DNA of 64,000 nucleotides from Rhizobium sp. ACO-34A (GTDB taxonomy: Bacteria > Pseudomonadota > Alphaproteobacteria > Rhizobiales > Rhizobiaceae). This document shows positions 1-64,000 of this stretch, in pieces. Under the pieces are notes generated by a model. That model was not told the origin of the DNA. It searched no databases and saw only the letters and a program-made list of their open reading frames with translations. Each line of letters opens with the position of its first letter. Position 1 is the first letter of the stretch. The stretch spans positions 995,001-1,059,000 of the forward strand of contig CP021371.1 in the NCBI GenBank assembly GCA_002600635.1. The letters are read 5' to 3'. Position numbers and translations under genes: made by a program.

Positions 1-232
1 ATCGGCAATTCGCGGTTACCCTTTCGAACCCCGTTGCGCTAACAGGCCGGCGGGGTTTTCGTTTGTCCTTCGACGATAGCCTCGATTGAACAGAAAAAGT
101 CGCCGGATTCAGTCCGATCCCCTTGAGCGGCGCGGATCTTCAAAATACCTTTACGTAAACGGAAGCGATGGAGGTCGCTGCCGCGGGCGGCCGGTCATCC
201 GGCCGTAGGGAGCTTTGGGAGGAGCGCCTTCA
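1..232. other. Non-coding left edge and leader of the GMC oxidoreductase
   Basis: No convincing gene is visible here. A GC-rich inverted repeat (7-base arms at 27-33 and 51-57) followed by a short T-rich run probably terminates a plus-strand gene lying outside the window. The sequence GGGAGGAG at 217-224 is a good ribosome binding site for the ATG at 233. Confidence 0.5.
27..62 (+). terminator. Possible terminator of an upstream gene outside the window
   Basis: The arms AACCCCG and CGGGGTT enclose a 17-base loop and are followed by TTCGTTTG. The stem is short and the loop long, so this is a modest candidate. Confidence 0.3.
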
Positions 233-1834
233 ATGTATGATTATGTCATCGCCGGCGGTGGGTCGGCGGGATCCGTTCTGGCATCGCGCCTGAGCGAAAA
301 CCCGGACGTGAAAGTGTGTCTCATCGAAGCGGGAGGGCTTGGGCGGGATCTTCTGCTGCGGGTCCCTTCAGGGGCCGTCGCCATCGTGCCGGGACGGGTG
401 AAAGGCCCGAACTGGTGCTTCGAGACGGAGCCGCAGCCGGGGTTGAACGGCAGGTGCGGCTTTCAGCCGCGGGGCAGGGGGCTCGGCGGATCGAGCCTGA
501 TCAACGCCATGCTCTATGTCCGCGGCCACGCCTCGGATTATGACGGCTGGGCGGAGGCCGGTTGCTCCGGCTGGTCTTATGCCGATGTGCTGCCCTATTT
601 CCTGAAATCGGAAAACAATATTCGCGGCGCAAATGCGCTGCATGGCGCAAGCGGCCCGCTTCAGGTGAGCGATCCCGATTGGGCAAGGCCGATCAACCGG
701 GCTTTCATCGAGGCAGGGGAACTGCGCGGCTTCAGGACGAACGACGATTTCAACGGGCCGGATCAGGAAGGTTTCGGTCTCTATCAGGCAACCCAGTTCT
801 GGCAGGGGCCGAAGAAGGGGGAGCGCTGTTCTGCTTCCGCTGCCTATCTGCACGACCATCTGGAGGAGCGGACAAACCTCACGATCATCCCCCATGCGCG
901 GGCGACGCGAATCCTGATCGAGAACGGCCGGGCGGGCGGCGTCGTCTATCGGCAGGGACGGAAGGAGGCCAAGGTTTGGGCGGCGCGAGAGGTGCTCGTC
1001 TCAAGCGGAGCCCTGCAATCGCCGCAACTCCTGATGCTGTCGGGGATCGGGCCTGCGGATGAGCTGCGGCGGTTCGGCATTTCCGTGGTGGCGGATCGCC
1101 GGGAGGTCGGGGCTAACCTGCAGGATCATCTCGACTACACGCTCGTCTATCGTTCCGGTGATCCCGATATGATGGGCATCGGACTGACGGGCATGCGGGA
1201 CATGGTATGTGCTGCGGGTGAATGGCGGCGCGAGGGAACGGGCCTGCTGCGTTCGACCTTTGCGGAATCGGGAGCCTTCCTGAAAACCGACCCGAGCCTT
1301 GAGCGGCCTGATATCCAGCTGCATTTCGTCATCGCCATGGTCGACGATCATGCCCGCAGGCTGCACCTGGGCTACGGTTATTCCTGCCATGTCTGCCTGC
1401 TGCGGCCCCATTCGCGCGGGCGCGTAGGCCTCAAGAGTGCCGATCCTCTCGCCGCGCCGCTGATCGATCCCGCCTATCTCTCGGATAGCAGGGACATGGC
1501 CGGCATGATTGCCGGAACGAAGGTGACGCGGGAGGTGATGGAGGCCGCACCCCTCGATCGCTACCGCCGCCGCGAGCTCAATCCTGCCGGCAATACCGAC
1601 AGCGAAATCGCATCCGCGATCCGTGCCCGCGCCGACACCATCTATCATCCGGCCGGAACTTGCCGGATGGGGGCAGACGAAGATTCCGTCGTGGATCCGC
1701 AATTGCGGGTGCGCGGCGTCGAGGGACTGCGGGTGGTGGACGCTTCCATCATGCCGACCCTGATCGGTGGCAATACCAATGCGCCTGTCATCATGATGGC
1801 GGAGAAGATCGCGGCCTCCATTCTCGCGGCCTGA
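233..1834 (+). CDS. GMC-family FAD-dependent oxidoreductase (choline/alcohol dehydrogenase-like)
   Basis: This is a flavoenzyme expected to oxidise an alcohol or polyol using bound FAD. The N-terminus carries the dinucleotide-binding glycine motif GGGSAGSVLASRLSE, and GGSSLINAMLYVRG matches the first GMC signature. Near the C-terminus are the conserved YHPAGTCRMG segment, which includes a family active-site histidine, and the terminal motif GGNTNAPVIMMAEK. At 533 residues it has the usual length of bacterial choline-dehydrogenase relatives. I chose ATG 233 over the in-frame TTG at 215 because a strong ribosome binding site sits about nine bases upstream of the ATG and the FAD motif then begins at the usual distance. 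The substrate cannot be read from the sequence; no betaine-aldehyde dehydrogenase gene is adjacent, so calling it betA would be unsafe. Confidence 0.88.
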   Translation: MYDYVIAGGGSAGSVLASRLSENPDVKVCLIEAGGLGRDLLLRVPSGAVAIVPGRVKGPNWCFETEPQPGLNGRCGFQPRGRGLGGSSLINAMLYVRGHASDYDGWAEAGCSGWSYADVLPYFLKSENNIRGANALHGASGPLQVSDPDWARPINRAFIEAGELRGFRTNDDFNGPDQEGFGLYQATQFWQGPKKGERCSASAAYLHDHLEERTNLTIIPHARATRILIENGRAGGVVYRQGRKEAKVWAAREVLVSSGALQSPQLLMLSGIGPADELRRFGISVVADRREVGANLQDHLDYTLVYRSGDPDMMGIGLTGMRDMVCAAGEWRREGTGLLRSTFAESGAFLKTDPSLERPDIQLHFVIAMVDDHARRLHLGYGYSCHVCLLRPHSRGRVGLKSADPLAAPLIDPAYLSDSRDMAGMIAGTKVTREVMEAAPLDRYRRRELNPAGNTDSEIASAIRARADTIYHPAGTCRMGADEDSVVDPQLRVRGVEGLRVVDASIMPTLIGGNTNAPVIMMAEKIAASILAA

Positions 1835-1884
1835 AGTTTCCTTGGGTGTTGGAAGATGGCCTGGGTTTTCCATCCGGCGTGCCC

Positions 1885-1989
1885 GGAGCAATTCCAGTAA
1901 AAGTGGGAACCGGTTTTGCGTCCGGAATTGCGTGAAACCAAAGAGATAGGGCATTGGAAGCGATTCCGTTGTCGTCGGAAATGCTCTAG
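1885..1989. repeat. RIME-like intergenic double-palindrome repeat, copy 1
   Basis: The first palindrome has arms GCAATTCC (from 1888) and GGAATTGC (ending 1931) around the core AACCGGTTTTGCGTCCGG. A second, imperfect palindrome starts at GGGCATT and ends at AATGCTC near 1986. This two-palindrome layout matches the Rhizobium-specific intergenic mosaic elements found between genes in Rhizobiaceae. It fills most of the gap between the GMC oxidoreductase and gluconokinase and could form structure in their transcript. Confidence 0.7.
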
Positions 1990-2028
1990 TTTCCCCGGCG
2001 ATATCCATGTTGCAGGGAGGAGGACGGC

Positions 2029-2559
2029 TTGGCTGAGACGAAACCGATAGCGCCGCGGGCGATCATTGCCATGGGGGTCAGCGGTTGCGGCAAGTCGTCG
2101 GTTGGCGCCTTGCTGGCTGAGCGGCTGGGCCTTGCCTTCGTCGAGGGGGACAGCCTGCATCCGGCCGGAAACGTCGCAAAGATGGCGCAGGGAATAGCGT
2201 TGACGGATGAGGATCGCTGGCCGTGGCTGGAGACGATCGGTAGGCTGATGGCCGAGGCGCTGAATCGCGGCGAGGGGATCGTCGTTTCGTGCTCGGCGCT
2301 GAAACGTATCTACCGTGACCGGCTGCGACAGGCGACGTCTGATCGGCTGGCTTTTGTCTTTCTGGATGGTACGCCGGAATTGCTGCTGTCCCGCATGGGC
2401 GCGCGCACCGGCCACTTCATGCCTGTTACTCTGCTGGAGAGCCAGTTGCGGACGCTGGAGGTGCCGACGGGAGAGCAGGGCGTCATCACGGTGAACATCG
2501 ATGGCAGTGTCGATGCCATCGTGGACTGTGCGCTCAAGGGATTGACGGTTATCGGCTGA
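2029..2559 (+). CDS. gntK: Gluconokinase
   Basis: Gluconokinase phosphorylates D-gluconate to 6-phosphogluconate with ATP, feeding the Entner-Doudoroff and pentose phosphate routes. The P-loop GVSGCGKSS lies near residue 17, and the segment FVEGDSLHPAGNVAKMAQG is typical of the family. SCSALKRIYRDRLR and the lid-like region around RTGHFMP also match gluconokinase. The 176-residue length is usual. The start is TTG 2029, preceded by GGGAGGAGGA; an internal ATG at 2071 would fall too close to the P-loop. It stands alone, without a neighbouring gluconate transporter or regulator. Confidence 0.9.
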   Translation: MAETKPIAPRAIIAMGVSGCGKSSVGALLAERLGLAFVEGDSLHPAGNVAKMAQGIALTDEDRWPWLETIGRLMAEALNRGEGIVVSCSALKRIYRDRLRQATSDRLAFVFLDGTPELLLSRMGARTGHFMPVTLLESQLRTLEVPTGEQGVITVNIDGSVDAIVDCALKGLTVIG

Positions 2560-2841
2560 GCGGCCGTCCGTCCCTGTGTCGTAAATGCGCTTCGCCCATG
2601 GGACGTGCCCCCCGCCTGAAAGCAATTATCGGGCGAAAGGTTGTCGAGGTGTTAAACGAGACCGCTTACATGCGTATTTCATTGAACAGCATGTGCTGAA
2701 GGTTAACGTTCGTTTGCTCCTGCCAAAGCATGTCGCGCAAAAGCGTGCAGCGGTTTTGCGGCAACGATATGCGATGAAATAAGGCCTTGAAGCGTATGGA
2801 GCGAATCCGAAAGATCGCGACGCGCTTCAAGGCCGCGTCAC
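2560..2841. other. Intergenic region between convergent gntK and the carbamoylputrescine amidase gene
   Basis: The first part (2560-2720) shows no recognisable feature; a 65-codon open frame at 2585-2782 has no recognisable content and I do not call it. The rest is a palindromic repeat listed separately, which may act as a bidirectional transcription barrier between the converging genes. Confidence 0.5.
2728..2834. repeat. RIME-like intergenic double-palindrome repeat, copy 2
   Basis: The first palindrome runs from GCATGTCGCGCAAAA (2728) to TTTTGCGGCAACGATATGC (ending 2772). The second has perfect 12-base arms, GGCCTTGAAGCG at 2783-2794 and CGCTTCAAGGCC at 2823-2834. It shares the GCGGTTTTGCG-like centre and two-palindrome plan with copy 1 about 850 bases away, but its arm sequences differ, so it is probably a different subtype. 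Confidence 0.65.
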
Positions 2842-3714
2842 TCAGGCGCGGCCATCCAGTGTCATGAGCGGACGATAGAGTTCCGGCCGGCGGTCGCGGA
2901 AGAGGCCCCAGGCGGAACGCTGCTTTGCAATGCCCTCGAGATCGAAGGTGGCGGTGAGCACTGTTTCGCTGGTCCGGTCTGCCTCGGCGATCTTGGCTCC
3001 GGTCTGGTCGGCGATGAAGGACGAGCCGTAGAAGGTAAGTTCGGTGCCCTTGCGGCCCGGCTCTTTCCCGATCCGGTTGGAAGCGATGACCGGCACGACG
3101 TTTGCAGCGGCGTGGCCCTGCATCACGCGTTGCCAGTGAGCGGCGCTGTCGATCGTCGGGTCCTGCGGTTCTGAGCCGATTGCGGTCGGATAGAACAGCA
3201 GTTCGGCGCCCTGAAGGGCCATGGCGCGGGCAGCTTCCGGGAACCACTGGTCCCAGCAGATGCCGACGCCGATCTTCGCGTGACGCGTCTGCCAGACGCG
3301 GAAACCGGTATCGCCGGGAGAGAAGTAATACTTCTCCGTATAGCCCGGACCGTCGGGAATATGGCTCTTGCGATAGAGGCCGAGCACCGTGCCATCCGCA
3401 TCGACGATGGCGACGCTGTTGAAATAGGTCTGCCCGGCCTTTTCGAAGAAGCTGACGGGCAGAACCACATTCAGCTCTGCCGCAAGCTTCGAGAAATGCG
3501 CAATCAGCGGATTGCCCTCGAAGGGCTTCGCCATGTCGAAGAATTCGGCGATCTGGTCCTGGCAGAAATAGGGAGCCTCGAAAAGCTCCTGGATCAGGAT
3601 GATCTGCGCGCCATCGGCGGCAGCCTTGCGGATCAGTGTCTCTGCCCGCTCGATATTGCCCTTGAGATCCCAGCTGCAGGCCATCTGGGTGGCGGCGACG
3701 GTAACGTGTGCCAT
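2842..3714 (-). CDS. aguB: N-carbamoylputrescine amidase
   Basis: This cytoplasmic nitrilase-superfamily enzyme hydrolyses N-carbamoylputrescine to putrescine, CO2 and ammonia, the last step of the agmatine route to putrescine. The predicted catalytic triad is Glu43 (in LIQELFE), Lys116 (in LYRKSHIPDGPGY) and Cys153 (in GICWDQWFPEAARAM). The stretches YPTAIGSEPQD, HAAANVVPVIASNRIGKE and WGLFRDRRPELY closely follow the plant and bacterial carbamoylputrescine amidases. The 290-residue length is normal. Its start lies 12 bases after the stop of the upstream flavin oxidase gene, so the two are probably co-transcribed. No agmatine deiminase gene is in the window. Confidence 0.92.
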   Translation of the reverse strand: MAHVTVAATQMACSWDLKGNIERAETLIRKAAADGAQIILIQELFEAPYFCQDQIAEFFDMAKPFEGNPLIAHFSKLAAELNVVLPVSFFEKAGQTYFNSVAIVDADGTVLGLYRKSHIPDGPGYTEKYYFSPGDTGFRVWQTRHAKIGVGICWDQWFPEAARAMALQGAELLFYPTAIGSEPQDPTIDSAAHWQRVMQGHAAANVVPVIASNRIGKEPGRKGTELTFYGSSFIADQTGAKIAEADRTSETVLTATFDLEGIAKQRSAWGLFRDRRPELYRPLMTLDGRA

Positions 3715-3726
3715 GTGGCTTTCTCC

Positions 3727-5034
3727 TTAGACGCCGAGCTTGTCGCGCAGGCCGTACCACCATGCGCCGAGAACGGTAAGCGGCACGCGGAAGGTCTTGC
3801 CGCCGGGGAAGGGGAAGGCCGGCAACGAGGCCCAGACGTCGAAACGCTCCGCATGACCGGCGACGGCCTCGCCGAGGATCTTGCCCAGCAGATGCGTGGT
3901 CGTCACGCCGTGGCCGCTGTCGCCATGGGAGAAGTAGACGTTGTCTGCGAGCTTGCCGATATGCGGAATACGCGTGAGCGTCAGCGCGAAATTGCCGCTC
4001 CAGGCGAATTCGATCTTCGCATTGGCGAGCTGCGGGAAGGTCTTCAGCATGTTCGGGCGAATGACGCCGGTGAGGTTTGCCGGATCCTGGCCGCCATAGC
4101 CGATGCCGCCGCCATAGAGCAGCCGGTTGTCGGCCGTGCGGCGGTAGTAGTCGAGCACATAGTTGGCATCTTCGACACAGTAATTGGCCGGCAGCAGTTC
4201 CTCGATCATGTCAGGATCGAGCTGTTCGGTCGCCATGACCTGGCTGGAGACGGGCATCATCTTGTCGGTGATCTTCGGCAGCATGGTGCCGAGATAGGCA
4301 TTGCCGCAGACGAGGACATATTTCGCCCTGACCGAGCCTTCTGCCGTGCGGACGACCGGGTTGGCGCCCAAGTCGAGGCCGGTGACGCGCGATTTTTCGA
4401 AGACCTGCCCGCCCAGGCTCTCGAAGGCCGCAGCCTCTCCGAGCACGAGGTTGAGCGGATGGATATGGCCGCCGAAGCGGTCGATCATGCCGCCGACATA
4501 GCGGTCGGCCTTCACGTATTTGCCGACATCGGCCTTGGAGACCATCTCAAGCCCGGTATGGCCGTGCTTTTCCCAGTTGGCTTTCACATGAGCCATCTCG
4601 CGCACCTGCTTGTCGGTAAAGGCGGCGAAGAAGCCGCCATCGACGAGATCGCACTGGATGCCGTATTTCGCCGTGCGTTCGCGAATGATGTTGCCGCCCT
4701 CGAGCGACATGGCGCCGAGCTTTGCCGCCTTGTCCGGCCCGTAACGGCGGGCGATGACCTCAAGGTCGCGGCTGTAGCCGTTGACGATCTGGCCACCATT
4801 GCGACCGGACGCGCCGAAGCCGATGCGTTCGCCCTCGACGACGATCACCTTGAAGCCGTTTTCCGCAAGCTGCAGTGCTGCCGAGATGCCGGTAAAGCCG
4901 GCGCCGATCACGCAGACATCGGCAGTGTGCTCGCCCTTCAGGCTGTCGCGTACCCGCTTGTCATTGGCGCTATGGGCATACCAGGAGGGGGCGTGGCCGG
5001 GATTGGTGGCGGAGGTCTGGTTCGTGCTGGTCAT
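3727..5034 (-). CDS. puuB: FAD-dependent oxidoreductase, gamma-glutamylputrescine oxidase-like
   Basis: This DAO-family flavoenzyme probably oxidises gamma-glutamylputrescine to the aminoaldehyde in the Puu putrescine-degradation pathway. ADVCVIGAGFTGISAALQLA at about residues 39-58 is the FAD-binding motif, followed by FGASGRNGGQIVNGYS, typical of the PuuB/OrdL group. The C-terminal HGDSGHGVTTTHLLGKILGE closes the flavin fold. At 435 residues it is close to E. coli PuuB. It lies three bases after a glutamine-synthetase-like gene that would make its substrate, which supports the assignment. Other DAO-family amine oxidases are possible. Confidence 0.82.
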   Translation of the reverse strand: MTSTNQTSATNPGHAPSWYAHSANDKRVRDSLKGEHTADVCVIGAGFTGISAALQLAENGFKVIVVEGERIGFGASGRNGGQIVNGYSRDLEVIARRYGPDKAAKLGAMSLEGGNIIRERTAKYGIQCDLVDGGFFAAFTDKQVREMAHVKANWEKHGHTGLEMVSKADVGKYVKADRYVGGMIDRFGGHIHPLNLVLGEAAAFESLGGQVFEKSRVTGLDLGANPVVRTAEGSVRAKYVLVCGNAYLGTMLPKITDKMMPVSSQVMATEQLDPDMIEELLPANYCVEDANYVLDYYRRTADNRLLYGGGIGYGGQDPANLTGVIRPNMLKTFPQLANAKIEFAWSGNFALTLTRIPHIGKLADNVYFSHGDSGHGVTTTHLLGKILGEAVAGHAERFDVWASLPAFPFPGGKTFRVPLTVLGAWWYGLRDKLGV

Positions 5035-5037
5035 GGG

Positions 5038-6396
5038 TCACACCGTGCGGATGTAGGCGTCATATTCGACATCGGTGACGCGCAGGGAGAATTCGGAGAG
5101 TTCCTGTTGCTTGCAGGCCGTATAGAGGCTGCGATACTTCTGGCCGACCGCCGCATAGGCGAAGCTGGACTTGGCGAAACGCTGCAGGGCGAGGTCCCAG
5201 TTGGTCGGCAGGGGCTCATGATTGATAGCGTGGTCGTCGCCGCTGATCGCGCCGCCGGGAGCGGTCTTTTCCTTCATGCCGGCAAGAGCCGCCGAAAGGA
5301 TCATCGCCAGCACCAGATAGGGATTGGTGTCGGCGCCCGCGACGCGCTGCTCGATGCGGGTCGCGGGCTTAGGAGCGGTAATGACGCGCACTGCGGCGGA
5401 ACGGTTGTCGAAGCCCCAGGAGGCATAGGTCGGCGCATGTTCGGAGGGGCGCAGGCGGCGATAGGAGTTCTGGTGGGGCGCAAACACGGCCATGCTCTCG
5501 CCCATGTTTTCCAGAAGGCCGCCGACCGAATGCATCAATGCGTCGGAGGGGCCGTCCTCGCCGACATAGATGTTGTTGCCATTCTCATCGAGCACGGAGA
5601 AGTGGACATGCATGCCGCTGCCGGCCTGCATGCCGTAGGGCTTGGCCATGAAAGTGGCGTCGAGATCGTTGGCGCGGGCCACGCCCTTGACGATGCGCTT
5701 CAGGAGTAACGCATAATCGGCGGCGGCAAGCGCATCCGGCACATGGTTGAGGTTGATTTCGTACTGGCCGGGGCCGTTTTCGCGCAGCGTCGTATCGGCC
5801 GGCACGCCTTGAGCGCGGGCGGCCGACGATATGCCGTGGAAGACTTCCTCAAAATCCTGCAGTTCGGAGATCGACAGAACCTGCGTCTGGCCGGTGTGCC
5901 AGCGGCCGTCGCGGGTGTTCGGCGGCCGGACCGGGTCGAGCGCCGAGCGGACAGGGTCGATCAGGTAGAATTCGAGTTCGGTCGCCACCACGGGGGTGAG
6001 CTTCAGCTTGGCGTAGCGCTCCAGCACATTGGCGAGCACCTGCCGGGGATCGGCGAAGAAGCCGGTGCCATCGGGATTCTTCATCTGCAGGAGAACCTGT
6101 GCCGTCGGGCGCGATAGCCAGGTGACGCGCGACAGCGTGCCGGGCACGGGGAAGCAGATGCCGTCCGGATCGCCTGTTCCTTCGGCAAGACCGGCGGAGT
6201 TGACGTCGCGGCCCCAGACGTCCAGCGCATAGACCGAGCGCGGGATCGCCATGCCCTTGGTCAACACGTCGAGCGCCCGCTCGCGGGGGATCCACTTTCC
6301 CCGGGGAACGCCGTTGACGTCGATTACGAAGGCTTCCAGCACTTCGATATCGGGGTTTTCTGCAAAAAAGGCTCTTGCGTAGCTATCAATGTCCAT
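5038..6396 (-). CDS. puuA: Glutamine synthetase family protein, probable gamma-glutamylputrescine synthetase
   Basis: The likely reaction is ATP-dependent joining of glutamate to putrescine, giving gamma-glutamylputrescine. The catalytic half carries the glutamine-synthetase pattern GSGMHVHFSVLDENG, the segment NSYRRLRPSEHAPTYASWG, and SAAVRVITAPKPATRIEQR. The N-terminal segment around VEAFVIDVNGVPRGKWIP matches the GlnT/PuuA group. I chose ATG 6396 (452 residues) because the upstream in-frame ATG at 6444 adds a basic, non-family segment. The next two genes downstream encode the oxidase and the carbamoylputrescine amidase, with gaps of 3 and 12 bases. Other members of the family use different amines, so the exact acceptor is inferred from context. 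Confidence 0.83.
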   Translation of the reverse strand: MDIDSYARAFFAENPDIEVLEAFVIDVNGVPRGKWIPRERALDVLTKGMAIPRSVYALDVWGRDVNSAGLAEGTGDPDGICFPVPGTLSRVTWLSRPTAQVLLQMKNPDGTGFFADPRQVLANVLERYAKLKLTPVVATELEFYLIDPVRSALDPVRPPNTRDGRWHTGQTQVLSISELQDFEEVFHGISSAARAQGVPADTTLRENGPGQYEINLNHVPDALAAADYALLLKRIVKGVARANDLDATFMAKPYGMQAGSGMHVHFSVLDENGNNIYVGEDGPSDALMHSVGGLLENMGESMAVFAPHQNSYRRLRPSEHAPTYASWGFDNRSAAVRVITAPKPATRIEQRVAGADTNPYLVLAMILSAALAGMKEKTAPGGAISGDDHAINHEPLPTNWDLALQRFAKSSFAYAAVGQKYRSLYTACKQQELSEFSLRVTDVEYDAYIRTV

Positions 6397-6601
6397 GGGC
6401 CACCGGAAAAATGAAAAACACTTCTGAGATCTGTCGGCATGCAAAACGCACGCGCGGTTGAAGATGCAGCGCTAACTGTGAGCGGTCTTCGCATTATAGA
6501 TCAAGAAACGTGCCATTTTCCTGCCGGTACTTCAGTGCCCCTCGACCGGTTGGCGGTTGATTTCGCCTGTTTTTATCCGATCTGCCGCAACGACTGCAGC
6601 T

Positions 6602-6620
6602 TTTTGGTCAATTGACCGAA
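6602..6620. promoter_or_regulatory. Palindromic operator candidate upstream of the putrescine operon
   Basis: GGTCAATTGACC at 6606-6617 is a perfect 12-base palindrome, flanked by a T-run on one side and A-rich sequence on the other. It lies about 210 bases upstream of the puuA-like start, where a dimeric repressor could bind. It does not resemble the E. coli PuuR site as I know it, so the regulator is unknown. Confidence 0.35.
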
Positions 6621-6666
6621 AATACCCTAGCATCGAAAAAGATAGATTTCCAGCCCATGAGGGCGA

Positions 6667-6696
6667 TTTCGGCGGCACTTTTGTGCGCCGCCGAAA
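6667..6696 (-). terminator. Stem-loop just downstream of the dadA-like gene
   Basis: The arms TTTCGGCGGC and GCCGCCGAAA form a perfect 10-base stem with a 10-base loop. On the minus strand it begins about 16 bases after the stop codon at 6712. There is no clean T-run after the stem in that direction, so termination efficiency is doubtful; it may instead protect the 3' end. Confidence 0.4.
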
Positions 6697-6711
6697 AAAC
6701 GTGCATAATTC

Positions 6712-7965
6712 TCAAGGGTTGAAGCGTTCGGGCCGCCATGCGCTGATGTCGATGAACGGCTTCTCACCGGTCATCGCTTCGGCGATCAGGCGGCCGGTCA
6801 CCGGCCCGAGTGTCAGGCCGTGATGGGCATGGCCGAAGGCGAACCACAGGCCGTCATGGCGCGGAGCCTTGCCGATGATCGGCATCATGTCCGGCGTGCA
6901 GGGACGTGCGCCCATCCACGGTTCCGGATCGAGCCGCTCTGCCAGCGGGAAGATCGAACGGGCGATCTTTTCGGCGCGTTCGATCTGCACTGGCGATTTC
7001 GGCGCGTCGCGGAAGGCGAACTCGGCGCCGGTGGTGAGACGGATGCCCTTGTTCATCGGGGCTAGGAAATAGCCGCGCTCGTTGTCCATCGTCCAGTTGT
7101 TGAGCTTCGCCTTGCCGGCCGGAGCGTAATGCATGTGGTAGCCGCGCTTGACGCCGACAAGGAAGGCGTAGCCGAGCTTCCGCGTCACGTCCTCGGACCA
7201 TGGGCCGAGCGCCAGCACGACTTCGCCGCCTTCGACGAGACCGTCGTCGGTTTTTACCTGCCAGCCCTTGCCCCCGGACTTCCGGGCAAGCGTCGTGGCG
7301 TCGCCCTTGACGAAACGCCCGCCAAGGCTTTCGAAATATTGGAGATAGGCCATGGTCAGCCCGTGCAGATCGAGAACCGACCAGGGATCGGACCACTTCA
7401 GCGCACCGGTGAATTCGCCCCTGAGGTCGGGCTCCTCCTTCGCCAGATCGGCGGCGGAGAGTTCCTCGAACTTCACGCCGTATTCGCGGCCAAGCCGCTC
7501 CGCCTCGGCATATTCCGTATCCCGCTTGGCGCTGGTGCGGAAGATTTCCATCCAGCCGTTCTTGCGGATCAGATGCTCCGCGCCGGCAGCCTCGATCAGG
7601 TCATTATGTTCGGTAATCGAGTTTTCGATGAGGGGCGCATAGGCGCGCGCGATGGCGTCATGGCGCACCTTGTTCGAATGCCACCAGTAGCGTGACAGGA
7701 AAGGCACGAGCTTCGGCATGGCGCGCATGTGGTAATGCGCGTCGATACGGTTGTTGAGGCCGTAGCGCACCAGCGTGGCGACCTCCTGCGGAAAGCCATA
7801 GGGCACGACACCTTCGCGCTGGATCAGGCCGGCATTGCCGAATGAGGTTTCCTCACCGGCGCCACGGCGGTCCACCAGCACCACCGACCTTCCGCGACGC
7901 GCCAGATGAATGGCGGTGGAAACGCCGACAATGCCGGCGCCGAGCACGATGGTATCTGCAGACAT
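6712..7965 (-). CDS. dadA: D-amino-acid dehydrogenase-like FAD oxidoreductase
   Basis: Members of this family oxidatively deaminate D-amino acids at the membrane and pass electrons to the respiratory chain. DTIVLGAGIVGVSTAIHLAR at residues 4-23 is the FAD-binding motif. ETSFGNAGLIQREGVVPYGFP follows it, as in DadA. The C-terminal part contains GARPCTPDMMPIIGKAPRHDG and FGHAHHGLTLGPVTGRLIAE, the expected flavin-contacting segments. At 417 residues the length is standard. It is on the same strand as the putrescine genes but is separated from them by 315 bases, so it is probably a separate transcript. No alanine racemase gene is adjacent, so the substrate is open. Confidence 0.82.
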   Translation of the reverse strand: MSADTIVLGAGIVGVSTAIHLARRGRSVVLVDRRGAGEETSFGNAGLIQREGVVPYGFPQEVATLVRYGLNNRIDAHYHMRAMPKLVPFLSRYWWHSNKVRHDAIARAYAPLIENSITEHNDLIEAAGAEHLIRKNGWMEIFRTSAKRDTEYAEAERLGREYGVKFEELSAADLAKEEPDLRGEFTGALKWSDPWSVLDLHGLTMAYLQYFESLGGRFVKGDATTLARKSGGKGWQVKTDDGLVEGGEVVLALGPWSEDVTRKLGYAFLVGVKRGYHMHYAPAGKAKLNNWTMDNERGYFLAPMNKGIRLTTGAEFAFRDAPKSPVQIERAEKIARSIFPLAERLDPEPWMGARPCTPDMMPIIGKAPRHDGLWFAFGHAHHGLTLGPVTGRLIAEAMTGEKPFIDISAWRPERFNP

Positions 7966-8093
7966 GTTACCTGAATTCCGTTTCGATGATGACGAAACGG
8001 GAAGATGCTACCCCCTTTGGTGCGGCGCAAACGAAAAGTTGTCACATTTCGTGAAATCGACCGAACCGTTGCAAATCTGGAACGTGGGTGGCC

Positions 8094-8128
8094 AAAAGAA
8101 AAAAGGCGCCCGCAAAGCGGACGCCTTT
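8094..8128 (-). terminator. Rho-independent terminator of the siderophore receptor/esterase/binding-protein operon
   Basis: GGCGCCCGC at 8105-8113 pairs with GCGGACGCC at 8117-8125 around a three-base loop, with one mismatch. On the minus strand the stem is followed by TTTTTTCTTTT, a textbook T-run. It starts about 30 bases after the stop at 8156. Confidence 0.85.
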
Positions 8129-8155
8129 CTGCATGGTATCGCCAAGTCGAAATCC

Positions 8156-9088
8156 TCAGGACTTCGGCTCGATCGCTGCGGCGATTTCGTCGACAATGCC
8201 CTGTTCCGTGGCAAGGCCGGCGCTGGTCAGGTACATCTTGACCGGATCCAGATAGACGACGTGGTTGTTCTTCCAGGCGTTGGTGTTGTGCACCAGCGCG
8301 TTGTCCAGAAGCTGCTGCGCGGACTGGCCGTTCTTCTGGCCGATGGCGGCGTCGCGGTCGATGACGAACAGCCAGTCGGGGTTCTTTTCGAGGATGTATT
8401 CGTAGGAAACGACCTGGCCGTGGGTCGCGACCTTGAGGTCCGGATCCGCCGCGGCAACACCGAAGCGGCCGTGGATTTCGCCGAAGCGCGAGCCCGGGCC
8501 GTAAGCGCTGATCTTGCCGCCGGTGGTCAGGACGACGAGGCCCTTGCCGATGCTTGCGGTCTTCGCCTTCAGTTCGGCGGTCGAGCTCTGCAGCTTGGCG
8601 ATGCGTTCCTTCACTTCGGCTTCCTTGCCGAAGATCTGGCCGAGCGTCGTGGCATTGCGCTCCACGCTGCCGCCGAAGTTCTTCGGATCGGTGGTCAGGT
8701 CGATCACCGGCGCGATCTTCGCGAGATCGTCATACTTGGCAGCCGAGCGGCCGCCGATGATGATCAGGTCGGGCTTGAGAGCATTGATCGCTTCGTAGTC
8801 CGGTTCGAACAGCGAACCGACCTTGGCGTAGCTGTCGGCCTTGTACTTTTCGAGCGATGCCGGAAGGTTGGAGCCCGGAACGCCTGCAACCGCCACGTCC
8901 AGCGCGGTCAGCGTGTCGAGCACGCCGAGGTCGAAGACGACAACCTTCGCCGGATTGGCCGCGACGGTCACGGCGCCGCGGGCCGTCTCGACGCTGACAT
9001 CCGCGGCCGCTGCCGGGCCCGCGATCATGCCGCCGACGCCGACCATGCATGCGGTGGCCGCTGCCAGGATTTTCGTTCTGAAGCTCAT
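8156..9088 (-). CDS. Siderophore ABC transporter periplasmic binding protein (FatB/YclQ-like)
   Basis: This protein should bind a ferric siderophore in the periplasm and hand it to the two permeases encoded at 14130-16050. It has a classical signal peptide ending in AGPAAAA near residue 28, without a lipobox, as expected in a Gram-negative. The body shows the class III helical-backbone pattern: KVVVFDLGVLDTLTALD, then FEPDYEAINALKPDLIIIGG, then GKGLVVLTTGGKISAYGPGSRFGEIHG. The last two segments are typical of the FatB/VctP/YclQ branch that binds catecholate-type siderophores. It is the last gene of a three-gene minus-strand run with the receptor and esterase. The actual ligand is not known. 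Confidence 0.87.
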   Translation of the reverse strand: MSFRTKILAAATACMVGVGGMIAGPAAAADVSVETARGAVTVAANPAKVVVFDLGVLDTLTALDVAVAGVPGSNLPASLEKYKADSYAKVGSLFEPDYEAINALKPDLIIIGGRSAAKYDDLAKIAPVIDLTTDPKNFGGSVERNATTLGQIFGKEAEVKERIAKLQSSTAELKAKTASIGKGLVVLTTGGKISAYGPGSRFGEIHGRFGVAAADPDLKVATHGQVVSYEYILEKNPDWLFVIDRDAAIGQKNGQSAQQLLDNALVHNTNAWKNNHVVYLDPVKMYLTSAGLATEQGIVDEIAAAIEPKS

Positions 9089-9118
9089 GTCGTTATCCTC
9101 TTGCTGTTCTTTGACCGG

Positions 9119-10726
9119 TCAGTTGCCGAAAAGCGCTATCAGCCCATCGGAAATCGTGCCCCGCCAGATCAGGTAGTCGTGGCCGCCGGCATATTCGCGA
9201 TAGATAACTTGAGTATTTTTGGCAAGTAACATGTTGCGGAGGTGACGATTGGTATCGATGATGCTCGCCACGCCGCGGCTGGCACCGGTTTCGAACAGGC
9301 CGGCGCTGAGAAAAACCCGGATCGGCGGTACCGGCTTTTCGGCGATCAGGCTTGCCACATATTCCTGGCGGTCAGCGGGTGTTCCCGGCGGCGACCACCA
9401 GTAGGAACCCGACATCGACAGTACATTGCCGAACAGTTCGGGATGGCGGAGCGCGACCGTCATCGAGGCAAGGCCACCATAGCTCATGCCGGCCAGCACG
9501 GTGCGGGATGGATCATGGGTGATTCCGGTTTCGCTGATCACCAGCGGCAGAAGCTGTTCCGCCATGAAGTCGGCAAAGGCGGGATTGGCCGGCAGTTCGC
9601 GAGCGCGGGCGTCAGGCCCGGGATTGGCGATGAACACGGCAACCGTCGGCGGGATCTTACCTTCGGCGATCATGTTGTCGAGTACGGTCGGTGTCGGGAT
9701 CTTGGTCAGGGATTCCGCTGCATCGAACATGAAGAGCAGCAGGTTTTCGCGATTGGCCGGATCGAAACCGGCGGGGCGATAGATGGTGACCTCCCGCTCG
9801 TTGCCGAGCGTTTCGCTCTTTACCATGATCTTCTGCAGCGATCCCTTCGGATTGCCCCGTTCCGCGAGATAGGGCTGCGGCGGCGCGCCCGGCAGTTCGA
9901 AGACGGAATCCCGGTCGAAACGGTCGATGCCGTCGGCGGGCCACGGGTGGTGGTTGAACGGGTCTTCCTGCGCGGTCGAGAGGATCGCGACGCGCCGCTC
10001 CCGCGCCGTGCCCGGAACATCCGGCACGTCGGGTGCGAGCTGGTAGGAGAGGCGGGTATCGGCTGGAACGGCAAAGCTCTTGAACCAGATGTCGGACGAG
10101 CCGATCCGCTCGAGATTTTCGTGATCGCCGGATGGCGAGCCGAAGAGGCGGACGTTCTTCGTCGCACCGCGCCAGAGGAAGGTGGCGATGACGGTGCCGT
10201 CCTCCTTCGTCTCGACGAGCGGGGTTCCCTGTTCGGCGACCTTCTTCCAGAACGTATCCGTCGAACCGCCGGCGGCGACTTCCGCTGCCATCTTTTCCAT
10301 GGCGGAGCTGAGATAGACCCGTTCCGGCGGCTTTTGCTGCTCGGGCGTCACCTTGTTGGTCAGGGTCAACGTATAGCCCGTAACGTCGCTTCGGGCAGTC
10401 AGCCTCATCAGCACGGGGTCGCTTTCGACGACGAACTGGAAATCGGCGGTGCCGGAGGTGTTGTTGAGAAGACGGCGGAGATGTTCGCCGTTTTGCGTCA
10501 CGAGGTCGAGGTCGAACCGACCGGATCCGCTCTCCAGCGTTCCCTTGAGATAGTCGCCACCCACGGCTTCGGTGGTGAAGAGGGCAGTCTGGCCGTTGGA
10601 AAGGGCCACACCCGGATGAGCCTTGCCGACGGCAAGCGCAATCGCCCCGTCATCGGCTGCTGCTGACGAAAAGGAGCCGGCGATTGCCGCCAGCCCCATC
10701 ATCAGGTTTCTGAAACGTAGTTTCAT
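9119..10726 (-). CDS. Exported enterochelin-esterase-like (Fes family) hydrolase
   Basis: This alpha/beta hydrolase probably cleaves ester bonds in a ferric trilactone or related siderophore. A signal peptide of about 24 residues (ending SSAAA) indicates export, unlike cytoplasmic Fes. Residues about 30-130 form a beta-rich prodomain. Residues about 160-280 resemble the Fes N-terminal immunoglobulin-like domain (VIATFLWRGATKNVRLFGSP and DPFNHHPWP). Residues about 295-535 are the esterase-D-like hydrolase, with nucleophile Ser415 in LAGMSYGG and probable catalytic His516 in EYAGGHDY. It sits 7 bases after the receptor gene and 30 bases before the binding-protein gene, so it acts in the same uptake pathway. 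Confidence 0.85.
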   Translation of the reverse strand: MKLRFRNLMMGLAAIAGSFSSAAADDGAIALAVGKAHPGVALSNGQTALFTTEAVGGDYLKGTLESGSGRFDLDLVTQNGEHLRRLLNNTSGTADFQFVVESDPVLMRLTARSDVTGYTLTLTNKVTPEQQKPPERVYLSSAMEKMAAEVAAGGSTDTFWKKVAEQGTPLVETKEDGTVIATFLWRGATKNVRLFGSPSGDHENLERIGSSDIWFKSFAVPADTRLSYQLAPDVPDVPGTARERRVAILSTAQEDPFNHHPWPADGIDRFDRDSVFELPGAPPQPYLAERGNPKGSLQKIMVKSETLGNEREVTIYRPAGFDPANRENLLLFMFDAAESLTKIPTPTVLDNMIAEGKIPPTVAVFIANPGPDARARELPANPAFADFMAEQLLPLVISETGITHDPSRTVLAGMSYGGLASMTVALRHPELFGNVLSMSGSYWWSPPGTPADRQEYVASLIAEKPVPPIRVFLSAGLFETGASRGVASIIDTNRHLRNMLLAKNTQVIYREYAGGHDYLIWRGTISDGLIALFGN

Positions 10727-10733
10727 GGTCAGA

Positions 10734-12926
10734 TTACCAGCTGTATTTCAGCGAGGCGGTTACGCTGCGCCGGGAGCCATAGAAGCAGGCATAGGCGCTG
10801 GCGCACGAGGCCACATACTTTTCGTCCGCAAGGTTCGATGCATTCACCTGCAGTTTCAAGCCCTTCATGTCCGGGAACTTGGCGGCGAAATCATAGGAGA
10901 GCGAGGCGTCGAAGAGAGTGGTTGCATCCACCTTGAAGGTGTTCGTCGCATTGCCCCAGCTTTCGCCGAGGAAGCGGACGCCGCCGCCGATGCCGAGACC
11001 GGCGAGCGGACCGTCGAGGAATTCGTACTTGGCCCACAGCGATGCCTGATCGATCGGCACGCGTGCCGGCATCTTGCCGAGTTCGGAGGACCTGACGGTC
11101 TCGGTGACTTCCTGGTTGATGTGGCTGTAGCTGGCGACGAGCTTCAGATTGTCGGTGACCTCTGCATGGGCCTCGATTTCGAAGCCTTTGCTGACGATCT
11201 CGCCGGTCTGGTAGTAGAGCGAGGTCGAGTTGTCGTAGAACAGGACGTTCTGCTGGGTCAGGTCGTAATAGGAAGCGGTGACCTGATAGTTCTCGCCTTC
11301 AGGCGCGAACTTCACGCCGACTTCATACTGCTGCGCCGTCGTCGCATCGAACGGGTCCTGGCCCGCGCCCGGCGACTGGGTGACCGGTTCGAACGAGGTG
11401 CTGTAGCTCGCATAGGGCGATATGCCGTAGCCGAGGTCGTAGATGGCACCGGCGCGCCAGGTGAACTCCTGGTCGTCGTAGGATGCGTCCGAATCGGAGG
11501 ATGTCTTGTCGTCGACGTCGGTGTTCGCCCAGTCGTAACGCAGGCCGGCCATGACGTTCAGCTTGCCGAATTCGATCTGGTCCTGCAGGTAGACGCCGAC
11601 CTGTGAGGCGTCCGTCGTCGCATCGGTGGTGGTGCGGCGGCCGGTGACCGTCACGTTGCCATAGGACGGATTGGTCCAGTCGATGGAATTGGCCGTCCCG
11701 CGGGAAACCAGATTGTCCTCGGTGGTGAAGCGATAGTCGACGCCGCCGAGCAGGGTGTGGCTGAGCGGTCCGGTATCGACCTTGGCCTGGACCTGGTTGT
11801 CGATGACGAACTGGTGCTGCAACTGGGTCTGGTCGCTTGCCGTGCGGCTGACGGTTTTTTCGTCGGCCTGCAGGCTGTTCCAGGTCAGCGTGTTGTAGGT
11901 CTGGTCGATCATGCTGTAACGCATGTTCTGCCGGAAGGTGATGTCGTTTTCGAACTCGTGCTCGAAGGCGTAGCCGATATAGGCCTGCTTGCGCGTCGAT
12001 TCCTGATAGTCCGGATCGCTGACGAGGAAGTCGGTCGGCACATAGCCGTAAGCCGTCTCATCCACTGTGCCGGCGGCCTCGAGGAAGTTGCGGAAACCGG
12101 CTTCCGGGTCGTTCTGGTAAAAGGCCTCGATGGTGAGGGATGTCTGGTCGTCGGGTGACCATGTGACGGACGGAGCGAGGCTGACGCGCTTCTGCTCGAG
12201 GAAATCTTCCTGCGTGTCGGCGCGCCATACCGTGCCGGCGAGGCGATAGCGAAGTTCCTCGTTACCGGGCATGGCGTCGGAGAAGTCGAAGCTCACCGAG
12301 GCGCGGTCGCCGGTGCCGAAGCTGGCCTCCACTTCATGCAAGGGATCGTCGGTCGGACGCTTGGTCACGAGGTTGACGATGCCGCCCGGATTGGCCTGAC
12401 CATACAGGATGGAGGAAGGGCCGCGCACCACTTCGACGCGCTCCAGCAGCCACGGATCGATCTGGCCGAGCGAGTTGGTGCCGTAGAGAAGACCGTTGAC
12501 GAAACGCGGCACGTAGTAATAGCCGCGGATGAACATCTCGTCGTGCAGGTTGGAGGGGCCGCGATACTCGGCAAAGACGCCGGCGGAATACCGCATCGCC
12601 TCGGCAACCGACTTTGCGTCCTGGTCGGCGATCTGTTCGGCGGGAACGACGGTGACCGACTGGGGGGTCTTGGAAAGCGGCGTGTCGGTCTTGGTGCCGG
12701 CGCGGCTCTGCTTGGCGACATAGCCCTTGACGGGGCCGTCCCCCTTCTCGCTGCCGGCGCCCTGAACGACGATCGTCTCCAGCTGCGTGCTGCCATCGTC
12801 CGCGTCCTGCGCCTGCGCGGCGCCGATGGCGATCAGGCTCGTCGTGGCGATCAGCGCGAGCCCTGACAGGTTGCGCGACCGGCGCGTGGCGTTTCGCCGG
12901 ATTGTATCTTTGCCCTTTTTGATCAT
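10734..12926 (-). CDS. TonB-dependent ferric-siderophore receptor
   Basis: This outer-membrane beta-barrel imports a ferric siderophore using TonB energy. The signal peptide ends at GAAQA, followed by a TonB-box-like ETIVVQG. The plug domain contains TPQSVTVVPAEQIADQDAKS, EMFIRGYYYVPRFVNGLLYG and VEVVRGPSSILYGQANPGGI. The barrel ends in the aromatic SVTASLKYSW, with C-terminal Trp as usual for outer-membrane insertion. I chose ATG 12926 (730 residues), preceded by GGGGA, over the GTG/ATG-type extension to 12989, which would put about 21 extra residues before the basic start of the signal peptide. The gene is divergent from an AraC-type regulator that probably activates it in response to the ligand. 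Confidence 0.92.
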   Translation of the reverse strand: MIKKGKDTIRRNATRRSRNLSGLALIATTSLIAIGAAQAQDADDGSTQLETIVVQGAGSEKGDGPVKGYVAKQSRAGTKTDTPLSKTPQSVTVVPAEQIADQDAKSVAEAMRYSAGVFAEYRGPSNLHDEMFIRGYYYVPRFVNGLLYGTNSLGQIDPWLLERVEVVRGPSSILYGQANPGGIVNLVTKRPTDDPLHEVEASFGTGDRASVSFDFSDAMPGNEELRYRLAGTVWRADTQEDFLEQKRVSLAPSVTWSPDDQTSLTIEAFYQNDPEAGFRNFLEAAGTVDETAYGYVPTDFLVSDPDYQESTRKQAYIGYAFEHEFENDITFRQNMRYSMIDQTYNTLTWNSLQADEKTVSRTASDQTQLQHQFVIDNQVQAKVDTGPLSHTLLGGVDYRFTTEDNLVSRGTANSIDWTNPSYGNVTVTGRRTTTDATTDASQVGVYLQDQIEFGKLNVMAGLRYDWANTDVDDKTSSDSDASYDDQEFTWRAGAIYDLGYGISPYASYSTSFEPVTQSPGAGQDPFDATTAQQYEVGVKFAPEGENYQVTASYYDLTQQNVLFYDNSTSLYYQTGEIVSKGFEIEAHAEVTDNLKLVASYSHINQEVTETVRSSELGKMPARVPIDQASLWAKYEFLDGPLAGLGIGGGVRFLGESWGNATNTFKVDATTLFDASLSYDFAAKFPDMKGLKLQVNASNLADEKYVASCASAYACFYGSRRSVTASLKYSW

Positions 12927-12969
12927 TTCATTGTCCCCATGCACGGCCAACCGCAGGAATTGCGGCTTA

Positions 12970-13002
12970 AACTTGACTATATAAGTCACCTATATGATTA
13001 AG
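12970..13002. promoter_or_regulatory. Possible regulator/promoter site between the receptor and AraC-type regulator genes
   Basis: This AT-rich patch in a GC-rich intergenic region contains CTATAT twice, starting at 12977 and 12990 (13 bases apart), and a TTGACT hexamer at 12973. Direct repeats of roughly this spacing are compatible with AraC-family binding and a divergent promoter. I see no clear Fur, Irr or RirA consensus. Confidence 0.25.
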
Positions 13003-13112
13003 GGGTGTCGTGTGTCGACGGATGAGGCCATGCCCTGAGCGGCAAAAAGCTATGCGCGAACGTCACTGACCCCGGGCAGTGACGGTTTCGCGGGAAACGC
13101 GGACGAGAGACC

Positions 13113-14003
13113 ATGGGATTGATGGACAAGCAGCCGGTCGAAAAGACCCAGTTCCCCGGGCAGATACAGGTGGGCGTCTTCGATGGTAGGGGGCCGCATC
13201 ACCAGAACCAGCCGCTGATTTCTCTTTCTCCCAAGTTCCAGCTGTTCATATTTCTGAGCGGTCAGCAGAAATTTTATATCGACGACGTCTTCTTCGACAT
13301 GAACGCTGGGGAGGGCGAGGAGGGGCGACCGATCGCGCTCGTCATGAATCGCGTCCAGAGATCGGGGCTGCGGCATGTGCAGCAGCCGGGCCAGTTGCTG
13401 CGCAAGGTGATGATCTCCGCCCCGGTGAGCTGGGCCGAGGATCTGCAGCTCGACCGTGACCAGCGATCGCCGGAACTTTCCGATTTCATCTCGGGCCACA
13501 TGAACCATTTCGTCTGGTGGCCGCATCGCCATGCGGTCCAGCTCGCCGAGGAGATCGTGACCCCGCCGGTCGCGCTGCATGGGGAGATCCGCGATCTCTA
13601 CTGCAAGGCGAAGGCGCTCGAACTCATGTGCCTAGCCTGCGCCGCACTGGTCGACCGTGATCGTTCGGCGGTGGCGAGGCCGACGATGAGCACGTTGCGG
13701 CAAAGCGAGAAGGTCCGTGACTACCTGCTCGAGCATCTCGACGAGACGCTGACCATCGAACGCATCGCCCGGGACACGGGTGCAAGCGCGAGCTCCGTCC
13801 AGCGTCATTTCAAGGAACACTTCGGCAGCACGGTCTTCGATTTCATCCGCCGCAAGCGGCTGGAAAAGGCGCGCGATGCGCTGGAACGCGACGGCCTGAC
13901 CATCGCGCAGGCAGCCTATCTCGCCGGTTACGCCAATCCGACCAACTTCACCACGGCCTTCAAGAAGGCTTACGGCATCCCGCCCAAATACTGCCGGGCG
14001 TGA
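13113..14003 (+). CDS. AraC-family transcriptional regulator (PchR-like)
   Basis: A 296-residue regulator, likely to activate the flanking uptake genes when the ferric siderophore is bound. The C-terminal 100 residues hold two helix-turn-helix motifs: LTIERIARDTGASASSVQRH, and LTIAQAAYLAGYANPTNFTT followed by FKKAYGIPPKYCR, the AraC signature. The N-terminal domain (KFQLFIFLSGQQKFYIDDV) resembles the PchR/AlcR-type siderophore sensors rather than sugar-binding cupins. The gene is divergent from the receptor operon and precedes the transport operon on the same strand, which is the classical position for such regulators. Confidence 0.85.
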   Translation: MGLMDKQPVEKTQFPGQIQVGVFDGRGPHHQNQPLISLSPKFQLFIFLSGQQKFYIDDVFFDMNAGEGEEGRPIALVMNRVQRSGLRHVQQPGQLLRKVMISAPVSWAEDLQLDRDQRSPELSDFISGHMNHFVWWPHRHAVQLAEEIVTPPVALHGEIRDLYCKAKALELMCLACAALVDRDRSAVARPTMSTLRQSEKVRDYLLEHLDETLTIERIARDTGASASSVQRHFKEHFGSTVFDFIRRKRLEKARDALERDGLTIAQAAYLAGYANPTNFTTAFKKAYGIPPKYCRA

Positions 14004-14129
14004 ACTCTTGCGATCAAACAAACTTGTCTGATTGTGACAGGTTTTAATTGCCGATCATGGCAGGCGGCATTATGGATGGCCGAACCGACCGGTCCTGCCG
14101 GTTCCCTTTTTCACGCCTCGATCCCGCCC

Positions 14130-15092
14130 ATGAAAGCCGTTCTCCTCGCCTTCACGCTCCTTGCCGCGATGATCATCGCGAGCCTGCTAACCGGTGTCAG
14201 TCCGGTCTCCGTGGGCGCGCTGCTGCGTGGCGATTTCGAGGGCAATACGGCCGTTGTGATCGCCGCAAGCCGCATCCCGCGCACGCTGGCGCTGCTGCTG
14301 GCAGGTGCGGGCCTCGCTGTTTCCGGGTCGATCATGCAGATGCTGGCCCGCAACCGCTTTGTCGAGCCATCGACCGCCGGTACGGCGGATTCGGCAAGCC
14401 TCGGCATGCTGCTCGTCATGCTTCTGGCGCCCGGTCTGCCGGTTTTCGCCAAGATGCTGGTGGCCGCCGCTTTCGCGCTAGGCGGCACGGCGCTCTTCCT
14501 CGCCGTGCTGGAACGCATCCCCTTGCGGTCGGCTCTTCTGGTGCCGCTGGTCGGCATCATGCTCGGCGGCGTCATCAGCGCCGTCGCCACCTTTCTCGCC
14601 TATCGCTATGACCTGATGCAGTCGCTCGGCGCGTGGTCCAACGGCGATTTTTCCATGGTTCTCAGCGGTCGCTACGAGCTTCTCTGGATCGCCGCGGGGC
14701 TGACCATTGTCGCCTATTTCACCGCGGCCCGCTTCACCATCGCCGGTCTCGGCGAAGCGGTGGCGCGCAATGTCGGGCTGGACTACCGCGCCGTCGTTAC
14801 GCTCGGTCTGGTGATCGTTTCGCTGGTCACCGCATCCGTGGTTGTTACTGTGGGCATGATTCCCTTCCTCGGTCTGGTGATCCCGAACGTCGTCAGCCTC
14901 ATGGCGGGCGATAATCTGCGCCGCACGCTGCCCTGGGTCGCCTTCAGCGGTGCCGCGCTGGTGATGTTCTGCGATCTTCTTGGTCGCCTGATCATCTTCC
15001 CCTACGAGATCCCGATCGGCCTGACGATGGGCGTCATCGGTTCGGCGTTCTTCCTCTACCTGCTTCTCGGGCGGCGCGCCTATGCAGCGTAA
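14130..15092 (+). CDS. Iron-siderophore ABC transporter permease (FecCD family, FatD-like)
   Basis: This inner-membrane protein should form one half of the translocation pore for the ferric siderophore. The 320 residues contain about nine hydrophobic segments with the family pattern IAASRIPRTLALLLAGAGLA followed by SGSIMQMLARNRFVEPSTAG. GMIPFLGLVIPNVVSLMAGD marks the cytoplasmic loop that contacts the ATPase. I placed the start at ATG 14130 because the longer frame from 14034 adds a hydrophilic, non-family leader. Its stop overlaps the start of the next permease gene by 11 bases, indicating translational coupling. Confidence 0.88.
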   Translation: MKAVLLAFTLLAAMIIASLLTGVSPVSVGALLRGDFEGNTAVVIAASRIPRTLALLLAGAGLAVSGSIMQMLARNRFVEPSTAGTADSASLGMLLVMLLAPGLPVFAKMLVAAAFALGGTALFLAVLERIPLRSALLVPLVGIMLGGVISAVATFLAYRYDLMQSLGAWSNGDFSMVLSGRYELLWIAAGLTIVAYFTAARFTIAGLGEAVARNVGLDYRAVVTLGLVIVSLVTASVVVTVGMIPFLGLVIPNVVSLMAGDNLRRTLPWVAFSGAALVMFCDLLGRLIIFPYEIPIGLTMGVIGSAFFLYLLLGRRAYAA

Positions 15093-16050
15093 GGGCCTTC
15101 TTGCATCGCCGACCCTTGTTGTCGCGCTGACGGGCGTGGCGGCTCTCGTCGTCTGTCTTCTTTTCATGACCGTCGGGGTGAAGGGGGACTGGGACTTCGT
15201 GCTTGCCTTCCGCGGCACCAAGCTTGCCGCCCTCGTGCTGGTTGCCTTCGCCGTTTCCGTTTCCACCGTCCTGTTCCAGACGGTGACGGGCAATCGCATC
15301 CTGACCCCGGCCGTCATGGGCTTCGATTCCCTCTACGTGCTGCTGCAGACCGTTCTCGTCTTCTTCCTCGGCGGCCTTGGCGTCGCCACGCTCGACCAGC
15401 GCTGGCTTTTCGTGCTGGAAGTGGGTGTCATGGTGATGCTCTCCGGCCTGCTGTTCCGGACGCTGTTTTCCGGGGGAACACGCAGCCTGCATCTGCTGCT
15501 GCTCGTCGGCATTCTCTGCGGTGGCCTGTTCAGAAGTCTTGCCGGCTTCATCCAGCGCATCATCGATCCGAACGAGTTCGTCGTGTTGCAGGACCGGCTG
15601 TTCGCCAATTTCAACACGATCGACGTGCAGTTGCTCGGCTTCTCCACGGTTGCGGTTCTGGTGACGGCCTTCGTCGGTCTTGCCAATCTCTCCCGTTTCG
15701 ACGTGCTGTCGCTCGGCCGGGAAACGGCGATCGATCTCGGGCTCGATCATCGCCGCATGGTCACGCTGGTCATGGCGCTGGTGGCGATCCTTGTTTCGGT
15801 ATCGACCGCGCTCGTCGGCCCGGTCACCTTCTTCGGCCTGCTGGTCGCCAATCTCGCCTATCTCGTGACGCCGAGCTTCCGCCATCGCCATGTGTTGCCG
15901 GTCACGGTCTTCCTGTCGATCGTTCTGCTCGCCGGCGGGCAGATGATCCTCGAACGTCTCTTCGCCTTTTCGACGGCACTCAGCATCGTCATCGAATTCT
16001 TCGGCGGCCTCACCTTCATCCTGTTGCTCATGCGGGGGAAAGCCCGATGA
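15082..16050 (+). CDS. Iron-siderophore ABC transporter permease (FecCD family, FatC-like)
   Basis: The second permease of the transporter, 322 residues with about nine membrane segments. Family segments include RGTKLAALVLVAFAVSVSTV, QTVTGNRILTPAVMGFDSLY and ALVGPVTFFGLLVANLAYLV. It starts inside the end of the preceding permease gene and its own stop overlaps the ATPase start by four bases (ATGA), so the three genes are tightly coupled. Two separate permeases match the FatCD/YclNO type of transporter. Confidence 0.88.
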   Translation: MQRKGLLASPTLVVALTGVAALVVCLLFMTVGVKGDWDFVLAFRGTKLAALVLVAFAVSVSTVLFQTVTGNRILTPAVMGFDSLYVLLQTVLVFFLGGLGVATLDQRWLFVLEVGVMVMLSGLLFRTLFSGGTRSLHLLLLVGILCGGLFRSLAGFIQRIIDPNEFVVLQDRLFANFNTIDVQLLGFSTVAVLVTAFVGLANLSRFDVLSLGRETAIDLGLDHRRMVTLVMALVAILVSVSTALVGPVTFFGLLVANLAYLVTPSFRHRHVLPVTVFLSIVLLAGGQMILERLFAFSTALSIVIEFFGGLTFILLLMRGKAR

Positions 16051-16805
16051 TCGAAATCCGCGACATCACCAAGTCCTATGACGGCACGGTCGTGCTCGAC
16101 CGGGTCGACCTGGCCATCCCGAAGGGTGGCGTCACGTCGATCATCGGCCCTAACGGCGCCGGCAAGTCGACGCTTCTCTCCATCGCCAGCCGCCTGATGG
16201 CGCCGGATACCGGCACTGTCACGGTCGACGGCATGGACGTGCAGAAGACGGCGGGCGATGTGCTGGCAAAGCGCCTCTCTTTCATGCGCCAGGACAACCA
16301 GATCGCGGCAAGACTGACCGTCGGCGACCTCGTCGCCTTCGGCCGCTACCCTTATTCCAAGGGTCGCCTGACCGCGGAAGATCACGAGCATGTCGACCGC
16401 GCCATCGGTTTCGTCGCTCTGGATGCTTTCAGGGATCGCTACCTCGACCAGTTGTCGGGTGGCCAGCGCCAGCGCGCCTTCGTTGCCATGGTGCTGGCGC
16501 AGGACACGGACTACGTGCTGTTCGACGAACCGCTCAACAATCTCGACATGCGCCATGCGCTTTCGACGATGAAATTGCTGAGGCGCATGGCCGATGACTT
16601 CGGCAAGACCGTCGTCGTCGTTCTGCACGACATCAACTTCGCCGCCACCTATTCCGACACGCTGGTTGCCATGTACGAGGGCAGGGTGGCGGCCGTCGGC
16701 CGGCCGGATGAAATCGCGAGACCGGAGCGGCTGCGGGATATCTTCGAGATGGACTTCATCGTCCACGAGATCGGCGAGCGCCGGCTGATCGATTTCTACG
16801 TTTGA
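16047..16805 (+). CDS. Iron-siderophore ABC transporter ATP-binding protein (FatE/YclP-like)
   Basis: This cytoplasmic ATPase powers the two adjacent permeases. It shows Walker A GPNGAGKST near residue 33, the signature LSGGQRQRAFVAMVLAQ, Walker B YVLFDEPLNNLD and the switch histidine in VVVLHDINFAATYSD. The 252-residue length and the segment LSFMRQDNQIAARLTVGDLV match iron-chelate ATPases. The start overlaps the stop of the upstream permease. Confidence 0.93.
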   Translation: MIEIRDITKSYDGTVVLDRVDLAIPKGGVTSIIGPNGAGKSTLLSIASRLMAPDTGTVTVDGMDVQKTAGDVLAKRLSFMRQDNQIAARLTVGDLVAFGRYPYSKGRLTAEDHEHVDRAIGFVALDAFRDRYLDQLSGGQRQRAFVAMVLAQDTDYVLFDEPLNNLDMRHALSTMKLLRRMADDFGKTVVVVLHDINFAATYSDTLVAMYEGRVAAVGRPDEIARPERLRDIFEMDFIVHEIGERRLIDFYV

Positions 16806-16821
16806 AACGGGAGAGACTTGC

Positions 16822-17661
16822 ATGGATCATCACGTGACATCAGGAAATCCGGTTTCCGACCGCACGCCGAAGCGGGTTCGGCACGAAATCCGCGTGCGTT
16901 CGCTCGATGTCGCCCGTGTCTGTCGGATCGCGCCGAACATGGTACGCGTGACGCTGACCGGCGAGGAACTCCTTGGGTTCACCAGTGCCGGCTTCGACGA
17001 TCACGTCAAGATGTTCTTCCCCGGTCCCGGCCAGACGTCTCCGGATCTGCCCTTCGTCGGGCCGAAGGGTATCGAGATGCCGGACGGCGTGGCCTGGCCG
17101 ATCGCGCGCGATTATACTCCGCGCCGCTACGATCCCGTGGCAAACGAACTCGACATCGATTTCGCGATCCATGAGGATGGCCAGGCAACCCGATGGGCAA
17201 CGAACGCGAAACCGGGAGACCGGGCATGGATCGGGGGGCCGCGCGGTTCCTTCGTCGTTCCCTTCGCCTTCGACTGGCATCTGCTGATCGGCGATGAAAC
17301 GGCGCTTCCGGCGATTGCCCGCCGCCTCGAGGAACTGCCGGCCGGCAGCAGGGCTGTGGTGATCGCCGAAGTCGAGAATGCGGAAAACGAGCTGGAGCTT
17401 GCGAGCGATGCCGATGTGCGGGTGGTCTGGGTTCATCGCGGCGAACGCGCCGCTGGTGAAGCGGCCGGTTTCACGGCGGCACTGGAAGGCCTTGAATGGC
17501 CAGGCGGCGATTATCACGCCTGGATTTCCTGCGAGAGTCTGGTCGCCAAGAGCCTCCGCACCTATCTGATCGACAACAGGGGCGCCAATCCGAAGTGGAT
17601 GCGCGCCTCCGGCTACTGGCGCCGTGGCGCTGCCGGTATGCACGATCATTTCGACGAATAG
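16822..17661 (+). CDS. Siderophore-interacting protein (ferric-siderophore reductase, ViuB/SIP family)
   Basis: SIP-family flavoproteins reduce the ferric siderophore in the cytoplasm using NAD(P)H, releasing Fe(II). The FAD-binding motif is ARDYTPRRYDP (RxYT type) near residue 95, and GDRAWIGGPRGSFVVP and LIGDETALPAIARRLEELP form the family-specific region. The C-terminus ends ASGYWRRGAAGMHD, as in other SIP proteins. It follows the ATPase by 16 bases with ribosome binding site CGGGAGAG, completing an uptake-plus-release pathway. The coexistence of a reductase and an exported esterase suggests two release mechanisms or a mixed ligand. Confidence 0.9.
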   Translation: MDHHVTSGNPVSDRTPKRVRHEIRVRSLDVARVCRIAPNMVRVTLTGEELLGFTSAGFDDHVKMFFPGPGQTSPDLPFVGPKGIEMPDGVAWPIARDYTPRRYDPVANELDIDFAIHEDGQATRWATNAKPGDRAWIGGPRGSFVVPFAFDWHLLIGDETALPAIARRLEELPAGSRAVVIAEVENAENELELASDADVRVVWVHRGERAAGEAAGFTAALEGLEWPGGDYHAWISCESLVAKSLRTYLIDNRGANPKWMRASGYWRRGAAGMHDHFDE

Positions 17662-17666
17662 CAAAA

Positions 17667-17710
17667 GTGCGCCGCACTATTCCGATTTGATCTGCGGCGC
17701 TTCATTTCTT
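17667..17710 (+). terminator. Probable terminator of the siderophore transport operon
   Basis: The perfect arms GCGCCGCA (17669-17676) and TGCGGCGC (17693-17700) enclose a 16-base loop and are followed by TTCATTTCTT. It begins a few bases after the reductase stop codon. Confidence 0.6.
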
Positions 17711-17794
17711 GCTTTATCGCATGTCGCGACTGCAAAGCCTTCGATAACTTCTCGCGACAGGCTTGTTCTGGAAACAGGGACGGGAGCTCGGCCG

Positions 17795-18157
17795 ATGCGG
17801 ATCTTGATACTGGCACTTGCATGGCTGATGGTGGCGATCGGTATCGTCGGCGTATTCCTGCCGGTGCTGCCGACGACACCCTTCATGATCCTCGCCGCCG
17901 GGCTTTTCGCCCGGTCGTCGCCCCGTTTCGAGCGCTGGCTGCTCGAACATCCGAAATACGGCAAGCCGCTGACCGACTGGCGACGGGAGGGTGCGATCTC
18001 GCGCAATGCCAAGATCGCTTCCGTTTCGCTGATGACGGCGAGCTATGCCATTGTCTGGTTCGCCGGCCCGCCGCAGTTCTGGCTGAAACTGCTGGTCGGC
18101 GCCATTCTCGTGAGCTGCGCCATCTTCGTCCTGTCCCGCCCACAGCCCTCGAAGTGA
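17795..18157 (+). CDS. YbaN family (DUF454) small membrane protein
   Basis: A 120-residue protein of unknown function. The N-terminal hydrophobic hairpin (MRILILALAWLMVAIGIVGV then FLPVLPTTPFMILAAGLFAR) is the DUF454 hallmark. It is followed by a conserved polar stretch, SSPRFERWLLEHPKYGKPLTDW, and two more hydrophobic segments near the C-terminus. ATG 17795, preceded by GGACGGGA, gives the normal family length; the longer frame from 17624 overlaps the upstream gene. It stands alone between the siderophore terminator and a convergent hydrolase gene. Heme or iron context is sometimes seen for this family but nothing here proves a role. Confidence 0.85.
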   Translation: MRILILALAWLMVAIGIVGVFLPVLPTTPFMILAAGLFARSSPRFERWLLEHPKYGKPLTDWRREGAISRNAKIASVSLMTASYAIVWFAGPPQFWLKLLVGAILVSCAIFVLSRPQPSK

Positions 18158-18175
18158 GCGGGCGCTTCACTTTCC

Positions 18176-19762
18176 CTATTCGTTGAGCGCGCGCCGAAGC
18201 CGCCGGAGGATGACCCCGCGCGCCTTGTCGTCGGCTGCGTTCCTGAGTTCGTCCTGAAGGTCGAGCACCAGCGATTGCAGGTCGTTGTGCCAGTCCTTGT
18301 GGCCGGGCCGGGCGGGATCGATGCGCGGCGCGCGGATCTCGGAAATGTCGGCCGGACCGGAGGGCGTCAATTCGAAGGCGCTGTCGAGACGCGGGATGAA
18401 GATACGCTCCAGCGGCAGGAAGGCGGAGAGGCGTTCGCCGAGCCCGGCAAGCGCCATCTCCTCGCCATGCACGAGGAAGACGCCGGAGCTGATCGGCAGA
18501 CGCTCCTTGACCCATGCGGCAAGCTCGGGGCCGTCGGCGTGGCCGCTATAGATGTCGAGACGGCGAATGCGGGCGCGGACGGTGATTTCGTCGCCCTGGA
18601 TACGCACCGTCTGCACGCCGTCTTCGAGAAGGCGGCCGAGCGTTCCGGTCGCCTGATAGCCGACCAGCAGCACGGTCGCCTCTTCTCGCCAGAGCCAGTT
18701 CTTCAGCCGGTGCCGGATGCGTCCCGCGTCGCACATGCCGCTGGCCGCGATCACGATGTGAAAGCCATGCATGTGATCGATGGCCTTGGACTGTTCGACC
18801 GATTCCGTAAAGCGCACATTGCGCGCCTCCATGGCCTCCGCCAGCATCTGGCCGTTTTCCAGCTCGCGGGCATGGCGACGGAAGATCTCGCTCGCCCGCG
18901 TCGCAAGCGGTGAGTCGATCACGATCGGGCATGTGGGGATCCCGCCGGTCTTCATCAGGTAGACGAGATCGGCCAGCAGTTCCTGCGTGCGTTCGACCGC
19001 AAATGACGGGATCAGCAGCGCGCCGTTGACGTTGACCGCCGCCTTCACCTCCGCCTTGAGCACCGCCCGCCGGGTCTGGTCGGAAACATCGTCGCGGTCG
19101 GTATCGCCATAAGTGCTTTCGCAGATGACGTAGTCGAAACCATCAGGTGCTTCCGGGTCGAATTGCAGAAGCTTGTGGCTCGGACCGATATCGCCCGAAA
19201 ACAGCACGTGCAGGCGCTTGGCCGGCGTATCGATTTCCATTTCGATGGATGCCGAGCCGAGCAGGTGGCCGGCATTCCAGAACCGGAAGCGGATGCCCTC
19301 GGCGGCCTGCTGCCAGCGTTCGAGCTCGACTGCACGCATCAGGGTGACGGCGCGGGCGGCGTCTTCCGCCGTATAGATCGGTTCCACCGTGTTGCGACCG
19401 CGGCGCTCGTTGCGGCGGTTGAGCTGTTCGACCTCGACTTCCTGGATATGGGCGGAATCCGGCAGCATCACCGAGCAAAGATCGATGGTGCCGCGGGTTG
19501 CAAAGATCGGCCCGTCATAGCCGGCCTTGGCGAGCTTGGGCAGCAGCCCCGAATGGTCGATATGGGCGTGGGTCAGGATCACCGCGTCGAGGGATGACGT
19601 TTCGAATGGAAACGACCGATAGTTCAGTTCCTTCTCGCTCTTCGATCCCTGGAACATGCCGCAATCGACGAGCACGCGCGTACCGCCGTTTTCGATGAGG
19701 AAGCAGGAGCCGGTCACTGTGCCGGAAGCGCCATGGAAGCGGATGATGGGAGCGGAAGTCAT
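18176..19762 (-). CDS. Metallo-beta-lactamase-fold beta-CASP hydrolase (RNA-specificity-domain type)
   Basis: Proteins of this family resemble CPSF73/YSH1 and archaeal-type ribonucleases and probably hydrolyse RNA with two zinc ions. The metal motif THAHIDHSG (HxHxDH) lies near residue 58, and the beta-CASP domain includes ESTYGDTDRD, LLIPSFAVERTQELL and HIVIAASGMCDAGRIRHRL. The final Zn-dependent RNA-metabolism segment includes YSGHADGPELAAWVKE and VFLVHGE. ATG 19762 (528 residues) is preferred over 19864 because the latter prepends about 34 residues unlike the family. It converges on the YbaN-like gene with only 18 bases between stops. Confidence 0.87.
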   Translation of the reverse strand: MTSAPIIRFHGASGTVTGSCFLIENGGTRVLVDCGMFQGSKSEKELNYRSFPFETSSLDAVILTHAHIDHSGLLPKLAKAGYDGPIFATRGTIDLCSVMLPDSAHIQEVEVEQLNRRNERRGRNTVEPIYTAEDAARAVTLMRAVELERWQQAAEGIRFRFWNAGHLLGSASIEMEIDTPAKRLHVLFSGDIGPSHKLLQFDPEAPDGFDYVICESTYGDTDRDDVSDQTRRAVLKAEVKAAVNVNGALLIPSFAVERTQELLADLVYLMKTGGIPTCPIVIDSPLATRASEIFRRHARELENGQMLAEAMEARNVRFTESVEQSKAIDHMHGFHIVIAASGMCDAGRIRHRLKNWLWREEATVLLVGYQATGTLGRLLEDGVQTVRIQGDEITVRARIRRLDIYSGHADGPELAAWVKERLPISSGVFLVHGEEMALAGLGERLSAFLPLERIFIPRLDSAFELTPSGPADISEIRAPRIDPARPGHKDWHNDLQSLVLDLQDELRNAADDKARGVILRRLRRALNE

Positions 19763-19934
19763 CGGTTCGGTATCCAGCGGCTGGCAGGCATGGGCACCGC
19801 AGACCCGCGATCCAGCCAGTCGTTCGCTGCGATGGCGGCCGGTGATGGCCGCATGACAAGTCATCCCCCGATGCGTCCGGTTGCGTCAACCCCTCCGTTC
19901 CCAACCGCGATCTACGGTCGCAGGCGACTATCGT

Positions 19935-21563
19935 TCAATGGAGACGCGGAAGTTCCAGGCTTTCACCGAAGGATGCCAGGTCCGGATAGAAGGCGGGATC
20001 CGGCCGGGGATCGAGCGCGAAGGCGATACGCGCCAGCGCATCGCGGGCCTTTTGTGCATAGAATTCCTTGGCCCGGTCGTCGGAATGAACGCGGCCGGCT
20101 TCTGAGAGAACCACGGCAGCCTCCCGCGGGCGCTGGTCCGCCAGCAGCGCGACGCCGAGCTTGTATCGGCCCTCGACATGTTGTGGCGCCCGTTGGCAAA
20201 GCTCCCGCAAAGTTTCGATAGCCCGACCGTAGCGCCGGGTCGCGAGATGCACATCTCCGAGCCTCAGCAACACCGGCACGGGATCGGCAAGCCGGGGAAT
20301 GAGGGCGCGGTATGAGGCCTCGGCCGCGCTCATCTCGCCGCGCTCGAACATGAGGTTGGCAAGGCCGAACTCGGCGCCGCGATGGTCGGGCATAGCGGCC
20401 AAAACCTGGCGGAAGGCCGTTTCTGCCTCGGGCTTCTTGCCGGAGTGATAGAGGTCCAGCGCACGTTCATAGACGAAACGCACGCTGCGCGGGTTGATGA
20501 GGCCACCGAGATTGACGCCGTTGCGGGTTCGAAACAGCGTGCAGGAGATCTGCCGTTCCTTGACCCCGAACATGTATTTGTAGGGCTCGTTGCCGCGCAG
20601 GAAATCATAGGTGCGGAAGCCCTCGAAAATCGCCTTTCGGATGCAATAGCCGTGCAGCACGAGGCCGGGCGAGGGCGTGGTCCATGTCTCGTCGCGACCG
20701 GTGATGTAGAACAGGACGGCTTTCTTCTGGCGGTCGATGATGTTGGCGAGAACCCCGAGCGGGCGTTCGCCATGCCAGAGCACCGGCACATCGAGATTGC
20801 CGTCGGCAAAACAGTCCATCAGCACCTCACGTGAGGCGCGGATCATTTTTTCGGCGTTCTCTTCGCCCTTGATCGGCGTCCACCGCGTTCTCCAGAAGTC
20901 GAAGAGGATATCGAGGTCGCGCCCGATCGTTTCCGGCGTTGCCATGGTGATGCGATATTCGTCGCTGCCCTCGACCTTGCGCAGGAAGCGCCTGAGCTTC
21001 TGCCGGGTCTGGCCGCTCATGTGCTGTTCCAGATAGCCGTCCCAGCTGTCGGGCAGGTGGATGACCGGACAGATAGTGTTGTCGATCTGCTGTTCGTTAT
21101 GCGGCACGTTGTTGCGGAACATCACCTCCGGTCCCTGAAGTGCAAGTATCAACGCTTCCCGGCGTCCGGGAGGACCGTTGAAATAGTCGAGTTTGATCTG
21201 TGTCCACCGCTCCTGCCTCAGATAGGCGGCAAAGCCTGTGATGGCTTGCTGCTCATAGTCCGGGACGGTGATGAAGCCAGTGTAGTCGGCGGCGAAATTG
21301 CCGGCCATGATGATCTCGTCGGTGAATATGCCGTCGGCATTGGCCTTCGTCTGCAGGCGCAAGGGAAAGAAGGCGAGGTAGGGAGAAGCGGGTTCGCTCT
21401 TCCTGAGAGCCAGGATGAACCAGCGTCGGCGATGGGAGAGATAGCGGTTCAGCCATGTCCAGGAGAGGAAGTGCTGGGCATCCGGGTCCGCCATGAACAC
21501 CTCGTCCCAGTTCCCGCGAACGGCCGCGAAGGCGTCTGCCGTATCGATGATGTCTATCCGCAC
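19935..21563 (-). CDS. Acetyltransferase-like (GNAT/CelD-like) protein fused to TPR-like repeats
   Basis: A 542-residue two-part protein. Residues about 1-365 match the GNAT-fold Acetyltransf_6/CelD pattern: LSWTWLNRYLSHRRRWFILA, TRQKLRRFLRKVEG, VPVLWHGERPLGVLANIID and GLVLHGYCIRKAIFEGFRTY, followed by DFLRGNEPYKYMFG. Residues about 375-510 are helical repeats of TPR type (RALDLYHSGKKPEAETAFRQ, then LANLMFERGEMSAAEASYRA and two more). It is the last gene of the type I secretion block, 41 bases after a small protein gene. By analogy with toxin-activating acyltransferases it might acylate the secreted proteins, or act on a surface glycan as CelD relatives do; both are guesses. Confidence 0.72.
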   Translation of the reverse strand: MRIDIIDTADAFAAVRGNWDEVFMADPDAQHFLSWTWLNRYLSHRRRWFILALRKSEPASPYLAFFPLRLQTKANADGIFTDEIIMAGNFAADYTGFITVPDYEQQAITGFAAYLRQERWTQIKLDYFNGPPGRREALILALQGPEVMFRNNVPHNEQQIDNTICPVIHLPDSWDGYLEQHMSGQTRQKLRRFLRKVEGSDEYRITMATPETIGRDLDILFDFWRTRWTPIKGEENAEKMIRASREVLMDCFADGNLDVPVLWHGERPLGVLANIIDRQKKAVLFYITGRDETWTTPSPGLVLHGYCIRKAIFEGFRTYDFLRGNEPYKYMFGVKERQISCTLFRTRNGVNLGGLINPRSVRFVYERALDLYHSGKKPEAETAFRQVLAAMPDHRGAEFGLANLMFERGEMSAAEASYRALIPRLADPVPVLLRLGDVHLATRRYGRAIETLRELCQRAPQHVEGRYKLGVALLADQRPREAAVVLSEAGRVHSDDRAKEFYAQKARDALARIAFALDPRPDPAFYPDLASFGESLELPRLH

Positions 21564-21604
21564 CGCATGTCCCCCTTAAGCACTTGATACTTGGAACCGA
21601 GGTC

Positions 21605-22096
21605 TCAGATCTCCCTGGCCAGATGCGGGCTCTTGTGAATGAAAGCCCAGAGCGATTTGCTGATATCGGTGATCTCGGCGATCGAGTTTTCGAGCTGCCG
21701 CATCTCCTTTTCGTCCATCTGCTCGACCTTGCCGTAGCGGATCTCACTGTCGGTCTCGACAAGCCGCATGAGCTGGGTGCTGGAGATGTCACCGCTCTCG
21801 TCGAACGAATAGATGCTGTGATTGTATTTGTTGCGGACCTTGGCTTCCTTTTTGAGCCGCGACATGGCGAACAGCACGGCTTCCCGGTCGGCCTTCGGGG
21901 TGGAGCGACGCTTGGCAAGCCGCTCCACGAGGTCGATGCGGGCGCGGGTGGTATTGAGCGTCAGGAAAACGATGATCGCCGCTTCCTTGTCGATCGCCAG
22001 AAGATGGGCGATGACATAGATGAGCAGGCTTTCCGTATTGGTCCAGACGTAGTTCAGCCGGCCGACTCCCAACAAAACATCCGGCATGTTTCCCAT
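21605..22096 (-). CDS. Conserved-looking small protein with an HEPN-like Rx4H motif, function unknown
   Basis: I do not recognise a named family. The 163-residue protein is predicted mostly helical. It contains KVRNKYNHSIY near residue 88, where Arg88 followed by Asn and His93 fits the Rx4-6H pattern of HEPN-domain ribonucleases. The surrounding helices (LNYVWTNTESLLIYVIAHLL and the C-terminal LENSIAEITDISKSLWAFIH) would suit a four-helix HEPN bundle. GGGAGGG lies about ten bases before ATG 22096. It is 57 bases after the HlyD-family gene and 41 before the acetyltransferase gene, so it belongs to the secretion transcript. No paired nucleotidyltransferase gene is adjacent, so a classical toxin-antitoxin pair is unlikely. 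Confidence 0.6.
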   Translation of the reverse strand: MGNMPDVLLGVGRLNYVWTNTESLLIYVIAHLLAIDKEAAIIVFLTLNTTRARIDLVERLAKRRSTPKADREAVLFAMSRLKKEAKVRNKYNHSIYSFDESGDISSTQLMRLVETDSEIRYGKVEQMDEKEMRQLENSIAEITDISKSLWAFIHKSPHLAREI

Positions 22097-22153
22097 CTTA
22101 TGCGACCCTCCCGCTCCGTTGTGTCGTTGTCCTTTGCGTCGTTGGCTGCCCTG

Positions 22154-23503
22154 TCATTGTTCCTTGAACGCACGAGACATGCTGTCGCTGATCGGCTTCG
22201 AAAGATATTCGAAGAACGTCCGCTCCGATGTCTGGATCAGCACGTCGGCCGGCATGCCCGGGACGGGATGGAAGCCATGCACCAGTGCCAGCTCTTCCTT
22301 GGGCAGTTCGACGCGGACGATATAGACGTCCTTCTGGGCGCCGACAGTGCCTTCCTCGATCGAGTCCGCCGAGACGTAGAACACCTTGCCCGTCAGCACG
22401 GGGGTGGTGCGGCGGTTGAGTGCCGAAAGCCTGATCGCCGCGGTCTGTCCTTCACGGAGCTGATCGATCGAGGTACGCAATACCTGCGCCTCGATGATCA
22501 GGGGAACCCCGGCTGGCAGGATTTCCATGATCGGCTTGCCGGTGGTGATGACACCGCCGGCAGTGTGGTAGTAGGAGCGCACGACAGTGCCGGTGACGGG
22601 CGAACGGATGACCGTGCGTTCAAGCACGCCTGCGGCCCCCGTCATCTGTTCGCGAACACTGTCGAGATCGGATTCAGCCGTTTCCAGCGCGTCGAGCGCA
22701 GCCTGCTTGTTGGAGTTGATCGCGATCACCGCTTCCTGCTGATACTTGGCGATCTGCGCGCGGTTCTCGTTGAGCTCGCCTTCGAGCCGGGCGAGGTCGC
22801 CGAGTGCGTCTGCAATGGCCCGTTCCATGGCGAGCAGGTCCATCTTGCGCAGGTAGCCGACCTTGACGAGCTTCGCCTTGGAATCGCGTTCTTCGGTCAG
22901 AAGAGCGATCTGTTTTTCGAAGGATTCCTTCTGGCCCTGATAGCCGGCGAAGCGGAACTCCAGCGAAACGATGTTCTTCTGGATGAGATTCAGCTGTTCC
23001 TCCAGCTTCACCTGCTTGCTGTGAAAGATGACGTTCTGGCTCTCGATGATGGCGTTGACCTCGAAATCGCTCGCTTCCTTCATCACGATGGCGGGAATTT
23101 TCAGCTGCTTGCTGCCGTCGGCCTCCGCTTTCAGCCGCGCGACCACAGCTTCCAGCCTGAGACGCCGTAGTTTCAGCGCCCGTTCGTCGGCGAGCGCCGC
23201 TGTCGGGTCCAGCGTCAGCAGCACCTGGCCTTCCTTGACCACGTCGCCTTCGCTGACCTGCATATCCTTGATGATGCCGCCCTCAAGATGCTGCACGATC
23301 TTGTTGTTGCCGGTCGCGACGAAGCTACCCTGCGCGATGATCGCAGACGATAGCGGCGCGGTTGCCGCCCAGAAGCCGAAACCGCCGAAGGTGCTGAGCA
23401 GGACCGCCAGCCCGATGGTGGTGTGCCGCCTGATCGAGCGCGGAACCTCGCTGTACCATTCGACGGCTCCCGGGTCTGTTTTCGCTGAAACGCTGCGTGC
23501 CAT
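22154..23503 (-). CDS. Type I secretion membrane-fusion protein (HlyD/PrtE-like)
   Basis: This periplasmic adaptor should link the adjacent ABC exporter to an outer-membrane channel such as TolC. The single N-terminal membrane anchor is TTIGLAVLLSTFGGFGFWAA. The lipoyl half-motifs are GGIIKDMQVSEGDVVKEGQV and, after a long coiled coil (residues about 105-270), VIRSPVTGTVVRSYYHTAGG. The C-terminus SERTFFEYLSKPISDSMSRA, followed by FKEQ, is the typical HlyD-family end. ATG 23503 gives 449 residues; a GTG at 23512 is also possible. No outer-membrane channel gene is in the window, so a shared TolC is expected. Confidence 0.92.
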   Translation of the reverse strand: MARSVSAKTDPGAVEWYSEVPRSIRRHTTIGLAVLLSTFGGFGFWAATAPLSSAIIAQGSFVATGNNKIVQHLEGGIIKDMQVSEGDVVKEGQVLLTLDPTAALADERALKLRRLRLEAVVARLKAEADGSKQLKIPAIVMKEASDFEVNAIIESQNVIFHSKQVKLEEQLNLIQKNIVSLEFRFAGYQGQKESFEKQIALLTEERDSKAKLVKVGYLRKMDLLAMERAIADALGDLARLEGELNENRAQIAKYQQEAVIAINSNKQAALDALETAESDLDSVREQMTGAAGVLERTVIRSPVTGTVVRSYYHTAGGVITTGKPIMEILPAGVPLIIEAQVLRTSIDQLREGQTAAIRLSALNRRTTPVLTGKVFYVSADSIEEGTVGAQKDVYIVRVELPKEELALVHGFHPVPGMPADVLIQTSERTFFEYLSKPISDSMSRAFKEQ

Positions 23504-23512
23504 GGTACTCAC

Positions 23513-26113
23513 TCACTTGTTGTCGAGGCGCGGGGCTTCGCCGCCGGCGCTCTTGCTCAATGCCTTGAGGACTTCGACACGTTCGCCGAACATCGCGACC
23601 GATCCGTCCTTGAGCACGAGGATCTTGTCGACCACCTGCAGAAGGGCAGGGCGCTGGGTGATCGTCACCGTGGTGATGCCCTGCTTCTTCGCATGGATGA
23701 GCGCGCGGGCAAGGGCTGCCTCGCCAAGCGTGTCGAGATTGGAATTCGGCTCGTCGAGCACCACGAACTTCGGATCGCCGAAGAAGGCGCGGGCAAGCGC
23801 GATGCGCTGTTTCTGGCCGCCCGAGAGCGGCGCGCCATCGGCTGCCACCACGGTTTCGTAACCCTGCGGGAAGCCGGCGATCAGTTCATGCACGTCAGCA
23901 AGCGTTGCCGCCTCGAAGATCTGCCGGTCTTCCACGTCGTCGCGCATGCGGCTGATATTCGCCTTGATCGTGCCGGGGAAGAGCTGCACGTCCTGCGGCA
24001 GGTAGCCGATGCTTTCGCCGAACTGCCGCTGGTCCCAGTTGCGCAGGTCCATCAGGTCGAGGCGCACATTGCCCGATGTCGGCAGGATGGAGCCCACCAG
24101 CATCTTGCCGAGCGTCGTCTTGCCGGAACCGGAATTGCCGATGATGGCGAGCGATTCACCCTTGCGCAACGAGAAGGAAATGCCGTTGAGGATCACCTTC
24201 TTCTGCGGTGGCGGAACGAAGAGAATGCGCTCCACATCGAGCCGTCCCTCGGGATTGGGCAGGCGCAGGCGCGGAAAGTTCAGTGGCGAGTTCACCAGCA
24301 ACTGCTTGATGCGGCCATAGGCGGAGGCCGACTTGTTGAACTGGTTCCAGCCTTCGATCGCTCCTTCGATCGGGGCAAGAGCGCGACCGGAGATGATCGA
24401 TGCAGCGATCACCATCCCGCCGGTCAGTTGCCCCGAAAGCGAAAGATGAGCCCCCCAGCCGAGAAGGGCGATTTGCGTGATCATGCGGCAGCCCTTGGAA
24501 AGACCGGCGAACATGATGTTCCTGTCCTGTGCCGCGACATGCGCCTTGAGGGAACCAGCGGTTTCCTGGCCCCACATCCGCACGGCCTCGGGGATCATGG
24601 CCAGCGCATTGATGATCTGCGAGTTGCGCGACATGGATTCGAGATGGAAATTCGCGCGTCCGGCAAAACCGTTGGCCTCGGCGAAGTGTCGCGCCGTGAA
24701 CCGCTGGTTCAGGAAGGCGATGAAGAACAACACCGCGCAGCAGGTCAGGATGATGAGACCGAGATGCGGATGGACGAGATAGACCACCAGCACGAAAAGA
24801 GGCATCAGCGGTGCGTCGAGGAAGGCGATCAGCGTGCCCGATGTCAGGAAGCCGCGAAGCTGCTGCAGGTCCTGCAGGATCTGGTAGTCCTTGCCCGAAC
24901 CGTGCAGCGACGCTCTCGCCGCCGCGCTGAGAATGGGAGCGCCGAGCTGCACCTCCAGCTCGACCGCCGTGCGCATCAGGATGAAGCGCCTGATGGCATC
25001 GAGGAAGGCCTGAAGCAGGACGGCGCCGACGACCGCGATGGTCAGCATGATCAGCGTGTCCATCGAGCGGCTGGTCAGGACGCGGTCGGAGATCTGGAAG
25101 AGATAGAGCGGGATGGCGAGAAGCAGCACGTTGATGGCGACGGTGAAGACCATCACGATCACCATGTTGCGCCGGACCGCGGCGATACCCTTTGCAAGGC
25201 TGGCCGCGAAATTCACCGGGCCGCTGCGCTTGTGGAAACCGGCCTGGCCCCCGTTGCCGCCGCCGCCATTGCCGTTGTCGTCGGGTTCCTTGCCGTTACC
25301 GCCGCCACCATTGGCGGGACGCCGCTCGTTCTCCCGGATCGGCCCCCTGTCGTTTTCGATGGTCTTGCCGAACGGTTTGTCCTGAACGGGCTTGATGTCG
25401 ATTTCCCGTACGGGCTGCTCGCGTCGCGCCACCGGTTCGGCAGGCGTCGCCGGTTTCACTGCCGCCGCCTCCGACGCGACGGCCGCCCCGCTCTTGTTAT
25501 TATTCTGGGCAGGGGCGGCCGCCCGTCCGGCGGACCCGTTTGGCGCCGCAGCCGCGACATTCGGCGGCGCCGTTTGAGCGTTAGCCTGAGGTCCCCTGGA
25601 GGTGGGACCGTTCGGTTGTGCGACTGCGGCCTCTGTGGCGACGCCCCGGCGCATCGCGGATTGCGATGCAGCGTTGTCGAGGCGTCTCAGGTTTTCGATC
25701 ACGTCGTCGATTGTCGGGGTTCCGGCTTTCGGTTCCCGGGGCATCAATGCGGATACGGGGATGAACCCCGGCATCCTGCCGACCGGGGACCGTTCCACCG
25801 AAGGCCGTGGCTGAAGCGGCGGTCCGATCCGGCCATCGCTTGCGCCTGAAGGCTGCGGCGGCAGGATGACGGCGGCCTTTTCCTCGTCCTTCCCGGCAGG
25901 GCCTTCAGGCAATCGCGCCAGACCCGACTGCTCGACAAGCTGCGATGCGGAATCGGTGAGTTTCTTCAGGTCGCCGATGACGTTGTCGATTGCCGATATG
26001 CAGGCATTCGCCGGATCTGCCTCCCCATCTCCCAGCGGCGACCCAGACTGGCTCTCGCGATCCAGGTCGATGGCCTTGCTTCTCGACAATTCGTCCTTCG
26101 ATACGTGGTTCAT
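23513..26113 (-). CDS. Type I secretion ABC exporter (PrtD-like) with a long disordered N-terminal extension
   Basis: The C-terminal 565 residues form a standard type I secretion ATPase/permease: six membrane segments (from about 317), Walker A GNSGSGKT at 659-666, signature LSGGQKQ at 763-769 and Walker B FVVLDEPNSNLD at 783-794. Before this lie about 300 extra residues rich in Pro, Ala, Gly and Asn, ending in a Gly/Asn stretch at about 269-292. Two related 17-residue segments occur in it, IDNVIGDLKKLTDSASQ at 42-58 and IDDVIENLRRLDNAASQ at 135-151, both predicted amphipathic helices. PrtD-type exporters normally start directly at the membrane domain, so the extension is unusual. The stop abuts the adaptor gene, and the large repeat-protein gene ends 22 bases upstream. 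Confidence 0.92.
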   Translation of the reverse strand: MNHVSKDELSRSKAIDLDRESQSGSPLGDGEADPANACISAIDNVIGDLKKLTDSASQLVEQSGLARLPEGPAGKDEEKAAVILPPQPSGASDGRIGPPLQPRPSVERSPVGRMPGFIPVSALMPREPKAGTPTIDDVIENLRRLDNAASQSAMRRGVATEAAVAQPNGPTSRGPQANAQTAPPNVAAAAPNGSAGRAAAPAQNNNKSGAAVASEAAAVKPATPAEPVARREQPVREIDIKPVQDKPFGKTIENDRGPIRENERRPANGGGGNGKEPDDNGNGGGGNGGQAGFHKRSGPVNFAASLAKGIAAVRRNMVIVMVFTVAINVLLLAIPLYLFQISDRVLTSRSMDTLIMLTIAVVGAVLLQAFLDAIRRFILMRTAVELEVQLGAPILSAAARASLHGSGKDYQILQDLQQLRGFLTSGTLIAFLDAPLMPLFVLVVYLVHPHLGLIILTCCAVLFFIAFLNQRFTARHFAEANGFAGRANFHLESMSRNSQIINALAMIPEAVRMWGQETAGSLKAHVAAQDRNIMFAGLSKGCRMITQIALLGWGAHLSLSGQLTGGMVIAASIISGRALAPIEGAIEGWNQFNKSASAYGRIKQLLVNSPLNFPRLRLPNPEGRLDVERILFVPPPQKKVILNGISFSLRKGESLAIIGNSGSGKTTLGKMLVGSILPTSGNVRLDLMDLRNWDQRQFGESIGYLPQDVQLFPGTIKANISRMRDDVEDRQIFEAATLADVHELIAGFPQGYETVVAADGAPLSGGQKQRIALARAFFGDPKFVVLDEPNSNLDTLGEAALARALIHAKKQGITTVTITQRPALLQVVDKILVLKDGSVAMFGERVEVLKALSKSAGGEAPRLDNK

Positions 26114-26135
26114 CTGTTTCCCCCCAGATCGTCCT

Positions 26136-28181
26136 TCAGGCGATCACTGTTTGCATCACGTCCGCAGGACTTGCGTGAGCCGCTCCGAAGTCATTCGCCG
26201 AATTGAAGACAATGTCGTCCGTGTCGGGGGTCACGGGATCATTGTCGAGAAAGGCGATGACTTCGTTGGCAAGCTGGTTGTTCACCGGTTGCGGCTGGGT
26301 GTGGTCATCTTCCACGAGGCCTCCCTGGATCAGAATGGCGTCGGAATAGGTCTGGCCCGCCACATAGGTCGAGCCGCCGAAACTGTCGTAATCGACGATC
26401 TGGGCGATGTTGATGACCGCATTGCTGCCGGTGTCGATGGTGACGGTGGCGTTCTGGTTGCTGGCGAGATAATCCGACGCGGCCTGCGTGACATGGTCGG
26501 CATCGCCGAGAATGCTCACCTGCTTGATATAGGTGATGTCGTAGAGATTGCCGGTGATGTAGAGAACGTTCAGCCATTCGTGACCGACGAAATTGGCGTC
26601 GGTTCCCAGCGTTTCCGGCATGTTCGGATCGCCGTTCTGAATGTTCTGCTGTGCCTGCTTCATGTAGTCAGGCATCGCCTCGAAGCGATCGTTGCTGCCG
26701 ACGTTATGGATCGAGGCCTCGTTCCACAAAAGGTTGTTGCCGGTCTGCGTCGTGACGTTGTCGGCACATCCCGGTTCGCCGGTAATCGTGTCGTTGTCAT
26801 AGAGAACGGCCAGCTGGCTGATGATGTTCATGTCGAGCACGTTGCCGCCGACGATTACCAGGTCGTATTGCTGGCTCAGCCCGAGATAGGCTGTGATGTT
26901 GAACGCGGCGTTGCCGCCGATCAGCACGGTCGTCTCGTAACCGGTTGTGGTGACGATCATCTGGTCGTTGTCGGTAACGAAATTGTACTGTTCGATCCAC
27001 TGCACGAAGCAGACGTCCCCGTCGATGACGCTCACGCGCCAGTCGGAAGGGTAGGTCGGATCCTGATCCGGAGCCGTATGGCTGTCCGTTCCGGTGTCCC
27101 CGAAGACCGTGCGGTCGAATGCGGCGATGTTGAGGGCGATGGTCGGCAGGTGGCTGCTATCGACGTCACCACCTTCGCCGCCGCATCCGTTCGGGGCAAA
27201 GGCGTTGGTGTCGTTGTCGCTGTAGACATAAGCCTGCGTGATCACATCGATCTGGTGGTAGTTGCCCATCACGCTCATCACCGGCGTAATCACGCCCGTC
27301 GTCGTGAAGCTGGCGATGTTGACGACGACATTGGCACCGGCAGTGATTTCGAGCGTGTTCTGCGGTCCCGGCTGTTCGAGCGGCGTTTCGCTTTCTTCCG
27401 GGTCTTCTTCCACTTTGGCCAGCCCGCGATCGGGTATCAGGTCATCGAGCGAGGGGACTTCCTCCGTCAGCACTCCATTGACATAGGTGCCGTGGATCTC
27501 GTCACCCGCCAGAACGAAGTTCACCTCGCCATCGTCGCCGATCGTTGTCGTGTTGTTGGCGACCAGTTCCTCTTTGTATTCGTGAACCTCCTGCGCGATT
27601 TTCTGCAGGCCTTCGTAAGTGTCTGTGCGATGGAGATCGGAAAAGGGGGTGAAGCGCACGGCGTCGGTTGCGAACTCCGCCAGCCGCTCGACGACGTAGC
27701 CGGTATCCAGCTTCTCGTGATAGGTGCTGGTCATGTTCAGGTAGTCGTCGTCGAAAAGCAGATTGATCTGCGCCATGTGCGAAATGGCCGATCCCGCTCC
27801 GGGATGGACGACAAGACGTTCATCTATTTCGACAGGAATGTGGGGTTCGTCCAAACCCATGCGTGGCAGCCTGAATCCGCCCGCGAAACCTTCATCGAGA
27901 TCCATGAATTCCTGTGTCGAGATCGGATCAAAGTATGCCCGTCCCCCGACATCGAAGAGCCTGTAATCATTGTCCTGGTATTCGACGCCCGGAATATAGC
28001 CTTTCAGTGCGAGGTCGGAGGCGAAATTGGGATCCAGCGCTTCGAGATCCTCCGGAGGTGATGCGGTATTGTCACTCACCTGACCGCCCGTGTAGCCGAT
28101 GCGCAGCCGCGCCTCGTCCATGACGCTGTCGAAATGCCCGATGAAGTGGGCGATGATTTCGGAAATCCTGTCGATCTGCAT
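26136..28181 (-). CDS. Large acidic repeat protein, probable type I secretion substrate
   Basis: I do not recognise a named family. The 681-residue, acidic protein has no N-terminal signal peptide. It contains at least four copies of a roughly 21-residue motif, at about 306-326, 388-408, 446-466 and 544-564, plus a weaker one near 129-148. The shared pattern is Gly-Asn/Asp, six residues, Ile, any, Gln, five residues, Asp-x-Asp. Examples are GNVLDMNIISQLAVLYDND and GNLYDITYIKQVSILGDAD. Between them lie segments such as GANVVVNIA, GGNAAFNITA and GSNAVINIA. This looks like a beta-solenoid with acidic, possibly calcium-binding turns. The acidic C-terminus without Cys would suit a type I signal. 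ATG 28181, preceded by GGGAGG, is better than ATG 28199. It lies directly upstream of the exporter gene. Confidence 0.75.
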   Translation of the reverse strand: MQIDRISEIIAHFIGHFDSVMDEARLRIGYTGGQVSDNTASPPEDLEALDPNFASDLALKGYIPGVEYQDNDYRLFDVGGRAYFDPISTQEFMDLDEGFAGGFRLPRMGLDEPHIPVEIDERLVVHPGAGSAISHMAQINLLFDDDYLNMTSTYHEKLDTGYVVERLAEFATDAVRFTPFSDLHRTDTYEGLQKIAQEVHEYKEELVANNTTTIGDDGEVNFVLAGDEIHGTYVNGVLTEEVPSLDDLIPDRGLAKVEEDPEESETPLEQPGPQNTLEITAGANVVVNIASFTTTGVITPVMSVMGNYHQIDVITQAYVYSDNDTNAFAPNGCGGEGGDVDSSHLPTIALNIAAFDRTVFGDTGTDSHTAPDQDPTYPSDWRVSVIDGDVCFVQWIEQYNFVTDNDQMIVTTTGYETTVLIGGNAAFNITAYLGLSQQYDLVIVGGNVLDMNIISQLAVLYDNDTITGEPGCADNVTTQTGNNLLWNEASIHNVGSNDRFEAMPDYMKQAQQNIQNGDPNMPETLGTDANFVGHEWLNVLYITGNLYDITYIKQVSILGDADHVTQAASDYLASNQNATVTIDTGSNAVINIAQIVDYDSFGGSTYVAGQTYSDAILIQGGLVEDDHTQPQPVNNQLANEVIAFLDNDPVTPDTDDIVFNSANDFGAAHASPADVMQTVIA

Positions 28182-28271
28182 GTCCGCCTCCCTGCCCATG
28201 CGTCAAACGGCCATGCATGACGGAAATTTCCGTCGCATCGCCCGTCCTCGCTGACACAGCCTCAAGCCGCT

Positions 28272-28300
28272 GGACTGCACCGGGCGCGCCGGTGCAGTCC
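28272..28300. other. Perfect 12-base hairpin between the two secreted-protein genes
   Basis: GGACTGCACCGG (28272-28283) and CCGGTGCAGTCC (28289-28300) form a perfect stem with a five-base loop. In the direction of transcription (minus) it lies about 25 bases after the acidic protein's stop and about 90 bases before the large protein's start. No T-run follows on that strand, so it may stabilise the upstream mRNA or attenuate rather than terminate; a T-rich run follows on the plus strand. Confidence 0.6.
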
Positions 28301-28323
28301 TTTCTTGTCTTGGGGGGAAGCTA

Positions 28324-29307
28324 TCAGGCGCCCGAGTCCTCGCCGGTATGCGTGACATAGGAGTCGCCGCCTATGACGCTGCTGTCGATCGTGTTGCTCA
28401 GCAGGTTCGCACCCTGGACGAACTCGAAGTGGAAGCCCGAGTTGGCAAGGATTGCCGAAGCATCGGCCGTGCTCGCGCCGGAGACGTCGTCGCCTGCGGT
28501 GAGATCCCAGCCCTTGGAGTCGAGCTGCACACCTTCGCTGCTGCCGGCCTCGCCGCCATTGGCGTTCAGGTAGTTCTGGGCGCCGCCATTTTCCATGCGG
28601 ACTTCCCAGGCCGTATCCTGGTCGGCGAGATGGCTTGCCTGAACAGCGCTGAAGCCGCTGTCGTTGCCGGCACCGTTGAGCGAGTCGTTCAGAATGTTGT
28701 CGACATTGAGCGTGAAGGAGAAGTCGTCACCGATCTCGAAGGTCAGGTCGCCACCGGCGATGCCGAGATTGCCGAAGTCGTGGACGTTGTCGAGCTGGCC
28801 GAAATCGTTATCGGACGCGTTGAAGCTGTCGCTCGTGGTGACGTTGAAACTGTCGGTGGTCGTCTTGATGTCGGTGTCCGTTTCGGTCACCGTCTTGATG
28901 TCGGTATCGATATCCGTTTCGGTGTTGGTGTAGGACTTGCTGTCATAGCTCCAGTCGTAATCGGAGGTATTGTAGCTGTCCGTCACCGTCGTGGTGTCGT
29001 TGTCGGTGATGGTCTTGATGTCGGTATCGGTTTCGGTGTTCGAATAGGACTTGCTGTCGTAGCTCCAGTCGTATTCATTGTCGCGATTGTCACCGTTGTC
29101 GGTTGCGACATCCACGTCGATCTTGGAGTCGACATCAACGTCGATGCTGTTGTCGGTATTGTCACGGTTGTCGCCATTGGCGAGGCCACCGACATAACCG
29201 GTCGAACCGTCATCCACTTCCGTAGAATTGATCGCACTGTTGGCAAAGCCATCAGCCAGGGCACCAACATTGGTCTCGTCGCCCTTGGGATCGTAATTAT
29301 AAGACAT
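28324..29307 (-). CDS. Asp/Thr/Ser-rich repeat protein, probable type I secretion substrate
   Basis: No named family is recognised. The 327-residue protein is extremely acidic and has no signal peptide or Cys. Residues about 43-160 are low-complexity, with two 38-residue tandem units starting YDWSYDSKSY at residues 79 and 117 and several TDTDIKT-type repeats. Residues about 168-327 look more ordered and end in an acidic, Gly/Ser-rich tail, as in many type I substrates. ATG 29307 follows GGAGGAACGGAA; the longer frame to 29355 would add a Cys-containing leader with no ribosome binding site. It is the first gene of the secretion block, and its acidic repeats suggest Ca2+-dependent folding outside the cell. 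Confidence 0.72.
   Translation of the reverse strand: MSYNYDPKGDETNVGALADGFANSAINSTEVDDGSTGYVGGLANGDNRDNTDNSIDVDVDSKIDVDVATDNGDNRDNEYDWSYDSKSYSNTETDTDIKTITDNDTTTVTDSYNTSDYDWSYDSKSYTNTETDIDTDIKTVTETDTDIKTTTDSFNVTTSDSFNASDNDFGQLDNVHDFGNLGIAGGDLTFEIGDDFSFTLNVDNILNDSLNGAGNDSGFSAVQASHLADQDTAWEVRMENGGAQNYLNANGGEAGSSEGVQLDSKGWDLTAGDDVSGASTADASAILANSGFHFEFVQGANLLSNTIDSSVIGGDSYVTHTGEDSGA
28846..29073 (-). repeat. Two tandem 114-base units in the acidic protein gene
   Basis: The units lie at about 28960-29073 and 28846-28959 and encode 38 residues each. The first ten codons (YDWSYDSKSY) are almost identical between them, as shown by GGACTTGCTGTC recurring at 28933 and 29047. Divergence increases toward the end of the second unit. 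Confidence 0.75.
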
Positions 29308-30012
29308 TTCCGTTCCTCCAAAAAAATTGGAGCAGCATTCGAAAATCCCTCTCATCTCAAATGGGATCTGTTTCGCGCTTGCTCCATATTGTTGTTGACC
29401 GCAGACGTACGATGTACGAACTCATCTGCAGCAGCTCATTCGTTCCGGGGATCCTTGAATATCCTCGAGACGCACTCTCCCTTCTCCGAAATGCATATGC
29501 AGATCGGGCCAAATTTTTCTTTTTGGCATTATTGGTCAGTCGATTAGAAAGGTCTGACTATTGTTATGCAATACTATTAATGACAGACCCGTCCTCTTCC
29601 GACACATGAACTCAACAGGAAAACGCACGTCGTTCCTAGCCACGAAATCGGATTAGTCAGTAGTGCTGAGAAGTACCGGAAATCACTTTCGGTTGCGCGG
29701 GTTAGCCGAAAACACATCTTCTGCGGGTTTGGCGAGAGGGCAAAAATTTCAGTAAAAACCAAGGGGGGAGGCGAAAATCATGGATGAGAGAAAATCTGTG
29801 GAGAATGTCCGGGTATGCCCAAAAAAGTCGCGTTTTGACCGAGTTTGTGGTTTTTTTGACGTGGAATAACCCAAAATGGTCATTTCCAATCCCTGCTTTT
29901 CGAACTAACATAATTAACTAATAATTAAAACAATGAAAGGGATTGGGGGCCAAAAGCGGCTCCCCCGCGGATCTGCATGTAAAGAGTAAGCTAACGCCAA
30001 GGGGAGGCATGT
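29308..30012. other. 705-base AT-rich regulatory region upstream of the secretion operon
   Basis: No gene is supported; open frames at 29361-29609 and 29702-29911 lack ribosome binding sites and recognisable content. The region is clearly AT-richer than the flanking genes and must contain the divergent promoters of the acidic-protein operon (minus) and the LuxR-type regulator (plus). It holds a 9-base inverted repeat, CCAATCCCT at 29886-29894 and AGGGATTGG at 29938-29946. GGGGAGG at 30001-30007 is the regulator's ribosome binding site. Confidence 0.55.
29886..29946. promoter_or_regulatory. Widely spaced inverted repeat upstream of the LuxR-type regulator
   Basis: The 9-base arms CCAATCCCT and AGGGATTGG are separated by 43 AT-rich bases. 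They lie 67-127 bases before the regulator's start and could be paired operator half-sites, possibly for autoregulation. Chance occurrence is also possible. Confidence 0.25.
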
Positions 30013-30786
30013 ATGTTTATGACTGAGTCACATATAAGTGACCCCGCACGTCATATGCCGGGGGTAGTTCAGGGCAATTCTATACTGATGATCGCGAGGC
30101 AGGATCTTTTAGCCGAGTGTTTGGCTGAGGTTCTCTCCAGAAAATTCCCAAATCATGACATTATAGTTCGCGCTGCCATGCGGGATGTCAGTGAAAACGA
30201 AGAAAATGAAGCAAATCTGATCTTGCTTTATCGTCTTTCCTCCGCAGATATACAGGACGTCCTTCACAGATTGCGACGTGACAAGGATGGCGCTTCGATC
30301 GGTATCGTCGTCGATGGCGTAGGACAGTTGGACGCCTACTACCGCAACCTCGCCGAAGCCCGCACAATTGATGGGATTTTGCCGCTCAACCTGCGGCTCG
30401 ATGTATTTCTCGCCGCAGTCGACCTGCTCGCAAAGGGTGGGGAGCATTTCCCTTCGGCTCTTCTGCAGCGTTTGAGCAGCGATGCGCCCCTCGTCGAGGT
30501 TTCGTATGAGAGTGGTCTGGTCACGGCGGCCAGGTCGAATACCCTGACTCTGCCGAACGGGGATATGGCGGCTCTCACGACGAGGGAAGTCCAGATCCTC
30601 GATCTCATCTGCGAAGGGACGCAGAACAAGATCATCGCAGACCGGCTGAACCTTTCGGAAAACACCGTGAAGGTGCACATCCGGAACATCTACAAGAAGA
30701 TGCACGTACGCAACCGCACCGAAGCGGCCTCGCGCTTCTTCAACAATGACAGGTCGACGAGCGGCCAGAGCAGGCGGCAGAACTGA
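30013..30786 (+). CDS. LuxR/NarL-family transcriptional regulator with a degenerate receiver domain
   Basis: A 257-residue DNA-binding regulator. The C-terminal helix-turn-helix (LTTREVQILDLICEGTQNKI, then IADRLNLSENTVKVHIRNIY and KKMHVRNRTEA, residues about 188-240) is a clear NarL/FixJ type. The N-terminal 130 residues resemble a receiver fold (SILMIARQDLLAECLAEVLS), but the position that should carry the phospho-accepting Asp reads LILLYRLS, and the usual acidic pair is missing. It therefore probably does not work by ordinary phosphotransfer, and no histidine kinase gene is near. ATG 30013 or 30019 may be used. Its position suggests control of the divergent secretion operon or the polysaccharide operon downstream. 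Confidence 0.82.
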   Translation: MFMTESHISDPARHMPGVVQGNSILMIARQDLLAECLAEVLSRKFPNHDIIVRAAMRDVSENEENEANLILLYRLSSADIQDVLHRLRRDKDGASIGIVVDGVGQLDAYYRNLAEARTIDGILPLNLRLDVFLAAVDLLAKGGEHFPSALLQRLSSDAPLVEVSYESGLVTAARSNTLTLPNGDMAALTTREVQILDLICEGTQNKIIADRLNLSENTVKVHIRNIYKKMHVRNRTEAASRFFNNDRSTSGQSRRQN

Positions 30787-30804
30787 TCCTGCCTTGGGTT
30801 TGTC

Positions 30805-31161
30805 TCAGCGCAGGAAGCAGCGCGACTTCTGACCGAAGCCGCTCGGTGAACATATATATGGCGCGGAGCCCAGGTAGGCGGTTTTCGTTTCCCGGGCTTG
30901 CGGCATCTCGATGGCATTGTCGCCGGCGCTCGCCTGCCGCATTTCATCGGAGCTGCTGTAGCCGTAAGCTTCCGTAGTCGATCGCGTTTTGCGGATCGTT
31001 TCGTCGTGCTGTCTGCTCGGCTGGGGCTCATTGGCCGCCAGCTCGGCGTCAGCAACAGAGCAGGATGCAAGCGACGTCGCTGCAAGCGCGATCGCGCCTG
31101 CCATGCTTACTGCAAGCATTCCACTCGAGCCGTTGCGGCTCGTCTTCAGATATCCCCGCAT
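30805..31161 (-). CDS. Small putative lipoprotein of unknown function
   Basis: A 118-residue protein with a long basic N-region, the hydrophobic segment MLAVSMAGAIALAATSLASC and a lipobox-like LASC, so Cys34 could be lipidated. The middle is polar and probably disordered. The C-terminus YICSPSGFGQKSRCFLR has two cysteines that could form a disulfide and resembles tails of small exported rhizobial proteins. It converges on the regulator gene (18 bases between stops) and is divergent from the polysaccharide operon. Codon use is compatible with a real gene, but support is moderate. Confidence 0.55.
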   Translation of the reverse strand: MRGYLKTSRNGSSGMLAVSMAGAIALAATSLASCSVADAELAANEPQPSRQHDETIRKTRSTTEAYGYSSSDEMRQASAGDNAIEMPQARETKTAYLGSAPYICSPSGFGQKSRCFLR

Positions 31162-31529
31162 GTGTTACCCCGCCGTCGGTCACATCCAAAAGCACTGTGA
31201 CCGATTCGAGCGGGCTTTGACAGCTGTGTATTAGCAATTCCTGACAATGGGTGGGGAAAACTCACCTCGTTTGAGGTCTCAAGCTTTATGGTTAATCATA
31301 TATGACCACAAAGTACTACGTGTAATCATATCGGATTTTATCAAAAATATTCGTTGACCGGAATGGAAATAGAGGGCGTATTTGTATTTACACAAGGTTA
31401 ATTTCCAAATTTTATCAAAAATAGATTTGTTCTATTTTGGTACGTGGAGACTAAGTCTTGTGGAGTATAGTGTTCACTGGGTCGAGTTCAGGATATTTGT
31501 TTGTAGCCCTGAGGCTGGGGGTATGTGTA
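31162..31529. other. 368-base AT-rich intergenic region before the polysaccharide operon
   Basis: No gene is visible. The region is strongly AT-rich, unlike its flanks, and should contain the promoter of the operon starting at 31530 and that of the minus-strand lipoprotein gene. It carries an exact 15-base direct repeat (listed separately) and two AATCATAT elements near 31295 and 31324. Confidence 0.5.
31335..31423. promoter_or_regulatory. Exact 15-base direct repeat, candidate regulator sites
   Basis: ATTTTATCAAAAATA occurs at 31335-31349 and again at 31409-31423, with a 74-base period, close to seven helical turns. The second copy lies about 107 bases upstream of the operon's first start codon. 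Exact repetition in the promoter region suggests binding sites for one regulator, perhaps the neighbouring LuxR-type protein. Confidence 0.4.
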
Positions 31530-32561
31530 ATGCGTAAGCTCTTCTCCGATGATTCTCCTTCGCTGGATATGACTTCGGTACCTTTTCCACGCATGGTTCT
31601 CGTTAATGGCGGTGCCGGTTTCCTGGGTTCGCATCTCTGCGAGCGCCTGCTGGAGGCCGGTCACAGCGTCATCTGTTGCGATGATTTTTCGACCGGGCGT
31701 CGGGAAAACATCCGGCACCTTCTGTCGAAACCGGGTTTCCGCGTCATGGAACACGACGTGCGTGATCCCTATGACGTCGATGCCTCGCTGATATTCAACT
31801 TCGCCTCGCCGGCCTCGCCGCCGGACTACCAGCGCGACCCGGTCGGCACGTTGCTGACCGGCGTGCTCGGGGCGCTGAACGCGCTTGATCTTGCCCGGCG
31901 CAATAGCGCAATTGTGGTGCAATCATCGACCTCCGAGGTCTATGGCGATCCGCTCCAGCATCCGCAGCAGGAAAGCTATTGCGGCAACGTCAATCCGATC
32001 GGGCCGCGAGGATGCTATGATGAGGGCAAGCGTTGCGCCGAGACGCTGTTCTTCGACTATCACCGCAAGTACGGCGTCGATATCAAGGTCGGCCGTATCT
32101 TCAATACCTATGGGCCGCGCATGCGCCTGGATGACGGGCGCGTCGTCTCGAACTTCATCGTTCAGGCGTTGCAGAACCAGGACATGACGATTTACGGCGA
32201 TGGTCACCAGACCCGCTCGCTCTGCTACGTCGATGACCTGATCGAGGCCTTCATGCGCTTCTCCGGTGCCGGCAGCGATTGCAACGGACCTATCAATCTC
32301 GGCAATCCGGTCGAAATCCCGGTTCTTCAGCTCGCCGAGCTGATCCGCGATCTGACCAATTCCCGGTCGCGCATCGTGCATCTTGCCGCTGCTGTCGACG
32401 ATCCGAAGCAACGTCGCCCTGATATTTCCCGGGCGGCGGAAGAACTCGGCTGGCGGCCGCGCGTGTCCTTGAGGGACGGGCTGGAAAAGACCATCCGTTA
32501 CTTCGATGCCGTGATCGGCCAGGCCGCTACGGAAGGGCGCGAACCCGCGGAGGCATTGTGA
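31530..32561 (+). CDS. NAD-dependent SDR, UDP-glucuronate decarboxylase (UDP-xylose synthase)-like
   Basis: Family members convert UDP-glucuronate to UDP-xylose through a bound-NAD oxidation, decarboxylation and reduction. The NAD motif VNGGAGFLGSHLCERLLEAG lies at residues 25-44. The catalytic pair is Tyr163/Lys167 in RGCYDEGKRCAE, and FNFASPASPPDYQRDPVGTL and GRIFNTYGPRM are hallmark UXS segments. At 343 residues the length fits. I chose ATG 31530 (upstream CTGGGGG); ATG 31569 is an alternative. It begins a five-gene polysaccharide operon, with galE one base downstream, so it likely provides a pentose donor for the polymer or another glycan. Confidence 0.85.
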   Translation: MRKLFSDDSPSLDMTSVPFPRMVLVNGGAGFLGSHLCERLLEAGHSVICCDDFSTGRRENIRHLLSKPGFRVMEHDVRDPYDVDASLIFNFASPASPPDYQRDPVGTLLTGVLGALNALDLARRNSAIVVQSSTSEVYGDPLQHPQQESYCGNVNPIGPRGCYDEGKRCAETLFFDYHRKYGVDIKVGRIFNTYGPRMRLDDGRVVSNFIVQALQNQDMTIYGDGHQTRSLCYVDDLIEAFMRFSGAGSDCNGPINLGNPVEIPVLQLAELIRDLTNSRSRIVHLAAAVDDPKQRRPDISRAAEELGWRPRVSLRDGLEKTIRYFDAVIGQAATEGREPAEAL

Positions 32562-32562
32562 G

Positions 32563-33546
32563 ATGTCCCGCACAGTTCTCGTTACCGGAGGCGCCGGCTT
32601 CATCGGCAGCCATATCTGCAAGGCACTCTCCCATTCGGGTTTCATCCCGGTGGCCTACGACAACCTTTCCACCGGACACGCGGATGCGGTCCGGTGGGGA
32701 CCGCTGATCGAGGCCGATATCGCGGATGACGATGCGTTGCGGGCGGCTTTTGACCGGTTCACGCCGGATTGCGTTATCCACTGCGCAGCCAATGCCTATG
32801 TCGGGGAATCCGTCACCAACCCGCAAAAATACTACCGTAACAATGTGGCGGCGGGCCTCAGCCTGCTCGATGCCTGCCTCGCGGCAGGCATCGGCAGGAT
32901 CGTCTTTTCCAGTAGCTGCGCGACATACGGTATTCCCGAGCAGCTGCCGATCCGCGAGGACAGCGTTCAGGAGCCGGTCAATCCCTATGGCCGCACCAAA
33001 CTGATCTTCGAAATGGCGCTCGATGACTATGCGCAGGCCTATGGCCTGAACTTCGTCGCCCTGCGCTACTTCAACGCTGCCGGTGCCGATCCCGATGGTG
33101 AGCTTTGCGAACGGCATGAGCCGGAGACGCATCTCATTCCGCGGGCGCTGCTTGCTGCGGCCGGCATGCTCGACCGGCTGGAGATCTTCGGTCAGGACTA
33201 TCCGACCGACGACGGCACCTGCATTCGTGACTATATCCACGTCAGCGATCTGGCCGATGCCCATGTGGCCGCCGTCCGCCATCTGGCGAATGGCGGCGAC
33301 ACGCTGCGCCTCAATCTCGGATCCGGCCAGGGCACCTCGATCGACGAGGTCCTACAGGCAATCGACCGGATTACCGGTCGGCGGGTTCCGGTTATCTTCA
33401 AGCCGCGCCGCCCCGGCGATCCGCCGGTACTTTTTGCGGATACCGCGAGCGCCCGCACCAAACTCGGCTTCGTGCCACGCCTTTCGGATATCGACACGAT
33501 CATCCGTACGGCAAGCCCCAGCTTCGGCCTGGAGGTGGTTCGATGA
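32563..33546 (+). CDS. galE: UDP-glucose 4-epimerase
   Basis: GalE interconverts UDP-glucose and UDP-galactose in the cytoplasm. [20 protein letters not shown] at residues 4-23 is the NAD-binding motif. The catalytic YxxxK is in NPYGRTKLIFE, and LRYFNAAGADPDGELCERHE plus TPDGTCIRDYIHV-like DDGTCIRDYIHVSDLADAH are GalE signatures. The 327-residue length is normal. It starts one base after the preceding stop, and its own stop overlaps the glycosyltransferase start (ATGA). Confidence 0.92.
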   Translation: MSRTVLVTGGAGFIGSHICKALSHSGFIPVAYDNLSTGHADAVRWGPLIEADIADDDALRAAFDRFTPDCVIHCAANAYVGESVTNPQKYYRNNVAAGLSLLDACLAAGIGRIVFSSSCATYGIPEQLPIREDSVQEPVNPYGRTKLIFEMALDDYAQAYGLNFVALRYFNAAGADPDGELCERHEPETHLIPRALLAAAGMLDRLEIFGQDYPTDDGTCIRDYIHVSDLADAHVAAVRHLANGGDTLRLNLGSGQGTSIDEVLQAIDRITGRRVPVIFKPRRPGDPPVLFADTASARTKLGFVPRLSDIDTIIRTASPSFGLEVVR

Positions 33547-35420
33547 GCGTGGTCCCAAGAATTGGCATGGCTGCCAGCAGAAAGGAAACCCGGGGCGAGA
33601 TGATGGAGCCGGTATTCGCCGGGCGCTCCCGGCTCGTCTACCTTTTCGGCATGCTCTGCTGGTTCGGGGCACTCGCCAATTTCTGGATCTGGTGGTTCGA
33701 TCCGTCGCATGTCATCGGTTGGCTGCCATTTGCCCTGATCACGCTCGTCATGGCCTGGATATCGCTCACCCCTGCCTATTTCATCCTGATCTTCTTCAAT
33801 GCGAAGCGCATGCGGCGCTCGGTGCCTCTGCCAAGCGGTCGCGTCGCCATGGTCGTCACCAAGGCTCCGTCGGAACCCTTTGACGTCGTCCGCAAGACGC
33901 TTTGCGCCATGCTGTCGCAACGGGGCCTCGACTTCGATATCTGGCTGGCCGACGAGGATCCCGACGACGAAACCAGACGCTGGTGCGGTGAGCGAGGGAT
34001 ATTCATCTCCACCCGCAAGGGCATTGCCGAATACCACCGCGCCGAATGGCCACGCCGCACGCGCTGCAAGGAAGGCAATCTCGCCTATTTCTATGATCGC
34101 TACGGCTATGATCGCTATGATTTCGTCGCGCAGTTCGATGCCGACCATGTGCCCGATCCGGACTATCTGCGGGAGGTGATCCGTCCCTTCTCGGATCCGG
34201 CGGTCGGTTACGTTTCCGCACCGAGCATCTGCGACGCCAATGCCGCATCGAGCTGGGCTGCGCGCGGACGGCTCTATGCCGAAGCGAGCCTGCACGGCGC
34301 CTTGCAGGTGGGCTACAACAATGGCTGGGCGCCGCTCTGCATCGGCTCGCATTATTCGGTGCGCACGAAGGCGCTGCGCGAGATTGGTGGCCTTGGCCCG
34401 GAACTAGCCGAGGACCATTCGACCACGCTGATGATGAATGCCGGCGGCTGGCGCGGCGTGCATGCGATCGATGCGATCGCCCATGGCGACGGGCCGGAAA
34501 CCTTCGCCGATCTTTGCGTTCAGGAATTCCAGTGGTCGCGCAGCCTCACGACGCTCCTGCTGCAGTATTCCGCACCCCTGGTCCGCAAGCTGCCGCCGCG
34601 GCTGAAGTTCCAGTTCATCTTCTCGCAGCTCTGGTATCCGCTGTTTTCCGGCTTCATGGCGCTGATGTTTGCGATGCCGCTGATGGCGCTCCTGACCGGC
34701 AAGGTCTTCGTCAACGTCAGCTATCCGGATTTTCTCGTTCATTTCGCACCGGTTTCCCTGGTGCTGATCGGTCTTGCCATCTTCTGGAGGCGAAGCGGGA
34801 CCTATCGTCCCCATGACGCCAAGCTGTTCGGCTGGGAAGGCATCGTGTTCATCCTGTTGCGCTGGCCGTGGTCGCTTGCCGGAATGTTGCTCGCCGTTCG
34901 CGATCGCATCACCCGCAGCTTTGTCGATTTCCGCATCACGCCCAAGGGCAAGCAGGAAGTGCGGCTGCTGCCGGTTCGCATTCTCACGCCTTATGCCGTG
35001 CTGGCCGGCTTTTCGGCGGCCGCCATGGCGTTTGCACCGGATGAAGGTGCTGCGCGCGGCTTTTACATCTTCGTCTGCATCAATGCGGCGGTCTATGCGA
35101 TGGCTGCCGGCCTGATCGTTACGCGACACGCCTTCGAGAACGGTTTTCGCGCTGTATCCCGCTCCCGGGGCATCGGGCTTGTGCTGGCGAGTTGCGTGCT
35201 TGTGGTCGGCGTCAGCGGTGCTGAGCTTGGCCAACATGGTGTCGGGTCGCTTGAGGCTCTGGCCCATGGGCAGAATGTTTTCAGTGTGACCAAGACCCAG
35301 TTCACCGTCGCCGGCGCCGGCTTCGGCGGCAAGACGAAAACGGTGAAATTCCATCTGCGGTGGAACGGCTTCGGCGCCGCTCAGCCGGAAAGCACGCATG
35401 CAATTGAACCCAATGCGTAG
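33543..35420 (+). CDS. Membrane GT2 polysaccharide synthase, cellulose-synthase-like
   Basis: A 625-residue processive-type glycosyltransferase expected to polymerise and extrude a beta-glycan across the inner membrane. Two membrane segments (about 31-52 and 57-85) precede the catalytic domain. Acidic motifs are LADEDPDD (137-142), QFDADHVPD (FDADH, Asp199/Asp201) and LAEDHSTTL (Glu290-Asp291). The acceptor-site motif reads QEFQW at 327-331, where QxxRW is usual, so Gln replaces Arg. Several membrane segments follow (about 355-560), then a soluble tail of about 70 residues. There is no PilZ domain motif and no BcsB-like partner. Translational overlap with galE and downstream DUF995 and GH26 genes place it as the core synthase. 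Confidence 0.85.
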   Translation: MSVVPRIGMAASRKETRGEMMEPVFAGRSRLVYLFGMLCWFGALANFWIWWFDPSHVIGWLPFALITLVMAWISLTPAYFILIFFNAKRMRRSVPLPSGRVAMVVTKAPSEPFDVVRKTLCAMLSQRGLDFDIWLADEDPDDETRRWCGERGIFISTRKGIAEYHRAEWPRRTRCKEGNLAYFYDRYGYDRYDFVAQFDADHVPDPDYLREVIRPFSDPAVGYVSAPSICDANAASSWAARGRLYAEASLHGALQVGYNNGWAPLCIGSHYSVRTKALREIGGLGPELAEDHSTTLMMNAGGWRGVHAIDAIAHGDGPETFADLCVQEFQWSRSLTTLLLQYSAPLVRKLPPRLKFQFIFSQLWYPLFSGFMALMFAMPLMALLTGKVFVNVSYPDFLVHFAPVSLVLIGLAIFWRRSGTYRPHDAKLFGWEGIVFILLRWPWSLAGMLLAVRDRITRSFVDFRITPKGKQEVRLLPVRILTPYAVLAGFSAAAMAFAPDEGAARGFYIFVCINAAVYAMAAGLIVTRHAFENGFRAVSRSRGIGLVLASCVLVVGVSGAELGQHGVGSLEALAHGQNVFSVTKTQFTVAGAGFGGKTKTVKFHLRWNGFGAAQPESTHAIEPNA

Positions 35421-35465
35421 CGCGGGGCCGAAGGCTCGTGCGCATTTGTAGAAAGGGAGGGTACA

Positions 35466-35969
35466 ATGAAGAAATACCTAAAGAACGGTGGCATCGTATG
35501 CCTGGCGCTCGCCCTGTTCTTGCCGCCAGCCGCCTTTGCCACCAGCGCCACCTCGCAGAAGAAGGTCGAGCCGCTGAGCGCAGCCGAGCTGACTGCGATC
35601 TACAGCGGCAAGACCTGGGTGTGGGGCACGGGTGGAGGCCGCTTCGACGCCAAGGGACGCCGTTTCGTTGCCTATACCGACGAGAAGGGCAAACCGTCCC
35701 TCGGCGAGGGCAGGTGGGTCGTCGATAACAACGGCAAGCTCTGCATCTTCGCCAAATGGACGGCAAGCGATGGCGCTGGCCGGGCGGCAACCTGTTTCGG
35801 TCACGTCAAGGTAGGCGATACGATCTACCAGCGTCGCCATCCCTTTGGTCACTGGTATGTCTTCCGCCATGCATCGGAGCGAACCAGCGACGAGTTCCGC
35901 AGGCTGATTGCCGCCGACACGATCAGCAGCCGCGCGCTCGATCTCAAGAAAAACCTGGCGGCAAATTGA
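35466..35969 (+). CDS. Exported DUF995-like protein
   Basis: A 167-residue protein with a cleavable signal peptide ending AAFA near residue 26. The mature part begins LSAAELTAIYSGKTWVWGTG and continues GRWVVDNNGKLCIFAKW, ATCFGHV and IYQRRHPFGHWYVFRH, a pattern I associate with DUF995 in Rhizobiales. Cysteines in KLCIF and ATCFG could form a disulfide in the periplasm. Function is unknown; its location between the synthase and the GH26-like hydrolase suggests a role in periplasmic handling of the polysaccharide. The ribosome binding site GGGAGG lies just upstream of ATG 35466. Confidence 0.75.
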   Translation: MKKYLKNGGIVCLALALFLPPAAFATSATSQKKVEPLSAAELTAIYSGKTWVWGTGGGRFDAKGRRFVAYTDEKGKPSLGEGRWVVDNNGKLCIFAKWTASDGAGRAATCFGHVKVGDTIYQRRHPFGHWYVFRHASERTSDEFRRLIAADTISSRALDLKKNLAAN

Positions 35970-35988
35970 AGAAGGAAGGAGGAATGCG

Positions 35989-36948
35989 ATGAAAAACATA
36001 AAGAGAAGAACCCTGCTGACGACGGCGGTCACGTCGTTGGTCGTCGCCGGTTCCTATCCACTGACACGTGCGCAGGGTGTTGGCGGACTTGCCAATTCAA
36101 CGGCCCAGACCATCCGCGACAAGAGGCCCGTCGTCCACGATGGCGGCATCAGGTTCGGCGCCTACGATCCGCACGGGGATTTCGCAAGCCAGCACAACGT
36201 CTCGACGGAAGGGCTCTTCCTGCCGTGGGAAGACGTCGATCTCGACTCGCTGAAACTCGCCGACGCCTACGCGCTGGAGAGGAACCGCAACCTGCTCATC
36301 ACCATCGAACCCTGGTCGTGGGATGTCGGCTGGCGCCTGACCTCGGGTCAATTGCGGGAAAAGGTGATGCGTGGCGAATACGACGTCAACATGCAGACCA
36401 TCGCCGCGTTGATCGGCCAGATGAAGAGCCCGGTCATCGTGCGCTGGGCTCAGGAAATGGAAGATACTTCGGGCCGTTTTTCATGGGCCGGGTGGGCGCC
36501 GCAGGATTACGTCACCGCCTACAGGCGGATGATGGATATCCTGCGGCGGGAGGCCCCGAAGGCGGATCGCATGTGGTCGCCGAAGGGACTGCCGAACCTC
36601 ACGCCCTACTATCCGGGAGACAACTATGTCGATCTGGTAGGTCTCTCTGTCTTCGGTCTCGAGGGATATGACGAGCGGGCCTATGGCGCGCCACGCAACT
36701 TCCCACAGAGCCTGAAGCAGGGATACGATCTGGTGGAGGGCCTCGGCAAGCCGGTCTGGGTCGCCGAATTCGGATACGAAGGGAGCGACGGCTACATCAC
36801 GCCCTGGATGCAGGAGGCCACGCTGAAACGGGACGAATTCCCGGCACTTGTGGAAGTCGTCTACTTCAACGACCGCGATGTGCACGCATGGCCCTTCAAC
36901 CTCGGCCGCCCCGACTGGCGCGTGCTCCGGGGCCAGGCGACCAACTGA
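35989..36948 (+). CDS. Exported GH26-like glycoside hydrolase
   Basis: A 319-residue beta/alpha-barrel hydrolase probably cutting a beta-linked glycan. The predicted catalytic pair is Glu156 in VIVRWAQEMED (acid/base) and Glu260 in VWVAEFGYEG (nucleophile), matching the GH26 arrangement of beta-mannanases and mixed-linkage glucanases. The N-terminus MKNIKRRTLLTTAVTSLVVA carries a twin Arg and could be a Tat or Sec signal. ATG 35989 follows GAAGGAAGGAGG; an overlapping ATG at 35984 is out of frame. It closes the operon and is followed by a strong terminator. It probably trims or releases the polymer made by the GT2 synthase, as periplasmic glycanases do in cellulose and alginate loci. Confidence 0.78.
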   Translation: MKNIKRRTLLTTAVTSLVVAGSYPLTRAQGVGGLANSTAQTIRDKRPVVHDGGIRFGAYDPHGDFASQHNVSTEGLFLPWEDVDLDSLKLADAYALERNRNLLITIEPWSWDVGWRLTSGQLREKVMRGEYDVNMQTIAALIGQMKSPVIVRWAQEMEDTSGRFSWAGWAPQDYVTAYRRMMDILRREAPKADRMWSPKGLPNLTPYYPGDNYVDLVGLSVFGLEGYDERAYGAPRNFPQSLKQGYDLVEGLGKPVWVAEFGYEGSDGYITPWMQEATLKRDEFPALVEVVYFNDRDVHAWPFNLGRPDWRVLRGQATN

Positions 36949-37000
36949 CCGGCAAACATTTCTGCTTGCCGTCGGGGGAAATAAAGGGGGACGGTGAGTA

Positions 37001-37040
37001 AGGCCGGAGCAACTCGATCGGTTGCTCCGGCCTGTTTGAT
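37001..37040 (+). terminator. Strong terminator of the polysaccharide operon
   Basis: AGGCCGGAGCAAC (37001-37013) pairs perfectly with GTTGCTCCGGCCT (37021-37033) across a seven-base loop, followed by GTTTGAT. It lies about 50 bases after the GH26 stop. Confidence 0.8.
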
Positions 37041-37199
37041 ATCAGGAATGCTATTTTGCCGCTTATTTACCTGCCGGAATAGTTCAAGGCATCGACTTGC
37101 CTGCAAGTTGGCTATCGAGTAGCACCAGCCTAAGCGCGCTGGGCCTGAACGGGGCGGACCCGATACCCATTTTGAGCGGACGTCGGAAGGTTGTGACTG

Positions 37200-38306
37200 G
37201 TGAAGGTGCTACATTTCTTCAAGACCTACTGGCCGGACACTTTCGGCGGTGTTGAGCGAACGATCCATGCGTTGGCAAAAGGAGGTCTCGCTCACGGTAT
37301 CGAAGCCGATGTATTGTCTCTCAGCCGTTCGCCGGTCGAAAACACTCGCGAGTTCGATGGTCATATGGCTTACAAAGCGAAGCTGGATCTCGAGTTCGCA
37401 TCTACCGGCTTTTCGCGCGAGGCTTTTTTCAGGTTCCGTGAACTCAGCGCCAGGGCAGATGTGGTTCACTATCACTTTCCCTGGCCGTTCATGGATGTCG
37501 TTCACCTGCTGTCACCGCCGGGCAAACCGTCCGTCGTTACTTACCATTCGGACATCGTGAAGCAGAAGACCTTGTTGCGTCTCTATGCTCCGCTCATGCA
37601 TCGCTTCCTGTCAAATGTGGACAGGATAGTGGCTACGTCACCGAATTATCTCATGACGAGCGAGGTACTCCAGAGGCATAGGGAGAAGACGTCGGTTATT
37701 CCGATCGGTCTCGATCCGGCTGACTATCCGCGGGCAAGCGAGGAGGAAAAGGCGCAATGGCGCAGCCGTTTTCCACGGCCTTTCTTCTTGTTCGTGGGGG
37801 TCCTGCGTTATTATAAGGGACTTCATATCCTGCTTGATGCGGCGCGCGCCGTCGATGCCGATATCCTCATTGTCGGTGATGGTCCCACACGGCAGGAGTT
37901 ACACGAAAAGGCCGCATCTGCCTCGTTAACGAACGTTCACTTCCTTGGAGCATTGCAGGATTCAGCCAAGGCTGCGCTGTTGGAGATCTGTCGCGGTTTT
38001 GTCTTTCCATCCCACTTGCGGTCGGAAGCGTACGGTCTCTCGCTTGTCGAGGCCGCGATGTTCGGCAAGCCGATGATCAGCTGCGAGATCGGGACGGGGA
38101 CCAGCTTCGTCAATCAGGATGGAGAGACCGGAATAGTTGTTCCACCGCGGGATCCGGCTGCATTGGCGGCGGCAATGAGTCGCTTGTTGCGCGACGACGT
38201 CTTCTGTCGTGCAGCGGGTTCAAAGGCGAGTGAAAGGGCGCAAAAGGTCATGAGTGCTGCGAGCATGACGGCCGACTACGCCAATCTCTATAAGGAAATT
38301 GTGTAG
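37200..38306 (+). CDS. Glycosyltransferase, GT4 family
   Basis: A 368-residue retaining GT-B glycosyltransferase. The N-terminal domain starts VLHFFKTYWPDTFGGVERTI with the glycine-rich donor-family motif. The C-terminal donor-binding domain shows RPFFLFVGVLRYYKGLHILL, then FPSHLRSEAYGLSLVEAAMFGKP, the GT4 E-x7-E region. The start is GTG 37200. It is preceded by the terminator at 37001 and converges on the large glycosyltransferase gene at 38337. The sugar and acceptor are not predictable. Confidence 0.87.
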   Translation: MKVLHFFKTYWPDTFGGVERTIHALAKGGLAHGIEADVLSLSRSPVENTREFDGHMAYKAKLDLEFASTGFSREAFFRFRELSARADVVHYHFPWPFMDVVHLLSPPGKPSVVTYHSDIVKQKTLLRLYAPLMHRFLSNVDRIVATSPNYLMTSEVLQRHREKTSVIPIGLDPADYPRASEEEKAQWRSRFPRPFFLFVGVLRYYKGLHILLDAARAVDADILIVGDGPTRQELHEKAASASLTNVHFLGALQDSAKAALLEICRGFVFPSHLRSEAYGLSLVEAAMFGKPMISCEIGTGTSFVNQDGETGIVVPPRDPAALAAAMSRLLRDDVFCRAAGSKASERAQKVMSAASMTADYANLYKEIV

Positions 38307-38336
38307 GCGTCCGTTTTAAGACGTCGCGCTGTGCAA

Positions 38337-40688
38337 TCAGGTCCGGCGTGCCGCCAGCAATTCGGCATACAGCTTTCCGCAATTGGCGGGCGAATAACGC
38401 TCGATTGTCACCTTGGCGTTGGCGACAAGGCGTTTTCGCTTTTCGGGATTGTCATAGCAGTCCCTCAATGCTTCCGCGGCCTTGTCAATGTCCGGTTCCA
38501 TCCATTCTTGACCCTGATGGAAAGGATAGTCTCCAGGGATCAACGGCGACAATTCACCCGGCACGAGCCAACTATTCTCCTCGGTCATGAAATCGAGGTT
38601 ACCCGAATACGCGGTTGCGATGACTGGAATGCCGATCGCCATGGCCTCGGCCATCAGGCGACCGAAGCCTTCGGCCCTATGAAGAGACAGGACCGCATCG
38701 CAGCAACGCAATAGTTCGTAATACTCGCTTCGATCGAGTACCTTGTTGAGAACTTCGATCCGGTGATCGATCGTGGCCTTTCTCAGACAGTCACGCCACA
38801 ATGCGTCGTCGATCGTGTTCATGGCTTTCACGATCAGTCTGGCATGAGGAAATTCCTTCCTCGGGAAGGCTTGTTGAAATGCCAGTATGACGCCCATGGG
38901 GTTTTTTCGGGAGATCGAGGAGGCGCCATCGAAGCTGGTGAAGATGATGAAACTGTCGTCATCCATGCCAAAGGTGCTGCGTGGCACTTTCCGGATCTCG
39001 GGAACCAGAACGGGCAACGGAACCTTCGTGACTGGTTTGTCGGTGGCTGATCGGAAGGCCCTAGCTGAGTGTTCGGAATGGCACCACACTTCATCGATCA
39101 GGTCGAAGGCTATTTTTGCGGGTTCCGGAAACTTCTCCAGCTCCCACTGCCAGTACCCTATCTTGTGACGCGCGCTGAAAGCACGAGGCCCCACCTTGTT
39201 GAGAAGCGTCAGAGTGTCGAATGCGGGCATGACATAGACCATGACGTCGCTATTGAAATCAGCGACTTCTGCTTCGTCAGCCTGTTCGTTGATTGCTTGC
39301 CGAGCGATGATCTGCCATGGCGCCTTGATGATATTCGGTTCGATACCGGCGGTCTGCAGTGAATTGCGCAGCAGCCGGATGTCTTCTCCGAGGCCGAATT
39401 CGCCTCGGGGATAGCCTATGAGGGAAATATTATTGGCCGATGACTTGTTTAACGCCCCTGAAGATTGCCTTTCCTCACCTGCAAGAGAGGAGGGCATGAT
39501 TAAATCCAATGGGCTGGCGTCCGCCCAACTCATTTTTGCGGACAGAAGTGCATTTTCCGGCGGGACGACTGGATACTCGGTCAGCCCATGGGATTGCCAC
39601 CAGTCCCAGAAGTTGGCGCGGCCACTCGCGGTATCGAGGTCGAATGCTGCCCGAAGGTCTGGTCGATTACGATGGATAAGCGCCATCAGGGGTGTTGGCT
39701 GTTCCGAACTGTGGTCCATCCGGCTGAAGTGGATCGCATCGAAAACCTCCGCGATCGCGATATCTCCGACCGGAGAGCTTTCATGGAATGCTGCCTGTTG
39801 AAGCTGCAGAAGATTCCGGTAACGGATGCGGTCCAGACCGTCGGCAGTGGATCCGAGCGTAGCGAGAAGAGCGAGCGCTTCCTTTCGGTTGAGCCAGTCA
39901 TACTGCCCGATATATTCCGTTAGCCCATGGGATTGCCACCAGTCCCAGAAGTCGGCACGGCCACTCGCGGTATCGAGGTCGAATGCTGCCTGCAGGTCCG
40001 GCCGGTTGCGGTGGATCAAACATTGAAGTGGAGACAGGAAGATATTGCCAGTGCGCAATGGTTTGAGGTGAAGCGCATCAAATAATGTGATTGCTTTGTC
40101 AACTCTGGAGGAAAGCAGAGTTTTCAGCCCGGCAATGGACAGATAGCGTACCTTGTCGGCGAAGCTATTTTCTTTCGCGCTCTCTGTCGAGGTGCCTTCC
40201 AGCAACGCATAAATCTGCCTGCATTCAAAATTGGGTATGTTCCCGAAATATTCCCTGCTGCCTTGATGTATCCACCAATGCCATATTGCAGCTGCCCCTT
40301 CTGGTTCCTCAATGTCATATTGAAGTCGAAGGTCAACCCGGTGACGGTAAACCAATTTGAGCAGCGGTGGAAGAAAGTTCTGGGATGTTCTCCAATCGTT
40401 TATTCGAGAAAAATACAAGTTTTCAATAAAAGTAGGATCAATAACTTCGGACAAGCCATCGAAGGTGTGGCGTCCGCGAAGAAACCACCAGTGAACCAGT
40501 CCATCCAGAGACGTATCGGTATCAAGATTATGCTCAAGCTGAAATATTGGCCCACAAGAAATCCATGCTGAAATAACGCCAACCGGGACATGGTATCCAT
40601 AGGATAATTCTCGAAAACTTCTGCAAAATATATCTGAAATATATTCTTCAGATATACTTGATAGAGTTTGTTTTTGCGCAGATGTCAT
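38337..40688 (-). CDS. Large glycosyltransferase with N-terminal duplicated Trp-rich modules
   Basis: A 783-residue protein. Residues about 405-780 form a GT4-type domain (SLIGYPRGEFGLGEDIRLLR, FTSFDGASSISRKNPMGVIL, SLHRAEGFGRLMAEAMAIGIP). The first 400 residues are modules of about 112-113 residues, clear at 107-148, 219-260 and 332-373 and degenerate near 55-75. The core is LIHRNRPDLRAAFDLDTASG followed by a WDWWQSHGLTEY-type motif. Modules three and four are nearly identical at DNA level. The modules may bind glycan or position the acceptor. It is minus-strand, and base composition is AT-richer than the genome core. Confidence 0.8.
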   Translation of the reverse strand: MTSAQKQTLSSISEEYISDIFCRSFRELSYGYHVPVGVISAWISCGPIFQLEHNLDTDTSLDGLVHWWFLRGRHTFDGLSEVIDPTFIENLYFSRINDWRTSQNFLPPLLKLVYRHRVDLRLQYDIEEPEGAAAIWHWWIHQGSREYFGNIPNFECRQIYALLEGTSTESAKENSFADKVRYLSIAGLKTLLSSRVDKAITLFDALHLKPLRTGNIFLSPLQCLIHRNRPDLQAAFDLDTASGRADFWDWWQSHGLTEYIGQYDWLNRKEALALLATLGSTADGLDRIRYRNLLQLQQAAFHESSPVGDIAIAEVFDAIHFSRMDHSSEQPTPLMALIHRNRPDLRAAFDLDTASGRANFWDWWQSHGLTEYPVVPPENALLSAKMSWADASPLDLIMPSSLAGEERQSSGALNKSSANNISLIGYPRGEFGLGEDIRLLRNSLQTAGIEPNIIKAPWQIIARQAINEQADEAEVADFNSDVMVYVMPAFDTLTLLNKVGPRAFSARHKIGYWQWELEKFPEPAKIAFDLIDEVWCHSEHSARAFRSATDKPVTKVPLPVLVPEIRKVPRSTFGMDDDSFIIFTSFDGASSISRKNPMGVILAFQQAFPRKEFPHARLIVKAMNTIDDALWRDCLRKATIDHRIEVLNKVLDRSEYYELLRCCDAVLSLHRAEGFGRLMAEAMAIGIPVIATAYSGNLDFMTEENSWLVPGELSPLIPGDYPFHQGQEWMEPDIDKAAEALRDCYDNPEKRKRLVANAKVTIERYSPANCGKLYAELLAARRT
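39583..40019 (-). repeat. Near-identical direct repeats in the glycosyltransferase gene
   Basis: About 97 bases starting at 39583 recur starting at 39922 with only a few differences, an offset of 339 bases (113 codons). Both begin AGCCCATGGGATTGCCACCA. The similarity points to a recent duplication or gene conversion within the coding sequence. Confidence 0.85.
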
Positions 40689-40895
40689 GAGATTCTCGAG
40701 AGTTCCAATTTATTTTTACTTGATTTTGCCAATTCAGGAAAGTTATGAGGATGGCAAAAGGATCCGCATAAAATTGCGTGCGGGTAGCGATAGATCTACT
40801 CCACGATGCATAAGAGACGGAATGCCCAGATGGTGCCCAAGAAGTCTATTGATACTATTTCGCAGAACGGTCGTTCACTGGCCTAATTGCTGGTC
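40689..40895. other. 207-base AT-rich gap
   Basis: No gene is visible. It should contain the promoter of the 783-residue glycosyltransferase gene, whose start is ATG 40688 on the minus strand. Confidence 0.4.
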
Positions 40896-42707
40896 TCAAT
40901 AACTGGTGAGTTTTCGGGACTTTTGCCTGGTCATCGCCCAGTCGTCAAAGTCTACGATACGATCGAACAATGGGTCCTCCTTCCATTTTGTATCCATGAC
41001 CAACGAGTGAAGAGGCGCCAGCAAGGAAGCCGCATCAAAAGGCAATTTTATGGCTGCTGCGGCGCTGTAAAAATCTTGAGCGAATTTTTCCGCTCCTGCG
41101 ATAACGGAGCGTGTTGCTTCTATCAGCGGGCTGTCGGAAGCTCGACGGGCGTCACCTCGGGCTTCAATCGCGCCCTTGTTGCCTACACTCAACGAGATAA
41201 TGGAATGATGAGGCGCCGAAAACAGAAACTCCACAACGACGCGATTGTCGTAAATGGTCTTAATTTCGTGCGCCGATAGGTGTGGTTCCATAAATATCGC
41301 CTTCATGGAGTGCTGCTTTCGTCTGGCAACGCACGCCTCACTATTCGTAAGTGCGAGATAGTAGCCTTTCACATCGAGAGGTATGCACTCGGCAGTAGCT
41401 GTTTCGAATGCCGTTTGTGTTGTGCCATTCCAGCCCACGTCGACAAGCGCGACTCGCTGCCCGGGACGAATGCCGATTTCGTTGAGCGCGCAGAAAAGTC
41501 CCCTTGCATTATTGCGACACGTTTTCAGAATGTGAGAACGCAAAGCGAGAAGGAGGTCGCGGATTATGGGAAGGGTTTGCGGGGAAACCGTGCTGCCTTC
41601 GCCGAGACCGACATCTTCAAACAGCTTCTGCTCCGGCAAGGGGACATTGATCCGGGTCAGCAGTTCCGTAGGAGACAATCCTGACGATCCGGATGTTAGA
41701 AAGGAGAGATAATCCGTGAAATTATGCTCGTTCATGGAGGCCAAGGTGAAAACCGTCCGGGAGCCCTTGAAGTATGTGAACGGCACATCAATAGGATCGG
41801 GATCAAATCGTGCTATGCGATCGATAAGGTAGCCATCCCTTGCCATGAGAAGCACATGTTCCACCCCATCACTGACGGCTTCTTTCTTGATCCATTCGTA
41901 ATAGGCAAGTGCAGCAGGTCCGGCATAGTGGTAGCCAAGGGCTTCATAACTGTCGGCATGAAACTCCGGGCCATGTCTTTTAGATATCCCACGTGCGATA
42001 GAGTATTCCGGCGACATTATTGTTGAAACGACATGCGGAATGCAGCTGTTTTGATAGAAAAAAGTCTGCAATCCTTTCGCAGATGCTCGCTCGATGTCGG
42101 AAACAGGATTGTCACCGATATGCAAAACTTGACTTGTTGATAAGCCGAATCTTGATGCAACGAGTTCGAAAAGCTCTCCCGAATCCCGCTTGGTGCAATT
42201 CATTTCTGACGAAACGAATACATCCACCGTGGGAAGATCGAATGCCTTCAGTGCTTCCTTGAAATAACTTTCCGGCAGATACATGTCGGAAGTTATGACC
42301 ACCTTCTTCCCTGATGCGACCAACTCACGAAAAATGGGAATGAGTTCTTCGTTCGGAAGAGCGACTTGCAGTTCGATGTCGTATTCGATCTGCATTATCG
42401 TTTCGGAGCTAAAGCTTGGGATGTCTAGTTTGTCGTATATTCCGCGCATCGTGATTTCTTTGCGCCCGTCCTGATGCATCTGCTGAAACGCATCAGTTTG
42501 TGCTTGGCGCCGGATCTGTTTGAATTGACCAATCCCAACGCGTTTTCCAACAAGATCAAAGACATCTTCTGGATCGATAACCGTACGGACAAACAAGGTA
42601 TCAAAGAAATCAAAAGATATCAGGTTCGATTCGTGAGCGCGCCTTAGGAGGTCTTCAGCATAACTAATGCCAACGCTATGTTTTGAATTTACAGGAGTTT
42701 GCTTCAT
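40896..42707 (-). CDS. HAD-superfamily protein with a C-terminal extension
   Basis: The first 220 residues have an HAD fold: motif I ISFDFFDTLFVR (Asp33), VVITSDMYLPESYF and motif IV LHIGDNPVSDIERASAKG. Motif I is of the DxxDT form common in glycan loci, in which the usual second Asp of DxD is replaced by Phe, so a phosphatase activity is not assured. The remaining 380 residues include HVLLMARDGYLIDRIARFDP and RVALVDVGWNGTTQTAFETA, a region often fused to such HAD domains. At 603 residues, its start overlaps the upstream glycosyltransferase stop by four bases (ATGA). Confidence 0.75.
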   Translation of the reverse strand: MKQTPVNSKHSVGISYAEDLLRRAHESNLISFDFFDTLFVRTVIDPEDVFDLVGKRVGIGQFKQIRRQAQTDAFQQMHQDGRKEITMRGIYDKLDIPSFSSETIMQIEYDIELQVALPNEELIPIFRELVASGKKVVITSDMYLPESYFKEALKAFDLPTVDVFVSSEMNCTKRDSGELFELVASRFGLSTSQVLHIGDNPVSDIERASAKGLQTFFYQNSCIPHVVSTIMSPEYSIARGISKRHGPEFHADSYEALGYHYAGPAALAYYEWIKKEAVSDGVEHVLLMARDGYLIDRIARFDPDPIDVPFTYFKGSRTVFTLASMNEHNFTDYLSFLTSGSSGLSPTELLTRINVPLPEQKLFEDVGLGEGSTVSPQTLPIIRDLLLALRSHILKTCRNNARGLFCALNEIGIRPGQRVALVDVGWNGTTQTAFETATAECIPLDVKGYYLALTNSEACVARRKQHSMKAIFMEPHLSAHEIKTIYDNRVVVEFLFSAPHHSIISLSVGNKGAIEARGDARRASDSPLIEATRSVIAGAEKFAQDFYSAAAAIKLPFDAASLLAPLHSLVMDTKWKEDPLFDRIVDFDDWAMTRQKSRKLTSY

Positions 42708-44995
42708 TTGGCGTATTCGAAGTGAAGGCTATTTGGGTCTAGGTTGATGTTATAGAATGGATCCGCTTGAAAATACCTCGGATGCTTTATGTAGAGGGAC
42801 GCTTTGTCCCTCATAAGGCGTTGCAATTTTTCTGAATCAGCCCGATCCAATCCCCGGCTTACAGATTCGTGATGATAGAGACACGCCCTCTGACACATGA
42901 CGTTAAAAAAGCCGGCATCATATAGTCTGAAGCACAAATCAACGTCATTATAAGCAATGGGTAATGTTTCGTCGAACGCTCCAACGAGTTCAAATTTCTC
43001 TTTTTTCACCATCAGGCATGCACCGGTAACAGCAAGCCAGTTATACTCCAGCAGATTACGTACGAAATAGCCGGGTAAGTTTGCCGCTATACCCCAGAAG
43101 GCGTGTGTCGGGCCGCTGCTTAAATTTATAACACCAGCATGTTGAACGTGGCCAGTTTCTGGATACAGCAGCTTTGCGCCAATCGCTCCAGCGTGTGGTA
43201 GCTGGGCATAGCCAATCATGCGCTCAAGGAAGTCATGCGTGATGACTTCGGTGTCATCATTCAAGAAAAGAAGAATATCGCCGTTTGCATCACGTGCCCC
43301 AATATTGCATAGAGAGGAGAAATTAAACGGAATATCGCTCCGAACGATTTTCGCTAAGTTTTCGCTGCGGAGCAATTCAAAATACTGAATTGTTTCCTCT
43401 TTTATTGAGCCATTATCGACGATTATAATTTCTTTAAATTGGTAAGTCGAATTTTCAATGAGAGAGCTCAGGCATCGCTTCAGCACCGCAGCATTATCAC
43501 GTGTCGGAATGATAATTGATACGAGGGGTCGGCCTACTACGTGGTAGTTAACGGAAAAATACCCTGGCAACTCTTTCAGCGGTTCAACCGTACCCGACAG
43601 TCCGCGTCGACGAAGGGCATCTTCCCGCACGCGGCGACTTGCATCTAAGACATATGGCTTCTCTGTCAGGGCGCCGGCTACAGATCCGGGGATGATGCGC
43701 CAATGATACAGGACTTTCGGGATGTGACAGATTTTTTGGGTCTTCTCCGTCAAGCGCAGAATCAGATCCCAATCCTGACAACCGTCATACTCGCTGCGAA
43801 GACCACCGAGCTCGATCAGTAGGTTGCGCCTGATACAAGATACATGGCACACATACATGGTGCTCATCATGGTATCTGGAGACCAGTCCGGCTTGAAGTG
43901 CGGCATGCTGAAACGCCCTTCAAGATCAATCTTGTCTTCGTCACTATATATGTAATCGGGATCGTTGTCGTTAACACATAGGGCAAGCTCGAATAGGCAA
44001 TCGAGCGTTAGTTCGTCGTCATGATCAAGAAGGACGACGTAGTCGCCCGAAGCTAGTTCGATGCCGGTGTTCGTCGCTCCTGCGATGCCCTGGTTTTTGG
44101 CGGACCATTCGATTTTGAGGCGGGGATCTGTCAGTCGATTGAGCAAGCTTTTCGATTGCGGGTCTGGACTGGCATCGTCAACGATGATCAGTTCCCAATG
44201 CGGGTACCACTGATCCATGACGGAATCGAGCAGCTTCTGCATCAGTGCTTCCGGCGTGTTGTAAGACGGAACGATAATGGAGAATATCGGTTTCTTGGTG
44301 AGGTTGTGTAGCCGTGCTTCCAAGTCGTCCGGTCTTCTCGGCGGAATGTAGACGTAGTCGCTTCCGCCTTTCGTTATCTGATAACGACCCTCATTGAGAG
44401 CGACTTTCGGGAGACCTTCCGCTAACGCCCCCGCGGATGGCACCGAAGGGGTATTGTCAGGCCGATCAAAGGGGAGTTCTCGTTTTTTCAATGCGCTGGA
44501 AAGACGCTTCAAACCCTTCCTGATTTCTCCCGTTTTTCTAGTTTCGTTCCACTCTCTTGCCAGATGTCCGAGAAATATCGAAGTCGTTGACATGCGGCGC
44601 AGATACATATCGCCTATGGCAACCGTACCCGACTGGCAACTCGGATCGAAGCGAAGTGCTTTGGCTCCATTCTTCAGAGTGAATTGCGTCGTAACCCTCT
44701 CTCCTTCCATCTGAAAGTTGAGAAGAATGGCTTCATCTTCATTATAGCCTTTACCGCTATCTACATACAGGGTCGGTTGTATGAGTTGGTCCGCACCGTT
44801 TGGGAGGTCTATGATCATTTCATATAACCCGTCGGATAGAGCTTTACCCGGCCATCCCATAATAAAATAGGGATCGCCTCCAGTCATCTGGAAGAGAGAG
44901 ACCCCTTTTTTCGATTCCAGCAAACGTAATTCATTTGTTGCTTGAAGCCTGATTTTCCTGGGAAAGAAAAAGTTGAGCAAGTGCGATCCTTTCAC
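42704..44995 (-). CDS. Glycosyltransferase with two GT2 domains
   Basis: A 763-residue protein with an N-terminal domain of about 230 residues of unclear type, followed by two GT-A folds. The first begins FSIIVPSYNTPEALMQKLLD near residue 240 with ASGDYVVLLDHDDELTLDCL. The second begins LVSIIIPTRDNAAVLKRCLS near residue 490 with GDILLFLNDDTEVITHDFLE (DD motif). The second domain resembles rhamnosyl/galactofuranosyl-type transferases (TGACLMVKKEKFELVGAFDE). Such bifunctional enzymes build repeat units in the cytoplasm. It starts with GTG 44995 and is translationally coupled to the HAD gene. Confidence 0.85.
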   Translation of the reverse strand: MKGSHLLNFFFPRKIRLQATNELRLLESKKGVSLFQMTGGDPYFIMGWPGKALSDGLYEMIIDLPNGADQLIQPTLYVDSGKGYNEDEAILLNFQMEGERVTTQFTLKNGAKALRFDPSCQSGTVAIGDMYLRRMSTTSIFLGHLAREWNETRKTGEIRKGLKRLSSALKKRELPFDRPDNTPSVPSAGALAEGLPKVALNEGRYQITKGGSDYVYIPPRRPDDLEARLHNLTKKPIFSIIVPSYNTPEALMQKLLDSVMDQWYPHWELIIVDDASPDPQSKSLLNRLTDPRLKIEWSAKNQGIAGATNTGIELASGDYVVLLDHDDELTLDCLFELALCVNDNDPDYIYSDEDKIDLEGRFSMPHFKPDWSPDTMMSTMYVCHVSCIRRNLLIELGGLRSEYDGCQDWDLILRLTEKTQKICHIPKVLYHWRIIPGSVAGALTEKPYVLDASRRVREDALRRRGLSGTVEPLKELPGYFSVNYHVVGRPLVSIIIPTRDNAAVLKRCLSSLIENSTYQFKEIIIVDNGSIKEETIQYFELLRSENLAKIVRSDIPFNFSSLCNIGARDANGDILLFLNDDTEVITHDFLERMIGYAQLPHAGAIGAKLLYPETGHVQHAGVINLSSGPTHAFWGIAANLPGYFVRNLLEYNWLAVTGACLMVKKEKFELVGAFDETLPIAYNDVDLCFRLYDAGFFNVMCQRACLYHHESVSRGLDRADSEKLQRLMRDKASLYIKHPRYFQADPFYNINLDPNSLHFEYAK

Positions 44996-45189
44996 CTCAG
45001 CGTTGGAATCGAGAGTTAGGCCAACGCTGCGGTCATTTCCAGAGGGTAATTGAGCGCCAAACAGGGGAGAGGAGCTTCGGCTGCCTGTCGATCGAATTGC
45101 CTCGAATTTTCAGAGTACCGTTGATCCCCATATTGACAGCGAAATACGGTTCCTCATGAGAACTCAATGCTCGCTTCAAAGTCGTAAGG

Positions 45190-46152
45190 TTATCGCTGCA
45201 ATTTGGTTGTGATCAAGTGTAAAAGTTGTTTCGTTGGGTTCGGTTGGAGATGGTGTGCCTTTATCTGCTCCGCCAGATTTTGGGAAGCACCTCCCTTGAT
45301 CGCATCCAGAATAGCTGCGTGCAGCATTTCGAAACGGCCGGGAGCTACATAGACAGGTGCGTCGCCAAATATCTCCCGAGACCACGGGTGTTCATTCAGA
45401 ACCATCGGTCTTCCCGCCAAGGCAGCCTCTATCGCCGAAAAGCCAGGAAAGTCGTCACCCAATTCCAGATAGGCAGAGCAACTCTGCATGGCCGAGCGAA
45501 GAATCTCGGAGGCGGGCTGTACGTTGGGCAGGAAGCGTACATTATCTCCCACTGCGGCTTTACACCGCTCATAATATCTCTTGTCGGCGTATCCGCCAAT
45601 CATCACTAACGGCACTTCCAGGTCTGCTAGCGCTTCTATGGCTTCCAACTGCCGCTTGTGCTCGGCTAATTGGCCGACCCAGAGCACATAGTCCTGCAAG
45701 CCATAGGCATTTTGAAACAAGCCTTCTTCTGCAGGCTTGCCAAATGCGGGTGCTATCCCAGGAGGAATGACGACAAGCTTCCCGTCGGCGACATTGAAAT
45801 TGGCTTCGCAGAGGCTTTTTTCAACCTGGGTTCGCAGCACGATCAGGTCGGCAAGGTCAAGGTGACGCTGAACGATGTTCTTCGATTGATGATGCTGATC
45901 GAAGAAGTTGAAGTTCGGAAGCAAAACAATGGGCTTGCCTGCCGACTTTATGTCAGAAAGCAGGCCTTCCCCTGCCCCATGGGTCGAAAAATGAATGACC
46001 ACGTCATAGGTACTCAGGCGCCTTGAATTTGGCCCATAGATATCGGCGCGCGCACCGCAATCGGAAAGAAACTCCGCCAATTGGTGAAGCTCCGTCTCCC
46101 CCCCCGCCGGCGTCAGGAAAGCCTGATGGTATGTCGTCAACAAGATGCGCAC
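45190..46152 (-). CDS. Glycosyltransferase, GT4-like
   Basis: A 320-residue GT-B transferase. It starts MRILLTTYHQAFLTPAGGET and has the C-terminal segments YVLWVGQLAEHKRQLEAIEA and SAYLELGDDFPGFSAIEAAL, corresponding to the nucleotide-sugar-binding E-x7-E region. The gap of 194 bases to the next gene downstream holds no recognisable feature. Its organisation resembles the shorter glycosyltransferase at 58246, which also opens with a TxPGGGE-like motif. Confidence 0.8.
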   Translation of the reverse strand: MRILLTTYHQAFLTPAGGETELHQLAEFLSDCGARADIYGPNSRRLSTYDVVIHFSTHGAGEGLLSDIKSAGKPIVLLPNFNFFDQHHQSKNIVQRHLDLADLIVLRTQVEKSLCEANFNVADGKLVVIPPGIAPAFGKPAEEGLFQNAYGLQDYVLWVGQLAEHKRQLEAIEALADLEVPLVMIGGYADKRYYERCKAAVGDNVRFLPNVQPASEILRSAMQSCSAYLELGDDFPGFSAIEAALAGRPMVLNEHPWSREIFGDAPVYVAPGRFEMLHAAILDAIKGGASQNLAEQIKAHHLQPNPTKQLLHLITTKLQR

Positions 46153-46220
46153 CGTCGTACCTCTTTACCAGATTCTAGTCGTGAGACGAAATCAATCGAT
46201 GAGTGAAGTGCCAGATTGCT

Positions 46221-47060
46221 CTATTGCAATAGGTAGTCACTCTTGCGAGTCACAAAAACAGTGCTCCCGTTCAGGCCGGACCGCTCTGAGGGTGGAATGT
46301 TTGAACTCGCAATTGCTGTCACATCGGCATAGTCGTAAAGGCTATATTCGCTCTGGATCTTTAATATCAGACCTAAGTGTCGATCCAAATCCTCGATTCC
46401 AAAACGTCTGACGTGATCGGATTGGCCAAAACGCCTCAGCGCTTCGCCCTCCGAAAGGGGCCCAAGATCTTCCTCGTAGTAGCCTTCCATCAACGGCAGG
46501 CAGAAAATATGCAGGCCGTTTGGTTTCAGTGCTCGGGTGAGGTGAAAGAACACGTGCGCAATGTTGCATCGAACATGTTCTAGAACATGAGAGTGGATGA
46601 TCAAATCGTAACAGTCATAAGGGAGGCGCGGTGCGTCGGCAACAAGATCAAACTTGTCCAGTTCCAAACCGGCATAACTCTCTGGGTCGTAGTCTACGGG
46701 CTCATAGCCTTTAACGGCGGTCGTACGGAAAAAATCATAAAGACCCTTTTCCGGAGCGATGTGCAAAATGCGCTCATCTCCCGAAAACTGCCAGACCTTG
46801 TCCAGCACCAGTTTGATTGCCCGCGTTCTTTCAAGCGAGCCGCACTTCTGACACAGCACTCCAATGCGGCCGTTCATATCCCTCCAGTGATCGCTGCCAC
46901 ACAGATTGCAAACCGTTTTCAAGTTTTTCTCCTGAACCCTTGCTCGTGGCATTACGACGAAGTTGGTTGTGAGAGCCACATTCCCATCCGGCGGTCTCAA
47001 TACAATACGATTGAGCGCGCCCACAAGTTTGTATATGCCCTTGCCGTTCGAGAAGCTCAA
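46221..47060 (-). CDS. SAM-dependent methyltransferase with an N-terminal zinc-ribbon motif
   Basis: A class I methyltransferase probably acting on a sugar or lipid-linked glycan. The SAM-binding region is ERILHIAPEKGLYDFFRTTA, with the post-motif DLIIHSHVLEHVRCN. Upstream are paired cysteines (Cys51-x2-Cys54 and Cys70-x2-Cys73) suggesting zinc. The frame opens with a TTG at 47060, only 11 bases from the start of the divergent gene at 47072, so one or both true starts are probably internal; ATG 46952 is one alternative but lacks a ribosome binding site. Confidence 0.72.
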   Translation of the reverse strand: MSFSNGKGIYKLVGALNRIVLRPPDGNVALTTNFVVMPRARVQEKNLKTVCNLCGSDHWRDMNGRIGVLCQKCGSLERTRAIKLVLDKVWQFSGDERILHIAPEKGLYDFFRTTAVKGYEPVDYDPESYAGLELDKFDLVADAPRLPYDCYDLIIHSHVLEHVRCNIAHVFFHLTRALKPNGLHIFCLPLMEGYYEEDLGPLSEGEALRRFGQSDHVRRFGIEDLDRHLGLILKIQSEYSLYDYADVTAIASSNIPPSERSGLNGSTVFVTRKSDYLLQ

Positions 47061-47071
47061 GCGGTTTTAAG

Positions 47072-48931
47072 GTGTCAAGGAACTCACCCTTGGATAGCGA
47101 TTTTGTGAAACTAAATCCCTCGATTGATTGGACCCAATCGCGAGCCGCTATTGGTTCACGTGATCAGGAATTGGTCTCAATCGTGATGTGCGTTCACGGT
47201 CAGGCGGCGCTGACTGAAGCGTGTTTGGCCTCGCTTTTTAAGCATGAGGCCGGTGAGCGCTTTGAAGTCGTTATAGTTGATAACGGGAGCGACTCAGAGA
47301 CGAACTCATGCCTGCGTCGCTGGGCGATGTCTCGCGATGAGGTGAAAGTATTCCGGAGTGAGATAAACCTGAATTTCGCTCTTGGCTCCAATGTTGGCTT
47401 CGAAGCATCGCGTGGCGCTAGAGTTGTTTTCCTGAACAATGATACGGAGGTGTCTCCGGAGTGGTTGCGTTCGCTTCTTCGCCCGTTGCGCGACCCCTCC
47501 GTAAAGGGCGCACAGCCCAAACTGGTTTATCCTGACGGCACAATCCAGGGCGCAGGTGTTGTTTTCTCTTCCTATTCGCCGCTTGGCTATCCGATTTACG
47601 TAGGCAAGCCGGGTGATTACGTGCCAACGCAGAAAGCGAGGAGATATCGCGCATTGACCGCGGCTTGTATGGCCATTCGAGCTGTCGACTTCGCTAACGC
47701 TGAAGGGTTCGATACGGACTTTATAAATGGCCAGGAGGATATTGATCTTTGCCTTCGGGTTGGAAAAGGCGAAGCGGTATTTGCTTTCGTGCCCGATGCT
47801 GTTGTGTTGCACCACGAGGGTAAGACGCCAGGTCGCGGAACCAAGATTGAGAACAACCGGCGACTCTTCTTCCAGCGTTGGAACGGGATCTTTGACGCGG
47901 ACGATACGCAATATTATGAGGATGACAACCTCATGCCGGAGGCCTATGCGCCGGATAATCCTGCATGGGTTGAGCACGGCTATGCAATTTGGCGCCCCAT
48001 AGTGGCGGCTGTTGAGGGTGTGGGTGAGAGCAATTCATCTCCGCTCAAGAGGGAAGATCTGCAAATCGCAATCAAGATTGGCTGTCCCGACAGGGCCATC
48101 AAGGATCATTGGGGCGATTATCATTTCGCAGTGGCTCTTTGCTCGGCTTTTCTCCGCAAGGGAGTTAGAGCTCGCATCGACTTCTTGAGTGATTGGTATG
48201 CGAACAAAGATGACGACCAAATAGTAAACTTGGTGCTACGGGGCATCAGTCGCTATGATTGCCATAGCGGCCCACTTAACTTGATGTGGCTGATCAGTCA
48301 TCCGGATAAGGTGTCGTTGGAGGAACTGAAGTCTTTCGACTACGTTCTTGCGGCGTCCGAGTTGTGGGTGAAAAGTGCTAGAAGCGAGGGCATATCGTGC
48401 GAAGCTCTCTTGCAATGCAGCGACGTATGTCGGTTCCTGCCCTCAAAAGAAGTGGCGGCGGAATCGTTTCGCCATCTTTATGTAGCCAATTCTCGCTTGG
48501 TGAAACGGACCGCCGTAGCCGAGGCTATTGAGCAGGACGTCACCCTGGATATCTTCGGCGAAATGTGGGACGGAATCGCGCCGATGGACTGGGTAAAGGG
48601 CGAGCAGATCGACAATGTTGATCTACCGGGTTTTTATTCCAGCGCTGAAGTCGTGGTGAATGACCACTGGGATGCCATGAAGAAGCAGGGGTTTATTTCC
48701 AATCGGATCTTCGACGTGCTGGCTTGTGGGGGAATCTGGTCACCGACCGTCCCCCAGTCATGCCCACGGAATTGGAGGAGTTCTGCACCTTTTTTGGTGA
48801 TGGAAACTTGCTTTCGGAAGCTCTTCGAATTGCTCAGGAGCGAGACACTCCGCAACGCCGGCTGGCCGCTTCAATCTATGTCCGGCAAAATCACAGCTTC
48901 GACAATCGTGCCGACGTATTTCTGTCTTTAA
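47072..48931 (+). pseudogene. Glycosyltransferase (GT2 plus GT-B-like C-terminal domain), frameshifted near the 3' end
   Basis: The N-terminal GT2 domain starts LVSIVMCVHGQAALTEACLA and has the acidic motif ARVVFLNNDTEVSPEWLRSL. The second half resembles a GT1-type domain (LYVANSRLVKRTAVAEAIEQ, FISNRIFDVLACGG). After GG the frame continues as unrelated IWSPTVPQSCP. In the next frame, LVTDRPPVMPTELEEFCTFF and the following helical end continue to a TGA at 48967-48969. Adding one G to the G5 run at 48728-48732 would restore one 632-residue protein. It is therefore either a real frameshift, a sequencing error in a homopolymer, or a slippage-controlled gene. The N-terminal GT2 domain would still be made. 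Confidence 0.75.
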
Positions 48932-48958
48932 TCGAGAAACTTAAGACGAAGGCGATGC

Positions 48959-49801
48959 TCACTGATTGAGCTGTTTTCTCACTGAATTTCGTTGCGCCTC
49001 CAGTTCGGACAGGATTTCGCGATAGTATTGGTCCCAGGTTGGCTGAACGAGGGTCGCGTGCCGTTGCGGGTGCCCCTTGAGAATTAGCTCGTCGATATCT
49101 CTTTCCACTATTTCCTTTAGGTGTTTTTCAATGACCGAGCGCATGGCCAGGCGCATGCTTTCAATGACAGAGATCCTGTTGGTCGTTTCATCGACCAAAT
49201 AATTGCACAAGGTATGGGCGATCTCAAATGGCGGCCGCTCTTGTGTGTATCTGATAACGAGGTCCCAATCGACGAGCCTGCGCAGCGAGAGATCAAACAT
49301 GCCATATTTGTCAACGCATTCACGGCGATGGGCAAACACATTCATATCTATGAAATTTTGGTACAGGAGCGCAGCGCGATCAAATGGGCAGAATAGAATG
49401 GATTGTTCAAAGCCGTCGGCGTGAACGAATTGCATGCGCGAATATGCACTCTCAATATCCGGCTGATTTTCAAAGGTTTCGACGATTGTGCTTGCGCATT
49501 CGGAAGTCCAGATATTGTCTGTATCCAGATAAGCGATGAGCGGTGCGGACGCCATTTCCAGTCCGGCATTCCGGGCTCTGCTGATGCCAACCTTCTCAAG
49601 CCGTTTGTATTTCAAGTCAAACCGAATTGGTGTCGTCGATCGAAATAGACGAACAACCTCCTCTGTATTATCTGTGCTGCCGTCATCGATGACGCACAAC
49701 TCTATGTCGCACAATTCCTGATTGTGAATGGATGCCAAGGCATGGGGAATCTTATCCGCGCGATTCCACGCCGGCATGATTACGGAGAGCTTTGGTGTCA
49801 T
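48959..49801 (-). CDS. Glycosyltransferase, GT2 family
   Basis: A 280-residue GT-A transferase. It opens KLSVIMPAWNRADKIPHALA, followed by CVIDDGSTDNTEEVVRLF and VGISRARNAGLEMASAPLIA with the DTDN metal motif (LIAYLDTDNIW). The C-terminal 90 residues are polar. Its stop overlaps the restored end of the frameshifted glycosyltransferase gene by 11 bases in convergent orientation. Confidence 0.88.
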   Translation of the reverse strand: MTPKLSVIMPAWNRADKIPHALASIHNQELCDIELCVIDDGSTDNTEEVVRLFRSTTPIRFDLKYKRLEKVGISRARNAGLEMASAPLIAYLDTDNIWTSECASTIVETFENQPDIESAYSRMQFVHADGFEQSILFCPFDRAALLYQNFIDMNVFAHRRECVDKYGMFDLSLRRLVDWDLVIRYTQERPPFEIAHTLCNYLVDETTNRISVIESMRLAMRSVIEKHLKEIVERDIDELILKGHPQRHATLVQPTWDQYYREILSELEAQRNSVRKQLNQ

Positions 49802-49898
49802 AAGGCTGCGCGACTGTTTTGTTGAGGCAACGATGCTTTTCTATTAACGATTTACGTCACGCGTACAAGCACGGGATTTCCCGAGAATTTGGCAGGAA

Positions 49899-50474
49899 AT
49901 GAAGCTGACTATTGTAAGGCATGGACATTCCGCAGGGAATGCGATCGGTTCACTCACGGGAACGGATGCCGATCCGCTCACCAGCATGGGGAAAGAGCAG
50001 GCTCAGGAGGTGGGCCGGCAACTCTCAACTAGAGGTGCCTTCGATTTAATTTACTCAAGTCCTGCTACGCGGGCCCTGCATACCGCAGCTCTTGCCGGTT
50101 TCGCCGAGCCGGTTGCTCTGCCGTCACTTAAGGAGACAGATGGTGGTGTTTGGGGAGGGCGGCCGAGAGCTGAGTTTGAGGCGGCATTTCCTGATTTCTT
50201 TTCGCCCCTCGATATGGACAGGCCGTATCCGGGCGGGGAGAGCCACTCCGCTATGGCGCGTCGCGTTCAGGTTTTCCTGCACGACTTGATGGAAATTCGT
50301 CCTGACAACGCGATTGTTTTTACCCATTTGGGTCCGCTGAACGTCATGCTCCATACTTTGTTGGAAATTGACTTGTCGAGATTTCCTCTGTTCGCGCTTA
50401 AGAACTGCGCCATTGTCGAACTGAGCATCAAATCAGATGGGCGTCAGAGCCGTGCCGTGCGCGCTGGCTTCTAG
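49899..50474 (+). CDS. Histidine phosphatase family protein
   Basis: A 191-residue phosphoglycerate-mutase-like phosphatase. The RHG motif LTIVRHGHSAGN (His8 predicted nucleophile) is at the N-terminus. IYSSPATRALHTAALAGF and the second histidine in VFTHLGPLNVML complete the active site. GGESHSAMARRVQVFLHDLM is typical of the family. It is divergent from the GT2 gene at 48959 (98 bases) and converges on the glycosyltransferase gene at 50548. Within a glycan locus it may act on a sugar phosphate, for example a heptose or hexose phosphate, but no substrate is shown. Confidence 0.85.
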   Translation: MKLTIVRHGHSAGNAIGSLTGTDADPLTSMGKEQAQEVGRQLSTRGAFDLIYSSPATRALHTAALAGFAEPVALPSLKETDGGVWGGRPRAEFEAAFPDFFSPLDMDRPYPGGESHSAMARRVQVFLHDLMEIRPDNAIVFTHLGPLNVMLHTLLEIDLSRFPLFALKNCAIVELSIKSDGRQSRAVRAGF

Positions 50475-50547
50475 CTTTCTTGAAAGTCAAGGCCTGCAGC
50501 CCGCACTTTTCATGCTTCGTTGTTGATTGGTCGTAAATTCGCAAACG

Positions 50548-51654
50548 TCATTCGATGTGATTCAACAATTCCTCTGCAGCGTGCCTGATATGCAATTTTT
50601 CACGAACTTCAGTCTGTGCCGCTTGCGCAATCTGATGTCGAAGATCCGAATTTTCGACAAGGAGCGATACCTTCGTCACCCACGATTCAATCCTATTGTC
50701 GGCCAAAAAGCCGCTATCGCCATCTGTGACTACGGATCGGTAAACGGGCACATCTGAATAAACACTCGGTATCGAAGCTGCGCCAAACTCGATAAACTTG
50801 AAGGGATTCTTGCACAGATTGAATTGAAAGCTCTCAGCATCTTCGGAGCCGCCGAGAGGAACAAGACCTATGTCAAACACACGAGAAAATAGCGAACGTC
50901 GATAATCGTCGAAGTTTACGCTTCCCAACCATTCCCAATTGTCGAGGCCGAGTACATCAGGTGGAAAGTCTCCGTAATACATGAACCGCAGGTCAGGGTA
51001 ACGGTCTCGAATAAGCTTGACAGCCTCCAGCCAGTCCGACTTGAATTTCACGATTTTAAGAAAGTCCGCATTGACCATCCCGATGCGTAACTCATTGATC
51101 GAAAAATCAGTTTTCCCGGGACATTGGTACCGTTCAATGTATATCCCATTCGATAACAGGCCGATTTGGGGACAATGTTCGCGATACAGTTGCAGAATGT
51201 GCTCGTTAGCACCAGTGACCACATCACAAAGCTGCAAAAACTCATGGATGATTTCCAGGTTTTGTGAGGAAGGTTTGGCGCCGCTGTAGGCAGGGTAGGC
51301 GAGGATATGGTCGTCAATATCGTATAACAACCTTGTACCCTTGCTCTTCAATTCCTTCGCAAAAGACAGGGATTCCGCGTCCATGGCTTTGTTGAAGAAT
51401 GCCCAGTCAACTTCACGCTGCCCGTGCAGTTGTGACGGAAAGCCGACGCTGAACTTAAGGAGACCTTGATCTTGCAGGTAGTGAAGCGGTTCAAGAAGGC
51501 GAGCTGATATCGATCGTGAAACATAGGATGTCGCCACGTTCGACTTGCGATTTACGACCAATATCTCTTGCACAGCGCCGATCTTGCTCCTATCGGTGAG
51601 CAATCCCCTTTCTAGAGGCTTTGCCAGATGGTTTTCTGTCCCGTCCGCATACAC
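50548..51654 (-). CDS. Glycosyltransferase, GT4-like
   Basis: A 368-residue GT-B protein. The N-terminal domain includes TRLLYDIDDHILAYPAYSGA and LCDVVTGANEHILQLYREHC. The C-terminal domain contains FDIGLVPLGGSEDAESFQFN and FKFIEFGAASIPSVYSDVPV. The pattern is that of glycosyltransferases acting late in O-antigen assembly. The first 30 residues look unlike the family, so a start a little downstream of ATG 51654 is possible. It is divergent from the rml genes. Confidence 0.75.
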   Translation of the reverse strand: MYADGTENHLAKPLERGLLTDRSKIGAVQEILVVNRKSNVATSYVSRSISARLLEPLHYLQDQGLLKFSVGFPSQLHGQREVDWAFFNKAMDAESLSFAKELKSKGTRLLYDIDDHILAYPAYSGAKPSSQNLEIIHEFLQLCDVVTGANEHILQLYREHCPQIGLLSNGIYIERYQCPGKTDFSINELRIGMVNADFLKIVKFKSDWLEAVKLIRDRYPDLRFMYYGDFPPDVLGLDNWEWLGSVNFDDYRRSLFSRVFDIGLVPLGGSEDAESFQFNLCKNPFKFIEFGAASIPSVYSDVPVYRSVVTDGDSGFLADNRIESWVTKVSLLVENSDLRHQIAQAAQTEVREKLHIRHAAEELLNHIE

Positions 51655-51939
51655 TCCGGTGGGGGGTTGGGCAAGTCTGTTTGGATCGGTGGTTCGGGTT
51701 GGTCGACCAACGTCTGCCGGAGAAGTATCTCGACGTAATTATACGAATTCCGTTTTACGTTAACCAAAATTTCGTCGAGAACTCGGGTCGAATGGCGTCA
51801 ACGGAATTGGGCCTCAATTTGCAATGGTTTACCGAGCCGCGGCCTGGCTTGAAAAAATGTAGTAGAGTTCACACAGCAAACCTCGTAAATAGACGAGCGT
51901 TTTCAAAAGCCGCAGAGACAATAGAGTAGCCAGGTCGAT
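51655..51939. other. 285-base divergent promoter region before rmlA
   Basis: No gene is supported. AT-rich sequence at about 51840-51930 should carry the rmlA promoter. Base composition returns to the GC-rich genome average soon after rmlA begins, marking a composition boundary. Confidence 0.4.
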
Positions 51940-52824
51940 ATGCTTCAGCCAAAATATAAAGGTATCATTCTCGCGGGTGGGAAGGGCACACGGCTCTATC
52001 CGGCAACGATCCCCGTGAGCAAGCAGTTGCTTCCGGTTTACGACAAACCGATGATCTACTACCCGTTGAGCACCCTGATGATCGCCAACATCACGGAGGT
52101 GTTGATCATCTCGACGCCGAGCGCCCTGCCGCTTTACCAGGAGTTGTTGGGAACGGGCGAGCAGCTCGGAATGCGGTTCGAATATGCAATCCAGGCCGAG
52201 GCGCGCGGACTTGCCGAGGCGTTCATCATCGGTGAGCGTTTCATTGGAAGTGCCTGTGCTGCACTCGCGCTGGGCGACAACATCTTTTACGGTACCGGTG
52301 TAGGAAGCAGCGTCCGTAAGGCAAGCGAACGGGATGTCGGCGCGACGGTTTTTGCGTATGGCGTCAGTGATCCGGAACGCTACGGAATCGTGGAGTTCGC
52401 CGAGGATAAGACGACACCCATATCCATCGTAGAGAAGCCAAAGAACCCTCGTAGTTCCTACGCTGTTACCGGTCTCTACTTCTATGACAACGATGTCATC
52501 GAGATTTCGAAGGGGATCAAGCCTTCTCCCCGTGGCGAGCTTGAAATCACGACGGTCAACGATGTCTATCTGCAGGCCGGCAAGTTGAACGTCGAAAAGC
52601 TGGGCCGCGGCAATGCCTGGTTTGACACGGGAACGCACGACAGCCTGCTTGAATCCAGTCAGTTCGTGCACACGATCGAGAAACGCCAGGGGCAGAAGAT
52701 TGCCTGTATCGAGGAGATTGCCTGGCGCATGGGGTTCATTGACGACGAGCAGTTAGAGCAACTGGCGCATCCGCTCGTTTCAAGCGGATATGGAAAGTAT
52801 CTTCTGAACCTTATACCGCGCTGA
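51940..52824 (+). CDS. rmlA: Glucose-1-phosphate thymidylyltransferase
   Basis: RmlA joins dTTP and glucose-1-phosphate to give dTDP-glucose, the first step of dTDP-rhamnose synthesis. [20 protein letters not shown] is the nucleotide-binding motif. [30 protein letters not shown] and [18 protein letters not shown] are signature segments. The 294-residue length is standard. It is followed by a convergent rmlC, with an imperfect hairpin (52816-52842) over its stop codon. Confidence 0.95.
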
Positions 52825-52849
52825 GGGGCTCCTCAGGCGCGGCGATCGA

Positions 52850-53401
52850 TCAATAGCGGAAGTTATGGTCCAGCGCCGAAAAAGCGCTCGCGACCGCGTC
52901 TTTTGGGGAAAGTCTTGCTTCCAGCTTGGGCCACTCGATGCCGATTGAAGCGTCGTTCCACAGCAGGGAGCGCTCGGACTGTTGATCCCAGTATCCCGTT
53001 TGCCGATATGCAACGATGGTGTCGTCCTCAAGTGCCATGAAACCATGAGCGAAGCCTTCCGGCACATAGAACATACGGTTGTCAGCACCGGTCAATTCTA
53101 TGCCCGTCCATTTGCCGTAGCTTGGCGACCCGAGGCGCAAATCGACCGCAACGTCGAATATGGCGCCATGGATGCAGCGTACGAGTTTGCCGAGTGCATG
53201 CGGGTTGTTCTGAAAATGCAAGCCGCGAACGACGCCTCGCGATGACCGCGACTGGTTGTCCTGAACGAGCTCCGGTATCCCGATCTCCTGGAATGCCGAT
53301 GCTCTGAACGTTTCCGTGAAGGAGCCACGCTCATCGGAGAATTCGCGGTGTTCAATGAGCAGCACTTCGGGGATGGATTGTGGAGTGACTTGGAAATTCA
53401 T
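52850..53401 (-). CDS. rmlC: dTDP-4-dehydrorhamnose 3,5-epimerase
   Basis: RmlC epimerises dTDP-4-keto-6-deoxyglucose at C3 and C5. The cupin core includes VQDNQSRSSRGVVRGLHFQN with the catalytic His in GLHFQ, AIFDVAVDLRLGSPSYGKW and FYVPEGFAHGFMALEDD with the second His. The C-terminal LLWNDASIGIEWP is typical. At 183 residues the length is normal. It lies on the opposite strand, between rmlA and rmlB, which breaks the usual co-directional rml operon. Confidence 0.93.
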   Translation of the reverse strand: MNFQVTPQSIPEVLLIEHREFSDERGSFTETFRASAFQEIGIPELVQDNQSRSSRGVVRGLHFQNNPHALGKLVRCIHGAIFDVAVDLRLGSPSYGKWTGIELTGADNRMFYVPEGFAHGFMALEDDTIVAYRQTGYWDQQSERSLLWNDASIGIEWPKLEARLSPKDAVASAFSALDHNFRY

Positions 53402-53505
53402 CGTTTAGGTCCCGGCCTCGGCTGTGAATCTGCTTAGCGGCTTTGATTTGCTTGAGCAACGAGATATAGGGTCAGCCGGTCGAGCACAACCATTGTGGAG
53501 AACTC

Positions 53506-54564
53506 ATGTCAAAGACGGTGCTGGTAACAGGTGGAGCGGGCTTCATAGGATCGGCATTGTGCCGCTTCCTGATCAAGGAAACCGATGCACGTGTAATCTG
53601 TCTGGATCTACTCACCTACGCCGGGGACCGGCGCTCTCTCAAGGAAGTTGAAAGCGATCCGCGCTTTTCCTTTGTGAAGGCCGATATCGGGGACTTCAAG
53701 GCAGTCGATGCCTTGCTGGCAGAACACCAGCCGGATTTCATCATGCACCTCGCTGCGGAATCTCATGTGGACCGTTCCATCAGCGGCGCGGCGCCTTTTA
53801 TCGAAACCAACATTGTTGGAACTTTCCGCCTGCTGGAGTCTGTTCGCGGCTACTGGTCGGCTCTGCCGGAAAAGAAAAAGCAGCAGTTTCGCTTCCTCCA
53901 TGTCTCGACGGACGAAGTTTATGGGACGCTTGGAGAAGATGGGCTGTTCCAGGAAACGACGCCCTATTCGCCGAATTCCCCTTATTCGGCTTCCAAGGCT
54001 GCGTCGGATCACCTGGCAAATGCCTGGTATCACACATATGGCCTGCCAGTCGTCATTTCCAACTGTTCCAACAACTATGGCCCTTATCAGTTCCCGGAGA
54101 AGCTCATTCCGAGAATGATCACGACGGCATTGGAACATGGATCGCTACCGATTTACGGCAAGGGCGACAATGTGAGAGACTGGCTGCATGTCGATGATCA
54201 TGCGGCAGCTCTGTGGCTCGTTGTCAACAAGGGGCGATTGGGTGAGAAATACAACATCGGCGGCCGCAATGAGCGACGAAACGTCGATGTCGTTCGCACG
54301 ATCTGCACGGCGTTGGACAAGCTTGGACCGAAGGCGCCGCAAGGTGGTTACGAAAGCCTGATCACCTATGTGACGGACAGACTTGGGCACGACCATCGAT
54401 ATGCCATCGATGCTTCGAAGATCGAGACGGAGCTTGGTTGGAAGGCACAGTTCAATTTTGATACGGGGCTTGCTGCCACGATCGAATGGTACCTTGCCAA
54501 CGAGTGGTGGTGGAGACCTCATAAGGACGCTGCAGAGGCGCTATATAAGACGAAGACGCCATGA
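53506..54564 (+). CDS. rmlB: dTDP-glucose 4,6-dehydratase
   Basis: RmlB converts dTDP-glucose to dTDP-4-keto-6-deoxyglucose with bound [23 protein letters not shown] is the NAD motif. [33 protein letters not shown] and [17 protein letters not shown] (YxxxK) are hallmark segments, along with [19 protein letters not shown]. The 352-residue length is standard. Its stop overlaps the rmlD start by four bases. Confidence 0.95.
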
Positions 54565-55445
54565 AGATCCTTGTTCTTGGGAAGTCAGGTCAGGTTGCCA
54601 GTGCGTTAGCGGCGTTGGCCGAGGAGCGGGGCGTCACCCTTATCGTTTGGGGACGCAACGAACTCGACCTCATGGTCAGCGAGGATATCTGTCCGGCGAT
54701 CATGAGTTCGGGTGCCGACGCGATTATCAATGCGGCGGCCTACACCGCAGTTGACAAGGCCGAAAACGAACCGGAGGCGGCGTTTCAGCTCAATGCCCAT
54801 GCTCCCGCTCTCGTCGCAGAGGCTGCACGCGATATGGGTGTGCCTTTCGTGCATATCTCGACGGACTACGTCTTCTCTGGAGATAAGGACGAGCCGTATG
54901 TGGAGGATGATCAAGTCGATCCGGTAAGTGTCTACGGTAGAAGCAAGGCAGAGGGTGAAAGCAGAATACTCGCGACCTATCCCGAGGCGACCATTCTCAG
55001 GACGGCATGGGTTTTTTACGAGCACGGAGGAAACTTCGTGAAGACTATGCTGCGACTTGGCAGTGAGCGGCCGGAACTCCGTGTCGTGGGGGATCAGCAT
55101 GGCAATCCGACCTATGCCGGTGACATCGCGGCCGCTTGCCTGAGGATCGTGGATGTAGCGCTGGTCAACAGGGAAAAGACAGCCGGCATTTTTCATTTTG
55201 CCGGTGCCGGATATACAACTTGGTATGGTTTTGCTGAGACGATATTCGCAGAGGCGGCAAAAAGGGGCTGGAAGGTTCCTGAACGTGTGGTCAAGATTTC
55301 CACATCAGAATACCCTACGCCTGCGCGCCGGCCAGCGAATTCCCGCTTCAATTGCGATAAGATCCAAGACGTATTGGGAATCGATGTGCCCGATTGGCGA
55401 CGCGGGCTATCTGCTTGCCTCGACAGGTTGTCTTCCACGAATTGA
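54561..55445 (+). CDS. rmlD: dTDP-4-dehydrorhamnose reductase
   Basis: RmlD reduces dTDP-4-keto-rhamnose to dTDP-L-rhamnose with NAD(P)[21 protein letters not shown] is the Rossmann motif. [40 protein letters not shown] and [13 protein letters not shown] (YxxxK) identify the family. The 294-residue length is normal. It overlaps rmlB by four bases (ATGA) and is followed about 110 bases later by the export permease gene. Confidence 0.94.
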
Positions 55446-55557
55446 GGAAGATGGTCGACTGATGCTGGCCTTGTTGTCTTTATTTGTCCAAGATCGGCGG
55501 GTAGAGGCCTGGCCAGCAATCGCAGGATGATGATCCAGACAAGGAGAAGTGTATCCC

Positions 55558-56394
55558 ATGTATGCCGAAAGGCCTGATGGCATAGAGACCGTTGCGGCAG
55601 GGACCGGCGCTGCATCGCTCCCCAGCGTGAAAAGGTCTCCACCTGGACTTCTGAACAATCTCAAGCTGGCTTACTTCCTTGCGTGGTACGATGTTCGCCA
55701 TCGTTACGCGCGCTCGGTGATCGGACCTTTCTGGATAACCCTGCAGACGGCGATCTTCGTTGGCTGCATAGGCTTCGTCTTCAGCGCTATCTCGAACGTT
55801 TCCGTCCGGGACTTCCTGCCTTATTTTGCCGTCAGTTTCGTTATGTGGAACCTGCTTGCTGGGGCGACGAACAACGCTACGACAACTCTGCTCGGTGCCG
55901 GTGGTTTCATCAAGGACCGCGGGATTCCGGCTTACATTTTTTACGTTCAGTGTTTTTTCCGACATGTGCTTTTCCTTGCGCACAACATTGTCGTGCCCAT
56001 CGCACTTTTTGTTTTTCTGGGTGGAACAAGCCTCTTCGGTGTCGTGGCCGCGATTCCGGGCATCATGATCTTCATGCTGGTCACACTCTGTCTTTCGCTT
56101 GTCGCGGGTACGCTGGCCACGCGCTACAGAGATGTGCAGCCTCTTGTAGAGTCTCTGATGAATCTTGCTTTCCTGGCGTCGCCCATCATGTGGAAGCCGC
56201 ATCTGGTTGCAGGCCGAGAATATCTTCTTGATTTCAACCCGGTTGTTCACCTGCTTGCGATATGGCGAGAGCCGCTCCTGAATGGCGTCATGCCCTGGCA
56301 GAGTTTCGGCATTTCACTCGCTATTTTGGCGGTGCTTGCACTGATGACATGGTTTGCCGTTTCGCGGCTCAAGAACGCAGCATTCTGGGTCTGA
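55558..56394 (+). CDS. wzm: Polysaccharide ABC exporter permease (Wzm/RfbA-type)
   Basis: This inner-membrane permease should export a lipid-linked O-antigen or capsule. It has about six membrane segments after a cytoplasmic N-terminus, including YARSVIGPFWITLQTAIFVG and FLPYFAVSFVMWNLLAGATN, and later LSLVAGTLATRYRDVQPLVE, the signature of ABC-2 glycan exporters. ATG 55558 is about ten bases after AAGGAGA and is preferred to GTG 55549, which lies too close to it. The ATPase gene follows two bases after its stop. Confidence 0.88.
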   Translation: MYAERPDGIETVAAGTGAASLPSVKRSPPGLLNNLKLAYFLAWYDVRHRYARSVIGPFWITLQTAIFVGCIGFVFSAISNVSVRDFLPYFAVSFVMWNLLAGATNNATTTLLGAGGFIKDRGIPAYIFYVQCFFRHVLFLAHNIVVPIALFVFLGGTSLFGVVAAIPGIMIFMLVTLCLSLVAGTLATRYRDVQPLVESLMNLAFLASPIMWKPHLVAGREYLLDFNPVVHLLAIWREPLLNGVMPWQSFGISLAILAVLALMTWFAVSRLKNAAFWV

Positions 56395-56396
56395 AG

Positions 56397-57113
56397 ATGG
56401 CATTGATTTCTCTGAAAAAAGTCACTCTCGATTATCCTATCTACGACTTGCACGATAAGTCGCTGAAGCGGCTCCTCCTGTCGGCTGCCGGTGGTTCTGT
56501 GCAAAAGGCACCGGTGATCCGCGCGCTTCATGATTTTGATCTGGAAATAAACTCGGGCGAGCGGATTGGTCTTTACGGTCCAAACGGGTCCGGCAAAACG
56601 ACCTTGCTGCGTACGATCGCCGGGATCTTTCCGATCGCCGGCGGTAGCATCAGCGTCACCGGTCAGGTCACTCCCCTGTTGGGACTTGCGATCGGCGCGA
56701 ACATGGAAATTTCGGCCGAGGACAACATACGCCTGCTCCTGCGTGTTGATGGCATCGTGCCGACGAAGGAACTGGTGGACGAGATCTGGGCGTTCACGGA
56801 GCTGGAAGAGAAGATGCGGCACCTGCCGCTGCGTACTTTCTCTTCAGGCATGCTGATGAGAGTGCTGTTTTCCGTTTCGACAGCCTTCTCACCGGAGATC
56901 ATCCTTCTCGATGAATGGTTGAGTGTGGTGGATGAGACCTTTTCTCAAAAGGCCGAGCGAAGAATGCAGGAACTCGTGTCACGTTCCAAGATTCTGGTGA
57001 TCGCCTCCCATAACATGGATATGCTCAAGCGGGTTTGCACCCGCATTATCAGGCTTGAGAAGGGGCATATCCAATCGGACACCGCGGTCGTCTCACCGCA
57101 ACAGGTTATCTGA
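56397..57113 (+). CDS. wzt: Polysaccharide ABC exporter ATP-binding protein (Wzt/RfbB-type, short form)
   Basis: The ATPase partner of the preceding permease. Walker A is LYGPNGSGKTTLLR, the signature region is RTFSSGMLMRVLFSVSTAF and Walker B is IILLDEWLSVVDE. The starting helix, with VTLDYPIYDLHDKSLKRLLL, is typical of glycan exporters. At 238 residues it lacks the C-terminal carbohydrate-binding domain found in Wzt proteins that recognise a terminal sugar cap, so export probably does not depend on such a cap. ATG 56397 is chosen since the longer frame from 56262 overlaps the permease gene. Confidence 0.9.
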   Translation: MALISLKKVTLDYPIYDLHDKSLKRLLLSAAGGSVQKAPVIRALHDFDLEINSGERIGLYGPNGSGKTTLLRTIAGIFPIAGGSISVTGQVTPLLGLAIGANMEISAEDNIRLLLRVDGIVPTKELVDEIWAFTELEEKMRHLPLRTFSSGMLMRVLFSVSTAFSPEIILLDEWLSVVDETFSQKAERRMQELVSRSKILVIASHNMDMLKRVCTRIIRLEKGHIQSDTAVVSPQQVI

Positions 57114-57121
57114 TCAACGGA

Positions 57122-58246
57122 TTGCGACGGGCGCGGCCGTTGCGGCAAGAGAGTTCCAAATTGGCTACAATTCATATTCATGCTCGCGACATCATGCACC
57201 ATGATGCTGTCGGCAGTTTTTGCAGGCAAGTGGCTGTCCTCCTTCAGGACGCGGGGCACCCGGTGCGGCTCTGGGCGGAAAACACCAATGTCGAGGCACC
57301 TCACAAGGTGGAAGATCGCAGAGATTTCTGGGATGCCGTGCAGCCGGACGATGTCATATTTTTCAACCACTCGATCCATGATCCGGTCTTGGAGCGCATT
57401 GCGGCACTGCCTCATCGGAAGGTGGGCTATTTCCACAATGTGACCCCGCCTGAGCTCATCGAGCAGGCAGACGTTGCGACGGTAGAAAACTGCCGGTTGG
57501 GATTGCTTGAGCGAGGCGTGCTTGGGAGCTTTGACGTCATCCTCGCGAACTCGGAGGCATCGGCGAACTGCCTGCTGGAAGGCATGACCGCAAACGATGC
57601 CGCAAGGCATCGGGGACGGATCGTTGTCTGCCCGCCTCTGGTGGGAGCGGATCGGTGGAGCAAGGTGATAGCCGAGGCGCTTGTGCCTTCATCGGCATCG
57701 GTGAAAATGCTCTTTGTCGGTCGTTTGGTACCGCACAAGGGGGTGCAGGAAATTCTGGAAATTGCGGAAGCGCTTTCGAACCATGTTCCCTCTGTAGAAT
57801 TGAATATCGTCGGAGGTCCCGCCGGAGGAGCCTATGTCGAAGCGCTGAAGGAGCAGGCGCGGGCTGTGGAGGAACGGACTTCCACAAAAGTCATGGTAAG
57901 GCACGGAATATCGGATGGTGAACTGAAGGCCCTGTACGAAGATACGACCATCTGCATCGCCCATTCAACGCATGAGGGTTTCTGCATTCCAGCCCTTGAT
58001 GCGCTTGCATTCGACAAGCCGATCTTTGTAACAGCGGTGCCGGCGATACTTGAAGTGCTCGGAGAGGCTGCTCTTGTCATTCCGAAAGAGGACCGGGTGG
58101 CCGCAGCTTCCGTGATCGCAGCGTTCCTGCAAGACAAGGGCCTGTCCTCGAGCCATGGTGAGCTACGGCGTGCAAGATTCGAGGAACTGAAGCGCCTTGC
58201 TGACGGCGAGTTGATCCTTCAGGCTCTTGAGAGGGTTCCTGCCTGA
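57122..58246 (+). CDS. Glycosyltransferase, GT4 family
   Basis: A 374-residue GT-B transferase. The N-terminal domain includes YFHNVTPPELIEQADVATVE and the C-terminal domain MLFVGRLVPHKGVQEILEIA, LNIVGGPAGGAYVEALKEQA and CIAHSTHEGFCIPALDALAF (E-x7-type). The true start may be TTG 57161, preceded by AAGAGAG, rather than the TTG at 57122, because the family begins at ATIHIHARDI. It ends at 58246, overlapping the next start by one base. Confidence 0.82.
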   Translation: MRRARPLRQESSKLATIHIHARDIMHHDAVGSFCRQVAVLLQDAGHPVRLWAENTNVEAPHKVEDRRDFWDAVQPDDVIFFNHSIHDPVLERIAALPHRKVGYFHNVTPPELIEQADVATVENCRLGLLERGVLGSFDVILANSEASANCLLEGMTANDAARHRGRIVVCPPLVGADRWSKVIAEALVPSSASVKMLFVGRLVPHKGVQEILEIAEALSNHVPSVELNIVGGPAGGAYVEALKEQARAVEERTSTKVMVRHGISDGELKALYEDTTICIAHSTHEGFCIPALDALAFDKPIFVTAVPAILEVLGEAALVIPKEDRVAAASVIAAFLQDKGLSSSHGELRRARFEELKRLADGELILQALERVPA

Positions 58247-59223
58247 TGCGCGTGACGTTTGCGACTTATCCCTGGGCATTCGAAACGCCGGGAGGCGGTG
58301 AAATCCAGCTGCTTAAATATGAGGAGTATCTCCTCAAGGCGGGGATCGATGTCATTCGGCACGACCCATGGCGCGATGATATCGGTGGGGCATCAGTCTT
58401 TCACTTCTTCTCCTGCATGGGCGGCTCGGTTCATCTGTGCAATTACGTGAAGTCGCGGGGCGTGCCCCTTGTGATATCGGCAAGCCTTTGGCTGACCGAG
58501 GAAACGAAGCATCTTTATCCCTTGGGCGAAATCGCGGCGCAGTTGTCCCTCGCAGATGCCATCGTCACCAACGGGGATGTCGAGAGTGATCGTATCGCAG
58601 AGATCCTCGGCCTGCCCCGGGAGCGTTTCTATACGGTTCGCAATGCTTGCGACCCATGGTTCGGAGAATCTGTCGATCCGGCGTTGTTTCGCGGAGAATA
58701 CGAGGTTGATGGGCCTTTCATCTTGAATGTGGGCAACATCGAACCGCGCAAGAACCAGCTTAATCTGATCCGCGCGGCGAAGAGGACAGGCCGACCACTC
58801 GTCCTGATGGGACATATTCGCGACAAGGCCTATGGTGAGGCGTGCATGACGGAGATGGATGATCGGATACGCTATCTTGGTCCGATTGATCATAAAAGTC
58901 TTCTTCTGCGCTCTGCGTTCTCGGCTTGTGAAGTTTTTTGCCTGCCCTCCACGCTTGAAACACCCGGTCTAGCCGCACTCGAAGCGGGAGCCGCCGGTGC
59001 GAAGCTGGTGGTGACGGGGGAAGGGTCGACACGGGAATATTTCGGTGATGACGCGCTCTATGTCGACAGCGCGGACGTAGAGGGGATTGCGAATGCCATT
59101 GATCGGTCCGCTTCTGCTCCTAAGTCATCAGCATTGCGGAACCGCGTGAATGCGAACTTCACCTGGCAGAATGTCGTCCCAACTCTCATGGAACTCTACG
59201 GGCGTATCGGGCGTGAAGGTTGA
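58246..59223 (+). CDS. Glycosyltransferase, GT4-like
   Basis: A 325-residue transferase. It starts MRVTFATYPWAFETPGGGEI and includes LNVGNIEPRKNQLNLIRAAK, RIRYLGPIDHKSLLLRSAFS and FCLPSTLETPGLAALEAGAA. The start shares a base with the preceding stop. It resembles the transferase at 45190-46152 in layout (opening PxGGGE/PAGGE and ExxGLAALEAG-like region), although on the opposite strand and in different surroundings. Confidence 0.83.
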   Translation: MRVTFATYPWAFETPGGGEIQLLKYEEYLLKAGIDVIRHDPWRDDIGGASVFHFFSCMGGSVHLCNYVKSRGVPLVISASLWLTEETKHLYPLGEIAAQLSLADAIVTNGDVESDRIAEILGLPRERFYTVRNACDPWFGESVDPALFRGEYEVDGPFILNVGNIEPRKNQLNLIRAAKRTGRPLVLMGHIRDKAYGEACMTEMDDRIRYLGPIDHKSLLLRSAFSACEVFCLPSTLETPGLAALEAGAAGAKLVVTGEGSTREYFGDDALYVDSADVEGIANAIDRSASAPKSSALRNRVNANFTWQNVVPTLMELYGRIGREG

Positions 59224-59274
59224 ACGAGGTCGCCTACAGCGATATGCCTTTCCTCATGAGTGCAAGGTGAGCCA

Positions 59275-60636
59275 ATGACTCTCAGAAGCATGTACAACAG
59301 TCTTCGGGGTGCGCTGGCGGCAACGGTGGTCTACCCGTTGACGGAGCGTCACGAGAAGCGTGACATCAGAAGCAAGACCACTTGGGTACGTTTGGAAATT
59401 GATCGGCCCGCGGCCGAGCGCAGAAAGCGCGCCGAGCAGAGGCTTGTAGAAGTCGTAAGGTTCTGCGCCGAAAAAGTCCCCTACTATCGCGACTTGTTTC
59501 AGTCTGTCGGCTTTTCGCCGGACAAACTGGAGAAGGATATCGCGTATCTGCAGGATCTGCCTTATCTGACCAAGGATATTATTCGCGAGCAGGGCGCGCG
59601 CCTTCTGCGCGACGATCATGCGGGCATGCGCATGCATGTCTGCAAAACAGGCGGGTCCACCGGTCCTTCTGTGCATATCTATTACGATCAGGAGGCTGCC
59701 GACTGGTCGTCGGCCGTGACCCAGGAAAGTCGCCGCCGGGTGGGAAATACCCATTGGCGCAGCGAGTTGCACTTTGCCTCGAAGTTCCCGGAGGTTTTCC
59801 CCCTTCGCGATCGTCTGCGTGAACATGTGAAGTGTTTCGCGATGAACCGCGACAATATCTTCTTTGCGACCTTTGCACCGGAAGAGTTGGAGGACATCTG
59901 GCGCAAGATGAAATCCATTCGCCCGCATCTTGCCCATGCTCATCCATCGACGGCCGATCAGATCGCAGCCCATGTCGAGACGACAAGGGGTAAGGACAAG
60001 GCTTTCGAGATCTTCGAGTCATCAGGGGAGCTGCTGGAGCCTCGCCAGCGTGAACGTATCGAACGTGTCCTGCGATGTCGTGTGATCGATCGGTACGGCT
60101 TGGCGGAGGCTGGCGTCGTGGCTTACCAGATCGATCCTGCAAATACGGATATGCGCTTTTTTGAATTCTTCGTCTGGCCGGAAATTCGACCGGATGAAGA
60201 GGCCGACCTTGGCGATGTTCCAGCTGATGCCAAAGGCGGAGAACTCGTAATCACTACGCTTCGTAATTCGCTGATGCCGCTTCTTCGCTATCGTACAGGT
60301 GACAATGCGATCTTGGCTGAACGACCCGAGGGTTTCGTCATTCCACGTATGGTTGGCCGCATTCACGACGTCATTATGCTCGGCGGCAAGCCGCTACCGA
60401 CGCACTACATTCAGGATGTTCTGGATCGGGTTGGAGGCGTTCGCGAGTTCCAGATCGAAATGCGTGACGGGAAGCCGGTTTTCCGGCTCGTTCCGGAGGA
60501 GGGAAGCGATCCCGAGGCTATTCGCCAGCGTGTCCACTCCTGGTGGGCCGATAACGTTATCGTGGAGTTTATTTCGCTTGCTGATCTCAAGCTCGTGGGC
60601 CGGCGGCAAAAATTCAGACATTTCGTACCGGAGTAG
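59275..60636 (+). CDS. CapK/PaaK-like AMP-forming ligase family protein
   Basis: A 453-residue adenylate-forming-family protein. The P-loop-like VCKTGGSTGPSVHIYYD lies near residue 120, and VIDRYGLAEAGVVAYQ and LLRYRTGDNAILAERPEGFV correspond to later family motifs. These relatives of phenylacetate-CoA ligase, called CapK in polysaccharide loci, have no settled substrate; transfer of an acyl or amino-acid group to a glycan is one idea. ATG 59275 follows GGTGAG; an in-frame upstream ATG at 59260 is less likely. It precedes a deacetylase-like gene by 11 bases. Confidence 0.82.
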   Translation: MTLRSMYNSLRGALAATVVYPLTERHEKRDIRSKTTWVRLEIDRPAAERRKRAEQRLVEVVRFCAEKVPYYRDLFQSVGFSPDKLEKDIAYLQDLPYLTKDIIREQGARLLRDDHAGMRMHVCKTGGSTGPSVHIYYDQEAADWSSAVTQESRRRVGNTHWRSELHFASKFPEVFPLRDRLREHVKCFAMNRDNIFFATFAPEELEDIWRKMKSIRPHLAHAHPSTADQIAAHVETTRGKDKAFEIFESSGELLEPRQRERIERVLRCRVIDRYGLAEAGVVAYQIDPANTDMRFFEFFVWPEIRPDEEADLGDVPADAKGGELVITTLRNSLMPLLRYRTGDNAILAERPEGFVIPRMVGRIHDVIMLGGKPLPTHYIQDVLDRVGGVREFQIEMRDGKPVFRLVPEEGSDPEAIRQRVHSWWADNVIVEFISLADLKLVGRRQKFRHFVPE

Positions 60637-60647
60637 GTCGCAACTCA

Positions 60648-62225
60648 ATGATTAGCGTTTTCGCAGGACAGGAAAGCGGTTTCGCAGCCGAGGTTATCTT
60701 CAGTGCTCTTGAGCGTTCTGTGAGTGCCGGCCTCGTGAACAGGGCACTTTCCGCAGATAAAGCCATTACCGATGGCATTTACGTGTTCATCTCTCCAGAT
60801 GAAACACAGGCCTCTTTGATAGCTGCGGCGGTTGCTGGTCGTTCAAAGGTTCTGATATTCGGCGCCATTCCGCCAACGATAGCGCCGCTTTGTGGCCTGA
60901 TGTCCGTTTCACCGCTGTCGACCAACTGGGTTGAGGCCGCGGCGTGTGAGCCTACGCCAATCTATCAAACGACCCGGTCCAGCGCTGAAGTCCGGTGGTC
61001 TGGCCATCCGCTCGCCAGCGCCTCGCCGTTTGCCACGCGTCCGTTCCTTCGCTTCGACTATGCGGATGAATGGAATAATTTGGGTTTCGGCCGGATAACG
61101 GCCGATGGCGGTCTTTGGTCCATTGCCGTTGAGGCTGAAGTGGGCGGGGCGGATGTACTTGCCTGGGCGGCCAGAGACGAGGTCGCCGCACCAACGTCTT
61201 TCGTAACCCTATCCGAAACCGCGACCTCTTCGGTGCTCTGGTGGAACCGCGCTGCGGGGGCTGTCGATAGCGCTGAGTGGGCGGTCATCGAAGCATTTCT
61301 ATCGGATTGGCGGCCGGGAGACAGGCCCTGCGTACCTGTTATCAGCGAGATCCCCTGGGGATACGATACCGCCATCACCATGCGTCTGGATTGCGATGAG
61401 GATATCGCGTCGGCTCGACCGCTGTTCGAGCTTTATCGCGAGCGCAACCTGCCTTTTTCTGTGGCGATCAAGACCGCTCAGGAGGACCGCGACGATCACG
61501 TCGTGTTGCTGAAGGAGATCCTCGCGGCCGATGGTGCTGTCCTGTCGCATTCCGTGACCCACGCCCCCCGTTGGGGCGGGTCGCAGGAAGCCTGCCGGCT
61601 GGAAGCACGTGGTTCGTCCGACTGGCTTGAGGAGCGCTTGCCCGGCTTCACTGTCCGCTATGCCGTTTCCCCGTTTCACCAGAATCCAGCCTACGTGCCG
61701 GCTGGACTGAAGCAAGCAGGTCTTGAAGGGTTCGTCGGTGGTATTATCGCCAACGATCCTGAAATGCTGCTGGCGCGCGGCGGCGTCATTCCGGGCGATG
61801 ATACCGGTTTGGTGACGCATAGTCAGCAGTGCATGATGCATGGCGATTGCATTCTGAACGAGGGCGACCCGATTGCCATCACCAAACAGGCTTTTGTCAA
61901 TGCATGCCAGACGGAGACGCTGTTCGGATATCTCGACCATCCATTTTCGCCTCGTTACGATTATGGTTGGGGCTCGGAAGAGCATCGGGTGGCAAGGCAT
62001 GCCGATTTCCTGGATTTCATTGCTGCGGAAACGGCGGATAAAAAGGTCGCCTGGATGAACGAGGACACGGCTTTGGATTGGATTGCAGCCAAGTCGCATT
62101 TGCGACTGGAAAAAAGCCCTTCCGGCTTTAGCCAGACTGCTGGGGCGGCCGAAGTCGAAGACTATGCCTTTGCCGTGCGTTTCCAGGGTGCTCGAAAAGC
62201 CCTGACCGAGCTCCTGCATGACTGA
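60648..62225 (+). CDS. Polysaccharide-deacetylase-like (CE4) protein with an N-terminal extension
   Basis: The C-terminal half resembles a CE4/NodB domain. Motif 1 is TMRLDCDEDIAS (catalytic base and metal Asp) and motif 2 is SHSVTHAPRWGG (HxxxH metal site), followed by GFTVRYAVSPFHQNPAYVPA. The first 220 residues are a separate, unrecognised domain. At 525 residues it is longer than most NodB-type enzymes. There is no signal peptide, so it may act in the cytoplasm on a nucleotide sugar or lipid-linked glycan. Its stop overlaps the wecB start by eight bases. Confidence 0.75.
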   Translation: MISVFAGQESGFAAEVIFSALERSVSAGLVNRALSADKAITDGIYVFISPDETQASLIAAAVAGRSKVLIFGAIPPTIAPLCGLMSVSPLSTNWVEAAACEPTPIYQTTRSSAEVRWSGHPLASASPFATRPFLRFDYADEWNNLGFGRITADGGLWSIAVEAEVGGADVLAWAARDEVAAPTSFVTLSETATSSVLWWNRAAGAVDSAEWAVIEAFLSDWRPGDRPCVPVISEIPWGYDTAITMRLDCDEDIASARPLFELYRERNLPFSVAIKTAQEDRDDHVVLLKEILAADGAVLSHSVTHAPRWGGSQEACRLEARGSSDWLEERLPGFTVRYAVSPFHQNPAYVPAGLKQAGLEGFVGGIIANDPEMLLARGGVIPGDDTGLVTHSQQCMMHGDCILNEGDPIAITKQAFVNACQTETLFGYLDHPFSPRYDYGWGSEEHRVARHADFLDFIAAETADKKVAWMNEDTALDWIAAKSHLRLEKSPSGFSQTAGAAEVEDYAFAVRFQGARKALTELLHD

Positions 62226-63354
62226 GAACATTCGACGACACGTAATGGTGGTTGCGGGGACGCGTCCGGAAGCGGTCAAGATGGCGCCCGTGGTGGCGGA
62301 GCTGCGGCGGCGGCCGGAGCAGTTCCGTTGCACGCTGGTGTCGACCGGACAGCACCGTGAAATGTTGCAGCAGGCGATGGATAGCTTTGGCCTGACAGTG
62401 GACATCGACCTTGCCATCATGCAGCCCAACCAGACGCTGGCTGGCCTGACGGGTGCGGCTGTGATGGCCTGCGACACCGTGATCAAAGACATCCGTCCAG
62501 ATGTCGTGCTTGTACAAGGCGATACGACGACGGTGCTGGCGGCGTCGCTTGCGGCTTACTACAACAAGATCGCTGTCGGCCACATTGAAGCGGGGTTAAG
62601 GACCCACGATCGCTACAATCCCTTTCCGGAGGAAATGAATCGCTCGCTGCTGGGGCCGCTTGCGACCTACCATTTTGCTCCGACGGATCGCGCGGCGCGC
62701 AGCTTGCGCCGCGAGGGAGTTCCGGCAAAAAGCATTTTTGTGACCGGAAACACCGTTGTCGATGCCTTGCAGATCCTGCTTTCAGGTTTGCGCGAAGAGA
62801 TAGTCTCCCCCCATGTGCGGGCCGCTGTTGCCCGCGGCAATGGGCGCTTCGTGCTCGTGACCTGTCATCGTCGTGAGAGCTTCGGAAATGATCTGGAAAT
62901 CATCGTCAGTGCCCTGAAGAGCCTCGCTGAGCGCTTTCCCGACAGGGTTTTCTTTTTCCCCGTGCATCTCAATCCGAACGTGCGGCAACAGGTCATGCCG
63001 CGGCTTGCGTCCGTGAATAACATCGTCCTCAGCGACCCGGTGCCTTATCAGGATATCCTGTATTGCCTGTCTCAGGCTGAGTTGGTGCTGACCGATTCAG
63101 GGGGGCTTCAGGAAGAGGCGCCGTCTTTCCATGTTCCCGTCATCGTGCTTCGCCGTACGACGGAGCGGCCGGAGGGTATTCGGGCAGGGTTCTCCCGCCT
63201 GGTAGCATTGGAGCACGACGCCATCGTGCGGCTAGGTGAGTCCTGGCTCAGGACGCAGCGGCGAGAGAAGCTTGTCGGTCGTAGCAATCCTTATGGGGAT
63301 GGGGCAGCAGCTCGGCGCATCGCGGACATTCTTGCCGGGGAAGACTCCAGGTGA
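62218..63354 (+). CDS. wecB: UDP-N-acetylglucosamine 2-epimerase (non-hydrolysing)
   Basis: WecB converts UDP-GlcNAc to UDP-ManNAc, a precursor of ManNAc or ManNAcA residues in surface glycans. VVAGTRPEAVKMAPVVAELR at the start, VQGDTTTVLAASLAAYYNKI, HIEAGLRTHDRYNPFPEEMN and DSGGLQEEAPSFHVPVIVLR are canonical. The 378-residue length is normal. It starts inside the end of the deacetylase-like gene. No ManNAc dehydrogenase (WecC) gene is seen before the window ends. Confidence 0.94.
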   Translation: MTENIRRHVMVVAGTRPEAVKMAPVVAELRRRPEQFRCTLVSTGQHREMLQQAMDSFGLTVDIDLAIMQPNQTLAGLTGAAVMACDTVIKDIRPDVVLVQGDTTTVLAASLAAYYNKIAVGHIEAGLRTHDRYNPFPEEMNRSLLGPLATYHFAPTDRAARSLRREGVPAKSIFVTGNTVVDALQILLSGLREEIVSPHVRAAVARGNGRFVLVTCHRRESFGNDLEIIVSALKSLAERFPDRVFFFPVHLNPNVRQQVMPRLASVNNIVLSDPVPYQDILYCLSQAELVLTDSGGLQEEAPSFHVPVIVLRRTTERPEGIRAGFSRLVALEHDAIVRLGESWLRTQRREKLVGRSNPYGDGAAARRIADILAGEDSR

Positions 63355-64000
63355 GCGAGAAATTCCCGCCGTCCACCTTTATACTGTTTTCTACCGCAGA
63401 TTGGGCCGCTCCATACTGGACGAACAAGCAACATGTTGCTGACCGCTTGGCCAAGGCGGGCCATCGTGTGCTTTACATCGAGTCTCCGGGCATCCGTCCC
63501 CCGCAGGGAAACGCACGGGATATCCTGCGAATTGCCAATCGCCTGAAGCGGGCCTGGACACCGCCGAAGCCCATCAACGACAACCTCTGGGTGTTCGCCC
63601 CGCTGACCATTCCGCTTGGCCACCGCTTCGCGCTGGTAAAGCGGTTCAATGCGTGGTTGATGCGCTCTGTTGTTGGTCGTTGGCTCGATAGCCATCGCCA
63701 GGGCGACGTAATCGTCTGGACTTACCACCCCTACATCGAAGGGGTGACGGAAGGTCTGTCGACCGGTTCGCTGGTTTACCATTGTGTCGATGATCTGGCG
63801 GCGATTCCAGGAGTGGATGCTGCCACGTTTCGAGCGGCGGAAGGCAAACTCGTTCGCCAGGCGGCTGTTGTTTTTACGACTAGTCCGTATTTGCGCCGGC
63901 ATTGTCTCGAACTCGGAGCTCAGAACTGCGTGTTCGAAAGGAACGTGGCGGATATCGAGCATTTTTCCGCAGCGCGCCAGTCGGGTCGATTGCCCGAGGA
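63351..64000 (+). CDS. Glycosyltransferase, probable GT4 family, partial at right edge
   Basis: An open frame from GTG 63351, overlapping the wecB stop by four bases, runs off the end without a stop. It encodes SEKFPPSTFILFSTADWAAP, then TNKQHVADRLAKAGHRVLYI and later VYHCVDDLAAIPG and ERNVADIEHFS. These are features of GT4-type glycosyltransferases with an N-terminal acceptor domain. About 216 residues are present; the donor-binding domain would lie outside the window. Confidence 0.8.
   Translation, partial: MSEKFPPSTFILFSTADWAAPYWTNKQHVADRLAKAGHRVLYIESPGIRPPQGNARDILRIANRLKRAWTPPKPINDNLWVFAPLTIPLGHRFALVKRFNAWLMRSVVGRWLDSHRQGDVIVWTYHPYIEGVTEGLSTGSLVYHCVDDLAAIPGVDAATFRAAEGKLVRQAAVVFTTSPYLRRHCLELGAQNCVFERNVADIEHFSAARQSGRLPE

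What the first reader, a model, noticed from the sequence alone, without database searches (positions are those of the whole stretch)
19935..29307. Six-gene type I secretion locus with two unrecognised acidic substrates and accessory genes
Seen directly: six genes on one strand with short gaps (142, 22, 0-9, 57 and 41 bases). The order is acidic repeat protein, large repeat protein, ABC exporter, HlyD-family adaptor, small HEPN-like protein, acetyltransferase-TPR fusion. Type I systems are known to pair substrates with the exporter and adaptor, but a disordered N-terminal extension on the exporter, a helical Rx4H protein and an acyltransferase-like gene in the same run is not an arrangement I know. 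Inference: this is a dedicated surface or secreted-matrix system in which substrates may be modified before export. It is my best candidate for an undescribed system here.
Basis: partly seen in the sequence, partly recalled or inferred. Interest (0 to 1): 0.78.

Follow-up and report, generated by a model that had tools for sequence, protein, structure and literature searches.

The report
Orphan secretion locus with RNA switch
A set of genes in soil bacteria that appears to export two unusual acidic surface proteins, matching a transporter whose cargo was never found, and whose first gene carries a conserved RNA structure that probably switches its own production on and off.

Summary
The six genes are real and in order. 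The core is a conserved module: A (acidic repeat protein), B (repeat protein), C (exporter), D (adaptor), E (small RX4H protein). All five occur in 64 of 64 adequately spanned relatives; a divergent LuxR/CsgD-like gene R in 60, the acetyltransferase-TPR gene F in only 32. So F is accessory, and R was missed. In R. johnstonii 3841 the only close exporter match is almost certainly ToaD of ToaDE, a published type I system whose cargo was never found; A and B are the obvious candidates. That study saw no supernatant change in a toaD mutant, so export is unproven. New here: (i) a structured leader RNA just upstream of A, in which one strand can pair with an upstream arm or with the ribosome-binding site, in 61 of 62 leaders; (ii) a covarying hairpin after A; (iii) in 41 of 73 loci the neighbour is a block matching the c-di-GMP-activated aps polysaccharide operon. 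Best reading: a dedicated secreted-matrix system with post-transcriptional control of A. E resembles HEPN RNases by motif only; structure prediction never ran (24 busy answers).

The parts
28324..29307 (-). gene A: acidic low-complexity protein (327 aa, pI 4.05, 11 K+R, 66 D+E, no Cys); candidate type I substrate
   Evidence: linked in 64 of 64 adequately spanned loci
26136..28181 (-). gene B: acidic repeat protein (pI 4.05), five Q-x5-D-x-D repeats, C-terminal DVMQ-type tail; candidate type I substrate (ORF opens at 28199; family start fits 28181)
23513..26113 (-). gene C: PrtD-type ABC exporter with low-complexity N-terminal extension; ortholog of ToaD
22154..23512 (-). gene D: HlyD-type periplasmic adaptor; by position ortholog of ToaE
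   Evidence: TIGR01843; L045
21605..22096 (-). gene E: small protein with invariant W, E and R-x4-H; HEPN-like by motif only
19935..21563 (-). gene F: Acetyltransf_6 (GNAT) plus TPR; accessory, in 32 of 64 loci
30013..30786 (+). gene R: LuxR/CsgD-like regulator, divergent; in 60 of 64 loci
29306..29400 (-). leader RNA of gene A: stems P1 and P2 and an alternative stem P3 that covers the Shine-Dalgarno sequence; conserved core at 29347-29366
28272..28300 (-). GC-rich hairpin after the stop of A, without a following T-run
31458..36948 (+). neighbouring uxs-uxe-apsS-DUF995-apsE block, matching the S. meliloti aps operon
   Evidence: PMC7902896 passages

Best explanation
The locus is a dedicated type I secretion module, orthologous to the orphan ToaDE system of R. 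leguminosarum 3841. C and D, with a TolC-type protein encoded elsewhere, export A and B, two acidic, Cys-poor proteins, which form an extracellular protein matrix. That matrix probably works together with the arabinose-containing polysaccharide whose genes are the neighbours in many genomes. Synthesis is controlled at three levels: transcription by the divergent LuxR/CsgD-like R; translation of A by a leader RNA in which one strand pairs either with an upstream arm (P1, ribosome site free) or with the ribosome site (P3, closed); and mRNA stability or processing by the hairpin after A, giving more A than B-C-D. E, kept in every adequately spanned locus and in some lineages placed directly behind R, acts on the RNA side of this control. 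Shown by computation: linkage, conserved RNA structures, orthology of the exporter. Inferred: export, matrix role, switching, action of R and E.
For: A-B-C-D-E in 64 of 64 adequately spanned loci. B and strong E in the same 12 of 61 family genomes and the same 2 of 289 class genomes. E is kept although its place changed (2 changes on the B tree; directly behind R in 14 of 74 rows, 12 distinct places). In 3841 the best exporter match is 77% at 91.5 kb, the next 34% and 36%, consistent with toaDE. A and B: pI 4.05 to 4.65; no Cys in 68 of 78 A and 41 of 80 B, at most 3 and 4; tail D-[VPLGIA]-[ML]-[QH] in 80 of 80 B. Leader: exclusive P1/P3 pairing in 61 of 62, shuffled flanks mean 12, max 20; covariation of P1+P2 0.216 against 0.118 in column shuffles and at most 0.043 when slid; single site in own genome at up to 2 mismatches. 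Hairpin after A: 74 of 78 above the 95% point of control stretches, 11 of 13 pairs with two-sided changes, single site in own genome. aps block complete in 41 of 73 loci, also beside the Sulfitobacter locus.
Against: The toaD mutant of 3841 had no supernatant, biofilm, motility or nodulation phenotype (PMC2275737). No outer-membrane gene in the locus. aps block absent in 27 of 73 and incomplete in 5; in the S. meliloti record L108 none within 10 kb. R not detected in 4 of 64. The leader model found nothing at E<=1 in 23 of 30 sources; beyond rows used to build it or near them (L045, window, L051) it is significant in L108 and L018 only, and the L018 hit lies about 1 kb before A while the one next to A has E=0.1. 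Two of five covariation measures of the leader are reached by shuffles (65 and 131 of 500). P1 is predicted 5 kcal/mol more stable than P3 in the window, so a factor would be needed to close the site. A-B profile similarity is not significant. No signal-peptide predictor was run and no fold could be computed.
Confidence: 0.68

Rival explanations
1. A and B are not the cargo; ToaDE exports something else (or nothing under known conditions), and A and B are intracellular or otherwise exported proteins that merely share the operon.
For: No protein was lost from the supernatant of the 3841 toaD mutant. A and B match no Pfam family, so no RTX repeats were found.
Against: A and B are linked to the exporter in 64 of 64 loci; acidic, Cys-poor composition and a conserved acidic-hydrophobic C-terminal tail of B fit type I substrates.
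Confidence: 0.18
2. The leader structure is not a switch: P1 is a mere stabilising stem, and the CTCC/GGAG pairing with the ribosome site is a side effect of both arms resembling a Shine-Dalgarno sequence.
For: Any P1 5' arm rich in GGAG pairs with a CTCC strand that also pairs with GGAG. P1 is the minimum-energy state. Shuffled flanks still give up to 20 of 62.
Against: P3 extends beyond the GGAG core and changes with the bases next to it (CTCCGAA/TTCGGAG, CTCCAG/CTGGAG, CTCCGG/CTGGAG, CTCCC/GGGAG) in 61 of 62 leaders; the core loop is strongly conserved although unpaired.
Confidence: 0.3
3. The hairpin after A is an ordinary terminator that lowers transcription of B-C-D.
For: Strong stem close behind the stop codon in 74 of 78 loci.
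Against: No T-run follows it in the loci listed.
Confidence: 0.3

Closest known systems
ToaDE of Rhizobium leguminosarum bv. viciae 3841 (PMC2275737)
   Same: Exporter and adaptor in the same order; only close exporter match in that genome.
   Different: Described as exporter and adaptor only, with no known substrate nearby; the passages read do not describe A, B, E, R, the leader RNA or the hairpin.
PrsDE (R. leguminosarum)
   Same: PrtD-type type I exporter and adaptor.
   Different: The 3841 exporter taken to be PrsD by position is 34% identical; PrsDE secretes RTX and cadherin-like proteins (PMC2275737, passages).
BapA/BapBCD of Paracoccus denitrificans (PMC5588039, passages)
   Same: Very acidic repeat protein next to a type I system, needed for biofilm.
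   Different: BapA is 2,211 residues with 891 Asp-Ala repeats and the operon has its own outer-membrane gene. A P. denitrificans record also holds a homologue of B; its relation to the bap genes was not examined.
aps operon of Sinorhizobium meliloti (uxs1-uxe-apsS-apsH1-apsE-apsH2)
   Same: Same gene order in the window beyond R.
   Different: A polysaccharide operon, not secretion; not within 10 kb of the secretion genes in S. meliloti record L108.
HEPN RNases (for example HepT)
   Same: R-x4-H motif, here R-N-x3-H in most members, and a conserved W-x3-E (the motif of the family is recalled).
   Different: No significant profile match to HepT, Pfam or PDB sequences.

Membership tests
Type I secretion system (PrtD/PrsD type) | ABC exporter of the PrtD subfamily | tested here: met
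   TIGR01842 769 bits, cut-off 510
Type I secretion system (PrtD/PrsD type) | HlyD-type adaptor | tested here: met
   TIGR01843 407 bits, cut-off 209
Type I secretion system (PrtD/PrsD type) | TolC-type outer-membrane protein | tested here: inconclusive
   not in the locus; four two-domain OEP frames and two weak ones elsewhere in the genome; which one is used is unknown
Type I secretion system (PrtD/PrsD type) | substrates leave the cell by this exporter | not testable with these tools
   a published toaD mutant showed no supernatant change
RTX proteins | Ca-binding nonapeptide repeats in the substrates | tested here: not met
   no Pfam match in A or B of the window
HEPN RNase superfamily | R-x4-6-H motif (recalled definition) | tested here: met
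   34 of 34; 67 of 68 by a strict pattern, the other (L107) reads RNKYTH; kept in three relatives from outside this locus, lost in L125
HEPN RNase superfamily | profile or fold similarity to HEPN proteins | tested here: inconclusive
   best alignment to 9 HepT proteins falls on the motif but P=0.06, probability 0.9%; with alignment A2 P=0.25; unrelated profiles reach P=0.14 (the 9 of 15 were picked by a pattern that contains the motif). No Pfam or PDB hit; structure prediction never ran
Translational leader switch (riboswitch-like) | conserved core plus mutually exclusive stems, one covering the ribosome site | tested here: met
   61 of 62 leaders, covariation
Translational leader switch (riboswitch-like) | signal-dependent switching | not testable with these tools
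   no ligand or binding protein known; no Rfam match at E<=1 at this place
aps operon | order uxs-uxe-apsS-H1-apsE | tested here: met
   window against S. meliloti pSymB: 60, 62, 58, 40 and 50% identity, same order
BapA-type system | Asp-Ala dipeptide repeats and own outer-membrane gene | tested here: not met
   A is 16% D with T, N and G; no such gene among the six

The most novel reading that the evidence does not exclude
Gene A is governed by a previously undescribed class of translational leader RNA, and E is an RNA-acting protein dedicated to this one operon: a HEPN-like nuclease or RNA-binding protein that recognises the AGAUGA-loop hairpin of the leader and/or cuts at the hairpin behind A. 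It would couple export capacity or surface state to the synthesis of a secreted matrix protein, a self-contained protein-RNA control loop inside a type I secretion operon.
Probability: 0.27. Interest if true: 0.86.

Novelty: new variant of a known kind. Interest (0 to 1): 0.72.

Why it matters
ToaDE was left in 2008 as an enigmatic exporter without cargo, despite single, double and triple mutants. This locus names two cargo candidates, a regulator, an RNA switch that may explain why nothing was seen in laboratory medium, and a likely partner polysaccharide under c-di-GMP control. It turns an old open question into a short list of tests in a laboratory strain, and offers a candidate new RNA regulatory element.

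Tried and rejected
The recalled idea that SMc04205-04209 was this locus was wrong: passages of two papers describe an iron-related locus. The praR and tolC papers gave nothing recognisable under the terms tried, and the passages found in the R. etli c-di-GMP secretome paper mention no second type I system; I had no R. etli or S. meliloti tags for these genes and did not read supplements. The Paracoccus BapA system was considered and is different. Homology of A and B was tested by profile comparison: best E=0.013, probability 3%, not claimed. A terminator reading of the hairpin after A was not preferred for lack of a T-run. PADLOC, NCBIfam and PHROGs gave no credible hit for E; NCBIfam hits of A to staphylococcal SdrD/ClfB repeats (E 1.6e-4 and 0.0024, far below their cut-offs) are taken as shared Asp-rich composition. 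A strict short motif in the exporter extension was found in 38 of 71 exporters only and is not claimed as universal. The Rfam hit mir-1908 (E=0.87, inside B on the other strand) is taken as chance. The AUG in the leader loop was considered as an upstream reading frame; its frame relative to A differs between near relatives (window in frame, L028 not; read), so it was not taken as an extension of A; in some distant loci an in-frame upstream start remains possible. Structure prediction of E was asked 23 times and of B once; the machine was busy each time, so no fold is reported.
Full report
What is there. Six minus-strand genes, F-E-D-C-B-A by rising coordinate, lie at 19935-29307. C is a PrtD-type exporter, D its HlyD-type adaptor, F an Acetyltransf_6-TPR fusion; A, B and E have no Pfam match at E<=0.1. 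A divergent LuxR/CsgD-like gene, R, lies at 30013-30786. The genome is a Ciceribacter-like Rhizobiaceae: the nearest B proteins are from Ciceribacter sichuanensis and Rhizobium daejeonense.

Conservation. E was sought in 61 genomes of the family: 14 have a match, 12 of them strong, 2 weak. B was sought in the same 61: it is in 12, exactly those with a strong E. In 289 genomes of the class B is in 2 and strong E in the same 2; two more have weaker E matches (5.7e-12 and 4.9e-7) without B. A scan of named genomes with the B alignment gave 310 pattern stretches and 245 relatives, of which the best 80 were kept as loci. Of these 80, 64 reach far enough on both sides of B (4.6 kb before, 6 kb after); all 64 hold A, B, C, D and E, 60 hold R, 32 hold F. 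The 16 dropped are short on one side; 12 of them show no E, each with too little sequence on a side where E could lie. Homologues of A to E and R also occur in Sulfitobacter and Paracoccus. E changes place: after D in most loci, or divergent from them; it lies directly behind R in 14 of 74 rows (12 distinct places; 4 more rows have both on one strand but with larger overlap or distance). On a tree of 85 B proteins the two arrangements need 2 changes, shuffled mean 12 (12 cut-off rows not counted; in L094 and L106 the divergent class rests on E alone; long branches make deep placements unsure). A gene that is kept through rearrangement is unlikely to be a passenger. F, by contrast, is optional, which weakens the idea of modification before export.

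The orphan exporter. Krehenbrink and Downie (PMC2275737; passages read) named toaDE (RL0072/RL0071) in 3841, found no known substrate within 10 kb and no effect of a toaD mutation on supernatant proteins, biofilm rings, swarming or nodulation, and called the system enigmatic. In that genome the window exporter has one close match, 77% at 91.5-93.7 kb, then 34% at 3.85 Mb, 36% at 0.67 Mb and 27% on another replicon (the tool scored 150 of 345 candidates). Position and order fit ToaD, PrsD, TobD and BltD; I had no locus-tag table, so the identity rests on this order. Paper searches for RL0085-RL0090 and RL0070-RL0075 found no other work on the neighbours; in a search for toaDE or toaD, the 2008 paper was the only relevant one of 20 listed from 6,997 that hold such a word. 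A search for HEPN with type I secretion, operon and Rhizobium found no paper. Other names may exist.

The candidate cargo. A and B have pI 4.05 in the window and 4.05 to 4.65 across 78 and 80 members; 68 of 78 A and 41 of 80 B have no Cys. I see no Sec-type signal by eye; no predictor was run. B is well conserved; its invariant residues fall in a repeated Q-x5-D-x-D pattern, five times in the window protein against 0.37 on average and 3 at most in 2000 shuffles, and it ends in D-[VPLGIA]-[ML]-[QH] plus a few residues in 80 of 80. Such C-terminal tails are typical of PrtD-class substrates (recalled). A is variable: Asp/Thr-rich in the window type, Gly-rich with QGQ or NGN repeats elsewhere, with a conserved C-terminal stretch. 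The exporter extension is low-complexity, 142 to 324 residues in the 11 exporters compared, and an FH[KR]R motif precedes the membrane part in 62 of 71.

The leader RNA. Alignment of the R-A gap of 20 chosen sequences showed its best conserved block right before A. The core, TCCCATTTGAGATGAGAGGG, is found with up to 5 mismatches before A in 62 of 76 loci and, with up to 2 mismatches, once in the own genome, once in one relative and in none of the other 59. The core is stem P2 with a strongly conserved loop. An outer stem P1 encloses it; the 3' strand of P1 can also pair with the Shine-Dalgarno sequence (P3). Both pairings, overlapping, exist in 61 of 62 leaders (the window and 61 loci; L032 was dropped as too short, L041 fails), against a mean of 12 and a maximum of 20 with shuffled flanks (rows are related, so this is no probability). 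On 31 chosen leaders P1 has two-sided changes at 4 of 7 pairs and P2 at none of 5; for both together the covariation score is 0.216 against 0.118 in column shuffles and at most 0.043 when slid, but the number of pairs with two-sided changes and of pair types is reached by 65 and 131 of 500 shuffles. A model search of 30 sources hit, at E<=1, the window and L045 (both in the model), L051, S. meliloti L108 (1.9e-7), L018 (1.8e-5 about 1 kb before A, 0.1 next to A), L017 and L107 (0.05); 23 sources gave nothing. A simple scan for a hairpin with an A[AG]ATG[AT] loop near A hit 63 of 90 rows against 18 of 450 random stretches (two places are counted twice, neither with a hit, and the L108 hit of that scan is not the leader). 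In distant loci the stem letters change while pairing stays (ATCCC/GGGAT, ATCAC/GTGAT, GACGCT/AGCGTC, AGCGCC/GGCGTT); the scan asks for pairing, so the change of letters, not the pairing, is the evidence. In the window the P1 state is predicted at -27.1 and the P3 state at -22.1 kcal/mol. No Rfam family matches here at E<=1.

The hairpin after A. A GC-rich stem starts 11 to 49 bases after the stop of A. Of 78 loci scanned, 74 exceed the 95% point of 234 control stretches, whose maximum is above all of them. On 34 of 68 distinct hairpins, 11 of 13 pairs have two-sided changes; covariation is 0.451 against 0.169 shuffled and at most 0.116 slid. The exact Rhizobium form occurs once in the own genome and once in the relative G029, and in none of 59 others (other forms were not searched). 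No T-run follows. By analogy with other operons (recalled) it should protect or separate the A message.

The neighbours. Beyond R lie uxs-uxe-apsS-DUF995-apsE, the order of the S. meliloti aps operon, which makes an arabinose-containing, Congo red-binding polysaccharide under c-di-GMP and CuxR (PMC7902896, passages). The block is complete in 41 of 73 loci with enough flank, partial in 5, absent in 27, and is present beside the Sulfitobacter locus. This suggests, but does not prove, a joint protein-polysaccharide matrix.

E. The six residues invariant from the window to three distant relatives outside this locus are W18, E22, A40, R53, R88 and H93 (13 rows). This fits the R-x4-H motif of HEPN nucleases (recalled). 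But profile comparison with HepT is not significant, no PDB or Pfam match was found, and no fold could be computed. HEPN membership is therefore open; action on RNA is an inference from the motif, from its place behind R in some lineages and from the two conserved RNA structures in the same locus.

Verdict. A real, conserved and coherent system; a known exporter family with newly assigned candidate cargo and a candidate new RNA control element. New variant of a known kind, with a bolder reading that the evidence does not exclude.

Noticed in passing
18176-19864 -: A beta-CASP metallo-beta-lactamase-fold protein (RNA-nuclease type) lies just behind F on the same strand; it was found in only 3 of the 96 loci compared, so it is not part of the module.
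   Followed up: partly
L097:2979-3199: In Mesorhizobium prunaredense the stretch before gene A that holds the leader-like hairpin appears twice in tandem.
   Followed up: no
L018:9644-9735 and 10677-10773: Two matches of the leader model in one locus, one between R and E and a weak one before A.
   Followed up: no
L124:12012-14006: A distant locus carries two A-like frames side by side before B.
   Followed up: no
L125:8038-8733: A genome in which no B was found carries an E-like protein that has lost the R-x4-H motif.
   Followed up: no
30805-31161 -: A small lipoprotein-like frame lies between R and the aps block, on the opposite strand.
   Followed up: no
L108 (CP090106.1): The S. meliloti Ak57 record is titled plasmid pSymB but is 3.7 Mb long and carries the secretion locus beside hppD and hmgA, so it may be a mislabelled chromosome.
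   Followed up: no
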